The notes under the pieces: generated by a model
What the model was told of the DNA's origin: nothing
Database searches by the model: none
What the model saw: only the letters and a program-made list of their open reading frames with translations
Origin: a virus
Virus record (IMG/VR): IMGVR_UViG_3300017971_000098
Location: 1-45,081 of that record
DNA length: 45,081 bases
Reading direction: 5' to 3' (one strand)
In this document: piece after piece, positions 1 to 45,081 of the stretch
Position numbering within the stretch: the first letter of the stretch is position 1
How the letters are laid out: each line of letters opens with the position of its first letter
Made by a program: the position numbers and the translations under genes

Positions 1-123
1 ATAATAATTTTAACACTATCCCCCGGATTGCCCTCGGCTCCTCAGCATTGAGTGAGTATCTCGTCGCCGACAACGAACTTTCTCAGTCGGTTGTCGATCA
101 GCTTGTCCTGGATGCGTACAACA
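1..123. repeat. Terminal direct repeat, left copy
   Basis: Bases 1-123 are identical to 44959-45081 with no mismatch. This shows that the contig closes on itself. It is either the overlap left by assembly of a circular map or a physical terminal redundancy; the sequence alone cannot separate these. The repeat lies inside a coding sequence (the C-terminal part of the leucine-rich-repeat protein), which makes an assembly overlap the simpler reading. Confidence 0.97.
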
Positions 124-296
124 ACCGGGCCAATTTTACCGCCTTGACACCGACGTTTAACGTTAGTGGGAGTAACTCAAACCCGAGTGGTGTATACCAG
201 GATGCAACACCGCCTACCACTGCCTTGGAGCGGGTTTACAAACTGGTGAACGACCCCGACCTCGAAGGCTTTAACAAACAATCTTGGACTTGGTAA
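1..296 (+). CDS. C-terminal part of leucine-rich-repeat protein, downstream of in-frame amber
   Basis: This frame continues without a gap across the contig junction from the gene at 44436-44951. The only interruption is a TAG at 44949-44951, after which the frame runs for about 100 codons to TAA at 294-296. The first residues (LGYNNFNTIP) continue the leucine-rich-repeat pattern before the stop (LPSSLQTL). The end (TTALERVYKLVNDPDLEGF) resembles the usual C-terminus of phage LRR adhesin-type proteins, as I recall them. A TTG at 48 could restart translation, but I see no good ribosome binding site, so a separate 82-residue product is doubtful. The piece is most likely made only by amber readthrough, or is a remnant left by a nonsense mutation. 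Confidence 0.75.
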   Translation, partial: NNFNTIPRIALGSSALSEYLVADNELSQSVVDQLVLDAYNNRANFTALTPTFNVSGSNSNPSGVYQDATPPTTALERVYKLVNDPDLEGFNKQSWTW

Positions 297-301
297 AATA
301 C

Positions 302-329
302 CAGCCACCTGCTCAAGGCCTGGTGGCTG
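302..329. terminator. Bidirectional terminator between convergent genes
   Basis: CAGCCACC (302-309) pairs perfectly with GGTGGCTG (322-329) around a 12-base loop. On the plus strand a run of five T lies at 346-350. On the minus strand the stem is followed at once by GGTATTTT. It sits between the plus-strand gene ending at 296 and the minus-strand gene ending at 349, so it can end both transcripts. Confidence 0.65.
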
Positions 330-348
330 ATGTAGCATCTGTGGGTTT

Positions 349-603
349 TTATTTCTGCCAAGCCTGTTCAATAGCAAAAATTGCCCGCCGCAAAACCTGT
401 CTTTGGTAAACGGCCGACGTATTACGCGCTTCCTGGCTTTCTGGTCCTGCGATGCCAAGTATTGTTGCCAGTTTATCTATAAGCTCAAACTCATCTAGCT
501 CCAACAAACCGTTAGAGTTCGACGGGGGTCCGTGCGCCTGTTTAGTTGTTTGTGGCACAGCTTCTGGATGCCCCATACAATCTCTCTTAAACAAACAGTC
601 CAT
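349..603 (-). CDS. Hypothetical protein, last gene of leftward operon
   Basis: Protein of 84 residues with no family I recognise. The ATG at 603 is preceded by GGAGGAGATAGA, a strong ribosome binding site. The N-terminal third is rich in Cys, Pro and polar residues. The C-terminal half (ELDEFELIDKLATILGI onward) looks helical and amphipathic, ending AIFAIEQAWQK. It is the promoter-distal gene of the leftward operon and stops just before the bidirectional terminator. Confidence 0.75.
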   Translation of the reverse strand: MDCLFKRDCMGHPEAVPQTTKQAHGPPSNSNGLLELDEFELIDKLATILGIAGPESQEARNTSAVYQRQVLRRAIFAIEQAWQK

Positions 604-670
604 TCTATCTCCTCCGGTTATGGGTTCCTGCGTCTCAAGTCAAGCGAGTTAACTCTGAGAAGCTTGATGC

Positions 671-913
671 TCACACGCCTGCACCAGTAGACCACCGAAA
701 ATCGACGTTAGTCGGCGAACAGTTCATGCCGTTTTCGCTGTGGAACTTGTGCGGGTTACGGTCGCTCTCATGATTAATGTCAGCTTCCAACACCGATAAC
801 GGTAAAACATAGAATCCTACGTCTGTAAAAGCGTGTACCACCAACCCAGCTTTTACACACGACAGCAGTGCCGATTTTAGTTTTTTACCTGCCTTTACTT
901 GCTCCTCATTCAT
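671..913 (-). CDS. Hypothetical protein, 80 residues
   Basis: I start it at the ATG at 913 because GGAGGAGATC lies just upstream; the open frame extends further upstream but without a better site. The N-terminus (MNEEQVKAGKKLKSALLSC) is a charged amphipathic helix, followed by a hydrophobic stretch and a polar tail with no visible motif. It is one of the small leftward genes of unknown role. Confidence 0.75.
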   Translation of the reverse strand: MNEEQVKAGKKLKSALLSCVKAGLVVHAFTDVGFYVLPLSVLEADINHESDRNPHKFHSENGMNCSPTNVDFRWSTGAGV

Positions 914-944
914 GATCTCCTCCAATCTTCTTGGTAATTTGGTG

Positions 945-1142
945 TTAGAAACCTTGAAAGTCCGGCAGGTTTTCAAATTCTTCCTCTTCCATCTCGATGG
1001 GGACGAATTGGTAGCCCTCTGTATCATCTCCGGCATACTCAAAGTTCCTGACCATTTCGTCCAGGATTTTTTTCGCATTTTCCGGGGTGTCGATGTACCC
1101 TTCTGCGCACCCCGGAACTGTCACTTTTATGTATGTTTTCAT
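945..1142 (-). CDS. Hypothetical acidic protein, 65 residues
   Basis: It begins MKTYIKVTVPG and ends in an acidic tail containing EMEEEEFENLPDFQ. The start is the ATG at 1142, with TTGGAGGATATC before it; a TTG four codons upstream overlaps the ribosome binding site and is rejected. The first half looks like a short beta strand followed by a helix (TPENAKKILDEMVRNFEYA). The acidic composition recalls phage proteins that mimic DNA or bind host proteins, but there is no motif to support that. Confidence 0.75.
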   Translation of the reverse strand: MKTYIKVTVPGCAEGYIDTPENAKKILDEMVRNFEYAGDDTEGYQFVPIEMEEEEFENLPDFQGF

Positions 1143-1186
1143 GATATCCTCCAATTCGTGTTGCTACTACCGGTTATCCACCGCGA

Positions 1187-1516
1187 TTATGCAACTTCGG
1201 GCACGTTTGCACCGATAGTCTTTTTCAACCAATCAGCCACTATCCTTCTGTGGCAAAATTTACCCGATTTCTCCCAACAAAGTAAAGTGTGATCTTTTAA
1301 GTCATTCCACACCTCTTGCGGGTCTAAATTCCCTAACACTTGTTCATGGTATGCTAGGGTGTAGGCGTATTCGTCGCCGTCGTCTTTATACTTTTTCAAG
1401 AAAGACCATTTCGGGTATAGCGCGGGGTAGGAAGGCCCGCTGAAGCCTGGCGCGGGTTTAATCGCTATATTAACGCCATCGGGGTGTTTATACTTAGCAA
1501 AATAAGAAGTTTGCAT
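1187..1516 (-). CDS. DUF488-like protein
   Basis: The 109-residue protein carries LLCWEKSGKFCHRRIVADWL near its C-terminus, matching the LLC-E--G-FCHR--VA-WL signature of the DUF488 family. Those proteins are small, occur in bacteria and phages, and have two conserved Cys and a His-Arg pair; their biochemical role is not established. Usual members are 110-180 residues, so this is a short version. The start at 1516 has an AGGAGCG site. It lies in the leftward operon between two unknown small genes. Confidence 0.7.
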   Translation of the reverse strand: MQTSYFAKYKHPDGVNIAIKPAPGFSGPSYPALYPKWSFLKKYKDDGDEYAYTLAYHEQVLGNLDPQEVWNDLKDHTLLCWEKSGKFCHRRIVADWLKKTIGANVPEVA

Positions 1517-1541
1517 AACAATCCGCTCCTGATCATCGGCG

Positions 1542-1733
1542 TTAGATTGCTCTACCGCCTGGTTTCCTGATATAACCTATAAAATTTCCGCATATTGAAA
1601 TCCCATAAAGGTAAAAATACTCTAAGTGGTTAAGTATGATTCTTGGTTTCCTCGGTGACCTCTTAGGAACTTCTAACAAAAATGGACCTTTGTGCATCTG
1701 GCCTTTTAACTCCTTATTCCAATAAAATTTCAT
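1542..1733 (-). CDS. Hypothetical basic protein, 63 residues
   Basis: Small Lys/Arg-rich protein (MKFYWNKELKGQMHKG at the start) with an aromatic hydrophobic middle (HLEYFYLYGISICGNFIGY) that may be a short beta hairpin or weak membrane segment. The ATG at 1733 has AAGGAGGGGGC upstream, within the end of the preceding gene, and overlaps that gene's TGA (ATGA at 1730-1733). The two are therefore translationally coupled. No family recognised. Confidence 0.75.
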   Translation of the reverse strand: MKFYWNKELKGQMHKGPFLLEVPKRSPRKPRIILNHLEYFYLYGISICGNFIGYIRKPGGRAI

Positions 1734-2308
1734 GCCCCCTCCTTGGTTCTGGTAAGCTTGCCGTTATGCCCCCAACCGAAAAACGCCCACCCGGCGGACC
1801 GTACGCCAAGATACATCGTAGTGGCCAAAAGCCACCCGTCGACTTTGTTTACATCCCTCCAAAGCCTCAGGTCCACCATAAGCCGAGCGAAGTATTTGCT
1901 CGTCCCAGGCTTCGGGCCGAGCCAGTACCCAACATCGTGCCAGAAGCACGCCTCGTGGAGATCCGAGTCAAAAACTCGATCCGGAAACAAGGTACATCCA
2001 TCGGACACGAATACATCCTTCGGAGCCCATCGCAATTTATTGACGATATCCTCTCTTCTTCTGAGCGCCGCAAGGAACATCAATGCGCGACCGGTCAGCG
2101 GAACGCCTTCGAGGGTCTCCATGCCCCCGTTCTCCATGTACCGCACGACCGCGTCGTACTCGTTATACTGGGCGGTGAAAATTCTTCTGTAGCGCTCTGC
2201 GGGGGTTAACCGCCTGTACGATACCTCGGGTTGCTTGTTCCTCAGTTTAATTTCGTAGCGATCTTCTGGTCCGAACTCCACGAATTTTATGCCGTTGTCT
2301 TTACTCAT
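1730..2308 (-). CDS. Phospholipase A2-like fold protein (tentative)
   Basis: Protein of 192 residues. In the middle, a DGC motif (VFVSDGCTLFPD) is followed about 15 residues later by HEACFWHDVGYWLG. A glycine/cysteine loop followed by C--HD--Y is the layout of the Ca-binding loop and active-site helix of the phospholipase A2 superfamily, including short bacterial and viral members. The following helix (KYFARLMVDLRLWRDV) and the Gly/Ala/Trp-rich C-terminus are consistent with a small membrane-active protein. I infer the fold from the motif only. The start at 2308 has AAAAGGAGACAAGG and overlaps the end of the preceding gene by 8 bases. Confidence 0.6.
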   Translation of the reverse strand: MSKDNGIKFVEFGPEDRYEIKLRNKQPEVSYRRLTPAERYRRIFTAQYNEYDAVVRYMENGGMETLEGVPLTGRALMFLAALRRREDIVNKLRWAPKDVFVSDGCTLFPDRVFDSDLHEACFWHDVGYWLGPKPGTSKYFARLMVDLRLWRDVNKVDGWLLATTMYLGVRSAGWAFFGWGHNGKLTRTKEGA

Positions 2309-2993
2309 CCTTGTCTCCTTTTACCTTGCTCGCGCCCGCACAACGCAATAGCGCGAGTGGCATGGCGTAGTCGTAAATGTGCAGTGATTTCGTGGACGCT
2401 ATGATCGGCCCACGCTCGACACCGATTTCGTTACAAAGCATTTCTTGGATTATGGCTATCGCGGCCAAATTCGCGGGGAGCCCCGCCCATAATTCCCAAG
2501 AGCGGAAGTACGGGTACATGATCAATTCTCCGTCCATTACTTTCATATCTACATGTCTAAGGCATGGGGGATCATGCAGCGATAAGTCTCCCGGCGCGGC
2601 GATCTGTATCACAGCGTGGTTTGTCCCTGGCGATGCTTTAAGCTTCTGGGAACACTGCTCGATCTGGTTGTCAATACGCTGCCCATAGGTGTAGTCCTCG
2701 TTGGGCGCTTTCGTATTCCCCAAGACCACTTTTTGGATGTATTCTTCTATGTATCCCTCTCCAACCGGGTCTGGAATCCCAAGGCCTTTGGGAATTATCG
2801 GGCGCATTAAATCCCAGGGCTCTTGATACGCATTGTGGACTTCCAGGACTACGAAGTCCGGAATCTCAATGCGGTCCTGACATTCGAATGACCCTAAGTC
2901 AACTCGATACCGTCGGTTATTTTGCACCAAATGGTACAGCGCCATGAACCATACATCCGGAATTCCCCCTGGCGCGTATATCTTCGTTATCAT
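2301..2993 (-). CDS. Thymidylate-synthase-family enzyme (dUMP-type pyrimidine C5 methyl/hydroxymethyl transferase)
   Basis: The C-terminal half matches the thymidylate synthase fold: catalytic-site DPPC (Cys144), FRSWELWAGLPANL (Arg164, Ser165, Asn175) and LHIYDY (His205, Tyr207). It most resembles the short archaeal/phage branch. The residue equivalent to the base-selecting Asn of thymidylate synthase is Asn175; deoxycytidylate hydroxymethylases carry Asp there, so dUMP is the likelier substrate. Unusual points: the usual RSxD aspartate is Glu167, and the paired phosphate-binding arginines before the sheet appear as Asn-His (GTNHAVI). It could make dTMP or 5-hydroxymethyl-dUMP. The start at 2993 has GAAGGAGTGGTAAA. 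Confidence 0.75.
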   Translation of the reverse strand: MITKIYAPGGIPDVWFMALYHLVQNNRRYRVDLGSFECQDRIEIPDFVVLEVHNAYQEPWDLMRPIIPKGLGIPDPVGEGYIEEYIQKVVLGNTKAPNEDYTYGQRIDNQIEQCSQKLKASPGTNHAVIQIAAPGDLSLHDPPCLRHVDMKVMDGELIMYPYFRSWELWAGLPANLAAIAIIQEMLCNEIGVERGPIIASTKSLHIYDYAMPLALLRCAGASKVKGDKDE

Positions 2994-3018
2994 TTTACCA
3001 CTCCTTCGGTTCCTCGAT

Positions 3019-3375
3019 TTATAGATCTGCTGTTAACAGATCTACCCCTGAGAGATTAGTTCCAAAAAGCGCCGCGTCCGATAAATCTGCATTTAATATA
3101 TCCGCTCCGGAGAGATCTGCCCCGGAGAGATCCGCCCATCGGAGACTGGCCCCGGAGAGATCTGCCCCGGAGAGATCTGCCATTCGGAGATCGGACCATC
3201 GGAGATCGGCCCCTGAGAGATTGGCCCGTCGGAGCTCGGCCCCTGAGAGATTGGTCCTTCGGAGACTGACCCCCCGGAGATTGGCCCCTGAGAGATTCGC
3301 GCCCGAAATATTTAAACGCTTGGTGCCTTGACGGCCTTGACGGCATTTAATGCAGCAATATAACTCATAATTCAT
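3019..3375 (-). CDS. Pentapeptide-repeat protein
   Basis: From about residue 20 the 118-residue protein is built of tandem A(D/N)L(S/R)x(G/x) pentapeptides (SGANL SGANL RGVSL and so on), close to 19 repeats. These should fold into a right-handed quadrilateral beta helix. Proteins of this type include DNA-mimicking gyrase inhibitors (Qnr, MfpA) as well as many of unknown role. The short head has a CCIKC cluster. The ATG at 3375 overlaps the upstream stop (TAATG). The longer open frame in front belongs to the shadow of the upstream gene. A TAGATCTG/CAGATCTA inverted repeat spans its last codons at 3022-3044. Confidence 0.85.
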   Translation of the reverse strand: MNYELYCCIKCRQGRQGTKRLNISGANLSGANLRGVSLRRTNLSGAELRRANLSGADLRWSDLRMADLSGADLSGASLRWADLSGADLSGADILNADLSDAALFGTNLSGVDLLTADL

Positions 3376-3683
3376 TATAGTACCTCGTACCCGGCTAATT
3401 TCAGTAACAAGTGTGCGGCGTATTCTTTGCCGCACAGTCCGTGGAACGCCAGTATATCCCGACAAGGGTCTTTGGTGACCGCATACCCTGGACGAAATGC
3501 TGACCACCTTTGCCTGCCGGTTTGTTTTATCTCGCCAACCTCCCGATAGCCTGGTATTCCTTCCCCATGACTCGCGGGCTCCGGGGGGAACACCACTCTA
3601 ACTATATAGCTTCTTCCGGTTGTGCGCTTCGTTTCGAATTCTAGCACCGTTTTACTATATAGTGATCTAACCGACTTTCTCAT
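3375..3683 (-). CDS. Hypothetical protein, 102 residues
   Basis: Basic N-terminus (MRKSVRSLYSK) followed by alternating strands and a C-terminal helix with a Cys (LCGKEYAAHLLLKLAGYEVL). No family recognised. Its ATG overlaps the TGA of the transglycosylase gene (ATGA at 3680-3683) and its stop overlaps the pentapeptide gene start, so three genes are chained by translational coupling. Confidence 0.75.
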   Translation of the reverse strand: MRKSVRSLYSKTVLEFETKRTTGRSYIVRVVFPPEPASHGEGIPGYREVGEIKQTGRQRWSAFRPGYAVTKDPCRDILAFHGLCGKEYAAHLLLKLAGYEVL

Positions 3684-4246
3684 GACGCGACCCTCCGAGT
3701 TTTAAATACCGTGTAAGCGATATTCACCCGCTCCAGATACGGCAGCAGTGCGCGGTATCGCGAGTTGTATAGCCACAATGCGCCAATAAGTTGAAAACGT
3801 GATGTGCTCCCGGTTTTATCCTCGTAGAATCGCATGCCGTCTAGGGCTCTTCTGACGTTGCCGTACCCTGCGTTGTACATACAGAGGGCGACATCCAACT
3901 GCTTGTGTGATTCCTTCGTCATGTGTTTTGCTCTTTCCACGCACCAGTTCAGGTATTTGCATCCGACCCGAATGTTTGTTTCCGGGTCCACCGCACGCGC
4001 TTCGAAGTCTCTGGACAGAACGCTCGTATCCTCCATGTCCCAATACGTCGGTTCGGTCAACTGCATAATGCCCGTTGCCCCTATGGGGGATTTCGCCGTC
4101 GGGTTTAGTCTCGATTCGACAAAACCGAGCGCTTTGGCGAACCTCCAATCGATATCCGGGTACTTGTCGCAAGCAAGCAAGAACATTCCGTCGTATTCTG
4201 CTGTGGCCTGCTGCGCTTCACGTATAAAACCGTTTAAGTTTTTCAC
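3680..4246 (-). CDS. Lytic transglycosylase (SLT domain), probable endolysin or virion-entry muramidase
   Basis: The 188-residue protein has the SLT/goose-lysozyme-like signatures: AKALGFVESRLNP with catalytic Glu44, GATGIMQLTEPT (residues 56-67) and CMYNAGYGN (122-130). Such enzymes cleave the MurNAc-GlcNAc bond of peptidoglycan with 1,6-anhydro product formation. There is no signal peptide or membrane segment, so export would need a holin. The start is GTG at 4246 with GGAGGACAAA directly upstream. It lies in the leftward operon, away from the virion genes, which favours host lysis over a virion role. Possible partners are the small membrane proteins at 6489 and 7080. Confidence 0.88.
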   Translation of the reverse strand: MKNLNGFIREAQQATAEYDGMFLLACDKYPDIDWRFAKALGFVESRLNPTAKSPIGATGIMQLTEPTYWDMEDTSVLSRDFEARAVDPETNIRVGCKYLNWCVERAKHMTKESHKQLDVALCMYNAGYGNVRRALDGMRFYEDKTGSTSRFQLIGALWLYNSRYRALLPYLERVNIAYTVFKTRRVAS

Positions 4247-4279
4247 TTTGTCCTCCGGACTTTATAGTCATCAATTCTT

Positions 4280-4513
4280 TTATTCCAGAAAAAACCATTT
4301 GTCATACGCGATATCCGCCCGCCTGGCCAGTGTTTTGATGGGGCTGCCCCCCTCCTTTACACCGACGAACAACTGCGCTCCGGAGTTCCCAAGACACCCT
4401 TTTGTTGCTGCGCGACAAGCAGCTTGGACCGTTCCGGCGCGGCAAGGTCTCCACTCCAATTCTATTTCTGATTGCTCGGGAGATAGCCTCCCAATGAAAT
4501 ATTTTTTACTCAT
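4280..4513 (-). CDS. Hypothetical Cys-containing protein, 77 residues
   Basis: No family recognised. Three cysteines at the spacing CRAGTVQAACRAATKGC may form a metal site or disulphides. The ATG at 4513 has AAAAAAGGAGCTAAA upstream. The C-terminus (IAYDKWFFLE) is aromatic. A 33-base gap separates it from the transglycosylase gene. Confidence 0.7.
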   Translation of the reverse strand: MSKKYFIGRLSPEQSEIELEWRPCRAGTVQAACRAATKGCLGNSGAQLFVGVKEGGSPIKTLARRADIAYDKWFFLE

Positions 4514-4535
4514 TTTAGCTCCTTTTTTACGCTAA

Positions 4536-4991
4536 TTACTTTCGGGGGAACTTGGCCATAACAGGCCGGTTTCTCTGGACGAATCTTACCATTCTTCGCG
4601 CTGGTCTTCCTGCGCGCCAAGGCTGTTCCGCAATCAGGTACCAAACCCGTAGTCTTACCAATCTTCCTGCTACCCACGGTTGCTCTGTGAGCCTGTACCA
4701 AGCCCACGATCTTAGCGGGATCATCTCAGCCGGGTACGCGGGTTCAACGCGACGGGATTTCCACTGGAAAAGCCGACGCCGCCTCCTGATTTCCCTTCTG
4801 GAGGGTTCAGGATTACTGCACCTATACAGTCGTTGAACCGGTGTACCTAGCGGACTTTCGAGCATCGGGGACCAGTTACTTGTTGGCGAGTCCCCTTCTA
4901 CATACGTGTATTCGCAATACGCTTGGTTCGGTGAATACCCCGCAGCGATTCGGCGGAGCACCCGTGTCCAAAAATCGTTGTAGTTCATCAT
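4536..4991 (-). CDS. Hypothetical basic protein with internal Trp/Arg repeat
   Basis: I start this 151-residue protein at the ATG at 4991 because GGAGGTGG precedes it by eight bases; the upstream extension lies over the next gene. The first half is neutral. The C-terminal 60 residues are strongly Arg-rich and contain a duplicated block, RSWAWYRLTEQPWVAGRLVR and RVWYLIAEQPWRAGRPAR, visible as a direct DNA repeat near 4610-4710. The basic tail could bind nucleic acid or membrane. No homologue recognised. Confidence 0.65.
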   Translation of the reverse strand: MMNYNDFWTRVLRRIAAGYSPNQAYCEYTYVEGDSPTSNWSPMLESPLGTPVQRLYRCSNPEPSRREIRRRRRLFQWKSRRVEPAYPAEMIPLRSWAWYRLTEQPWVAGRLVRLRVWYLIAEQPWRAGRPARRMVRFVQRNRPVMAKFPRK

Positions 4992-4992
4992 G

Positions 4993-5184
4993 TTAACCAC
5001 CTCCAGGTCTAAACCCTCCGGCCCATCCGTCCGGTCGGTACATTGATTGTGTGTAAGTACACCTGAATAGTCCCTTAATGACCACAACCCCACCAACAGG
5101 TTCGAAATTGCTGCTAATCAGCTTGTTTACCTTAGCTTCCAACTCTTGCGCTGTATGCGCCTGTACCACCATAAACCGTTTCAT
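4993..5184 (-). CDS. DUF1737-like small protein
   Basis: The 63 residues follow the DUF1737 pattern: a first strand (MKRFMVVQAHTAQ), a helix (ELEAKVNKLI), then a strand with F-PVGGVVV and a closing YTQSMYR. These short alpha/beta proteins are common in phages and bacteria and have no assigned function. The start codon lies directly after the upstream stop (TAAATG) with GGTGG as ribosome binding site. The C-terminus is Gly-rich. Confidence 0.7.
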   Translation of the reverse strand: MKRFMVVQAHTAQELEAKVNKLISSNFEPVGGVVVIKGLFRCTYTQSMYRPDGWAGGFRPGGG

Positions 5185-5634
5185 TTAATCCACCAAATAG
5201 GCTTTGGTGATACGGATGAACTGGTCTCGAGCTTCTGCCGAGAACCCGTCCGTATAGTAGGTGTTGTTTTTTACCTTGCTTATCCACGCGTTTACCGCGT
5301 CTACTGACGGAAATATGCCGACCGGTAAACGTCTGGTGATCTGCAATACCAGAACTTGACTGGCGTGCGGGACATACTCCCATGATCCGTCAGGGTTGAA
5401 TCTGACATCTATATCCGGAATGTACCCCCAGTGCTCTGATACTGGAGTGATGCTTTGCAGCAACTCCGGACCCCATTCTCGGATGACTCGCCGCTGACCT
5501 CTACGGCCTTCTTTTATCAAACTCGGGCGACGGACCCTATCCTCCAGCTCTCGCACGAGCTGGTCTTCTCCTTTCCCCTTGAGCGCGGCGATGACTCTCG
5601 CATATTCGCTCGCGGACAATGATATTTTACTCAT
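5185..5634 (-). CDS. Hypothetical protein, 149 residues
   Basis: No family recognised. The N-terminal 50 residues are charged and helical (KGKGEDQLVRELEDRVRR), followed by a mixed region and a C-terminal part that alternates strand and helix. The ATG at 5634 has only a weak AGGACACG element upstream. It is the head of a coupled pair with the DUF1737-like gene. Confidence 0.7.
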   Translation of the reverse strand: MSKISLSASEYARVIAALKGKGEDQLVRELEDRVRRPSLIKEGRRGQRRVIREWGPELLQSITPVSEHWGYIPDIDVRFNPDGSWEYVPHASQVLVLQITRRLPVGIFPSVDAVNAWISKVKNNTYYTDGFSAEARDQFIRITKAYLVD

Positions 5635-5646
5635 ACTATGCGTGTC

Positions 5647-5880
5647 CTAATTAAATGTTTTTAAGAAAAAGTCATGTTCAATACGTACAGCTTCGGGGTG
5701 CCTTGCGTGCATTATGACCACCCATCGGCCCCCCATCTGCTGCAAGACCGCGTACATTTCACCGTCAATACCGCTGCTGTCCACAGCGGCTTCAACGGCT
5801 TGGTGGAAGTCGCGGTATACGTCCGATTTTTCATCCACGTATGTTGGACGAAACATCGATACCCTTTGAATTCGGAACAT
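5647..5880 (-). CDS. Hypothetical protein, 77 residues
   Basis: Starts MFRIQRVSMFRP; the ATG at 5880 follows AAAAGGTGGTCGCA, and a GTG three codons earlier overlaps that site and is rejected. Predicted helix (YRDFHQAVEAAVDSSG) then a strand pair (MYAVLQQMGGRWVVIMHA). It may be a small alpha/beta domain. Unknown function. Confidence 0.72.
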   Translation of the reverse strand: MFRIQRVSMFRPTYVDEKSDVYRDFHQAVEAAVDSSGIDGEMYAVLQQMGGRWVVIMHARHPEAVRIEHDFFLKTFN

Positions 5881-5892
5881 TGCGACCACCTT

Positions 5893-6240
5893 TTAAGATC
5901 CGCCCGGCGCGCTGTCCGCGACACTGGCGGCCACATTATTAAACCCCTCATCCAAGGAGCTCTTCAACAGGTCTATCTTCGCTGATAGCTCTGCCACGTA
6001 TGCTTCGATATCCGTTTTCGATACATCGTCGGCGTTCACCTCGTCGACGGCCGCCTGAATGCGCGTGAGCAGCTCTTGGACGCTCAAACCGGTCTCGCAG
6101 TATACCGCCCCGGTATACACTCGAGTTTGCACCGGATATGTAGTGCGAACCGGAAAGAGCCGGTTTATCGCGTCGACTGCGAGAGCCGACTGTTTGTCTG
6201 GGTACGTGTAGCTGGGCAGTAGTATAAACGCTTTTTTCAT
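5893..6240 (-). CDS. Hypothetical protein with C-terminal coiled coil
   Basis: The 115-residue protein has an N-terminal alpha/beta part (KKAFILLPSYTYPDKQSA) and a long helical C-terminal part (IQAAVDEVNADDVSKTDIEA onward) with heptad-like spacing, suggesting oligomerisation. The ATG at 6240 has TGAGGAGAGGAC. No family recognised; cytoplasmic by composition. Confidence 0.75.
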   Translation of the reverse strand: MKKAFILLPSYTYPDKQSALAVDAINRLFPVRTTYPVQTRVYTGAVYCETGLSVQELLTRIQAAVDEVNADDVSKTDIEAYVAELSAKIDLLKSSLDEGFNNVAASVADSAPGGS

Positions 6241-6249
6241 GTCCTCTCC

Positions 6250-6477
6250 TCAATATATGGCTTCAAGTATTTTTTCCAACAGATTGTCGGTATCTTCGGC
6301 GTTCGCTATCATGGCCTCAAGCTCCTCGGGCGTTTCGCTTACGAGGAAAAACCCTACAGGGGTTTCAATCCGCGTCGCGCCCTCGACAGGCACGAGGCGC
6401 ATGATTGTTCGCGTGGCTATCCTTCCGGGGTCGTTCGCGCCTGCAACTCTGGTGGGCTCAATAAATACAGTTTTCAT
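6250..6477 (-). CDS. Hypothetical acidic protein, 75 residues
   Basis: Begins MKTVFIEPTRVAG, a predicted strand, and ends in an acidic helix (ETPEELEAMIANAEDTDNLL). A single small alpha/beta domain is likely. The start at 6477 has TAAAGGAGAAAACG. Unknown function. Confidence 0.75.
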   Translation of the reverse strand: MKTVFIEPTRVAGANDPGRIATRTIMRLVPVEGATRIETPVGFFLVSETPEELEAMIANAEDTDNLLEKILEAIY

Positions 6478-6488
6478 CGTTTTCTCCT

Positions 6489-6707
6489 TTATACGTTCTC
6501 TTTCGATGGTATCGGTAAAGGCCTTGGTTCATACACGGAACAGCTCTTTTTACAACTGTTCAACATTTGCTGAAGCTGCTCCGCCTTTTTTTGCCAAAGC
6601 TGCCGTGAGATCCCTTGCACGGTCAGCTCCTTTTGCATTTGCGCCTGCTCGTAGGCCAACAAGCCAAGAGCCGAAGCCAGAATCAAGATTAATAAACTGC
6701 GTAACAT
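6489..6707 (-). CDS. Small membrane protein with periplasmic helix, i-spanin-like
   Basis: The 72 residues begin with a transmembrane segment (LRSLLILILASALGLLAY, about residues 2-19). A Gln/Lys-rich helix (LWQKKAEQLQQML) follows, then a short Cys-containing and Pro-rich tail. An N-terminal anchor followed by a coiled-coil ectodomain is the layout of inner-membrane spanins (Rz type) and of some holins. Its length is short for Rz. I start at the ATG at 6707, which has CAGGAGAACAAC; the longer frame is the shadow of the next gene. No overlapping o-spanin lipobox was found. The lysis role is inference from topology and the nearby transglycosylase. Confidence 0.65.
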   Translation of the reverse strand: MLRSLLILILASALGLLAYEQAQMQKELTVQGISRQLWQKKAEQLQQMLNSCKKSCSVYEPRPLPIPSKENV

Positions 6708-6721
6708 GTTGTTCTCCTGTT

Positions 6722-7000
6722 TCACTTCATCCATACGGCGCACCGGTAACCTATACCCGGTGCCACTTTTATGCCGTTCGGGTACTGGCCTCCGGAGCCG
6801 ACCCGGACTTTCCCACCAATAGTGTAGCACTTTTTACGACTCTCCTTCAGCGCGTGCCATAGCGCGTCTGAAAAATTGTTGGGGTCTTTTGTGCTGGACA
6901 CTATTATCCAGATTTCCGCGTCATCCGGCCAATCGTTGGCCGCGAGTCTCCGCGATAGTATGGACCTTGGGTGGTCTTTGATATATTGCGACTTAATCAT
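6722..7000 (-). CDS. Paralogue A of a duplicated small protein family
   Basis: A 92-residue protein related to the gene at 9932-10168: YIKDHPRSILSRRLAANDWP here against YIRRHPKAKLTVALRENNWP there, and both continue to a helix with AL---KK then Y-(I/V)G. The ATG at 7000 has AAGGAGGTAGCC directly upstream, so the longer open frame is rejected. It lies directly downstream of RNA hairpin copy B (7029-7083). No outside family recognised. The conserved DWP/NWP and glycine suggest a small alpha/beta domain. Confidence 0.75.
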   Translation of the reverse strand: MIKSQYIKDHPRSILSRRLAANDWPDDAEIWIIVSSTKDPNNFSDALWHALKESRKKCYTIGGKVRVGSGGQYPNGIKVAPGIGYRCAVWMK

Positions 7001-7028
7001 CCTGTTGGCTACCTCCTTGTTGTAAGAG

Positions 7029-7083
7029 TTAATCCCAAGTCGTTGCCCGAGTACCCATATCTCGGGCAACAAGCTAAGATTAA
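7029..7083 (-). promoter_or_regulatory. Intercistronic RNA hairpin, copy B (diverged)
   Basis: Read on the minus strand, the element begins at the TAA of the gene at 7080-7232. It has an outer TTAATC/GATTAA pairing, an internal loop with AGCTTG on one side and CGACT on the other, an upper stem TTGCCCGAG/CTCGGGCAA (nine perfect pairs) and a 9-base apical loop. It shares frame, position and loop bases with the three copies at 9883, 10445 and 10734, but its upper-stem sequence differs while the pairing is kept. Confidence 0.75.
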
Positions 7084-7232
7084 CTTTTTTCGATTTTGTG
7101 CCCAAGGCCGTAGGCCCCGAGCGCCCCGGAGATTTTGGTCAGGCCTTGTTCGACGTCGCCATTAGCAATGTCGACGAGGCCCAGCAACAGCATCGCAACC
7201 GCTGCGGTTTTTGTTTTCCACCCTTTAATCAT
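7080..7232 (-). CDS. Small hydrophobic protein, holin-like
   Basis: A 50-residue protein. It starts MIKGWKTKTAAVAMLLLGLV and then has an amphipathic Gly/Ala-rich stretch ending in Lys/Glu. The W-K-T followed by a hydrophobic helix and a second glycine-rich hydrophobic helix is common in tiny phage membrane proteins found beside lysis genes. The ATG at 7232 has AAAGGAGGAAACC, a near-perfect ribosome binding site. Its stop codon begins RNA hairpin copy B. The holin role is inferred from size and hydrophobicity only. Confidence 0.7.
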   Translation of the reverse strand: MIKGWKTKTAAVAMLLLGLVDIANGDVEQGLTKISGALGAYGLGHKIEKS

Positions 7233-7267
7233 GGTTTCCTCCTTTAGTTCTTGTTATGCATTGTACC

Positions 7268-7678
7268 CTAATGTGTCGGGTAAAGTAGCATTTCAAAACC
7301 TTTTATCATCCCCCAGGCCCTTGAACGTACCCTTCGTTTACTTAAATCTGGGTTCCTCCAGAGGATAAATGTCTCTAACCTCCACCGCTCATAAAGGCTC
7401 GTTTCGAGCTCTTCGCACCCCCGGTCCCAACGTCCACCCCATAAGGGTAGCGCGATACACTCCGGACAAGCTCCAATAACGGTACCCGCGAACCCTCCTT
7501 GAAATCCCTGCCATTTACACGCTGGGCAGTCAAAATAGTACTCGTACTCCGGTTCCGAATGCTTTTCATTCGGCGCGGCGGACTGCGCGGTGATCATCCA
7601 CACTCTGAAGCATTCTCTCAGTACCTCCAGCTCCTCTTCGGTGTGGGAATTTCTTGGTTTTATCAACGATACATCCAT
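7268..7678 (-). CDS. Cys-pair (zinc-ribbon-like) protein, family member 1
   Basis: The 136-residue protein has two CxxC pairs, FDCPACKW and GACPECIA, about 17 residues apart, typical of a zinc-binding knuckle. The upstream helix (LEVLRECFRVWMITAQSAAP) matches the helix of the genes at 8536 and 8912 (ALQACRDLWIMTAQSETP). The C-terminus carries a basic helix. The start at 7678 has GAGGAGGACTCG. Proteins with this helix plus Cys-pair layout are widespread in phage early regions and have no known function. Possible roles are nucleic acid or host protein binding. Confidence 0.75.
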   Translation of the reverse strand: MDVSLIKPRNSHTEEELEVLRECFRVWMITAQSAAPNEKHSEPEYEYYFDCPACKWQGFQGGFAGTVIGACPECIALPLWGGRWDRGCEELETSLYERWRLETFILWRNPDLSKRRVRSRAWGMIKGFEMLLYPTH

Positions 7679-7815
7679 TTTACGAGTCCTCCTCTCGAAG
7701 TCCTAAAATAAACTTCTGCATTACGTTATAAAGCTCCCGCTTCGGTACGTATCCTGTGGGTAGGACATCTTCCGTTGCTGAACTGTTTTATTGGTGATCG
7801 ACCTCGATTCTATTC
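7679..7815 (-). other. Gap with possible degenerate reading frame
   Basis: The 137 bases between two leftward genes carry no gene with a normal start. On the minus strand one frame reads LPTGYVPKRELYNVMQKFIL and ends DS-stop just before the next gene's ATG. It looks protein-like but has no ATG, GTG or TTG start before a stop upstream. It may be the tail of a decayed gene. Confidence 0.35.
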
Positions 7816-8091
7816 TCACCTTTGTGGTCCCAAATACTCACGGTAATACCTCGCGTGCCGAGAGGGCGGGAACGCTGCTTTTCGGCGCAATTCTTTCGCC
7901 CAATCGCGCAGTAACGTTTCAGCTTTGCTCCCCCAGAACCCGCTTATTCCGTATAGCTCGTTAAGTATTTCCGTCATAAATATCTTGTCAAACGACGAGG
8001 TATCTAACTCCTGTACCTGACGCAAGAGGTCTTCAGTTGCTTGTTTATCGATATTCCAAGCATCTGCCCATTGCCGAATCATTCGTTCCAT
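7816..8091 (-). CDS. Hypothetical helical protein, 91 residues
   Basis: Mostly helical and charged (MERMIRQWADAWNID at the start, later LLRDWAKELRRKAAF), ending with a basic aromatic tail. No family recognised. The ATG at 8091 has AGAGGAATATTC upstream; a second ATG three codons later is possible. It follows the frame-shifted Cys-pair gene. Confidence 0.72.
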   Translation of the reverse strand: MERMIRQWADAWNIDKQATEDLLRQVQELDTSSFDKIFMTEILNELYGISGFWGSKAETLLRDWAKELRRKAAFPPSRHARYYREYLGPQR

Positions 8092-8127
8092 GAATATTCC
8101 TCTTTGTTGACTCTGTTTTTCCTTTTA

Positions 8128-8546
8128 TTATACCTGTCGGTCGAGATCGAACCGCTTACGCTCGTTCTCTGGCAGCAGGCTAATCAGGAACTCGACCTCC
8201 TGTTCGATGGCGTCGGACAAATCATTTCTCGCCTTCCGGCACTCGCGTGGACTGGTATGCCGGGGGGGTGTGCAAGTCGAAACTGCGCCTTGTGGACACG
8301 CACCCACGGTGTACCATTACATCCGGAGAGCCCTGTAGCGCGCTGGATAGGACAACCGTCGCAGTCGATAGCCGATCTCTCCTGAAGAAACAACTCGCAA
8401 AGATCGCAACTACCGCCCGAAGTGTCGGTATCTATCCCGTGGGCTAGGCGGTCCCAGTGGGCTATACTGCCCAAAAGGGCTAACAACTCCTCGTCGACCT
8501 CAACCATCTGCCGTAACGCCCCATTAATGATCTGTTCATGATCCAT
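8128..8546 (-). CDS. Cys-pair protein, family member 2, with -1 frame change at a C7 run
   Basis: The zero frame from the ATG at 8546 (GGGAGAAAAAGCC upstream) gives CDLCELF and later CDGCPIQ and GCNGTPW, a zinc-knuckle layout, but ends at 8184 in a low-quality tail. After the seven-G run at 8262-8268 (C7 on the coding strand, read CAC CCC CCC) the -1 frame continues as PRECRKARNDLSDAIEQEVE, then FLISLLPENERKRFDLDRQV, to TAA at 8128-8130. That looks like a genuine helical C-terminus. So either one base is missing from a C8 run or a -1 slip at C-CCC-CCC makes the full product of about 139 residues. The gene overlaps the end of its upstream relative. Confidence 0.7.
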
Positions 8547-8934
8547 GGCTTTTTCTCCCTATTTCTGTTTGCGCCGCATGGGCGATTCGCCAGGCAGCGG
8601 TTCTTATTTTGCGCTGGTTGCGATATACTCGCCCCAGGGTTACGACTCGATAGCGATGTACCCTCCAAGCAGCATACGGGGACTCTGGTCTCTTGCTGCA
8701 ACAACCTTCGGGCCATGCGACCTTCATGACGCAAACATCAGGGCAGTGCGTGCGCCCGTCATCCTGCCGGTTTAAAAAGTATTCGCAAGCCGGACAACCC
8801 CCTGTATACACCCTGAGCGCTTTCTCCGGTTTTTTCCACGGATTCTCGGACCTGGCGATCTCGATCCAAACGTCCCTACACGCCTGTAATGCCTCAATGA
8901 CTGTGGATTCTTTAGTGATTTGCGCAAATTTCAC
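8536..8934 (-). CDS. Cys-pair protein, family member 3 (tandem duplicate)
   Basis: Shares most of its N-terminal helix with the gene at 8912 (ITKESTVIEALQACRD in both), CPAC then CxxxC Cys motifs, W-(E/G)GC, and the C-terminal block RIRTAAWRIAHAAQ. The DNA for that last block is almost identical at about 8567-8607 and 8960-8997. The start is GTG at 8934 with GGAGGCTAAGAGGCC before it. It overlaps the downstream gene by 11 bases. A zinc-binding role is inferred from the cysteine spacing; function unknown. Confidence 0.78.
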   Translation of the reverse strand: MKFAQITKESTVIEALQACRDVWIEIARSENPWKKPEKALRVYTGGCPACEYFLNRQDDGRTHCPDVCVMKVAWPEGCCSKRPESPYAAWRVHRYRVVTLGRVYRNQRKIRTAAWRIAHAAQTEIGRKSHGS

Positions 8935-9295
8935 GGCCTCTTAGCCTCCATATTTCGTCTTGTGCCGCATGGGCGATTCGCCAGGCAGCAGTTCTTATTC
9001 GGCGGTTATTCTCGAACCATCCAACGCTCGCCCAACGCACAAAAAGCGATCCTCCACCACCGAGCAAGCAACCGCCCGGCCACGCGTTTTTCATTACGCA
9101 CGTTACCAAGCAGTCCGTTTCTGGGCTGTGCAACTCGTGATATGCACAGGCCGGACATCCTAGGCGATACAGCTTGCTTACGCCACGAGGCTTTTTATTC
9201 GGCGTTTCTGACTGCGCTGTCATGATCCATAGGTCTCGGCAGGCTTGTAATGCTTCAATGACTGTGGATTCTTTAGTGATTTTTTGAAGTTTCAT
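8912..9295 (-). CDS. Cys-pair protein, family member 4 (tandem duplicate)
   Basis: A 127-residue relative of the neighbouring gene at 8536. It carries CPACAY, then CLVTCVMKNAWPGGC, and the RIRTAAWRIAHAAQ block. Its 3' end overlaps the neighbour's start by 23 bases, as expected from unequal tandem duplication. The ribosome binding site before the ATG at 9295 is weak (GGTGTAAGACC). The stop of the clamp-like gene overlaps its start (ATGA). Confidence 0.77.
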   Translation of the reverse strand: MKLQKITKESTVIEALQACRDLWIMTAQSETPNKKPRGVSKLYRLGCPACAYHELHSPETDCLVTCVMKNAWPGGCLLGGGGSLFVRWASVGWFENNRRIRTAAWRIAHAAQDEIWRLRGREICANH

Positions 9296-9861
9296 GGTCT
9301 TACACCTGTTTTGACTAACGCGGCGATTAATCCCTCGACATTACCGCAAGATATTAATACGTAACCGCCTTTTCTGATTTCGATTTTTGTAGGCCCTAAA
9401 TCGCTCTTCCGTTTTGTGTTGGCCTGCCGCAAGATCTTGCAAGCATTTTCCAGCTCCGATAATGCGACAGTGACCTTGGTCACGGCTTCGAGTGGTTTTT
9501 CGCTGACGGTTTCCATTAATCCTCTCGCTGCTGGGTACCTCGTCGGACTGGATATCTCGCAAGCAAATGTCGCTTTATCGGTCTTGATCGAGCATTCCTC
9601 GCCGTCCCAAGTTAACGTCGCTTTTTCTTTTTTACTCATCGTCTTTGCGGCAGCTTTAAGCGCTTCCACGCCCAAGCACGCCTCAAAGTTGTTGGCGTCT
9701 TCGAGCTTCGCCCTCCAAATCGACGCCCCGTTCGATGCGTACAGGCAACCCTCTGATATTAGTACGTAATTCTTCAGTATGTAATCCCCTACTGTGCTGA
9801 CGCCTGCCGGGGGATTGTCCGCTGCATGCAATACCGCCAGTTCTCGTTTATTAATCTTCAC
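9292..9861 (-). CDS. Possible beta-clamp-like protein
   Basis: A 189-residue protein made mainly of alternating short strands and two helices. The order (LKNYVLISEGCLYASNGAS, a helix GVEALKAAAKTM, then strands with DKATFACE and a P-ARGLME segment) recalls one domain of phage sliding-clamp-like proteins, which bind substrate proteins on DNA. The similarity is structural and weak. No clamp motif is decisive, and one domain pair is short for a ring subunit. The start is GTG at 9861 with GGAGGACAACGC. RNA hairpin copy 1 lies just upstream. Confidence 0.6.
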   Translation of the reverse strand: MKINKRELAVLHAADNPPAGVSTVGDYILKNYVLISEGCLYASNGASIWRAKLEDANNFEACLGVEALKAAAKTMSKKEKATLTWDGEECSIKTDKATFACEISSPTRYPAARGLMETVSEKPLEAVTKVTVALSELENACKILRQANTKRKSDLGPTKIEIRKGGYVLISCGNVEGLIAALVKTGVRP

Positions 9862-9882
9862 GCGTTGTCCTCCTGCTTGATG

Positions 9883-9934
9883 TTAATCACGAGTCGTCGC
9901 CCCCGGAGGGTCCGGGAGCAACAAGCCGGGATTA
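9883..9934 (-). promoter_or_regulatory. Intercistronic RNA hairpin, copy 1
   Basis: A 52-base element that starts, on the minus strand, at the TAA stop of the gene at 9932-10168 and ends 21 bases before the GTG of the clamp-like gene. The upper stem TTGCTCCCGGA/TCCGGGGGCGA closes a CCC loop with 11 pairs, two of them G-U. The outer TAATC/GATTA pair encloses conserved internal-loop bases. Confidence 0.8.
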
Positions 9935-10168
9935 GGCTACGGCGTACCAAAGACCTTCAGAGCGGCGCTGACGGCGTGCGCCGACTACGTACGCGCCTTT
10001 TTTGGCCCTTTGCAGGGCTTTGTACAAATTACTTCTTTTATCGTCAGGAGCGTGTTTCCCTCCGACGATCTCGATCCCGGTATCCTCGGGCCAATTATTT
10101 TCCCGCAACGCGACGGTTAGTTTAGCCTTCGGATGTCTGCGTATGTACTCCGCTTTGGTCGTTTTCAT
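9932..10168 (-). CDS. Paralogue B of a duplicated small protein family
   Basis: A 78-residue protein related to the gene at 6722-7000: YIRRHPKAKLTVALRENNWP, a helix LYKALQRAKK, then AYVVGARR. The ATG at 10168 has AGGAGGAAAAATC and overlaps the upstream TGA. Basic overall. Its stop codon is the first triplet of RNA hairpin copy 1. No outside family recognised. Confidence 0.77.
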   Translation of the reverse strand: MKTTKAEYIRRHPKAKLTVALRENNWPEDTGIEIVGGKHAPDDKRSNLYKALQRAKKGAYVVGARRQRRSEGLWYAVA

Positions 10169-10428
10169 GATTTTTCCTCCTGATAATACCTGGCGACTTC
10201 AGGTCGTTCATTGATAAATTCCTGGATCAGCTCCTCGATATGCGCCTCAATGTAATCGCTTCTCCAGGGTTGCGCGGGGTTGAGCGGGTGACGGCTGGTC
10301 GGGTGGACCCCGTGCGCCAACAAGTCGTAGTCTTGTATGCACCGTGCGTGGCGCAGCGCCTTCCAGTTCCCTTTCGAGTGATCGCGTGCGTACAGGTCTT
10401 CGAGGATTCCTATCAGTGTCGTTTTCAT
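10165..10428 (-). CDS. Hypothetical protein, 87 residues
   Basis: Helical protein starting MKTTLIGILEDLYARDHSKG. The true start is taken as the ATG at 10428 with CAGGAGACGAAGCC; the GTG at 10452 lies inside RNA hairpin copy 2 and would add eight residues copied from it, so it is rejected. The C-terminus (AHIEELIQEFINERPEVARY) is a charged helix. Unknown function. Confidence 0.75.
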   Translation of the reverse strand: MKTTLIGILEDLYARDHSKGNWKALRHARCIQDYDLLAHGVHPTSRHPLNPAQPWRSDYIEAHIEELIQEFINERPEVARYYQEEKS

Positions 10429-10444
10429 GGCTTCGTCTCCTGGG

Positions 10445-10496
10445 TTAATCACGAGTCGTCGCCCCCGGATGGTCCGAGGGCAACAAGCCGGGATCA
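10445..10496 (-). promoter_or_regulatory. Intercistronic RNA hairpin, copy 2
   Basis: Same architecture as copy 1, beginning at the TGA of the gene at 10494. The upper stem is TTGCCCTCGGA/TCCGGGGGCGA with a CCA loop. Relative to copies 1 and 3, the G-U pair has moved from the fifth to the seventh position while every position still pairs as RNA. Seen as plus-strand DNA these positions are C-A mismatches, so only the minus-strand transcript folds fully. Confidence 0.8.
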
Positions 10497-10703
10497 GCGT
10501 GGCCGGTCAGATACGTACAAGGCTGCTTCCGGGCGTCCGATCTCCACACAAAAAGGGATGCCAAAAGTGTTTCCAGGCTTCGGCCGGCTCTCGAATTGGT
10601 ATGCGCGAGTTTTGCGTCCGCGCTCAATCGTAACGGTGGTGTGTACCCAGTTGGTACATCCTGCGTCCTCATCAACCTTAAAAGAGTTACATGTGATTTT
10701 CAT
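10494..10703 (-). CDS. Hypothetical protein, 69 residues
   Basis: Begins MKITCNSFKVDEDAGCTN. Two cysteines and several predicted strands (WVHTTVTIERGRK, TFGIPFCVEIG) suggest a small beta domain. The ATG at 10703 has CAGGAGGCAGCC. It is flanked on both sides by copies of the RNA hairpin (copy 3 upstream, copy 2 downstream). Confidence 0.75.
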   Translation of the reverse strand: MKITCNSFKVDEDAGCTNWVHTTVTIERGRKTRAYQFESRPKPGNTFGIPFCVEIGRPEAALYVSDRPR

Positions 10704-10733
10704 GGCTGCCTCCTGTTTTGGTGGTTTTGCGGG

Positions 10734-10785
10734 TTAATCACGAGTCGTCGCCCCCGGAGGGTCCGGGAGCAACAAGCCGGGATTA
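10734..10785 (-). promoter_or_regulatory. Intercistronic RNA hairpin, copy 3
   Basis: Identical to copy 1 through the conserved 50 bases; begins at the TAA of the first operon gene (10783) and ends 30 bases before the ATG at 10703. Because it follows the first gene of the operon, a processing or attenuation site here would set the level of all downstream genes. Confidence 0.8.
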
Positions 10786-10974
10786 CAGCACTTGGGAAGA
10801 TATGAGAGTCACGTGGTATGATGGGTCGTAGTTTTGTTTCGCCATCCACAACGCGTGGCCCGGGTTGAGACCTTTAAACTCCTCGATCCACCGGTTGATG
10901 CCGGTTAGAGGGCAGTAAATCTTTACAGACACTCGTACGCTTACGGGGTAATTTTGCTCTTGATATGTTTTCAT
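10783..10974 (-). CDS. Hypothetical protein, first long gene of leftward operon
   Basis: A 63-residue protein, MKTYQEQNYPVSVRVSVKIY at the start, with predicted strands then a helix (NPGHALWMAKQNYD). The ATG at 10974 has AAGGAGGGCAAACC. It is the first gene behind the tandem leftward promoters and therefore likely the earliest and most abundant product. Function unknown. Confidence 0.77.
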   Translation of the reverse strand: MKTYQEQNYPVSVRVSVKIYCPLTGINRWIEEFKGLNPGHALWMAKQNYDPSYHVTLISSQVL

Positions 10975-10986
10975 GGTTTGCCCTCC

Positions 10987-11064
10987 TTAATTACACGTTA
11001 GCCGATTGAGCGAGGATGTCAAGTGCAAAAGTGACAAAATGTCTTTTTGCGCTTGGTGGGCCAT
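10987..11064 (-). CDS. Possible leader peptide, 25 residues
   Basis: A short frame MAHQAQKDILSLLHLTSSLN plus five residues, ending TAA at 10987. Its ATG and upstream GAGAGGGCGAG resemble the TTAATTAAGGAGGGC-ATG context of the first operon gene, because promoter, leader and start codon are duplicated 88-89 bases apart. It overlaps the proximal promoter copy. It may be a by-product of the duplication rather than a gene. Confidence 0.3.
   Translation of the reverse strand: MAHQAQKDILSLLHLTSSLNRLTCN
10995..11022 (-). promoter_or_regulatory. Leftward promoter P1 (proximal copy)
   Basis: On the minus strand TTGACA (11022-11017), a 16-base spacer, then TAACGT (11000-10995). The -35 is perfect for sigma-70 and the -10 is weak. 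It lies 20 bases before the ATG at 10974. The TAACGT context (GGCTAACGTG) recurs at the leftward promoter near 40468. Confidence 0.55.
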
Positions 11065-11083
11065 CTCGCCCTCTCTTAATTAC

Positions 11084-11111
11084 ATGATAGCCGATTGAGT
11101 GAGGATGTCAA
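11084..11111 (-). promoter_or_regulatory. Leftward promoter P2 (distal copy)
   Basis: TTGACA (11111-11106), a 16-base spacer, then TATCAT (11089-11084), a better -10 than that of P1. It is part of a direct repeat: about 55 bases around P1 (10987-11042) are repeated with few changes around P2 (11076-11131). Both should drive the operon down to 349. Confidence 0.7.
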
Positions 11112-11162
11112 GTGAAAAAGTGAGAAAGTGTAAAATGCTAATGTGCGTAACTGCTTACTTCA
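11107..11162. repeat. Degenerate 8-bp iterons, left flank
   Basis: Seven 8-base units in register: GTCAAGTG, AAAAAGTG, AGAAAGTG, TAAAATGC, TAATGTGC, GTAACTGC, TTACTTCA. They run from the -35 of P2 to the edge of the large inverted repeat. They share the word TAAxTGC with the right-flank units. Confidence 0.5.
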
Positions 11163-11168
11163 GGGGGC

Positions 11169-11424
11169 GGCGTCGCAAAACTCTGAGGCGGCGTCGCAAA
11201 TCTAATAAGATAAAAATAGATTTGCGGCGACCGTAAGTGTACGATATGACTAGGTGGCGTCGCAAAACCAAAAATCGGCGTCGCAAATCTAATAAGATAG
11301 AAATAGATTTGCGGCGACCGGATGTGTTGGATATGACTCGGATAGTGGTGTTTTTAGGGGGTCGGCGTCGCAAAATCGGGCGATTTTCAGAAAGAGTTTG
11401 GCGTGGAATTGAAACAAAAATGGA
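11169..11424. repeat. Large inverted repeat, left arm
   Basis: A 256-base arm, imperfectly complementary to 11864-12119. It contains five GGCGTCGCAAA-type half-sites in plus orientation and two TTTGCGGCGACCG in inverse orientation, arranged into two hairpins (11195-11226 and 11282-11313) 87 bases apart. Each hairpin has a 10-bp perfect stem CGCAAATCTA/TAGATTTGCG and a 12-base AT loop. No credible gene: the open frame here is rich in Arg/Lys only because the half-sites are read as codons. Confidence 0.85.
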
Positions 11425-11620
11425 CATGTGGTTGAATTCCTTGGATGTGTTTGTAACTGTTGAATAGTACTATAAGTTATCTAGGTATAATTTTGGGGGA
11501 TAATATATAAGGTTTTTGGCCGTTGATAACATTATCTCGGACTTTTATCCTTAGATAATTATACACTTTGATACTTTAATGCCTTTATGTATATATTCTA
11601 CATACTTACCCTATTTTTTT

Positions 11621-11683
11621 CTCGCGCGCGTGAAAGTATATATAGTAAAATAATATACATATATACCCTTTCGCGCGCGGGAG
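11621..11683. repeat. Central palindrome with (CG)4 and (TA)n blocks
   Basis: CGCGCGCG at 11623-11630 and again at 11672-11679 flank TGAAAGTATATATA and its near-complement TATATACCCTTT. The centre, about 11651, lies within about 7 bases of the centre of the large inverted repeat (11644). Alternating purine-pyrimidine blocks favour Z-DNA or cruciform extrusion. Confidence 0.6.
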
Positions 11684-11694
11684 AAGATAAGAAT

Positions 11695-11796
11695 ATGGAT
11701 AAACTATTGATAATACACCATGAAGGTATCTCAATAAAATTACCTGAGATAATAGCTAATAAAACCGAAGATATACCAAAGGAATTATCGCGGTAA
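11695..11796 (+). CDS. Possible 33-residue peptide in AT-rich core
   Basis: ATG at 11695 preceded by GGGAGAAGATAAGAAT gives MDKLLIIHHEGISIKLPEII then NKTEDIPKELSR. A second block 59 bases downstream could encode KLPEMIYNKNGDI in another frame, so the locus may be an eroded repeat peptide. It is isolated, in an origin-like region, and could be chance. Confidence 0.25.
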   Translation: MDKLLIIHHEGISIKLPEIIANKTEDIPKELSR

Positions 11797-11838
11797 AATT
11801 ACCCGAGATGATATATAATAAAAACGGAGATATACAAA
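11736..11838. repeat. Direct repeat pair, about 43 bp
   Basis: AAAATTACCTGAGATAATAG at 11736 and AAAATTACCCGAGATGATAT at 11795 start two blocks that stay alike through ATACCAA / ATACAAA (period 59). The repeat carries the GAGATRAT word also found, inverted, at 11531 and 12589, so it may be a protein-binding site. Confidence 0.6.
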
Positions 11839-11863
11839 CACAATCAATGATTTAAATCATTTA

Positions 11864-12119
11864 TCCATTTTTGTTTTAACTTTGCGCCAAACTCTTTCTG
11901 AAAATGGGCTGATTTTGCGACGCCGACCCCTCAAAAAGTGACCATCTGAAGTAATATCCAACACATCCGGTCGCCGCAAATCTAATAGGATAATAATAGA
12001 TTTGCGACGCCAAATTTGAGTTTTGCGACGCCGACTAATAAATACATACACTTACGGTCGCCGCAAATCTAATAAGATAAAAATAGATTTGCGACGCCAA
12101 CTTTGAGTTTTGCGACGCC
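11864..12119. repeat. Large inverted repeat, right arm
   Basis: Same length (256 bases) as the left arm and complementary to it, with hairpins at 11975-12006 and 12062-12093, again 87 bases apart. Five TTTGCGACGCC half-sites and two GGTCGCCGCAAA are present. The hairpin loops (ATAGGATAATAA, ATAAGATAAAAA) keep the same plus-strand direction as in the left arm although everything around them is inverted. Confidence 0.85.
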
Positions 12120-12136
12120 AACACTAATTCAGCAAT

Positions 12137-12210
12137 TATACACTTGCAGTTGTGCAGTTAGACACTTGGAGCTTTGCAGTTATGTAGTTTGTTTTGGCAG
12201 TTTGACAGTT
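12137..12210. repeat. Degenerate 8-bp iterons, right inner flank
   Basis: TGCAGTTG, TGCAGTTA, GACACTTG, GAGCTTTG follow each other at 12145-12176, then looser copies of CAGTTxTG. These are the complement of the TAACTGC words on the other side, so the iterons also take part in the overall dyad. Confidence 0.4.
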
Positions 12211-12350
12211 GTCCGCGTGCGTGTGGGCTAACTGCTGGATATAGTGCATGATCTGCTTATGTCCTAAAGATCTGGCGCGATAATGGTTGGTTAGACGGCC
12301 GGAAGGGGTGAAGTGCCACCATCACACACATGCGCCGAGAACTACTATGC
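12211..12350. other. Intergenic stretch without recognised gene
   Basis: Between the two iteron groups. It holds one more GGCTAACTGCTGG at about 12227 and otherwise mixed sequence with no start codon and ribosome binding site worth calling. Nothing else is seen in it. Confidence 0.4.
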
Positions 12351-12438
12351 CTAACTGCCTAACTGCCTAACTGCTTACCTGTTGACCTGCTAAAGTGAGT
12401 AAGTGCTAAACATTATAACTGCTTAATTGCGTAATCTA
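12351..12438. repeat. 8-bp iterons, right outer array
   Basis: Eleven units in strict 8-base register: three perfect CTAACTGC, then TTACCTGT, TGACCTGC, TAAAGTGA, GTAAGTGC, TAAACATT, ATAACTGC, TTAATTGC, GTAATCTA. The consensus is NTAACTGC. The array decays outwards as expected for an old tandem repeat under relaxed selection. Iterons of this kind bind initiators or regulators. Confidence 0.65.
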
Positions 12439-12470
12439 GTCGTGGCGTACAGGATTATAAATAGTCAAGT

Positions 12471-12486
12471 GGGGGTAGGGTGGGGG
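12471..12486 (+). other. G-rich block, possible quadruplex
   Basis: GGGGGTAGGGTGGGGG, flanked by GTCA and TGAC. Three long G runs on the plus strand allow a two-layer quadruplex if a run of five supplies two tracts. It lies upstream of the rightward promoters. Confidence 0.35.
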
Positions 12487-12563
12487 TATGACAAGAAAAA
12501 TTTTTGGCCCCGCCGTGGAGGTCGTGGGAAAAATGACCGCGCCGCTCTAGCCTCCCACCCTCA

Positions 12564-12695
12564 GAAACATTTTTTCTATTTTTTCATTATCTCGGTATTT
12601 TTTCGGTGTTTAATTTTCTTTGACCTTCGGAAATATTTTTTATATTTTTTCATTAAAGCTATATTTTTTCCGGAGTTATTTTTCTTTGACAATCA
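12564..12695. repeat. Tandem 66-bp T-rich repeat carrying promoter elements
   Basis: Two units with period 66: each has GAAAYAT, runs of TTTTTT, TTTTTTCATTA and ends TTTTCTTTGAC. The repeat duplicates a -35-like TTGAC box upstream of the virion operon, mirroring the duplicated promoter on the leftward side. Confidence 0.65.
12620..12648 (+). promoter_or_regulatory. Candidate rightward promoter for virion operon
   Basis: TTGACC (12620-12625), a 17-base spacer, then TATTTT (12643-12648). The second repeat unit carries TTGACA (12686-12691), but the best -10 at 17 bases is only TACGTT and would start transcription within the ribosome binding site. The upstream pair is therefore preferred. Confidence 0.5.
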
Positions 12696-12732
12696 AAAAA
12701 TTCTAATGTACGTTTAATTAAGGGGATTACTT

Positions 12733-13317
12733 ATGCTACGACCGTACGGATATTTTGCTTCGCTTCTCAGAACACCTGAGACGTTACAGCAGCTCATAAA
12801 CGACTACTTTACTTCGCTAAGCCTGCTGGAGGAAAGCGATACGGGGCAGTCTGCGGAGCTGCCCACGCTGCCTGGATTGTGTAGTTTTCTGGGCACCAGC
12901 GTCGCAAATCTGAAAGCGAGAATGCGGGAGGAGGATACGGACCCCGAAGCGAAGTATTTAATAGAACAAGCCATAACGCTGATCGAAGATAGTATAGTGA
13001 AGGCGGGGATGGATGGTCGAGTAAACGCCAACATAACCAAGTTCGTATTGGGTTCATACTGTGACACGGTAGACGCGAATAGGTCATCCAGCAGTGGCGC
13101 GCAATCAGTAACCAATAACATGTTGGTAATTGGTTGGGCGGACCCTGATACGGTACGGCCGGGGCTCACCCAGAAGTTCCTTGAAGAAAACAAACACATA
13201 AAATTGATAAGCGATACTGCCGAAGCGGTGAAGCGGGATGAGAACCGGATGACGGCTAAACAGGATGTCATTGATGTAGAGTTTATCGAGGATGACATAG
13301 GAGACTTGATGGTATGA
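12733..13317 (+). CDS. Terminase small subunit (probable)
   Basis: The 194-residue protein has the usual plan of podovirus small terminases. A helix-turn-helix-like segment LPTLPGLCSFLGTSVANLKA (about residues 43-62) is followed by a long helical region (AKYLIEQAITLIEDSIVKAG) and an NITKFVLGSY block, ending in an acidic tail. It recognises phage DNA and regulates the large subunit. It is the first gene of the rightward operon and overlaps the large subunit by four bases. The start has AAGGGGATTACTT. A 13-bp match to the origin half-site (GCGTCGCAAATCT at 12899-12911) lies in the part encoding the helix-turn-helix. Confidence 0.75.
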   Translation: MLRPYGYFASLLRTPETLQQLINDYFTSLSLLEESDTGQSAELPTLPGLCSFLGTSVANLKARMREEDTDPEAKYLIEQAITLIEDSIVKAGMDGRVNANITKFVLGSYCDTVDANRSSSSGAQSVTNNMLVIGWADPDTVRPGLTQKFLEENKHIKLISDTAEAVKRDENRMTAKQDVIDVEFIEDDIGDLMV

Positions 13318-14750
13318 AATCAACAGACAATAGCAGAATCGAGTTGAACTTTTTCCCTCGACCCGCGCAGAAAAAGATATTTCAGCTGATGGCCCTGTGC
13401 CAATTTTTGACCGCCGTCTGCCACCGAAGACTGGGGAAAACTTTAGGCGCGTTGGCGCTGATTATTCAACGGGCTTTCCTCCATCAAGACGCTTCCTTAC
13501 CCTTCCGAGGGTATTTCATATCAAAAACGCTGAAACAAGGAAAAAGAAATGCGTGGGCACCGGCCAAGCAGATTTTAGGCAACGCGAAGAGGGCCGGGCA
13601 CGTCAATTTCCACGAAACGGAACTCAGAATAGATTTCCCCTTGGGCGGCCAAATATTCATAGTAGGTGCAGAAAAAGAGTCAATTGAAGACCTGCGTGGC
13701 ATCTACGCGCATTTCATAGTCATGGATGAGCTGGCATCATGGAGGGATGCGTATTACGCGTTCAACGAGGTCATCCGTCCGGCGCTCATGGGTTGCGGGG
13801 GTAAAGGGTTGTTCATCGGGACGGTTAAGGGCTTTGATATCCTGTTCGATTTCTTCATGCGGGGGCTTTCGGATGAGTTCCCGGAATGGGGCTCGATAAT
13901 GTTCAAAGCGTCGGAAACCGGCATCATTCCACAAAAAGAACTCGAAGACTACCACAAAGAAAACAAGAATAACCCAGCACTTGTTGCTAGGGAGATGGAA
14001 TGCAACTTCTTCGCCGAAGTGGAAGACCGGCTCATCTCCGCCGGGATGGTGCAACCCGCCATGGGACGAGCGATTGATCGGGACAAATACCGGAACTATC
14101 CTATGCGAATGGGGATCGATGCGGGCATCACCGGAGACCCCACTACGATATGCTTACGGCAGGGGCCAAAGGTACACACATTCGAGGATTTTAACATTCC
14201 CGACCACGAAGTACTCGCGGATAAGATGATCGAGGTCATAAAGTACTGGGGGGTTACAGCGGTATATGTCGATACCGGACGTGGAGAGCAGCTTATAATC
14301 CAGTTACGAAAAAAGTTAGGGTCTAGAGCCCACATTCTCAGAGCCGTGCAGTATAATGCGGCGAGCCCCACCCCGGCGTGCTTCAATTTTAGAGCGTTCA
14401 TGTATTACATGGCTAAGCAATATTTCTCGCTCCCAGGCATTTCGGTACCGGATGATAAACGGTTTCTTACCGAAATAACCAATCAAATACTTGACATGGG
14501 CGACAATACCGGAACGGTGATTCGTCTTCTCTCCAAGAAGAAAATCTCACAGATGATAAATGGGTCGCCGAACAAGGCGGACGCGCTTGTACAGACATTT
14601 GCCGAAGGCGTGGACGCGTCTGAAGCCCAGATATCCGACAGGGATAAATCGCGCCAGGACGCTCGGGAAATATTATTGCGTGAAGGGCAAGAGCGTTCAT
14701 ACAGCATGTATAACCACTTAAAAAACAAGTATCGGAAAGTTTTTGATTGA
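13314..14750 (+). CDS. terL: Terminase large subunit
   Basis: The 478-residue packaging motor has an N-terminal ATPase with a Walker A variant CHRRLGKT (Lys42) and Walker B IVMDELAS (Asp138, Glu139). The C-terminal RNase H-fold nuclease has acidic residues at GIDAG (Asp269), VDTGRG (Asp320) and NKADALVQ (Asp423). It translocates DNA into the prohead and cuts it. Length and motifs are normal and the gene is intact. Its ATG overlaps the stop of the small subunit, so the pair is coupled. Confidence 0.93.
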   Translation: MKSTDNSRIELNFFPRPAQKKIFQLMALCQFLTAVCHRRLGKTLGALALIIQRAFLHQDASLPFRGYFISKTLKQGKRNAWAPAKQILGNAKRAGHVNFHETELRIDFPLGGQIFIVGAEKESIEDLRGIYAHFIVMDELASWRDAYYAFNEVIRPALMGCGGKGLFIGTVKGFDILFDFFMRGLSDEFPEWGSIMFKASETGIIPQKELEDYHKENKNNPALVAREMECNFFAEVEDRLISAGMVQPAMGRAIDRDKYRNYPMRMGIDAGITGDPTTICLRQGPKVHTFEDFNIPDHEVLADKMIEVIKYWGVTAVYVDTGRGEQLIIQLRKKLGSRAHILRAVQYNAASPTPACFNFRAFMYYMAKQYFSLPGISVPDDKRFLTEITNQILDMGDNTGTVIRLLSKKKISQMINGSPNKADALVQTFAEGVDASEAQISDRDKSRQDAREILLREGQERSYSMYNHLKNKYRKVFD

Positions 14751-14773
14751 CAAAATGCTATCGGAGGTCCACA

Positions 14774-15283
14774 ATGAAATTGGAGGAGTTTAGTTTCTCA
14801 AGACTGAACGCTGGAAACCGGGTGGCGCTGCTGGTGTTTTATACGAAAATGTTTCAGTCGCGGGCCGCTTGGAGGTTATGTTTCCCGGACGGCTTTATCA
14901 AAAACCCAGTCCAAGCGACGACTTTTCTAGTCGATAAGACTCAAGTGCTTATCGGTGCTTGGGCGGAAACGAAACTTCTTGGTGTCGCCAGGCTTGAAAA
15001 CTTTTCCGGACAAGCCGCACAGATTCACTTCGCATTTTTACCGCACACCCCACGGGGGGATGCGTACCAAATAGGGGTCGATTTCTTGAAATGGATATCG
15101 GCTTCAGAATTTCGCCTTTCAACGCTTATAGGTTTGATCCACAGCAGGAATACCGGCGCGATTAATTTTGTTAAAGATATCGGGTTTGAACAGATAGCAA
15201 CAATTGAGGATAGCGGTTTTGACAGTAGGGAAAAACTATTTGATAAGGTAATGGTGAAATGGCGAGGAGTAAGTTTGACATAG
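14774..15283 (+). CDS. GNAT-like acetyltransferase-fold protein
   Basis: A 169-residue protein. GAWAETKLLGVARLE is followed by QIHFAFLPHTPRGDA, and later by LIGLIHSRNTGAINFVKDIG and FEQIATIEDSG. This is the strand-helix order of phage GNAT proteins, where the N-GAI-FV-(K/R)-(I/L)GF segment is motif B. Such genes often follow terminase in podoviruses; target unknown. The ATG at 14774 has ATCGGAGGTCCACA; the upstream in-frame ATG is rejected. Confidence 0.75.
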   Translation: MKLEEFSFSRLNAGNRVALLVFYTKMFQSRAAWRLCFPDGFIKNPVQATTFLVDKTQVLIGAWAETKLLGVARLENFSGQAAQIHFAFLPHTPRGDAYQIGVDFLKWISASEFRLSTLIGLIHSRNTGAINFVKDIGFEQIATIEDSGFDSREKLFDKVMVKWRGVSLT

Positions 15284-15510
15284 CCCCGCAGGAGAAACCA
15301 ACAATTGTTGCGGACCCGCTCACAAGGTTTTTCGAGCCGAGGCAGCCGGGAGCGGCGGGTGGGGATTTCATAAGTCTAGCGGACAAAGCAACCTATGGCG
15401 TTCCCAATGCCGAAGCGTTCGAGGTACAAAAGAACTTGGTGTCGGGGAGGAACCCGTTCTCATACTATTTAATGCGATACGCGAAAAGAACAAGAGGGTG
15501 GAAACCATGA
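15259..15510 (+). CDS. Hypothetical small virion-operon protein
   Basis: An 83-residue protein that overlaps the GNAT gene by 25 bases and the next gene by a few. The sequence is polar and Pro/Gly-rich at the start (QEKPTIVADPLTRFFEPRQP) with a short helix, and ends basic (MRYAKRTRGWKP). Its ribosome binding site is weak, so translation may depend on coupling. Unknown. Confidence 0.65.
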   Translation: MARSKFDIAPQEKPTIVADPLTRFFEPRQPGAAGGDFISLADKATYGVPNAEAFEVQKNLVSGRNPFSYYLMRYAKRTRGWKP

Positions 15511-16382
15511 TAGTAGCGGATACGAGATACCCGCACGGTGGCGGTGGAGGGAAAGGTGGCACGCCAGACGCGACCCCGCCGATAGAGGATATGGAGCGGC
15601 AGCAGGCGGAGCGGCAGGCGAGTGAGGCAGCCGCGATGGAGCAGCTTCAAGGTACGCTCGCCATGCAACAAGAGCAAATGGCCGCAGCATTAGCAGAGCA
15701 ACAAAACGCGTTTGCTAAAGCACAAAAGGCCGCCGAAGAAGCCGCCGCTAAAGCGCGGCGTGACCAAGAGCGTGCATCGGGCTATGGTGAGATAGATAAC
15801 CTATATATGAGCCGCTTGGAAGCCGAAGAAACCGCCATGGAGACGGTGGACCAGGAGCTCATAAACGAGGAGTCTAATGCACGGCTCAGGGGCGTCGAAT
15901 TCGCAGTAACCGAAGAGCAAAGAGAGGCCCGAATCCAAAAACGCTTCGAAGAATTTTGGGGCAAAGAGTATGAGCAGAGACTCGGCTCGCTTATTCAGAC
16001 ATGGGGCCGACCCGAGATGAAGGACGAAGAAAGACTTGCTGTGGAGCAAGGCCAGGCTCCCGTATCCTGGACGCCGGATCGGGGTCTTGAGGGTTTTGAC
16101 TACACCGCTTTTTCTACTGAAGCAACCACACCAGCAGCACAAGCGGTCACACCAGCAGCACAAGTGGCCCCTGCGCGAGACAAGCCCAGCATAAAAACGG
16201 CTAAAGCGCCAGGCAAAGATACTACCAGAGGCCAAAAGAAGAAATCAACAAGCACCACAAAGTTACCCCCTGGGCTTATGCCTGGAGTAGCTCCCCCTAT
16301 GGATGACTGGTTTAAGGGAGATTGGAGTTTGTTAGGCGGTAGTAAAGCTGTAAATTCGTTATTGGGCGGAGCCGGGAGGTAG
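15507..16382 (+). CDS. Ala/Gln-rich coiled-coil protein of virion operon
   Basis: A Gly-rich head is followed by a long coiled coil (about residues 30-100: ERQQAERQASEAAAMEQLQG and so on). Then comes a mixed region, a Pro/Ala/Thr linker with duplicated TPAAQAV-TPAAQVA, and a basic KKKSTSTTK tract before a glycine-rich end. It may be a head-completion or scaffold-associated component, inferred from location only. The ATG at 15507 follows AGAGGGTGGAAACC; a GTG at 15498 is the alternative start. It ends in TAG. Confidence 0.7.
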   Translation: MIVADTRYPHGGGGGKGGTPDATPPIEDMERQQAERQASEAAAMEQLQGTLAMQQEQMAAALAEQQNAFAKAQKAAEEAAAKARRDQERASGYGEIDNLYMSRLEAEETAMETVDQELINEESNARLRGVEFAVTEEQREARIQKRFEEFWGKEYEQRLGSLIQTWGRPEMKDEERLAVEQGQAPVSWTPDRGLEGFDYTAFSTEATTPAAQAVTPAAQVAPARDKPSIKTAKAPGKDTTRGQKKKSTSTTKLPPGLMPGVAPPMDDWFKGDWSLLGGSKAVNSLLGGAGR

Positions 16383-16386
16383 GCGT

Positions 16387-16767
16387 ATGGCAACAGATTT
16401 CGGCGTAATAAAACTTATGGAGGAGGCGAAAAAACGGCAAGATGCGCTGTACAGCTCCGACTATGGTATGGCGGGAATTCAGGCCATGTTAATGCAAATG
16501 CAGAATAACATGTCAATGATGGTGCAGCAAATGATGGCGCAACAGGCGGTTCCCGAATACGTACCCCCGCCTCATACCAAACCGAGAAAACCCTTTGACC
16601 CGGAAGCGGAAAGGGCGAAGATACGTGCGAGGCTCGAAGCGGATAGGGAGAAAAACGCTCGTGACAAGCGGGCGCTATCGACCACGCTTCGAACAAACGT
16701 TTCGCTTTTAAGCACGAAACCTCAAGTAATTAGCGGGGAGTCGTTACTGGAGCCCGAAGAGGATTAA
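16387..16767 (+). CDS. Met-rich small protein of virion operon
   Basis: A 126-residue protein. A striking Met/Gln segment (AMLMQMQNNMSMMVQQMMAQ, about residues 33-52) should form an amphipathic helix. It is followed by a Pro patch, a charged helix (DPEAERAKIRARLEADREK) and an acidic end. No family recognised. The start has GGGAGGTAGGCGT. Its stop overlaps the portal start (TAATG). Confidence 0.72.
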   Translation: MATDFGVIKLMEEAKKRQDALYSSDYGMAGIQAMLMQMQNNMSMMVQQMMAQQAVPEYVPPPHTKPRKPFDPEAERAKIRARLEADREKNARDKRALSTTLRTNVSLLSTKPQVISGESLLEPEED

Positions 16768-18467
16768 TGATGAAACCCGAGGACAGTTATAGATTATTCA
16801 GGACGCTCCGGGATGAATACGAGCTGGTAAAACCCGACATATCCGAGGTGAACCAATACATACTTCCAGGAAGAAACCTTGAAGCTACGTGGCTTGAGGA
16901 TACAACAAGTGTAAACTTGAAGCTGGCGGCTACGGATGTCAACAACGACACGGCGTCCGACGCATTGAGAGTTTTTGTGGCATTAATCTGTGGGACGTTG
17001 GTCCCGGCAAATATGCCTTGGTTCGCCTCGGAGTTCTCCGCCAAGGAGACCAGGTTGGATAAAGAGTCAACCAACTGGCTCGAGGAACTCGTCAAGGAAA
17101 CCCTGGCACAGTTTAACGAGTCAAATTTTTATACCGCGATAGAAGAGTTCTTCGAAGAATTAGGCGCGTACTGTACAGCGGCTTTTTATCAAGAGGCTAC
17201 AGAGACCGACCCCACCAAGGCGTTTACTTTCAGTAAGGTGCCCATGGGTACGTACCTGTTCCGCAAGGATTTCAACGATAATCTGTCTGACTTCTTTAAG
17301 GTGATATTCAAAACACCGGTACAGATCGTTGAAGAATATGGGGAAAAAGCCGCAGGGGAAAGAATCGCCGAAGCCGCCGAAGATCCAGCGTCAAAAGTGG
17401 CGAATACCACCATAGCATTGATACAACACACATTTTACGATGAGGGGAAAAAGCCGGTAGTAAGTTTGTTATACGATCCGAATCCGGACACCACGACGAG
17501 TGACGGACCCCATGTAATAGCCGAAGATCGGTATTATGAGTTTCCATATTTCGTACTTGTTTTCGAACCGTCAGCCGGTACCGTGTGGGGAACCGGGCCA
17601 GGGATAAAGGCGCTACAATTCGTTAAGCGTATTCAGGAAATGGAACGTGCGGTCATGATCACCGTCCACCGGAAGGCGGACCCACCTTACACAGTCCCGA
17701 CAGAGCTTTACGGTAGGGTAAATAACCTACCAGGAGGAGAGACGGCACGATCCAGTCTCATGCCGGGCGCGGATAAGATCAGTATGCTGTATGACGAGTT
17801 GTTGGATGAGACGTCTACCCTGAACATAATTCAGAGCTTGGAAAATCGAATAGGGCTGAAGTTCTTCAACGACTTGTTACTTACGGAGCGCCGATCCCCC
17901 AACGCGTCACCACTGCGTAATGGTGAGATCGAAATGATTGAGAGCGACAAGTGGCTGAAATTGGGGCCTATGACTACTCGGGCGTACTCGCAGTTGTTGG
18001 CCCCGCTGGTAATACGGGCGTTCAACATAATCCTTCGAAGGTTTGAGACCGGGTTTCCCCTGGTCGAACAACCACCGGACACGATAACAGGGGACAACGC
18101 GGCGTATCAGATATCGCTCATATCACCGCTTGCAAAAGCGCAGAACTTGATTGCGGTTCAGCCGATAATGCGGACCATAACGTTAATGAAAGAGATGGCA
18201 CCACTAAGTCCTGAGGTAGTTGACAATTTGGACGCGGACGAAACCATCCGATCCGCCGGGCTCATGATAGGCGCGCCAATAAAAATGTGGCGGGCTGTGG
18301 AGCAAGTACAGCAAATCAGAAAGGACAGGGCCGAGATGGCGCAGGCGCAGGCCCAAGAAGAAAAGGCGCTCAGAGCTGCGGAAGTCCAAAACCAAACAAG
18401 AGACTCAGCGTCAAAGGCGGCAATCGCCGCAGCGAAGGTAGGGGGTGAAGTACGTGGGCAGCAGTGA
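16767..18467 (+). CDS. Portal protein (podovirus head-tail connector)
   Basis: The 566-residue protein fits the T7 gp8-type connector family in length and layout. It has an N-terminal ILPGRN segment with the conserved stretch DTASDALRVFVALICGTLVP, and a middle with WGTGPGIKALQFVKRIQEM. The stem/crown region contains LMPGADKI and LLLTERRSPNASPL, and the C-terminal coiled coil is rich in Gln and Ala. Twelve copies would form the ring through which DNA enters. The start may be 16767 or the next ATG at 16770. Confidence 0.9.
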   Translation: MMKPEDSYRLFRTLRDEYELVKPDISEVNQYILPGRNLEATWLEDTTSVNLKLAATDVNNDTASDALRVFVALICGTLVPANMPWFASEFSAKETRLDKESTNWLEELVKETLAQFNESNFYTAIEEFFEELGAYCTAAFYQEATETDPTKAFTFSKVPMGTYLFRKDFNDNLSDFFKVIFKTPVQIVEEYGEKAAGERIAEAAEDPASKVANTTIALIQHTFYDEGKKPVVSLLYDPNPDTTTSDGPHVIAEDRYYEFPYFVLVFEPSAGTVWGTGPGIKALQFVKRIQEMERAVMITVHRKADPPYTVPTELYGRVNNLPGGETARSSLMPGADKISMLYDELLDETSTLNIIQSLENRIGLKFFNDLLLTERRSPNASPLRNGEIEMIESDKWLKLGPMTTRAYSQLLAPLVIRAFNIILRRFETGFPLVEQPPDTITGDNAAYQISLISPLAKAQNLIAVQPIMRTITLMKEMAPLSPEVVDNLDADETIRSAGLMIGAPIKMWRAVEQVQQIRKDRAEMAQAQAQEEKALRAAEVQNQTRDSASKAAIAAAKVGGEVRGQQ

Positions 18468-18816
18468 TAGAATTCAAGAACGGATCAAACAAGAAGCGGC
18501 GCGCAGAGATAAAATTCAAGAACGGGTCAAACAAGAAGCGGCGCGCAAGGAAAAACGAGAAAAAGTGCTAAAACGTGCCTATGGGTTAGCGGTTAACGAC
18601 CCCAATGTGTACGCGGTTATCGAGGATATTTTAGAGGTGTGTGGGGTTTATCGAGCGCCGCGCCCGGAAGCAACTCCTCGTGAGGTGGACATGGCCGAAG
18701 GGTTCCGGCGCGTCGGACTCCACGTAATATCGAGGTTGGACTCCGTTGACGGCAAACTGTATTCAAAGTTTTTGGAGAGATATAAGGAGGAACGCGATGA
18801 AAATAGGTTGGACTAA
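18445..18816 (+). CDS. Bbp19-like virion-operon protein with duplicated N-terminal helix
   Basis: The C-terminal 80 residues (AVIEDILEVCGVYRAPRP and MAEGFRRVGLHVISRLDS) resemble the small Bbp19-type proteins found after portal genes in Bordetella phage BPP-1 relatives. The N-terminus has a perfect-looking tandem repeat, DRIQERIKQEAARR then DKIQERVKQEAARK, from a 42-base DNA duplication at about 18469-18552. The start is GTG at 18445 or 18454; both are served by AGGTAGGGGGTG. Confidence 0.72.
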   Translation: MKYVGSSDRIQERIKQEAARRDKIQERVKQEAARKEKREKVLKRAYGLAVNDPNVYAVIEDILEVCGVYRAPRPEATPREVDMAEGFRRVGLHVISRLDSVDGKLYSKFLERYKEERDENRLD

Positions 18817-19495
18817 GTACCCGCACGGTGAACCAGAGGGGCAAGCCGCACAGGAACCGGGCGCAGCAGAACCCGACGTGGATCTTTTGGCGCAAGACGC
18901 AACAGAACCCGACGTGGATCTTTTGGCGCAAGACGATGCACCGAAGGATGGTGAGCCGAAGGATGGTGAGCCGAAGGACGATGCACCGAAGGATGGTGAG
19001 CCGAAGGACGATGCACCGAAGGACGATGTGCCGGACGTTTATGAGATCCCCGAGGCTTTCTCGGCCAATGCCGAGGCGATAACGGCATACGCTAAAGAAC
19101 ACAACCTCACGCAAGACGCGTTAAACGCGGGATTGCAGTTGGTGACGGATATGTCAGCCGCAGCCGCCGAGCAGCAAAAGCAGCAGATGGCGGAGGGGAT
19201 GCGAAAACTCCAGACGGACTGGGGGCAAAACTTCGATACACACTTGGGCATCGCTAAAAACGCGATTCGAGCCGTGGATGCAGTTTCGAAAAACGCGGTT
19301 ACGGATATGATAAAAAGCGCCGGGCTGAATAGCGACCCCCGGCTTATCAGTTTAATGTTTCACGTCGGGACGGCGCTAAATGCTGAGGGCAAGGCGAGCC
19401 GTAGCCGGAGAGAAAAAACGCCCGAAACAAAGAGTGGGTGGGATCTGCCCGTAGAACAGGTTTTAACCGACCTAATTGAAGTTAACAAAGACTAG
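18797..19495 (+). CDS. Scaffolding protein
   Basis: Located directly before the major capsid gene. 232 residues. The acidic N-terminus is built of repeats: EPDVDLLAQD twice, then alternating DAPKDGEPKD units. A helical body follows (ALNAGLQLVTDMSAAAAEQQ onward, with a conserved KLQTDWGQNFD) and a charged C-terminus that should bind the capsid. Scaffolds guide prohead assembly and leave before packaging. The start at 18797 has ATAAGGAGGAACGCG. The repeats at DNA level (GATGGTGAGCCGAAG) can vary in number. Confidence 0.85.
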   Translation: MKIGWTKYPHGEPEGQAAQEPGAAEPDVDLLAQDATEPDVDLLAQDDAPKDGEPKDGEPKDDAPKDGEPKDDAPKDDVPDVYEIPEAFSANAEAITAYAKEHNLTQDALNAGLQLVTDMSAAAAEQQKQQMAEGMRKLQTDWGQNFDTHLGIAKNAIRAVDAVSKNAVTDMIKSAGLNSDPRLISLMFHVGTALNAEGKASRSRREKTPETKSGWDLPVEQVLTDLIEVNKD

Positions 19496-19506
19496 GAGGA
19501 CTACAA

Positions 19507-20499
19507 ATGGCTGTGGAATACCCCAACCTAAATGATGTCCTGCGCATGCAGGATCCGACCGGCAAGATCCGACCGGCAACTTTCGGGCGTATACTGACCC
19601 AAGAGCTGCCCATGTTGGAAGACATGCCGATGATTCCAACAAACCGGATAGATACGCACCTGATGACACTTGATCAGGCGCTACCGACTCCGACTTACCG
19701 CCGGATATACACCGGAGTGGAGCCGTCAAAAGGGCAAAAAACCCAAGTAGAGGAGTCTTGTGGGCACCTCGAAGACATGTGCCGGATCGATGAACTGGTT
19801 GTCGATCCGTTGGACGATCCTAAGGCCGTTATCGCCTCGGAGAATATGGACTTCATGGAGGGCTTTGCTCAGAAATGGGGTACCGATATAATCTACTCCG
19901 ACACAGCGGTCAATCCGGATCAACCGCTCGGCATCGCGCCCCGGTACGACGTATTGGGAACGCCGACAGGAAAGCCGACGGCCAATAACTATCTGAACCA
20001 AGTGTTGAATGCGGGGGGTACCACCGCAAATATTCAGACATCAATGTATCTGATAGGCTGGGGGCCAAGAACGGTGTTCGGGCTTTACCCCAGAAACACC
20101 GCTGCGGGCCTCGTTGTCCGGGACAAAGGGAAGATACAAGTGACAGATGCCACGCAAAAAACATACTGGGCGTACGCCACACAGTATCTTCAGGATTGGG
20201 GTTTCGCGGTTAAAGACTGGCGGTATATCGTGAGAATTGCGAACATCGAATCAACCGCTTCCACCTTCGACTACACCAAGCTTATTCAAGCTGTGAATGC
20301 GATTCCGTCCCTTTCCAAGTGCAGGCCGGTGTTCTACTGCAACAGAACTACACGGACGTTGCTCGACATAGTGGCCGCGGCCAAAACGAATGTGTTCTGG
20401 CCGGTGAAATCGGTGTTTGGCGAAGAGGTCTTGTCGTTCCGAGGTATCCCCATCCGAACGCATGATTCAATCGTGAACACCGAAGCTGTGTTGACCTAA
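19507..20499 (+). CDS. Major capsid protein
   Basis: The 330-residue protein follows the scaffold gene and matches the Bbp17-type major capsid family (HK97 fold): it starts MAVEYPNLNDVLRMQDP, has IDTHLMTLDQALPTPTYRRI, a WGTDIIYSDT segment, GWGPRTVFGLYP and a C-terminal FRGIPIRTHDSI strand. It builds the icosahedral shell. The ribosome binding site is AGGAGGACTACAA. A stem-loop directly behind the gene probably stabilises or limits the transcript, as is usual for capsid genes. Confidence 0.9.
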   Translation: MAVEYPNLNDVLRMQDPTGKIRPATFGRILTQELPMLEDMPMIPTNRIDTHLMTLDQALPTPTYRRIYTGVEPSKGQKTQVEESCGHLEDMCRIDELVVDPLDDPKAVIASENMDFMEGFAQKWGTDIIYSDTAVNPDQPLGIAPRYDVLGTPTGKPTANNYLNQVLNAGGTTANIQTSMYLIGWGPRTVFGLYPRNTAAGLVVRDKGKIQVTDATQKTYWAYATQYLQDWGFAVKDWRYIVRIANIESTASTFDYTKLIQAVNAIPSLSKCRPVFYCNRTTRTLLDIVAAAKTNVFWPVKSVFGEEVLSFRGIPIRTHDSIVNTEAVLT

Positions 20500-20513
20500 T
20501 TAAAACTCAGGAT

Positions 20514-20535
20514 TAGAGCCGGACCGCCGGCTCTA
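20514..20535 (+). terminator. Stem-loop after capsid gene
   Basis: TAGAGCCGG and CCGGCTCTA form nine perfect pairs around ACCG, 14 bases after the capsid stop. No T run follows, so it is more likely a leaky terminator, processing site or 3' stabiliser than a full stop. Confidence 0.6.
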
Positions 20536-20555
20536 GTCGTTATCAGGAGGACAAA

Positions 20556-20915
20556 ATGAAATTCGACTATCCCATGATGTACGACGCTCAGGCGTATTCC
20601 TCGCCCAACTCAACAGAGTTCGACCTCGGGCCGGACCCCGGAAGGACCGGAAATCAGCGGATGCTCTACGTGGAAGGCGCAGGAATCGCGGCTGCGGGTA
20701 ACGTCACTATCGCCATCGAAACATCCGCAACATCTGGTAGCGGCCACGCTCAGCGAGAGTTACACACCATGACTCCTGCGCAGCTTAATGCCGGTTTCTG
20801 GTGCCATATCAATTCCAAACACCTTGACAGGTATTTCCGAATGGTGCTTGGCGGGTCACCGTCAGCCGGTACGATTACCGGGGGAATTGTAAGCGGCCTT
20901 CAGACCGCAGTTTAA
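20556..20915 (+). CDS. Bbp16-like minor capsid or decoration protein
   Basis: A 119-residue beta-rich protein beginning MKFDYPMMYDAQAYSSPN. It has a GNVTIAIETSATSGSGH strand pair, LNAGFWCHINSKHLDRYFRM and a Gly-rich end, as in the Bbp16-like proteins that follow the capsid gene in BPP-1-type podoviruses. Likely a head decoration. The ribosome binding site ATCAGGAGGACAAA is strong. Confidence 0.75.
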   Translation: MKFDYPMMYDAQAYSSPNSTEFDLGPDPGRTGNQRMLYVEGAGIAAAGNVTIAIETSATSGSGHAQRELHTMTPAQLNAGFWCHINSKHLDRYFRMVLGGSPSAGTITGGIVSGLQTAV

Positions 20916-20925
20916 GGAGGACGCG

Positions 20926-21363
20926 ATGCAAAAGTTCAAATATGTTGTACTACAGAACGCGTACGTGGCCATCTATGAAGGTCGCCGTGAACAGTTCATT
21001 TCAAAAGGGGAAACGCTCCTTCTCAGTAAGCCGCTTACGCCGCAGAAGAGCTGGGACCACATTGTCCACCCGGTGTCACCCGCAGCTGTCAAGGGTTGGC
21101 ACGGTGTAGACGCTGAGAGTCTTGATATCGCGGGGCTTTCCGAAGAAGCGCTTCAGGAGTTACTTGACGAGGGCGCATTCCCCACGGCCAAGGTAAGCGA
21201 ATACCTCGTCGACGCGTACGGTGTGAAAGACCCCGGCGAAGACCCTGTGGCATTGATCCGGGAGTTAAGCCTCCGGCGTGCCGGGGGTGTAGGGAAAAAA
21301 CAAGCCCCGTCCAGGGCGTCGGATGCGAAGCGAAAAGGGAAAAAAAATGCCGATGTAATATAA
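20926..21363 (+). CDS. Hypothetical virion-operon protein
   Basis: A 145-residue protein. The N-terminal part is strand-rich (KYVVLQNAYVAIYEGRREQF). The middle is helical and acidic (LSEEALQELLDEGAFP), and the end is a basic tract KRKGKKNA. Located between the decoration and tail-tube genes, so possibly a head-completion protein. Unknown. AAGGAGGACGCG precedes the start. Confidence 0.72.
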   Translation: MQKFKYVVLQNAYVAIYEGRREQFISKGETLLLSKPLTPQKSWDHIVHPVSPAAVKGWHGVDAESLDIAGLSEEALQELLDEGAFPTAKVSEYLVDAYGVKDPGEDPVALIRELSLRRAGGVGKKQAPSRASDAKRKGKKNADVI

Positions 21364-21382
21364 CCAACCGTAATTCTTATTT

Positions 21383-21410
21383 AATGGTGCGGAGGCAGCT
21401 CCGTACCATT
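21383..21410 (+). terminator. Intercistronic stem-loop
   Basis: AATGGTGCGGAG and CTCCGTACCATT form 12 pairs (one G-U) closed by GCAG, between the genes ending at 21363 and starting at 21434. No T run follows. It may be a processing site separating head from tail genes. Confidence 0.6.
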
Positions 21411-21433
21411 TGATAAGCATTAAGGAGGAGCAT

Positions 21434-22030
21434 ATGAGAACACTACTGGAAATCGTAAACAGCGCGTTGGCAAGTACGGGGCAGCACCCGATCGAAGGTT
21501 TTCCCCCAGTTGAGGACACCACGTTATCACGTTTGTGCGATGTCCAGATTAGGGACACCGTGTCACTGCTAATAGCGAGCCATCAATGGGGCTTTGCGTC
21601 GAAAGAGGCCGCGTTAACGGTGGTGAGCGGTGAAACTAGCTCTTTAGGTTCTTATGTGTACCAACTCCCGGCGGACTGTCTCAGAGTTTGGGAAGTGCTA
21701 CCCGTCGGGCGATATAACACGGAATGGACCATCATCGGAAGCAGGCTTATATCGGATGTCGCCGACGCAAGTATTTTGTACCAATCCGAGACCGCCGTGA
21801 ACGGCCCGTTCCCCATATGGTTTGCAGATGCGGCAGCCTGGCACATGGCCAGCACGCTGTTACCAGCGTTATCCAAAGTCCCCACGTCTTCTTCTTCTTT
21901 TGATTTCATACACATTGTTAACGACAAGGCCCGCAGAGCGTTGAATAGAGCGCTGGTTATAGACCTCAACCAACGTAACAGGATTGGAATGCGGGAGTCG
22001 GCAACTTCGGATTCGTTCATTACCGGGTGA
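21434..22030 (+). CDS. Tail tubular protein A (gp11-like adaptor)
   Basis: A 198-residue protein of the T7 gp11 type. It has an N-terminal helix (TLLEIVNSALASTGQHPI), a second helix with IASHQWGFASKEAALTV, a strand block YVYQLPADCLRVWEVLPVG, and a C-terminal helical region (WHMASTLLPALS and NRALVIDLNQ). It forms the adaptor ring between portal and nozzle. The ATG at 21434 has TTAAGGAGGAGCAT; the longer open frame is rejected. Confidence 0.85.
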   Translation: MRTLLEIVNSALASTGQHPIEGFPPVEDTTLSRLCDVQIRDTVSLLIASHQWGFASKEAALTVVSGETSSLGSYVYQLPADCLRVWEVLPVGRYNTEWTIIGSRLISDVADASILYQSETAVNGPFPIWFADAAAWHMASTLLPALSKVPTSSSSFDFIHIVNDKARRALNRALVIDLNQRNRIGMRESATSDSFITG

Positions 22031-22034
22031 ATTA

Positions 22035-23909
22035 ATGACTGTTAGTACGGAATATCATAAAAGATCGTTTGCGCAAGGTAGGATATCGAGGGACTTCCAC
22101 GCCCGGAAGGACTTGGTACAATATCACGAAGCTGCGTACGATATTCACAACATGCTCACCAAGGCACACGGGCCTGTGACGACAAGACCCGGAACGAAAT
22201 TCATATATGATCTGTCGAACGCACTGCAATACGCTATTTCCGAAGACGTGCTGGTGACAGGTTATGGTGGGGTTCATATACGACTTGTGCCCTTCGTGTA
22301 TTCGGAAACGCAAGCATACACCATAATATTCATGCAAGGGGCGACCACCAGTGACTTGGTGGTATTTTTTGCCACTGATGATGGGCTCATCGAAGATCCG
22401 GCGTCGCCGGGTAATCCACTATTTATTCATCAAGTTGCTTCAGTAGTTTATTTTGATACTTATACGTTTGACTATGCGCAGTATAACGATGTACTGTTTT
22501 TGGCCTTGCCGGATGCCGCGCCGCAGGAGCTCATACGAAACGCGCATAATTCATGGACATTGCAAAATCAAGTGCTGACAGCTCCCCCGGCTACTTGGAC
22601 CGTGTCGAACGGATACCCATCCAAGGTCGCGATATACGAGCAGCGCGTTGTTTACGGCTCAAGCTACGGATATCCGGCAACTTTATGGTTTACGAGAGCG
22701 GGGTTTCCCTATGATTTCAGCGTATCGAGTCCGATGGTCGCCTCGGACGCGGTAACCGTAACCATCGGCGGAGGCCGCAAGGATGAAATGCAATGGCTTT
22801 CGTCGCAAGAAAGCTTGATTGTTGGGTCGCTCGGCTCGGAGCACGGGGTAAGCGGAAAAGGCTACCCCCTGGCGTATGATACGGTATCGGCAACGAAAAT
22901 ATCGCAAGTGTCGTCAAAGGAGGTAAAGCAAGTTGAAATCGGCTCGGACATAGTATTTGTTCAGGCCGAAGGACAAAGGGTTTTTCGGTATGCATACCAG
23001 TATGAGGCGGGTAATTACCGGGAAAATGACTTATCAGTTTTGTCCTATGACATAACAGGCAGTACGCTGTCGTTTAAATCCTTAGCATACCAGCAGCAAC
23101 CATACAGCATAGTTTGGGGAGTATTGAGCGACGGGTCGTTCGTTTCAGCCACCATATACGGTGAGCACGGGGTTGTGGCGTGGCACACGCACGATACGGC
23201 AGGAACAAATAATAGTTCATACCCTGATTCGGTGGTGGACGTGGAGTGCATACCGAAGGCGACAAAAGGCACGGAACTATGGATGGCGACATACCGATAC
23301 ATCCAAACGGGTTATAGGGTCATGCTGGAGCGTATGAGCTACTTTAATGAGTCGAGCGATATATTGGATTATAGGGTTTTGGACAGCTACAATGAGGTGT
23401 CCGGCGCGTCAACAGTCAATATGACGCATCTTAAAGAAAGAACAGTGACAGCGGTTATCGACGGTGTAGAGTATCCCAACTTAACGGTTCCCAGTTCGGG
23501 AACGCTCACCCTGGTACCGGATTTGGTTGATAGTTATACAACGGCATATGTCGGGTTAGCGTTTACACAACGGTTAACGCCGACGCCCCCTGATGATGCC
23601 CGTGTGATGGGTGGGGTGGGGAATAGACCGATAAGTAACCGGGAAATCATACTATCAGTTCGTAACTCGGGCGACGGTGCGCGAGTGCGGATAACACGAG
23701 AGAATGGTGTGGTTCAGGATGAGCCGATAATTTTACGGGACCATACGGTGGTAGCTGACGCGGCCGCACCGCTGTACACGGGCGAGGTGCCTGTGACAAT
23801 CCCATTTCGGATTGGGCGTGGCCCGGAAAGCGAGTTCAGCATAATCAAGGAGAACGCAACCCCGCTTACGATATTGGGTTATTCCCTTGAAACTTTAGTG
23901 CATACGTAA
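22035..23909 (+). CDS. Tail tubular protein B (gp12-like nozzle)
   Basis: A 624-residue, strand-rich protein in the position and size of T7 gp12. The N-terminal FAQGRISRDFHARKDLVQY, GPVTTRPGTKFIYD and the later RVVYGSSYGYPATLWFTRAG, FRYAYQYEAGNYRENDLS are typical of podovirus nozzle proteins. The C-terminal domain carries the VYPNL-like repeat seen in this family. The start at 22035 has GGGTGAATTA. Confidence 0.85.
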   Translation: MTVSTEYHKRSFAQGRISRDFHARKDLVQYHEAAYDIHNMLTKAHGPVTTRPGTKFIYDLSNALQYAISEDVLVTGYGGVHIRLVPFVYSETQAYTIIFMQGATTSDLVVFFATDDGLIEDPASPGNPLFIHQVASVVYFDTYTFDYAQYNDVLFLALPDAAPQELIRNAHNSWTLQNQVLTAPPATWTVSNGYPSKVAIYEQRVVYGSSYGYPATLWFTRAGFPYDFSVSSPMVASDAVTVTIGGGRKDEMQWLSSQESLIVGSLGSEHGVSGKGYPLAYDTVSATKISQVSSKEVKQVEIGSDIVFVQAEGQRVFRYAYQYEAGNYRENDLSVLSYDITGSTLSFKSLAYQQQPYSIVWGVLSDGSFVSATIYGEHGVVAWHTHDTAGTNNSSYPDSVVDVECIPKATKGTELWMATYRYIQTGYRVMLERMSYFNESSDILDYRVLDSYNEVSGASTVNMTHLKERTVTAVIDGVEYPNLTVPSSGTLTLVPDLVDSYTTAYVGLAFTQRLTPTPPDDARVMGGVGNRPISNREIILSVRNSGDGARVRITRENGVVQDEPIILRDHTVVADAAAPLYTGEVPVTIPFRIGRGPESEFSIIKENATPLTILGYSLETLVHT

Positions 23910-23919
23910 GAGGTAGAGT

Positions 23920-24744
23920 ATGTGGCAGTTTGTAGCTCTTGCCGCTATCGCGGCATCGCAATATATGTCGGGGCAGAACACGAAGTCCTCGCTTTACCAA
24001 CGGGCAAGGCAAACCCGTGAGTTCGGGCAATTTAACGCATACAGTATGGAGCGTGCGGGGGTACTGACCAGTCAAATGCAGACAGCGGTATCCGGGTTTA
24101 ATGCCAGTATGGCGTGGCTGGGGGGCAATGCGGAAGCCAAGACGCTATGGGATCGGGCGCAGTATAACGCCATGGTTGTTTCATACGCGGCGGAGCATAA
24201 CGCGGCGTTATCTGAAATGGAAGCGGCGGACATTTGGCAAAAAGCCGATTTGGATATCGAGCTGCTTCATCAAGCACGGGCGGCGGAGCGAGGCGACATA
24301 ACCGTCGCTTACGCGCACAACGGGGTTGAACTGAACACCATGGACACACCCGCGCAAGCGCTGTTGGATTCGCAAGTCGCCGAAGAACTTGATAACCTAA
24401 TAGTGCGTTTTAACGCGGACAACGCGGCGCAAAAAGCGCTTGACGCGGCGGCGACTTCCCGATGGGAAGGCAAAGTAGCCCGCAAGCAGATATTGTGGGA
24501 AGGAAACGAAAATGCGAAAATAACTCTGTTAAATGCCGGGATTCGCCGAGCCACCATCACAACACAGGGCGGCATGGACGCGATGATGACCCGTCTTAAC
24601 GCATACAACAGGTCCGACTCAATTCTGTATCAAGCATATTATGACGCGTCTTCATTAGAAGCCCAAGGAGACACCGCAGGGGCGAACGGTTTGTTCGGGG
24701 GGATATCGAGTTTTGCTTCCGGCGTGATCGGGTACTTCGGTTAA
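23920..24744 (+). CDS. Internal virion protein, gp14-like
   Basis: A 274-residue protein. A hydrophobic N-terminal segment (WQFVALAAIAASQYMSG) precedes a long Ala-rich helical body with HNAALSEMEAADIWQKAD and TVAYAHNGVELNTMDTPAQA; a glycine-rich end follows. Position directly after the nozzle and first of three large internal proteins matches T7 gp14, which is ejected to form the outer-membrane part of the DNA conduit. Confidence 0.75.
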   Translation: MWQFVALAAIAASQYMSGQNTKSSLYQRARQTREFGQFNAYSMERAGVLTSQMQTAVSGFNASMAWLGGNAEAKTLWDRAQYNAMVVSYAAEHNAALSEMEAADIWQKADLDIELLHQARAAERGDITVAYAHNGVELNTMDTPAQALLDSQVAEELDNLIVRFNADNAAQKALDAAATSRWEGKVARKQILWEGNENAKITLLNAGIRRATITTQGGMDAMMTRLNAYNRSDSILYQAYYDASSLEAQGDTAGANGLFGGISSFASGVIGYFG

Positions 24745-24758
24745 TAAGGATACTATTT

Positions 24759-26402
24759 ATGCCATACTTCAAAATAAGCCCAAGAAATGTTGCAGTTGAT
24801 AGCCCACGAAGCTCGCGGGGTGTGTCACCATCGCTGATACCCCAAAGCGGGGTGCGGGTTCAAATGCCGACCCTTCAGATGAGCCAGGGAGTCCAACCAG
24901 TACAAGGCCCTTCCCGTGTTCACGACGTGGGAGTAGTGGACCCGTGGGCGGCTGTCGGGAACGTGGCGCAAGCGGTGAAAGAACTTGCATATAAAAAGGC
25001 GGACGATCAAGCGCGTTTGAACGCGTCGAAGGCTGTAAGACAGACCGAAGATAGATTCCGAGACGCGTTTTACGGCGATGGAAAAACCCCAGGGTTTGCG
25101 GCTTACGGTGGTTTCGAAGCCATGAACAATAAAAACGCGTACTTCCAAAACCTAGACAGTATCGTCGAAGACGTGTTAACTGATATGCCGCCCAATATGA
25201 AGCGTCATGCACTCCCGTCGATATTGGGTATGTTGTCTAATTATAAGAATATGGGCTCGTCGCACGCGCATGAAGGGCAAAAGCAGGCGAAAATCCAGGA
25301 GCGACAGGCGCAATACGCCGCGTTAATGCAGCGGGTGGACGATCAAAGTTTGAGTCCGGACAAAGCGATTGAAGAAATCGTTGGTTGGGGCTCTACACTC
25401 ACGGACAGACCGGAGTCCTTGCGAAACGCTGCGGTAGCGAAAGCGATTGCAGACTATTCAGATTTAGCGGTGACGAAAAGTCCGGACAGAGCGTTTCCGC
25501 TTTTGATGGCGCTCAACGACCTGAGCGAGCCGCTGATGACTGTTGAAGCGCAAACCAAGATGAATAAGAACATCGCCAGAGCCGCGAGAGCCTTGGAGCG
25601 TTTTAACAATGAGCAGCAGGCGAGCGTACAGCAAGTACGCGCGCAACAAAAGGATGAAAACGCCAGAAAATTATTCGGTCTAGTGGCTGACGGAAAACCT
25701 GTCGATTGGAAGCGGCAACAAAGGTTGGTGGAAATCGGAGCTCTGGATCGCGGGACATACGAAAGCCAGAAGGCAAAACACGAGAGCAGGGATTTCATAT
25801 CGAGTAAGTCACCATTCGAGATGGCGCAACTGAAGCAGGACATACTGACCGGGCTCGAGGCCGAAGACATCCGGGATATGCAGCTCAACTTGTCAGATGA
25901 GAAAGAACTTATGCGGGAGTACAACCGCATAAGCGAGACAGGCCGCCGTGAGGAGATAGCGGCGGCAGAACGGTATATGTCGGCGCTCATTTCGGATACC
26001 GCGCCTAAGATGACGAGATTTTTGAATACCGATGTAAACACCATAAAAGCGAACGCACGTAAAGACTTAATCGACTTAACCACGGATCCGGACAACAAAA
26101 AGTCTCCACACATGCTGGCGCAGGAAATCTTGAGCCGCTACGGGGTGACCATGGATCAGCCGGGGAACTATCCGAGTATAGTGCTCCCAGGTGGCGAGAT
26201 GTACAGGCCCACGAACCTGTCTGAACTTGCTCAGGCGGCGAGGGCTTTAGCGGACGCAGCAAACGACATTCCGCCTGAACGGCAGCAATACCTGAGCACA
26301 CTCATTGAGGCGTACGAGAAGGAAATCAGAGCCGGAATTAAGAGACGTCGGGACACCGCCGAAGGCAAGAAAGGCGCTCTCGATAAGCTGTTGGAGAAAT
26401 AG
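24759..26402 (+). CDS. Internal virion protein, gp15-like
   Basis: A 547-residue, mainly helical protein with no enzyme motif. The Pro/Gln-rich head is followed by a helical rod (NNEQQASVQQVRAQQKDEN, REEIAAAERYMSAL). Size and place between gp14-like and the 1180-residue protein match T7 gp15, part of the ejected periplasmic tunnel. Stop is TAG. Confidence 0.7.
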   Translation: MPYFKISPRNVAVDSPRSSRGVSPSLIPQSGVRVQMPTLQMSQGVQPVQGPSRVHDVGVVDPWAAVGNVAQAVKELAYKKADDQARLNASKAVRQTEDRFRDAFYGDGKTPGFAAYGGFEAMNNKNAYFQNLDSIVEDVLTDMPPNMKRHALPSILGMLSNYKNMGSSHAHEGQKQAKIQERQAQYAALMQRVDDQSLSPDKAIEEIVGWGSTLTDRPESLRNAAVAKAIADYSDLAVTKSPDRAFPLLMALNDLSEPLMTVEAQTKMNKNIARAARALERFNNEQQASVQQVRAQQKDENARKLFGLVADGKPVDWKRQQRLVEIGALDRGTYESQKAKHESRDFISSKSPFEMAQLKQDILTGLEAEDIRDMQLNLSDEKELMREYNRISETGRREEIAAAERYMSALISDTAPKMTRFLNTDVNTIKANARKDLIDLTTDPDNKKSPHMLAQEILSRYGVTMDQPGNYPSIVLPGGEMYRPTNLSELAQAARALADAANDIPPERQQYLSTLIEAYEKEIRAGIKRRRDTAEGKKGALDKLLEK

Positions 26403-26405
26403 ATC

Positions 26406-29400
26406 ATGGCAGAATTTAATCTGGGCACCACAGTATACAAGGACGCCGACGCGCAAGTTGATGAGGTAGCATTCGGCGCGCCCGCAGCACCCCAAAGTCA
26501 TTGGGAGGATCTAGCCTCCCGCCTAGAATCTGAAGTCGCTGAAGAGCGAGCAGCGGAAGAACGCGCCACAACGGGTCCACCTCCGGAGCAAGAAGAGCCT
26601 GGTCTCCCAGGGGTTTACGGCCTCCCGGAGGGTATGCAGCCCGAAGAGGGTTTGCAAACTGATTGGGGTCCGGGGCCTACTGGCCTGGCCTCCGAGGTAC
26701 TGGACGAGCTCGGAGTAACGAAGTTTATGGTGGATGCGCTGTCATTTGCCGGCCGACGTTTCGGGTCGCTTGGTGCAGGAATTATGGCGGCAGCGGCGGA
26801 CCCGAGTCACGCAGAGTCCTTTATCGGTCGGGCCGGGGAAAACCTGGCCACGGCGGGAAAGGCTTTCGCCCGTGAGTGGGCGTCTAAGTGGGGTGAGTCG
26901 AGAACCGGCGAGGACGCCATGAAGGTTATTCAGAAATCCTTCCCGGAGTTAGGACCGAAGTCGCAACAAGCTGCGGCAATGGGCTTGGAAACCATAGTGG
27001 ACCCGGCTAACATCGCGTTATTCTATGGCCCATTACGCAGCATGATTACCCGTGCGGCAGGCCGTTCAACGGCTACCGGTACGGCGATGACAGGGAAAAC
27101 TTTCCAGGAAGGCGTGGCGCATTTACAAGCTTCTCTGCCTCCGGGGGTAAAGCTCCGGGGGAATCGCGCTATGCAGCTGGCAGGCTATGCCGATGCAGGG
27201 TCAAAGACTGCGGCGTCTAAGCTGCATAAACTTATCAAGACCGATGTCGGCCCGGCCATACTGAACTATGAGCGCAAGCTGATGGCGAAGGATGTTCGAG
27301 CGTTGTCCAACTACGACGCGCTCATAACGAGGGCCGACGGGACGGCAGTAGTTTCAGCGACCGGTAAGCCGAAAATTGTTCGCCGTCCGGTTCCGAACGT
27401 GTTTCTCCAAGAGGCGGATAAGCTTACTAAACAGCGCGCCACCGGAAGCATCACAAGGGCGGCGAAAGATTTGAACGGGCATATAAAGACCCGGCCGTTT
27501 GAGTTCCGCTCCTCGTACCTGGATATCAACTCCCCCGCAGACGTAGACGCACTTGCCGGTCGGTATATAAAAGAAGCAACCGACATGATGAGTCAGGTAG
27601 GCCCAAAAGTCAAAGGCCCGAAGAGTAAGCAATTGCTTTCCGATATGCTGGGGAAGCAAAAGGATATGCTGGCGCAAGAAATAGGCGACGAAGTACTGAT
27701 CAAGCTCGCCCCTGAGGAAGCCTTAGGGTATAGGATATTGCTTCGTGACCTGGGCGCAGGGATTAAACAGTGTATTCGTGACATACCGCCTGGAAGCGGC
27801 TCGGTCGAAGAAGTGGCTTCGATGCAGTTTTCAGCCAACCAAGATTTTATGCGGTTCTGGAAGTTGATCATTGCGCGGGAGTCTGTGCGGTCAACTCTGG
27901 CCCTGAAGAAGGTGGACGCGGTTAAAGCGTTCGCACGGGTCAACACGAAAGCTCCGGCGGATTCGCCGGGTATCAGGCTCATGATGTTTTCCAGGGCTAA
28001 GGATAGTTTACCAAAACCTTCGTCAAAAGCTTCCGTAATGTTGGCGGGGCACTTGTCTCGACTTGACAAACCGGAGATGGTTAACAAATATCTAAACAAG
28101 TTATTCTCCCCCGGCGGAATGAAGCTTCTCGAGCGCAGGAAAAACTGGGATGTTAAAGCCTGGCACATGAAGGCCGAAGAGTTTATGCACGGGGTATATA
28201 TGGATGCGGCGCTATCCCGCCCGGTCACGCACATAAAGAACTTTTCAGATACCGGGGTAAATCTGTTTTATCAGGATATAAAGGAGATTACCAGTGCGGT
28301 TCCCGCGTTGGCGAGATTGGATGGGACTGCGGCGTTGGACCATCTACAGATCGGCATGGCCAGGATTCACGGGCACCTGGAGTCTATAGGCGATCTATTG
28401 ACCGCGACGGCAAAAAACAACCCGAAGCGCGCTATGAATATGGACATGTTCACCGGCATGCACGAGGTGGCGCAGTTACGGAATACTGGGGCGCTGTCCC
28501 CCGAGGCGTTACGACACGTATCACCTATTAAGAAAGTGGCTGCGTGGCTGGAGAATAAGCGCCCCGCGCAGATGTTGGGTAAAGCGGACGCGAACCTGAA
28601 GTACATAGAGGCTCGATCTTCGCATAGGGCGCTGGCAATGGCGAAGGCTAAGAGTTTGACGAAAAACCGGGAAATGCAGAGAACCCTGTATGATTATTTC
28701 GTGGACTCCCCGATGGAACAAATGAAGGTCCAGGCGTACACGAATGCGGAGAAGTACACGTACCAGCAAGCATGGAACCCGAACAGTTTGATAGAGCGTA
28801 AAGTTCTATCCCAGCTAACCCAAATTCCGTACTTACGGTTTATTACGTTGTTTGTTAGAACGCCCCACAGGATCGCCCAGCGTTTTATGGCTGATGGCCC
28901 GTTAACCGTGCTCGCCCCGAGCACCATAAGCGGCCTGAGGCAGGGAGGCATGGCATTCGATAGGGCTGCGGCTAAAGTAATGCTGGCTTCCGGGACGGCA
29001 GGGTATCTGATAATGAACACCTCGGAAGAAACCTTGACCGGTTCGGTGCCTTATCAGTACCAAGCAGAAATCCCGCCGTACACGGTGAGGATCCCAGGGA
29101 TGGATCAGGGGTTGAATTATGGGGCCTTGGGTCCGATTCGATGGACTTTGGGTTCTGCGGCGAACTTACGAAATTTGATACAATATACGGATTGGGATTC
29201 ATTGGACGGCCCGGAAACGGCGAAAAAAGCCGTTGGCGGCGTGACCCTCGCCTTCGCTGAAGCCATGGCGGATTCATTCTTTTTGGAGCGTTTGGCAAAC
29301 GTGACGGCGGGGGTTCGAGATCTGGAGTCTTCTGGGCCGGATATGTTAATTCGCGAATTTCAATCCATGGCCTTGACGCTCGCAGCGCCGGGAGCCACTC

Positions 29401-29948
29401 GGACGATTAAGGAGCTCTACGACGCGAAAATTCGAGAGACCAACTCATTTATGGATAAGTTCGTGGCGGTCACACCGGGGTTATCTCAGGATCTACCCAA
29501 ACGGGTAGACATCTTCGGGAACGAGCTACGGAAGCCGACCACAAGCTTAGTGTTGCCGGTGTATCTGTCAAAGATGGATGCGTCACCCGCCGCCCAGGAG
29601 CTAAGAAAATACGATGTCCGTATCGGTGATGTGCCTTCTGACTATAACGGCCTCGTGAAGCTTACCACGTTGCAAAAAGCTAAGCTCCGTCACCTTCGCG
29701 CTTTCGGTGACGGAACAAAGAGTATGCCGCCGTTAAGAGAGACGATAGATAAATATATCCTGGATGATCGATACAAGGATTTCCTTCCGGAGGAGAAGAA
29801 GGCCATTCTTCAAGGGATAATTTCCGGTTACAACCAAGCGGCGCTAGCCATACTCTACCGCGAAGATGACGACGGTATTCAGGAAAAAGCGCGGGACGCG
29901 CAAGTTGAAATAGAAGAACGCCGCGAACAGCAAGAGGTGGAACAATGA
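26406..29948 (+). CDS. Large internal virion protein, gp16-like (ejectosome)
   Basis: 1180 residues, the longest gene. The N-terminal 110 residues are acidic and Pro-rich. The rest is helical with several amphipathic or hydrophobic segments (for example FAGRRFGSLGAGIMAAAADP and VMLASGTAGYLIMNT). T7 gp16 carries an N-terminal lytic transglycosylase; I see no such motif here, so the wall-cutting activity is absent or supplied elsewhere. It should cross the inner membrane during DNA entry. Confidence 0.75.
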   Translation: MAEFNLGTTVYKDADAQVDEVAFGAPAAPQSHWEDLASRLESEVAEERAAEERATTGPPPEQEEPGLPGVYGLPEGMQPEEGLQTDWGPGPTGLASEVLDELGVTKFMVDALSFAGRRFGSLGAGIMAAAADPSHAESFIGRAGENLATAGKAFAREWASKWGESRTGEDAMKVIQKSFPELGPKSQQAAAMGLETIVDPANIALFYGPLRSMITRAAGRSTATGTAMTGKTFQEGVAHLQASLPPGVKLRGNRAMQLAGYADAGSKTAASKLHKLIKTDVGPAILNYERKLMAKDVRALSNYDALITRADGTAVVSATGKPKIVRRPVPNVFLQEADKLTKQRATGSITRAAKDLNGHIKTRPFEFRSSYLDINSPADVDALAGRYIKEATDMMSQVGPKVKGPKSKQLLSDMLGKQKDMLAQEIGDEVLIKLAPEEALGYRILLRDLGAGIKQCIRDIPPGSGSVEEVASMQFSANQDFMRFWKLIIARESVRSTLALKKVDAVKAFARVNTKAPADSPGIRLMMFSRAKDSLPKPSSKASVMLAGHLSRLDKPEMVNKYLNKLFSPGGMKLLERRKNWDVKAWHMKAEEFMHGVYMDAALSRPVTHIKNFSDTGVNLFYQDIKEITSAVPALARLDGTAALDHLQIGMARIHGHLESIGDLLTATAKNNPKRAMNMDMFTGMHEVAQLRNTGALSPEALRHVSPIKKVAAWLENKRPAQMLGKADANLKYIEARSSHRALAMAKAKSLTKNREMQRTLYDYFVDSPMEQMKVQAYTNAEKYTYQQAWNPNSLIERKVLSQLTQIPYLRFITLFVRTPHRIAQRFMADGPLTVLAPSTISGLRQGGMAFDRAAAKVMLASGTAGYLIMNTSEETLTGSVPYQYQAEIPPYTVRIPGMDQGLNYGALGPIRWTLGSAANLRNLIQYTDWDSLDGPETAKKAVGGVTLAFAEAMADSFFLERLANVTAGVRDLESSGPDMLIREFQSMALTLAAPGATRTIKELYDAKIRETNSFMDKFVAVTPGLSQDLPKRVDIFGNELRKPTTSLVLPVYLSKMDASPAAQELRKYDVRIGDVPSDYNGLVKLTTLQKAKLRHLRAFGDGTKSMPPLRETIDKYILDDRYKDFLPEEKKAILQGIISGYNQAALAILYREDDDGIQEKARDAQVEIEERREQQEVEQ

Positions 29949-31381
29949 GCTTACTCGACGAAACCCCGTTAAATACGCCTGCGTACACCGGAGCGGGGGT
30001 TTATCCGTTTTCGTTTAAATGCTTTGATGACGACGAACTCGAAGTTACTCACATCGATACCGCTGGAGTCCGAACGCTTCTCACGAAAACGACGCATTAT
30101 TCGGTAACTCTTAATTCGCCGTCGTATCAGGGAGGGTCGGTGACGACCACGTACCCTACGGTAACTACCGGGCATCTCGAGATCAAAACAAAGATCCCGT
30201 TCAGTCAGTCCGTAGATCTTACAGCGACCGGACCGCTAAACCTTACGCAATTTCAAAAGGTTGAAGATCGATTTGTAATGCGGCTCCAGCTATTGCGGAT
30301 GATGCTCGAGCTGGAGTACACGGGGCGAACATTCCAAGGCGGGTGGGTAACTGCTACGTCGTATACGGTTGGTGATTTGGTTATTCATCCGTCGGAGATC
30401 GGTCTGTACGCATGTAAGGCGGTCCACACATCCGGGGTGTTTGCTACGGATTTGACTGCGGGAAAATGGGAAGCCGTGATAACCGAAACGGATCTTTTGA
30501 CCGCTGCAGGGCTACCGGCGATCAGCGCGGGAGACGCTTTGAAAGCTGTACGGGTTAACGCCGGTGAAACGGGGTACGAGCTTGGTCATGTCGTGCCGAA
30601 ACCGACGTCGTCAAATAAAGGCTCGGTACCCATTGTCAATGTGGGTGCTTCGGACTATGAGTCAGTTTATGCCCACAGCGGCCCCGCACCTCGGGGGCTT
30701 TTTACCTGGTTGAGCGCTACGCAGCTCAAAATAGGCGGGCTAGCCGAATATAACATTTACGGTTTTGGGCCTGCCTGGGTTACGTCTGATTTGACTATTA
30801 CACCGACGATCTCCGCACCGTCATATTGGCACTACATATACATTAAGGCATCCCCGGCGGCACGAGTATTGACTGCTGCGGACATACTGGACACTACGGT
30901 AGCCCCGGCGTACGACGCGGCGAAAGGCGGATGGTATGACGCGTCCGGAAATCTATGTGTGTTTATGCTGTGGATAGACGGATCCAACAATATTACTAAG
31001 TGGTGGCATGCCGGGGACCGACGGGTTGCCTGGGACGACGGCGTGGTGGCCCGAGCGTATGCAGCGTTAGGTGCTGGATGGGTATCAACAGCGATAGTTT
31101 CGATAGGTGGAGCGCCGAAGCAAGCCGAGCGCGCAGGGTTCGCCATTCGGGTACAAGACCCGACGAACAGTGCACTATATTATTACCGACCGAAGGGGTC
31201 TACAGCAACCACCGGTTGTTTTATGGCCTCTACGGTACCAACTACGGCGATAAGTGCCTGCATTATGGAAGACCTGTTCATTATTGCGGGGTCAACGTCC
31301 GGGCTGGATATCCGGTCGGATCAATCTACATCCCTGGCGTACATTGAGGTGCAGTCCTGGGACTTGCCGGAGGGCATGTAA
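29945..31381 (+). CDS. Tail fibre protein 1
   Basis: 478 residues. The N-terminal 110 residues follow the T7 gp17 head-binding pattern (YTGAGVYPFSFKCFDDDELEV, ending near LELEYTG). A small carbohydrate-binding-type module comes next (GGWVTATSYTVGDLVIHPSE). The C-terminal receptor part shares GGWYD-S--LC with the next gene and ends DLPEGM. It overlaps the upstream gene by four bases. It likely trimerises and binds host surface sugars. Confidence 0.85.
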   Translation: MSLLDETPLNTPAYTGAGVYPFSFKCFDDDELEVTHIDTAGVRTLLTKTTHYSVTLNSPSYQGGSVTTTYPTVTTGHLEIKTKIPFSQSVDLTATGPLNLTQFQKVEDRFVMRLQLLRMMLELEYTGRTFQGGWVTATSYTVGDLVIHPSEIGLYACKAVHTSGVFATDLTAGKWEAVITETDLLTAAGLPAISAGDALKAVRVNAGETGYELGHVVPKPTSSNKGSVPIVNVGASDYESVYAHSGPAPRGLFTWLSATQLKIGGLAEYNIYGFGPAWVTSDLTITPTISAPSYWHYIYIKASPAARVLTAADILDTTVAPAYDAAKGGWYDASGNLCVFMLWIDGSNNITKWWHAGDRRVAWDDGVVARAYAALGAGWVSTAIVSIGGAPKQAERAGFAIRVQDPTNSALYYYRPKGSTATTGCFMASTVPTTAISACIMEDLFIIAGSTSGLDIRSDQSTSLAYIEVQSWDLPEGM

Positions 31382-32829
31382 TGATTGCGGTAGCATGGCC
31401 AAAAAAGACGATAGCGTACTCGGGGGTGGGCGACTATACGTTTGAATTTCCCGTAATCGACAAGCAACAATTGCTTGTCGAGTTTGAAGACTTAACAACG
31501 GGAACGGCCGTAACGCTAAGGCTTTATGAGGATTATGATATAACGTTCACTAAGACGGTTGCGACGCAAGACTACTCTACGAGGACCATTACCGGTGGAA
31601 CAGTACAATTGTTAAGTACTCAGAACACCGGAAATCTACTGATATCCAGGAAACAGCGCCTCGAAGAAAAAGGTGATTACCGCTTTGGTGGTCGTCAGTA
31701 CATACCCAACTTCGAGAACAAGTTCGATATGAACATCCGGGTATTACAACAAGTATGGATCACTTATTGTGAAGCGATATCGTCGCCGTGGTGGCGAGGC
31801 CCTTGGGTGGCAAACCGGTCTTATCGGGTTGGCGATTTAGTATCCTATAACTCAGCGCTATATCTTGTTGCGAAAGCCCATGTATCGAGCGTTGCCGCCG
31901 ATGACATTACTGCCGGAAACCTTTACACATGGTTGGATTATACGTCGATTACCTCGTTGCTGCCGGGCGTATCAGTCGGTGATGCGAAAAAGTCCTTGGC
32001 GGTCAATGTTGGAGAGACCGCATACGAGCACAGATATCAAGTCGAAGTTCCCGGCGTGCATACGCCGGAACCGGGCGAAATACCTGTGATCGACACCGCG
32101 AGTAGCATCTATGGGTCGTATCAGCTTATTAGACGCCCACACCCACGGATGCGTTTTAAGAGCGACGGGGCTAATGGTCGTATTCTGTTAAACGGGTGGG
32201 CGGAGTATTACTTGTCGGCATATGGACCTATGTTCTTCAAAGGCGTAGATAAAGCGTATACGTTAACGTCTTTAGCCACAAATACTTGGTCTTTCGTGTA
32301 CATCGACAGGCTCACCCCGTCGAGTCGAGAGCTTGATGAAACACTACACATATATGACTCCACCGAAGTGCCATCCTATGACGTTGCGCGGGGCGGTTGG
32401 TATGACACGTCAGACCGCTTGTGCATACTGCCGGTTTTTGGGCTATCAAGTAGTACGCTTCGGGATTTTCACCACGTAGGCGATAGCATATTGTGGCAGG
32501 AGTCTTCAGTTTTGTACACCAACGGTACATTTCCGGCCACTACCTGGACATCGATAAACCTTTCGACGCTCGCGTCGATCATTGATTATGCGTTACTAAA
32601 CCTCGAATGGGCGTACACCACAGCAAACGCGAACCACCAGACACGGGCGGCGGGGTCTACCGCAGCTACCGGGTGGTTTAGTGGCCGCACGCACTCATCG
32701 AGCACCGAAGATGTATCGCATAGAACTTGGGAATATGTTAATAAGCTAAAAAAGATAGAAGCGTATTCGACAGCCAGTTGCAGCTTGAAAGTCCACGACT
32801 TAGGTTTTAAACTACCCAGGGGGATGTGA
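31381..32829 (+). CDS. Tail fibre protein 2 (paralogue)
   Basis: 482 residues with the same order as the preceding fibre: head-binding YSGVGDYTFEFPVIDKQQLL, then GPWVANRSYRVGDLVSYNSA as the carbohydrate-binding-type module, then GGWYDTSDRLC and a final KLPRGM. The domains align but identity is low, so the duplication is old or one copy was acquired. Two fibres may let the phage bind two receptors or form a branched complex. Confidence 0.82.
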   Translation: MIAVAWPKKTIAYSGVGDYTFEFPVIDKQQLLVEFEDLTTGTAVTLRLYEDYDITFTKTVATQDYSTRTITGGTVQLLSTQNTGNLLISRKQRLEEKGDYRFGGRQYIPNFENKFDMNIRVLQQVWITYCEAISSPWWRGPWVANRSYRVGDLVSYNSALYLVAKAHVSSVAADDITAGNLYTWLDYTSITSLLPGVSVGDAKKSLAVNVGETAYEHRYQVEVPGVHTPEPGEIPVIDTASSIYGSYQLIRRPHPRMRFKSDGANGRILLNGWAEYYLSAYGPMFFKGVDKAYTLTSLATNTWSFVYIDRLTPSSRELDETLHIYDSTEVPSYDVARGGWYDTSDRLCILPVFGLSSSTLRDFHHVGDSILWQESSVLYTNGTFPATTWTSINLSTLASIIDYALLNLEWAYTTANANHQTRAAGSTAATGWFSGRTHSSSTEDVSHRTWEYVNKLKKIEAYSTASCSLKVHDLGFKLPRGM

Positions 32830-33173
32830 TGAGTATCGGGGAGACAACCGCAGTAATTTCCGTAGTGATAACCGTACTGAGTCTCGCCGTGTTTATCGGT
32901 GCGGTTATCGAAAGGCTGAGTTCAGTGAATAAACGGGTAAAAGCCCTTGAGGCTTTATTCGACTGGCACTCGGAATCCGGCCCTGCGTTTGTCCCGGCGG
33001 TGACGTTCCGAGAGCACGAAAAGCAGGAAAACGAGAGAAGGCAAGCGTTTCTCGATATAGTATCAGAGTTGAAGACAACACTGAAGAGTTTAGAGGCGAA
33101 ATTTGACGAAATCAAAATAGAGATCGTCCGTATCGCTCAGTCTAAACCTTGTAACGACGACGGTACTGTTTGA
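32829..33173 (+). CDS. Membrane-anchored coiled-coil protein, possible holin or spanin
   Basis: 114 residues. One transmembrane helix (AVISVVITVLSLAVFIGAVI, about residues 8-27) is followed by a helical heptad-rich domain (NKRVKALEALF, later IVSELKTTLKSLEAKFDEIK). The ATG at 32829 has AGGGGGATGTG. At the end of the virion operon such a protein is often a holin or spanin; no lysis enzyme is adjacent. Its last 32 bases overlap the convergent helicase gene. Confidence 0.7.
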   Translation: MSIGETTAVISVVITVLSLAVFIGAVIERLSSVNKRVKALEALFDWHSESGPAFVPAVTFREHEKQENERRQAFLDIVSELKTTLKSLEAKFDEIKIEIVRIAQSKPCNDDGTV

Positions 33174-34509
33174 TTACGCGGGAAAACTCAACCGAAGTTC
33201 TGGCATGGCGTTTAAGCGCCTCGAGCATGAGCTCGTCTACGGTACCTTTGACCGATAAAATCCGAATGAGCACATCGCGTTTTTGGCCTTTCCGGAAGAG
33301 CCTCCCGATAACTTGTCGGAACTTCAGCGAAGACCAGCACAATGAGTACCAAATCTGAATCCGCCCAGCCGCCTGCAAATTCACCCCCTCGCCGGCGCTA
33401 AAAGGTTGGATCGCGAGTAAAGGTATGCGGCCCTCATTCCATGCAGCTATGGCGGCTTTTCGGCCCTTTAAAGACGAATCACCGTTTATCATAACGATAT
33501 CAGGAAACTCCCTAGCCAACATTGCAAACTCCTCTTTAAAGTTCGCAACCACCATGATGGGCTCATCGACTTTATCGACGATCTCCCGAAGTTTTCTTAT
33601 TTTGAAATCGTGAACGGTTAGCGCGACTTTTTCCTTCGGGGTCAATTGTTTATAAATAAACCCAGAAGTCAGCTGTTGGCACTTTTGGAATTTTATCTGA
33701 AGTGATGTTGCGGTGACAACAGTCCCCTCGATCTCGACGAAAGAGTCCGCCTCCATCGTTCTGTATGTGTGCAAAACATCGGAAGGTAATTCAACGGGTA
33801 TAACCTTTTTCGATATCGCGGGGAGTTCTATTAATGATTGATCTATTTCAAAAGTTATGTCGGCTACTCGCCGAGTAACTTCGTAGGCATCTTGCTTGCT
33901 GCGTATGCGCCAGTTATAGCGGCTTATCTGGTAGCACCATTTAGTCCGGAACCGGTTCATACTGGGGAACAAGCGTTTACCTAAATCCGCCAGGTAATAC
34001 TGAGCCCACAGGTCTTCATGCTTGTTCCCTATTAGGGTTCCGGTCATTAGGTACCGATATTTGAAATACGGCGCTACAGATTTTAAAAGTTTAAACCGCT
34101 TACTAGACGAGTTTTTGACGTTGTGGCTCTCGTCAAAAATGAACATGTCGAATTCCGGACAGTGCTCGTGAGTAAAAAGCCAGGTCAACGTACCTACGTC
34201 GTAAGTAGCTAAGTATATTACGGAGTCGTTATATATCTTCTCGTGTTTATTCGGGCCGTGAAGCTTCGTCACCGTCAGATATTTAAACTTATCCCACTTC
34301 TGGACCTCCTGCTCATAAACCGTATTGACTACGTCAGGGGGTGCGAGGATCAAGACTTTAAATGCAAGAAAGTTCGATACGAAGTAGTCAATCAAAGACA
34401 AAGCGATAACGGTCTTGCCGGCACCAATCGCGCCATCAAGAACAGCGTAGTCTCGGTACCGCATAAACGTTATCGCTTCTTTTTGATATTGCTCGAGATT
34501 TAAACGCAT
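33142..34509 (-). CDS. SNF2-type DEAD-like helicase/ATPase
   Basis: 455 residues of the phage SNF2 family: motif I DGAIGAGKT (Lys32), motif II DESH (126-129), motif III LMTGT, motif V SAGEGVNLQ and motif VI QVIGRLFRKGQ. It is compact, with no extra domain. Such proteins couple ATP to movement on DNA in replication or recombination and recur beside VRR-NUC and polymerase A genes. The ATG at 34509 follows the upstream stop by one base with no clear ribosome binding site, so it is probably coupled. Confidence 0.9.
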   Translation of the reverse strand: MRLNLEQYQKEAITFMRYRDYAVLDGAIGAGKTVIALSLIDYFVSNFLAFKVLILAPPDVVNTVYEQEVQKWDKFKYLTVTKLHGPNKHEKIYNDSVIYLATYDVGTLTWLFTHEHCPEFDMFIFDESHNVKNSSSKRFKLLKSVAPYFKYRYLMTGTLIGNKHEDLWAQYYLADLGKRLFPSMNRFRTKWCYQISRYNWRIRSKQDAYEVTRRVADITFEIDQSLIELPAISKKVIPVELPSDVLHTYRTMEADSFVEIEGTVVTATSLQIKFQKCQQLTSGFIYKQLTPKEKVALTVHDFKIRKLREIVDKVDEPIMVVANFKEEFAMLAREFPDIVMINGDSSLKGRKAAIAAWNEGRIPLLAIQPFSAGEGVNLQAAGRIQIWYSLCWSSLKFRQVIGRLFRKGQKRDVLIRILSVKGTVDELMLEALKRHARTSVEFSRVIKQYRRRYKV

Positions 34510-34510
34510 G

Positions 34511-34903
34511 TTAGTCAGAAAACCCGGACAACCAGTGTTCCTTTGTTGTTTCTCGCCAATTTGCCATGTTAGCGACCTCCTGACTTATAATTTGCAAATC
34601 CTGCGCCGCGTGTTCATCAAAGATTAGCGCCCACCCGTGGGAGGGTGTTTTAGTTGCACCGACTATGCGTATTACACGGCCATTACGATGCTCATAATAT
34701 TTTCCAACCTTAAAGCGTTTAACGGTTTTATCCCGCGAAACGTCTGAGGCTTGGGTGGGACTGCCAAGCGGTTCAGGACTTGGAGCGCGGGGTATATTGC
34801 CGGTTGTGTAGGCAGGACTTGACGCGTAGACGCTAATCACGTCAATAAGTTCTTCTCGAGTTAATTCGGTTATTGGCCTACCGTTCCACGTTAGTATTGT
34901 CAT
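34511..34903 (-). CDS. Hypothetical replication-operon protein
   Basis: 130 residues. A short helical start (TELTREELIDVISVYASS) precedes a Pro/Ser linker and a strand-rich C-terminal domain (FKVGKYYEHRNGRVIRIVGA, then HGWALIFDEHAA), which looks like an SH3-like barrel. It overlaps the nuclease stop by four bases (ATGA). Probably an accessory factor of its neighbours; no family recognised. Confidence 0.72.
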   Translation of the reverse strand: MTILTWNGRPITELTREELIDVISVYASSPAYTTGNIPRAPSPEPLGSPTQASDVSRDKTVKRFKVGKYYEHRNGRVIRIVGATKTPSHGWALIFDEHAAQDLQIISQEVANMANWRETTKEHWLSGFSD

Positions 34904-35244
34904 TTCGCACGCTCTCTTTGTAGATCATTAACGATTGAGTCGATTTTTTCTTTTGAGTCGATCACCCACACGCGGAAGCCGAGCTCCCGAAGTCTCTTCT
35001 GGATGTACTCCTGATCGGGCCGTGAAGACTTTCCGGGACGTTTGAGCTCCACGAAGAATACCTGACCGCCGGGGAGCATAACGGTTCTATCAGGAAACCC
35101 GTTGAAGCTGAAACCGATAAGCTTCCAGCAAACGCCGTGAAGCGCTTGCACTCGTTCGATAAGGTAATCCTCGATAGATTTTTCTGTTACTTCAGATTTC
35201 TTATCTCGGAGTTTTTTCTGGAGTTTTTTGGGGATGAAAGACAT
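34900..35244 (-). CDS. VRR-NUC endonuclease
   Basis: 114 residues of the small virus-type replication-repair nuclease: helix with Glu21/Glu25 (TEKSIEDYLIERV), NGFPDRTVMLPGGQVFFVEL with Asp52 and Glu66, then KRPG (Lys68) and a later Gln78. This is the PD-(D/E)xK fold; relatives cut branched or single-strand DNA. Length is normal for phage versions. The start has GAGGAGTACGCA. Confidence 0.88.
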   Translation of the reverse strand: MSFIPKKLQKKLRDKKSEVTEKSIEDYLIERVQALHGVCWKLIGFSFNGFPDRTVMLPGGQVFFVELKRPGKSSRPDQEYIQKRLRELGFRVWVIDSKEKIDSIVNDLQRERAK

Positions 35245-35254
35245 TGCGTACTCC

Positions 35255-35401
35255 TCATGTTTGTGGCGTATCGGTTCTCTTGGTAAATTTCATCCTCGCC
35301 ATACGGTACAATATCCGGCGTTGGCCCGGTGTCCTCGTTACCACGCGTATCTTGGGCCGGATCTTGAACAGATACCAAGCCCACATCCTTATAAATTTCA
35401 T
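35255..35401 (-). CDS. Small very basic protein, 48 residues
   Basis: A hidden short gene: MKFIRMWAWYLFKIRPKIRV and a further Arg/Lys-rich run to TGA. The ATG at 35401 overlaps the stop of the C39-like gene and has AAGGTGACGGC upstream; the TGA at 35255 is followed at once by the GGAGTACGCA of the nuclease. These fits on both sides make it more believable than the GTG-started frame at 35187-35384. Aromatic, hydrophobic N-terminus; may bind DNA or membrane. Confidence 0.65.
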   Translation of the reverse strand: MKFIRMWAWYLFKIRPKIRVVTRTPGQRRILYRMARMKFTKRTDTPQT

Positions 35402-35904
35402 GCCGTCACCTTGTACGCAGTGCGACAAACCGGGACGAACAAGAAGACAGCTGGCGCGTCCTGAACGCTTATACGTTTTCCCTGGTAGGCGGCCCCTTCC
35501 GGGTCGTGAATGATTCGACCGGTGTGGTTGATGATAACGGCGTGTCGGTTAGCACTGTGGGAGGTATTTATTGAGCAAAGTACCTTTATACCCTCTGTAC
35601 AGTAATTTTGAAACGTTGAAAGTTGCTCTTCGTTTTCGATCCCAAGGCAAAAACTGATATAACCGAAGCGCTCCAGGAGCCAACGGCTAAATATTTCATG
35701 CCAATCGTCTTTGTTCGCCCATTCATCGTCTGGGATGCGGTCGATATTAACCGGGAAAAGCGACGCTACGCATGCCTCGAAACAGTTACCATCCTTTCCA
35801 AATCTCGTTTGAAATGTAGGGTTCCAGTAGTCCGGGTATGTTGTTACTTCGTTGTCCCAATAGTCGGTGCAGTAATCCTTATGACCGCAGGTATAATATT
35901 TCAT
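35398..35904 (-). CDS. C39-peptidase-like cysteine protein
   Basis: 168 residues. GNCFEACVASLFP at the start of a helix, later RHAVIINHTGRIIHDPEGAA: Cys, His and Asp in the order of C39/papain-like peptidases. Phage proteins with G-C--AC-AS then HAV and HDP are widespread and unassigned; they may be peptidases or inactive relatives. The start has GAGGTACTACGA next to the polymerase stop. Two further cysteine pairs near the N-terminus (CGHKDYC) could bind metal. Confidence 0.72.
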   Translation of the reverse strand: MKYYTCGHKDYCTDYWDNEVTTYPDYWNPTFQTRFGKDGNCFEACVASLFPVNIDRIPDDEWANKDDWHEIFSRWLLERFGYISFCLGIENEEQLSTFQNYCTEGIKVLCSINTSHSANRHAVIINHTGRIIHDPEGAAYQGKRISVQDAPAVFLFVPVCRTAYKVTA

Positions 35905-35914
35905 TCGTAGTACC

Positions 35915-37966
35915 TCATACTTTTTTATACCGGTAGCCTTCCCATACGTCTGCGCCCATGGGGAGGCCCTTCGCCCAGGAAGAACCCTCGGTAAACTTTT
36001 TCTTGAAAAACTCTATGGTGAACTCAGGGCTATCCGGTACGCGAACAAGCGGCTCATCGTGCAGGGTGAGAACCGGTTCGAAGCCTTCGCGTTTTAACTT
36101 ATATTGCGCGTCTTTCAACAAGTCGCTGCACTCGCCTTGAATGGCGTTCTGAAAGAAATGCCCTCCGCGCATGGCGCGACGTTCCCACCGGTGATTTCCC
36201 TTTGGCCCACTATTTACCCACATGCACGTTGGCATGACTTTGGTGCCGCCCCACGGCAGCGGCCAGTCTCGGAGGTCCGCGCCCCAATACACCAGCTCCC
36301 GATTGCTGGGCAGGCGCATGAAAAGGTGCTCGCCGCGCTTTTGAAAATACGTGGGTTGGCATTTCGGTACTTTGTAAATCTTTCCGGGGTTTGAAAGCGC
36401 GAGCTTGGCGCACCGAAGAAAGCTATACCAGGCTTCAACCATGAGAGGACGCGCATGGCGGAACCTTCGAACGATTTCCCGTGCGTCTTCTTCTGTTAAT
36501 TCAATGCCGTAGTTGCGGGCCATGCCAACCAGGGCGCTCCAACCACCTTCGAAGCCACAGGCAAGAACCGCTACCTTACCGGCTTGCCGCATGAAGCTCG
36601 TTACCTTCTGGATCGGTACGTGGTACATACCGGCCGCAGCGATGACATATAGGTCGTTACCTTGATTGATGAGTTCTAAGGTACTTAGGTCGTTGCAATG
36701 CCAAGGCACCGCTCGAGCTTCTATTTGTTTGAAATCCGCGCACAAGAATTTGTACCCTTTGCCGGGAACGATTACTGAGCGGATCATGCTTCTTGCGAGT
36801 TTAGAGAAACCGCCATAAACGAAATCAAGAGTTTCGAAGTTTTCGTTCCATATGTCTTCGATGCGCTGCTCTATCTTCTCGTCTGTTTCACCAAACCACT
36901 TTGCGGGCCGGGGCATATTCTGTACTTGAACCCCGCGCGAAGCGTAGCGTCCGGGGCTGGTACCGTGGAAAACGAAATTATTTTTGATAGTCCCGTCAGC
37001 GCAAATTCGGCGGATCATGGCTTCGTATTTAGCGACCGAAGTGTTACCACAATCAAGGTATACCTCTAAAAGTGTTAAAGCTTTCTTTGCCGCGTCGCTG
37101 TTTGATTTCTTTATCCTCGGTATTAAATCTTCTTCGAGGTACTGTCCCTGCATGTTCGGGATGTTATATGCTAATAACTTTGAAGCAGCGAGTCTGATTC
37201 GCTCTCGTTGCGTCGGCCGAGTTATTTCCCCTTCGGTCAGTTCGATCAGCTGCTTGTTTCGGGACTCCTTAAAAACCGTTAACGTCTTTTGTATATGGTG
37301 AACGGTGTCGATATCGATATGTAAACCTCTGCGATTCATATCTATACAATCGAGGAAGTGAGGCCGTTGGTCCTCCTCTTCTGTGACGTGCATCGGGAGT
37401 TTGAGGTATAACTCCCGCATAGCGATTACGTCTTGAATACAGTACTTGTATAGCGTTCTAAACTCTTCGGGGTGTGTATGCGGCCAGTGCCACTTACTGC
37501 CTCCGTTCTCCAAGGCTTTAAGGTCGGGGGAGCATACGCCTGGTACGCGGACTATGGACCCGGCGGCGGTGTCTTTTCCTTGTTTAACCCCTGCCGCGAT
37601 ACACGCTTTCTCAAGCTTCCCAGGAAGCCCGCAGGCGAGAGCTTCGCTTAGCGTGTCGTACCATAACGAGTCAGGGATGGACGGCCAACCGAACCGGGGG
37701 GTCATAACCAGTTCAAAAAAGTCTATTTCCATACCATCCGCGTTATGGGCGTAAAAACCTATGTCTTCGGTCTGGTAAAATATGTCGGGGATTGCGGCCT
37801 TCGGGGTCCACAGTTTAGGGGTACCCCCGTTGACCGCATACACGATACAACGGGGGAAAGTGGTTGGATCTTCGGCGTAGCGTCGTCCGCCCGCAACCTT
37901 GATGTTCACTTCGCTCGCAGACTCCACGTCCACAAAGACCCGAGTTTTTGGTATTCGACGTTTCAT
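35915..37966 (-). CDS. DNA polymerase, family A
   Basis: 683 residues with a 3'-5' exonuclease domain (VFVDVESAS with Asp13 and Glu15; AHNADGMEIDFFE; YCIQDVIAMREL) and polymerase motifs A (CADFKQIEARA, Asp411), B (RQAGKVAVLACGFEGG) and C (LTLHDEP, His636 Asp637). No 5'-3' exonuclease domain. It is the replicative polymerase of the phage. Length is typical of the phage subfamily. The ribosome binding site is weak, so expression may rely on the operon. Confidence 0.92.
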   Translation of the reverse strand: MKRRIPKTRVFVDVESASEVNIKVAGGRRYAEDPTTFPRCIVYAVNGGTPKLWTPKAAIPDIFYQTEDIGFYAHNADGMEIDFFELVMTPRFGWPSIPDSLWYDTLSEALACGLPGKLEKACIAAGVKQGKDTAAGSIVRVPGVCSPDLKALENGGSKWHWPHTHPEEFRTLYKYCIQDVIAMRELYLKLPMHVTEEEDQRPHFLDCIDMNRRGLHIDIDTVHHIQKTLTVFKESRNKQLIELTEGEITRPTQRERIRLAASKLLAYNIPNMQGQYLEEDLIPRIKKSNSDAAKKALTLLEVYLDCGNTSVAKYEAMIRRICADGTIKNNFVFHGTSPGRYASRGVQVQNMPRPAKWFGETDEKIEQRIEDIWNENFETLDFVYGGFSKLARSMIRSVIVPGKGYKFLCADFKQIEARAVPWHCNDLSTLELINQGNDLYVIAAAGMYHVPIQKVTSFMRQAGKVAVLACGFEGGWSALVGMARNYGIELTEEDAREIVRRFRHARPLMVEAWYSFLRCAKLALSNPGKIYKVPKCQPTYFQKRGEHLFMRLPSNRELVYWGADLRDWPLPWGGTKVMPTCMWVNSGPKGNHRWERRAMRGGHFFQNAIQGECSDLLKDAQYKLKREGFEPVLTLHDEPLVRVPDSPEFTIEFFKKKFTEGSSWAKGLPMGADVWEGYRYKKV

Positions 37967-37980
37967 TTACCGAGAGCCTT

Positions 37981-38646
37981 TTAGATGATGTCGTCGTCGT
38001 TCGTGCTCCAGTTTTCCGCGTCATCATCCACCCATTCGCTTTCGTCGAATGTCGCGGCATCGAACGCTGCTTCCGCAGCTGCCGGGTCGATAATCGCTTC
38101 GGAGAAGTGCTCTCCTGTCTTAATTTTCTTTACGCCGATCAGCCGCGTGGTCACCATCTCGCCGTACTTTTTTGATGTGTACGCGGAAATGGAGAACTGG
38201 CATTGAATGTAATCTCCGCTCATGAGTTCTGACTCGTCGTCGATGGGTACACCGTGTCGGTCGCGAACAATGGGTTTGCCCTCAGCAGGGTCCAGCTTTA
38301 TTGACATATAGTAATGGTCGCGAAACGCGGCGTACGTGTCTTTCCTTTCCGGGTCCGCACGGTCATACCGCGCGTCACCATCCTTTACAATTGCTTTATC
38401 GCCCTTGTATTTTGCGTTGAAAGACCAAGGCCGATTTTTTGCCTCGGGCTTCCCAAAGGCTTCTTGGCACACCTTACGATACGCCACGTTTATGGGCCTC
38501 AATGGTTCGGGGTTGTCTTTGGAGACAAGGACATCCACGCCGTAGCTGTGCGCACCCAGGTACTCGGAGGTCTTGAATACTGTGAGGAAACAACAACGGA
38601 GTGGGGACGTTACTACTACCGTTTTTGCAGATTTTCCTGTGGCCAT
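37981..38646 (-). CDS. DUF2815-type single-strand DNA-binding protein
   Basis: 221 residues: N-terminal FKTSEYLGAHSYGVDVLVSK, a conserved WSFNAKYKGDKAIVKDGDAR, GDYIQCQFSISAYTSKKYGE, and a strongly acidic C-terminus (EWVDDDAENWSTNDDDII). This is the OB-fold protein with acidic tail that recurs beside polymerase A and DUF2800 genes and acts like T7 gp2.5. The start has AGGAGACCCAA. Confidence 0.88.
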   Translation of the reverse strand: MATGKSAKTVVVTSPLRCCFLTVFKTSEYLGAHSYGVDVLVSKDNPEPLRPINVAYRKVCQEAFGKPEAKNRPWSFNAKYKGDKAIVKDGDARYDRADPERKDTYAAFRDHYYMSIKLDPAEGKPIVRDRHGVPIDDESELMSGDYIQCQFSISAYTSKKYGEMVTTRLIGVKKIKTGEHFSEAIIDPAAAEAAFDAATFDESEWVDDDAENWSTNDDDII

Positions 38647-38656
38647 TTGGGTCTCC

Positions 38657-39931
38657 TTAGATTAAATCATCTATATCAATTACGTCGTCATCGAATTGCT
38701 CGATGACAGCGCTGTCAAACACTTCGTCGGGAGTTTTGAATTCGATTCCTGGTGTCTTGTTAGTAACTGGGACCAACCTGTACTCCCCGGAATCCGCTCG
38801 CTCCGTTAGATTATTAAACGACGTCCAAGCTCTCGGTGTGATATTGAGCTTCTTTAAAAGCTTCTCAGCCGCCGCAGGCTTCACCAGTTTTTTGGTAAAC
38901 CTCTGCTCCGCTTTCACGCCGCGAGCAGCTAAAAATTTATCCGCTTTGTCCTCATCTACGAACGAGCGGTTTTTTAGTTTTGGAATTAACTTGTAATCGA
39001 GGCCATCCTCTCCCATAGATATTCTATGGATAAGCGCCGCTTCGACTTGCTTTTTCCATGTGTCAATAATCCCGAAGGAGTTCCGGGCTTTAACAAGATC
39101 GAGTGTGGATATGTGTTGTAAAGCCTGGGGTGACCCTGACGCTTCGCCTACAGGGACAAGATCGAAAGCCTTGTCCGCTTCTCGCTGAACGCCTGCACAC
39201 GGAAGTTGCTTCGCAGGGCAAAACATGCACGCGTCATTAGACGGAATCAACGACGAGTCTGTCGTACCTGCTTTTATTATTTTGAGAAAGCGTTGCTCCA
39301 GCTTCGGGAATTCGTCCGCCGAGTAGTTCAGTTCCAAGGGTTCTTCGTGCTGTTGCGGCTGGAACGCCAGGATTCGCAGCGACTTGACGGGCTTTCCTTT
39401 GAGCAGCAGTTGGCCTATTTTACCTAAGGCATACGCGACGAATTGTGCGGAGTCTATCGGCACATACACGTACCCGAATTTATAGTCCGCCACATCCAGG
39501 TGGCCGGTTTCCTCTACGTATATCGAAAGGTCCAGCGTGCCGGAAGTTGCTACATCATAAACGGCGTCCTGTGATGTCGCTTTGAAGTAGTCCCACGGGT
39601 CAACCCGTTCTTCGCGAGTTACTTCGGTTGTCATCCAATCGTCTTCATACGCTTTAAGCACCTCCAGAACCTGCTTGCCCACTAGGGTTACCGCAGCCTT
39701 TTCATCTTCGTTGATCCTAAACTCGCTCACTACGTTGGTCCGCCCGTAGTGGACAACCGCGTCCGCAGCGGCGTGTTGGATGTGCCCGGCATTCGCCGCG
39801 TTTGTTGTCGGGCTTTCCTCGGGTATCTTGCCCTGCTTCCGGGCCTTATCTATGATGATAGCAGACCCCGGACAGCTCTCTATCCGGGGCAAGCTTGAAG
39901 GCCCGAACAGGTTATGTTCGGTCGGTGTCAT
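38657..39931 (-). CDS. DUF2800 RecB-like exonuclease
   Basis: 424 residues: SLPRIESCPGSA near the start, AGHIQHAAADAVVHYGR, then SGTLDLSIYV--DVADYKFGYVYV (the Asp and Asp-Lys of the PD-(D/E)xK core) and ACMFCPAKQLPCAG, a cysteine set for an iron-sulphur or zinc site. It is a Cas4/RecB-type exonuclease likely used in recombination with the SSB. The end is acidic. The ATG overlaps the upstream stop (GTATGA). Confidence 0.87.
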   Translation of the reverse strand: MTPTEHNLFGPSSLPRIESCPGSAIIIDKARKQGKIPEESPTTNAANAGHIQHAAADAVVHYGRTNVVSEFRINEDEKAAVTLVGKQVLEVLKAYEDDWMTTEVTREERVDPWDYFKATSQDAVYDVATSGTLDLSIYVEETGHLDVADYKFGYVYVPIDSAQFVAYALGKIGQLLLKGKPVKSLRILAFQPQQHEEPLELNYSADEFPKLEQRFLKIIKAGTTDSSLIPSNDACMFCPAKQLPCAGVQREADKAFDLVPVGEASGSPQALQHISTLDLVKARNSFGIIDTWKKQVEAALIHRISMGEDGLDYKLIPKLKNRSFVDEDKADKFLAARGVKAEQRFTKKLVKPAAAEKLLKKLNITPRAWTSFNNLTERADSGEYRLVPVTNKTPGIEFKTPDEVFDSAVIEQFDDDVIDIDDLI

Positions 39932-40422
39932 ACCACGTCCCCCTCGTCATCCGGGTCATCAAAACCGTCCGGATCTTCAAGGTATGTTTGGGGCGGTCGC
40001 TCTTTGATGGCTGCGGCTATTTTACCGTATGCCTCGTGGATCTTATCCTTGGGTATCTCGGCGAGAAGTTCCACGTCGTACTCCTCTTTCATAACTGGCT
40101 TGATAACCTCTGTTATGTATTTGACGTAGGTATCCCGGTCGTCGAGTACGTTAGCGACTTGCTCCCGCAACAACTCCGTCTTGATGTCCTTCTCGGTTTT
40201 TTTCGCTCCAGAGGTTTGCCCTTTGGTTGCACTTTCGGTCGCGGCTTTTTTCTTCGCGGGGGTTTTCTTCGCGGGGGTTTTCTTCGCGGCTTTTTCCGCT
40301 TCAGGGTCTCGCCCTTTGGTTACCCTTTCGGCCTCGGACGCGTTCGCATTCTCAGCGCGCCGTAGCCATTCGATTGCTTCGGCTTCGGTTTCGAAAGACC
40401 TGGTCACTGTAATTGTACTCAT
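39928..40422 (-). CDS. H1-like Lys/Ala-rich protein, first gene of replication operon
   Basis: 164 residues. A small alpha/beta start (STITVTRSFETEAEAIEWLR) is followed by KKTPAKKTPAKKKAATES, like histone H1 tails. A helical part with KTELLREQVANVLDDRDT and an acidic end (DPDGFDDPDDEGD) complete it. The ATG at 40422 has GTGGAGAACACA. The Lys/Pro/Ala linker is repeated at DNA level. It could coat DNA or link replication proteins; unknown. Confidence 0.75.
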   Translation of the reverse strand: MSTITVTRSFETEAEAIEWLRRAENANASEAERVTKGRDPEAEKAAKKTPAKKTPAKKKAATESATKGQTSGAKKTEKDIKTELLREQVANVLDDRDTYVKYITEVIKPVMKEEYDVELLAEIPKDKIHEAYGKIAAAIKERPPQTYLEDPDGFDDPDDEGDVV

Positions 40423-40464
40423 TGTGTTCTCCACTTAGAAAATTAAAAATTCATTTAACCATGA

Positions 40465-40480
40465 CTCACGTTAGCATGAG
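40465..40480. promoter_or_regulatory. Candidate operator dyad
   Basis: CTCACGTTAGCATGAG has CTCA/TGAG arms and overlaps the leftward -10. It is a plausible site for the HTH protein encoded at 40570, by position only; the dyad is short. Confidence 0.3.
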
Positions 40481-40497
40481 CGGTTATGACCTGTCAA
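40468..40497 (-). promoter_or_regulatory. Leftward promoter of replication operon
   Basis: TTGACA (40497-40492), an 18-base spacer, then TAACGT (40473-40468) preceded by TGC (extended -10). The -10 context GCTAACGTG matches that of P1 at 10995, so both leftward operons share a promoter type. Confidence 0.6.
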
Positions 40498-40511
40498 GAG
40501 AAATTTTTTAT

Positions 40512-40540
40512 TTGACGAGTTTCGTTGTTTCGTATACTAT
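40512..40540 (+). promoter_or_regulatory. Rightward promoter of regulator and primase-helicase
   Basis: TTGACG (40512-40517), 17 bases, TACTAT (40535-40540). It lies 30 bases before the ATG at 40570 and is back to back with the leftward promoter. Confidence 0.7.
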
Positions 40541-40569
40541 CAGATATAAGTTAAAATAAGGAGTACGCC

Positions 40570-40842
40570 ATGACATTGATCGAATACATGCGAAAACATG
40601 GGCTTAACGGTCCGCAGGAGTTGGCATCATTGCTGCCTTCTCACTTTAGTAGACAGCAGATCGCAACGTATCTGGCCGAGGTGAGCGTTCCTGACCTCGA
40701 GAATGCTATAATCATTTTTTTGGCTTTGGACGGCCAGGTAGACTTCACGGATTTATTGCCAGACAACCGCAGAAAGAACATCCCGGCGGGTAAAAGCCTA
40801 CGGTTCGTTGAGTGGGAAAGCGACATTATCTTAAAACCGTAG
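40570..40842 (+). CDS. Small HTH-type DNA-binding regulator (Cro-like, tentative)
   Basis: 90 residues: MTLIEYMRKHGLNGPQELAS, LLPSHFSRQQIATYLAEVSV, then FLALDGQVDFTDLLPDNRR. The helix, turn and helix spacing with a final G-VDF-DLLP segment resembles the Cro/CI-like regulators of phages. It lies next to divergent promoters and so probably controls the leftward and/or its own transcript. The ribosome binding site is AAGGAGTACGCC. Ends with double TAG. Confidence 0.65.
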   Translation: MTLIEYMRKHGLNGPQELASLLPSHFSRQQIATYLAEVSVPDLENAIIIFLALDGQVDFTDLLPDNRRKNIPAGKSLRFVEWESDIILKP

Positions 40843-40854
40843 TAGAGGTTAAAC

Positions 40855-43800
40855 ATGATTCCGATAACTTTCTTATCTGGTAGTCAGCCGAATCAGACTA
40901 TGGTGAAGACCTACAGTACTAACGTGGCGGACGAGGTGCTAAAAGTTTCCGATTATAACGCGGGGAAGTGGTTTCGGCACACCACGGAGCAAGCCGAATC
41001 CCTGCTCGACGTACATAAGCTGTTAATCCGATATGGTAATGGGGAGTATGTACGGGTGCATGGCGCGGTATCCGACAGGTATCAAAATCAGATCATCCGG
41101 AAATCTACGTCCGACGGGTATCTCTATGAGCCCCAAGACGGCGTGCGACTGTTTAATATAGATATCGACGGGAAGTCTGGTAAGTGGCGGACGGACCCGT
41201 CGATAAATATGCGAAACAGGTCTGAGGTCCAGGCGGCGGTTAACCAGGCGCTCAAAGCCGCCGGGCTGGGTTTTTTGCTGGACTACGATTTTATTTTCAT
41301 GTGGTCACAATCCGCATGGACTCCGGACCCTCTTCGGTGCCACCTCTACTGGGTACTTGACAAGGGAATTTCCCTTCAATTCTTGCGCGATTTTGGTCTA
41401 GCATTTAACAAGATAAACAATGAAAACCTGCTGGACATCCGGGTTTGGGTTGCCGCTCAACCGGACTTCATCGGCCGCCGGAGGGTTACAGGTGGGCTTA
41501 AAGAGATATTTCAACGGGACGCGGAGCGTATCCTTTATATGGATCAAGGCGGCCTTGAAGACACTCTGCCCACTAAACTACTGGAGGATTTTGCTACCTC
41601 CACCATAGAAGAAGCTGAGAAGGACAACGGCGGCCCCCTAACCAGAGAGCTTCCGGGGTCTTGGCAAAAGACCATCGACCTGTGCGGGACGGAATCCCCG
41701 GAGGGAACGATAAACGGCTGGGCATTCCGCGCAGCTGCGCAGCTCGTACAGGAAAAAGGGAAGCAGTACACAATAGAGCACCTCGGGGCCTTGGCCACCG
41801 AGATGCACGAACGAGCTTGGATAGCCATTGCGCGGAATGCGCAAGGATCTCGGGGGGATAAAAACGACCAGAACACCTATTGCATTGCGCGGTTTCGGCA
41901 GTACCTAAAGAGCGCTTGTGACCGGCGTTTCGGTAACGACGGTGACGCGTCATTTGATATGATAAGCAATGCCGTAGACGTTGCCGTCCGCCAAGGAGAT
42001 ATCGGAGCGCTGTTCAGTCGGGACGCGTTATTACACGCCAACAGGTTGCTTAATGCTTGGCCCGCACGTTGGGCCGAGATATCGGTAAGGATAAAACGCG
42101 AGTTAAAGGGTGTGGTCAGTATAGGTGAATACCGCGCCGCAGTGAAGAAGGCATGCAAAAACCACCGTTTTAAACCTGGGGGCGAGGGCGCGGAAGGTGG
42201 CCCGGACGACGTTGGCGGCGGTGTGAGAATTGCCCAAAAAGTGATCACGCAATTTACATGGATTCGTGACCAGCAAAATAACTTGTGGGCTGCGCTGCCC
42301 AGTGAACAGGTCGGTGGATACCAGATGTTTTCCTTATCTGGAAACAACCTGTCTGAGCTGTTCTTTTATATGGGGCAGCAGCTTTCTGAAGGGCTCCCGG
42401 ATAGATTCGGTATCACGTGCTTGAAATACGTACTTGGTTGCGTAGCCGCACAAGATAGCGACTTCCTGGCGTCCGACGGTGTCCTGAGTGCCGAGGCTTT
42501 TCAGCTATCTATTAACCGGCATGACGTGTGCAAACAGCGATCACACCGGATAGGCGATACAGTGTTGTGGGACTTAGGAGCCCATGAAGGTGTGTGGAAG
42601 GTTTTGGTGATCACGAAAACCGAACTGGAAATAATAAACCGCGCCGAATGCCTGGAGAGATACAACGTTATCTGGCTGACGCACGAACAAGCCCAACCGC
42701 GATTTGTGGACCTGCAAGCAAGTGAACACGACGTGGACCTGCTGTGGAAGTATATACTTGTCGGACCGGACTTCCAGCCTTCGGTGGTTGGTTGGTTGGT
42801 GTCCGTGCTATTTTGCAGCGGTACGCAGTTCACTGCGGAACTGACCGGGCAACACAATTCCGGGAAGTCTCATGGCGGAGATGTGTTGCGCGACCTGACC
42901 GACCCCCTGGATCCTTTGGTTTTTGATGGGCGCAACCGCGAGCGACTGGAGAACCAGGACAAGAAGGAGCTTGTCCGATCAATCGTGTCCAACGGTGTAA
43001 TCTACATGGATAACATATCGGGACTCAATCAGGATATGCAGAATTTACTATGTCAGTTAGCTACTGGTGCCAGTTATCCGCTTCGAATTATGTATACTTC
43101 TGCGGTTGAACGCCTCTGGTTGAAGAAGCCCGTAATCCTGACCGCTCTCTCAGAAGTAGTCACAGCCACGGACCTCTCATCACGAACTATCCGTATATCT
43201 TTTATGCGGAACGCCGCGAAGAAAAGCGTATTTAGCAGCGACGCGGAACTGTTCTCGAGCTGGCTGATTGATCGCCCAAAAATCTTGGGTGGGTTGGCAC
43301 GAATTTGCCAAAAATTATTGGCCTCGGACGCGCTTCTGGCAGGCCGCCGAGGAACGTATCAAAAAGCTGTTCAAGCTATGATGGGTGAAGAAGCTGGTGC
43401 CGAGCACCTCAAAATCGAAGAGTTAAAAACCCGACTTGATAGCTTGCTGAGCAGCCCTTTTTGCTTAGGCTTCGGGGGGTTCGTTCAGTCCGAGTGGTCT
43501 AAACTGGCAATCCTGGACTCTGAAGTACAACTCACGCATCAAGACTGGCTTCAACGATACGGCAAGTGGCTTCAACAGCATTGGGGTAAAGTCGTAACCC
43601 TCCGTACACAGCTGGATAAAACCATAAAAACCGAGTTAAACTCTGGTGGTGACAAGTCCGAGAAGGCGTTACCGCAGACACCTCGCGGTTTTTCCGCGCT
43701 GCTGAACAAGTACGCAACAGAATTAGAGCTTGTTTTGGGCATACAATGTTCCGAGACAAGAGGAAAATATAAAGAAAGACTAATACAATATGGAGGCTAG
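40855..43800 (+). CDS. Primase-helicase (AEP-type primase with SF3-like helicase)
   Basis: 981 residues. The N-terminal primase domain has LFNIDIDGKSG (Asp103, Asp105) and RCHLYWVLDKG (His163), the acidic pair and histidine of archaeo-eukaryotic-type primases. The C-terminal helicase has Walker A GQHNSGKS (665-672) and Walker B VIYMDNIS (Asp719), with downstream GASYPLRIMYT and SSRTIRISF. It should prime and unwind at the origin for the family A polymerase. The central linker is Gly-rich (GGEGAEGGPDDVGGG). Ends in TAG. Confidence 0.85.
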   Translation: MIPITFLSGSQPNQTMVKTYSTNVADEVLKVSDYNAGKWFRHTTEQAESLLDVHKLLIRYGNGEYVRVHGAVSDRYQNQIIRKSTSDGYLYEPQDGVRLFNIDIDGKSGKWRTDPSINMRNRSEVQAAVNQALKAAGLGFLLDYDFIFMWSQSAWTPDPLRCHLYWVLDKGISLQFLRDFGLAFNKINNENLLDIRVWVAAQPDFIGRRRVTGGLKEIFQRDAERILYMDQGGLEDTLPTKLLEDFATSTIEEAEKDNGGPLTRELPGSWQKTIDLCGTESPEGTINGWAFRAAAQLVQEKGKQYTIEHLGALATEMHERAWIAIARNAQGSRGDKNDQNTYCIARFRQYLKSACDRRFGNDGDASFDMISNAVDVAVRQGDIGALFSRDALLHANRLLNAWPARWAEISVRIKRELKGVVSIGEYRAAVKKACKNHRFKPGGEGAEGGPDDVGGGVRIAQKVITQFTWIRDQQNNLWAALPSEQVGGYQMFSLSGNNLSELFFYMGQQLSEGLPDRFGITCLKYVLGCVAAQDSDFLASDGVLSAEAFQLSINRHDVCKQRSHRIGDTVLWDLGAHEGVWKVLVITKTELEIINRAECLERYNVIWLTHEQAQPRFVDLQASEHDVDLLWKYILVGPDFQPSVVGWLVSVLFCSGTQFTAELTGQHNSGKSHGGDVLRDLTDPLDPLVFDGRNRERLENQDKKELVRSIVSNGVIYMDNISGLNQDMQNLLCQLATGASYPLRIMYTSAVERLWLKKPVILTALSEVVTATDLSSRTIRISFMRNAAKKSVFSSDAELFSSWLIDRPKILGGLARICQKLLASDALLAGRRGTYQKAVQAMMGEEAGAEHLKIEELKTRLDSLLSSPFCLGFGGFVQSEWSKLAILDSEVQLTHQDWLQRYGKWLQQHWGKVVTLRTQLDKTIKTELNSGGDKSEKALPQTPRGFSALLNKYATELELVLGIQCSETRGKYKERLIQYGG

Positions 43801-43801
43801 C

Positions 43802-44092
43802 ATGGACGGTTTAGACGGTTTGTTTGCTGATGTGGGGGAGCTGCACCATCTGAAAACGCGGGTAGACGAGCTTAATGAGCTCCTGGATAGATTTACAAAC
43901 TCGGAACCCCCGGAAGGACGGATGCTCGTCTGCATTAGCGAAGGTAAAAAGTTAGAAAAAATGCTCGTAGATTTTTCCGCCGCTCAAGAAATACGTGCAG
44001 CGGTTATCAAAAGCATTTTGAGGGATTTACATACTGTCGAAGCACGCATGCAGCGTACCTTCGAGCAGGTTAGAAACTCGGTTTTAGCTTGA
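43802..44092 (+). CDS. Hypothetical coiled-coil protein
   Basis: 96 residues of mainly helical sequence (HHLKTRVDELNELLDRF, later LRDLHTVEARMQRTFEQV). The ATG at 43802 has ATGGAGGCTAGC; the ATG at 43790 overlaps this and is rejected. It overlaps the end of the primase-helicase. Possibly a helper of that enzyme. Confidence 0.72.
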   Translation: MDGLDGLFADVGELHHLKTRVDELNELLDRFTNSEPPEGRMLVCISEGKKLEKMLVDFSAAQEIRAAVIKSILRDLHTVEARMQRTFEQVRNSVLA

Positions 44093-44117
44093 TAGTCTGA
44101 AATTGCTGATATACAAT
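44089..44117 (+). promoter_or_regulatory. Promoter of moron-like cassette
   Basis: TTGATA (44089-44094), 17 bases, TACAAT (44112-44117): a good sigma-70 match placed in the gap between the coiled-coil gene and the surface-protein genes. With the terminator at 302-329 it bounds an autonomous unit. Confidence 0.68.
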
Positions 44118-44145
44118 AAGCTGAAACCATGAGGAGGTATAATTC

Positions 44146-44439
44146 ATGAACACCACGCCTATTGTAACCACGACGTTCACCGCAGCAGCACAATCGATAG
44201 TCCTTCAAGGCGCGATAGATTTAAGCGTGTTTATCGCGTCCGGGGGGACCGGAACAATTTTCCTTCAAGTGTCTTTTGATAATGGGTCCAACTGGCACAC
44301 CGTCGAAAACGGTACATTTGCAGGCTACCCTATAACCCAACGGGTGGGAAAACTCTCTCGGAACGCGTCCTGGAGGCTGCTAACTGATACCGGTTTTACC
44401 GGCTCCGCAGTGGCCAGGTTGGAGGATCTGGCGTTATGA
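44146..44439 (+). CDS. Small beta-rich protein of the moron-like cassette
   Basis: 97 residues: a Thr/Ala-rich start, LQGAIDLSVFIASGGTGTIF, then SFDNGSNWHTVENGTFAGYP and WRLLTDTGFTGSAVARLEDL. Strand-rich, resembling small phage structural or decoration proteins. The ribosome binding site is ATGAGGAGGTATAATTC. It overlaps the LRR gene by four bases (ATGA) and may be its partner. Confidence 0.72.
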   Translation: MNTTPIVTTTFTAAAQSIVLQGAIDLSVFIASGGTGTIFLQVSFDNGSNWHTVENGTFAGYPITQRVGKLSRNASWRLLTDTGFTGSAVARLEDLAL

Positions 44440-44951
44440 ATACGGGCATTGTGCACGTTGATATCAGTCCCATCGTTCCTGAATTTCGCGACCCAATCGT
44501 ACAATCTGTTGTCCCTTGCGGAGATCTAACTTTCGAGACCTCCGCCGGCACCATAACCCCAGCAATAGCAGTTAGCGGTGGACCTACCCCGATCTGGTCG
44601 GTACTGGAGTCTACCGGTACCGCATTTATTTACACCGGGGTAAGCTTCACGCACATTAAAACTGGAGGAACCGGGGCCGTACGTGTACGGTTGGCCAACA
44701 CCGAAGCGCTAAGAAATTTCGTTACCCAGATAAATTTCAACGGGGATGGTATTACTTCGTTGTTTTCATCGCTTCAGTTGCATAAGTTTCCGAACTGCAC
44801 CTATTTTCACGTCGGAAACAACTCACTTAGTGGGGTATTCTCCCACTTCGTTCCCCCCGCAGGGACCACGTACTTGTCAGTCGGGACCAATGTTACCTTA
44901 CACGGGAATCTCGACTATATAACGCTGCCCTCGTCGCTTCAGACGTTGTAG
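44436..44951 (+). CDS. Leucine-rich-repeat surface-type protein, N-terminal part ending at in-frame amber
   Basis: 171 residues to TAG at 44949-44951. The first 80 residues are beta-rich. From about residue 90 there are LRR-like units (LRNFVTQINFNGDGITSLFS, then HVGNNSLSG, TLHGNLDYITLP). The frame continues after the TAG across the junction to 296; the full product would be about 278 residues. Phage LRR proteins of this type are proposed to bind host or environmental surfaces. TAG is a normal stop elsewhere in this genome, for example at 16382, 19495, 26402 and 43800. Confidence 0.78.
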   Translation: MNTGIVHVDISPIVPEFRDPIVQSVVPCGDLTFETSAGTITPAIAVSGGPTPIWSVLESTGTAFIYTGVSFTHIKTGGTGAVRVRLANTEALRNFVTQINFNGDGITSLFSSLQLHKFPNCTYFHVGNNSLSGVFSHFVPPAGTTYLSVGTNVTLHGNLDYITLPSSLQTL

Positions 44952-44958
44952 CTGGGTT

Positions 44959-45081
44959 ATAATAATTTTAACACTATCCCCCGGATTGCCCTCGGCTCCT
45001 CAGCATTGAGTGAGTATCTCGTCGCCGACAACGAACTTTCTCAGTCGGTTGTCGATCAGCTTGTCCTGGATGCGTACAACA
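44959..45081. repeat. Terminal direct repeat, right copy
   Basis: Exact copy of bases 1-123; see left copy. Annotation of this end should be merged with position 1 on circularisation. Confidence 0.97.

Follow-up and report, generated by a model that had tools for sequence, protein, structure and literature searches.

A 951-bp dyad of inverted site arrays is a probable replication origin in an uncultured phage

The window analyzed here, the whole 45081-bp record of an uncultured phage, contained a 951-bp dyad at positions 11169 to 12119, and this dyad is probably the replication origin of the phage or its main one, with inverted iteron arrays placed around an unwinding element. The support for this reading is architectural and consists of conserved, inverted, non-palindromic arrays, the least stable core in the genome, outward promoter-like flanks, and the phage's own replication genes. 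The first 123 bases of the record are repeated exactly at its end, and the simplest map is therefore a circle of 44958 bp. For most tailed phages that carry their own replication genes, the origin has, to our knowledge, not been mapped.

Inverted site arrays and the AT-rich core

The whole dyad, arms and core, was recovered by blastn of the window against its own reverse complement as an imperfect inverted repeat (71.9% over 977 columns, E of 1e-123, 439 bits), and the same search found no comparable second long inverted repeat in the whole phage window. The left arm (11169 to 11424, plus strand) consisted of two tandem copies of an 87-bp unit followed by a fifth direct site, and the right arm (11864 to 12119, minus strand) was its inverted copy, with the 87-bp unit likewise repeated. 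The two 256-bp arms matched without a gap at 203 of 256 positions, which corresponds to a divergence of 21% with zero net indel. Because the arms lack a net indel, all seven mirror pairs of sites gave a common center at 11644, as the initial annotation had stated. This annotation had described a perfectly centered dyad of 951 bp; the dyad is real and unique in the genome, but its arms are 79% identical and not perfect copies.

The sites in the arrays were 11-bp, non-palindromic GGCGTCGCAAA elements. Ten exact copies were present in the whole window, and every one of them was inside the dyad, five in each arm. Pattern searches placed the direct sites of the left arm at 11169, 11190, 11256, 11277, and 11364 on the plus strand, with two GTCGCCGCAAA variants at 11221 and 11308 that were inverted relative to the direct sites. 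In the right arm, the mirror sites were located on the minus strand at 11914, 12001, 12022, 12088, and 12109 (spanning 11914 to 12119), and the GTCGCCGCAAA variants were located on the plus strand at 11970 and 12057. Each arm thus held the seven half-sites that had been annotated, and the total was 14 sites in 951 bp. All ten exact sites faced the center of the dyad and the four variants faced outward. Paired direct sites were spaced by 21 bp, about two helical turns. Multiple copies of a short sequence-specific site, which are expected in an origin of the iteron/DUE type, were therefore present as ten exact and four variant copies.

The mismatches between the arms avoided the sites. None fell in the 79 site columns, versus 53 in the 177 other columns (hypergeometric P of 1.8e-10), and the avoidance held when the hairpin loops were excluded (P of 2.2e-8). 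Because the site columns showed no mismatch while the other columns differed, the sites look selected. Gene conversion could be an alternative cause of the likeness of the arms; however, the mismatches were spread through the intervals between the sites, which favors selection on the sites as the simpler explanation.

The region between the arms (11425 to 11863, 439 bp) had a GC content of 30%, compared with 51% for the genome. It contained the least stable 400 bp in the genome, a segment starting at 11464 with -1.162 kcal/mol per step (mean of -1.426, standard deviation of 0.048). The adjacent AT-rich and easily melted region of an iteron/DUE origin was thus found in this segment. The core was itself significantly symmetric, with a half-to-half global score of -11 versus -101 (standard deviation of 14) in 300 dinucleotide shuffles. 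Inverted-repeat search and folding confirmed the inner palindrome that had been noted in the core (11614 to 11690), with CGCGCGCG arms at 11614 to 11644 and 11660 to 11690 that were 81% complementary and an AT-rich center near 11651, offset by 7 bp from the center of the arms. The stretch from 11600 to 11700 showed a fold z-score of -6.9. Diverged ATCTCGG-type repeats were also present in the core between 11477 and 11838 (at 11477, 11726, and 11785).

Hairpins and the strand of their loops

Four hairpins of the form CGCAAATCTA-N12-TAGATTTGCG were found at 11195, 11282, 11975, and 12062, with a spacing of 87 bp in each arm, in agreement with the initial annotation. Their DNA folding z-scores were -4.2 to -6.4, and each hairpin was formed by one GTCGCCGCAAA variant and one opposite-facing direct site. 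The hairpin cores on the plus strand, at 11195 to 11226, 11282 to 11313, 11975 to 12006, and 12062 to 12093, carried the loops ATAAGATAAAAA, ATAAGATAGAAA, ATAGGATAATAA, and ATAAGATAAAAA, respectively. Despite the inversion of the arms, the 12-nt loops read alike on this one strand in all four hairpins, and the symmetry is broken here. Comparison of the loops on one strand gave identity at 9 to 12 of the 12 positions, whereas comparison as inverted copies gave only 4 to 5 of 12, and flipping the loops of the left arm raised the arm identity from 203 to 215 of 256. The hairpin cores are therefore direct repeats inside inverted arms, and the mirror symmetry claimed earlier does not extend to the hairpin loops.

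Either the loops were flipped between their stems and then homogenized, or the strand of the loop matters. Under free flipping by template switching, four random flips would agree in 1 of 8 cases, so selection on the loops is not established. A speculative and quite doubtful extension is that the arrays are mirror symmetric and the hairpins are strand-specific single-strand elements facing one way, in which case a geometrically bidirectional origin would be functionally one-directional. In that case the hairpins might serve, for example, as loading sites for primase or helicase. Because they break the mirror symmetry, the same-way loops were counted against the origin reading.

Gene order, replication genes, and relatives

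The dyad lies in a 1758-bp gap, by far the largest intergenic gap of the phage (the second largest is 303 bp), where the two largest gene blocks diverge, as had been annotated. It is thus outside what appear to be the transcription units. The leftward block (349 to 10974, minus strand) contains small genes and genes for thymidylate synthase, a transglycosylase, and a clamp-like protein. The rightward block (12733 to 33173, plus strand) encodes TerS, TerL, a portal-type connector, the major head protein, and tail proteins; terS starts at 12733 with terL next, and TerS matched GP3_package and phrog_606. A third block (33142 to 40434, minus strand) encodes a SNF2-type helicase, a VRR nuclease-like protein, PolA, SSB, and an exonuclease, and the fourth (40570 to 44951, plus strand) encodes a helix-turn-helix (HTH)-looking small protein and a 981-aa protein. 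In the leftward block, the product of 1730 to 2308 (minus strand) showed a weak match to prokaryotic phospholipase A2 (E of 0.0003, below the Pfam cutoff). Three small minus-strand proteins of this block (7268 to 7678, 8536 to 8934, and 8912 to 9295) appeared to be mutual paralogues with paired cysteines, and two of them had a KITKESTVIEALQACRD-like start.

Motif searches detected three copies of TTGACA-N23-TAATTAAG in the whole genome, all around the dyad and all directed outward. Two were on the minus strand, one within a promoter-like TTGACA-N16-TATCAT sequence at 11075 to 11111 and the other within TTGACA-N16-TAACGT at 10986 to 11022, in a 57-nt repeat. The third, with the same TTGACA-N23-TAATTAAG spacing, was on the plus strand before terS (12686 to 12722). 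The motif common to these promoter-like sites looks as if one regulator served both operons. The second divergent junction of the phage (40435 to 40569) is an ordinary 135-bp gap, in contrast to the dyad gap, with TTGACA-N18-TAACGT directed leftward and a TTGACG/TACTAT pair directed rightward.

The 1758-bp gap was rich in duplications, with spacings of 87, 89, 66, and 59 bp. Nine AACTGC/GCAGTT hexamers, four followed by five in the opposite orientation, were clustered in 277 bp between the dyad and terS (12146 to 12422), a density unmatched by 20000 random placements. Within this second iteron-like cluster, which adjoins the dyad, CTAACTGC was repeated in tandem at 8-bp spacing. A 66-bp tandem duplication (79%) at 12557 to 12688 overlapped the rightward promoter-like site and fell within the 200 bp of lowest GC content in the genome.

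The phage has several replication genes. The annotated polymerase was identified as PolA, and the other products include a Gp2.5/Enc34-like SSB, an exonuclease, a SNF2-type helicase (SNF2/ResIII match), and the clamp-like protein (9292 to 9861, minus strand, in the leftward block), which matched phrog_947, a family of phage DNA polymerase processivity factors, with an E value of 1e-5. The annotated primase-helicase fared less well. The P-loop region of the 981-aa product of 40855 to 43800 was weakly similar to a phage protein annotated as helicase or primase (E of 0.03, 29% over 106 aa), but neither profile nor structure confirmed the assignment; the protein had zero Pfam matches even at an E value of 10 and no PDB match, and its predicted structure (pLDDT of 35) was uninformative. 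We think that primase motifs are perhaps visible by eye in its N-terminus, an impression that no tool supported. No recognizable initiator gene was found beside the dyad, and the end of the candidate 981-aa gene is about 12.8 kb from the dyad on the circular map, a distance that was counted against the origin reading. The HTH-looking ORF (40570 to 40842, 90 aa) showed a weak repressor match (E of 0.2), and Rfam and tRNA scans were empty.

Strand composition was examined using GC skew at fourfold sites. Across the dyad, the skew rose from -0.13 to +0.18, but this switch coincides with the switch in gene direction, so the skew is compatible with an origin at most. In addition, if replication ran from 11.6 kb to an antipodal terminus at 34.1 kb, a clearly negative skew would be expected at 33 to 40 kb, whereas the skew in this block of minus-strand genes was +0.023, a sign that contradicts the prediction. 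The skew check suggested by the initial annotation thus gave the switch at the dyad, but the switch is confounded with gene direction and the block at 33 to 40 kb disagrees.

The dyad had no match in phage and plasmid records, and exact-pattern scans of viral contigs for the hairpin and the paired sites gave nothing. In genome contigs, the paired-site scan returned three matches, all without a dyad and all apparently due to chance or unrelated repeats: three copies beside other repeats (L017), an isolated pair (L018), and a four-copy tandem repeat in GC-rich DNA (L019). Searches with TerL, PolA, the portal protein, and the 981-aa protein found one close relative (L004, 66% in TerL), whose contig breaks off 58 bp before terS and does not reach the dyad region; other near relatives may be hidden. 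Five distant complete phages showed no comparable inverted repeat, and they are too distant, with insufficient synteny, for a fair test.

Origin function and competing explanations

The best explanation found for the dyad is still the replication origin proposed by the initial annotation, a probable reading that was reached by architecture, the skew being confounded with gene direction. In the proposed mechanism, a sequence-specific initiator, probably encoded by the phage, would bind the 11-bp GGCGTCGCAAA sites in both inverted arrays. The two arrays would assemble cooperatively and bend or loop the core, which would then melt. Once the strands are separated, the opposite-facing site pairs may extrude as hairpins and load helicase and primase, and replication would start at the dyad.

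Such an origin would probably work like HSV oriS or RSF1010 oriV, a comparison that carries no evidence of kinship; the likeness to known origins would be one of working principle, not of descent. In HSV-1 OriS, an AT-rich spacer separates Boxes 1 and 2, which have opposite orientations, and Box 3 pairs with Box 1 in a hairpin (PMC12543377). The dyad resembles OriS and OriL, the origins served by UL9, in its short non-palindromic inverted boxes, its AT-rich spacer, and its hairpins made from two opposite boxes, a correspondence of layout only. However, OriS fits its three boxes into less than 100 bp, whereas the dyad has its 14 sites in 951 bp and two hairpins per arm. HSV uses the UL9 origin-binding protein, whereas the helicase of the phage with the SNF2/ResIII match is of the broad SF2 kind. 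The oriV of the IncQ plasmid RSF1010 combines iterons with hairpin single-strand initiation sites, ssiA and ssiB, for the plasmid-encoded primase (PMC4234260; PMC4434180). The dyad also combines iteron-like sites with hairpins, but RSF1010 has one ssi per strand and the dyad has four hairpins with all loops facing the same way. No relatives of RepA, RepB', or RepC were found in the phage.

A stem-loop has been proposed as the origin for the primase-helicase replication proteins of plasmid pRN1 and Bordetella phage BIP-1 (PMC4234260). These large stem-loops are found immediately 3' of the replication gene, whereas the dyad is far from the candidate gene, whose 3' end is overlapped by the next ORF (43790). 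The replication proteins of this type combine a primase domain with an SF3 helicase; the phage candidate, the 981-aa protein, showed only its weak P-loop match to an annotated helicase. Unlike pRN1, the dyad also has iteron-like arrays. In phage P4, the primase-helicase (alpha protein) binds repeated short origin sites (PMC4234260). No relative of the alpha protein was identified in the phage. P4 ori and crr are like the dyad in having repeated short sites, but the mirror arrangement of the dyad is different.

It is rather unlikely that the dyad instead serves long-range transcription control, with a phage repressor or activator binding the arrays and looping the core to balance the two divergent operons without any role in replication. 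Consistent with this explanation, the dyad exactly separates the two largest divergent blocks of genes, the outward promoter-like sites on both flanks share a genome-unique motif, and the HTH-looking ORF could be the regulator. However, the sites overlap neither promoter, the nearest being 58 bp upstream of the left -35 element and 567 bp upstream of the right one. Moreover, such control would require neither 14 sites spread across 951 bp nor a core of such extreme instability, and the other divergent promoter pair of the phage needs only 135 bp. Packaging is improbable as the function: TerS would bind a pac site here and start headful packaging beside its own gene. The pac sites of headful phages are usually in or beside terS, short, and asymmetric. 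The terS and terL genes are indeed the next genes after the dyad, and the exact 123-bp repeat at the two ends is consistent with a circular or permuted map, but packaging is directional and a mirror-symmetric site gives no direction, and the least stable region of the genome would be unexpected there.

Partition and recombination sites, too, typically contain short sites arrayed with inverted symmetry. A centromere-like or dimer-resolution site, bound by a segregation protein or a recombinase, is nevertheless very improbable, and no ParA, ParB, integrase, or resolvase was recognized among the proteins scanned, which covered only some of the small ORFs. The abundance of duplications throughout the gap would suit a functionless relic of an inverted duplication or an assembly artifact, an explanation that is scarcely tenable. 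A chimera would give perfect copies, and the arms differ at 21% of positions, which argues against an artifact; the relic is already largely refuted by the avoidance of the sites by mismatches. A hairpin telomere or joined terminal repeats were also rejected, since near-perfect arms would be expected versus the 79% found.

The dyad is conspicuous. Its repeated motifs can be counted, the hairpin can be synthesized as an oligonucleotide, and the region expected to melt is obvious, which makes the origin question directly testable in this one phage. If the origin reading is true, a bacterial virus would have reached the layout of a herpesvirus origin, together with an odd strand asymmetry of its hairpins.
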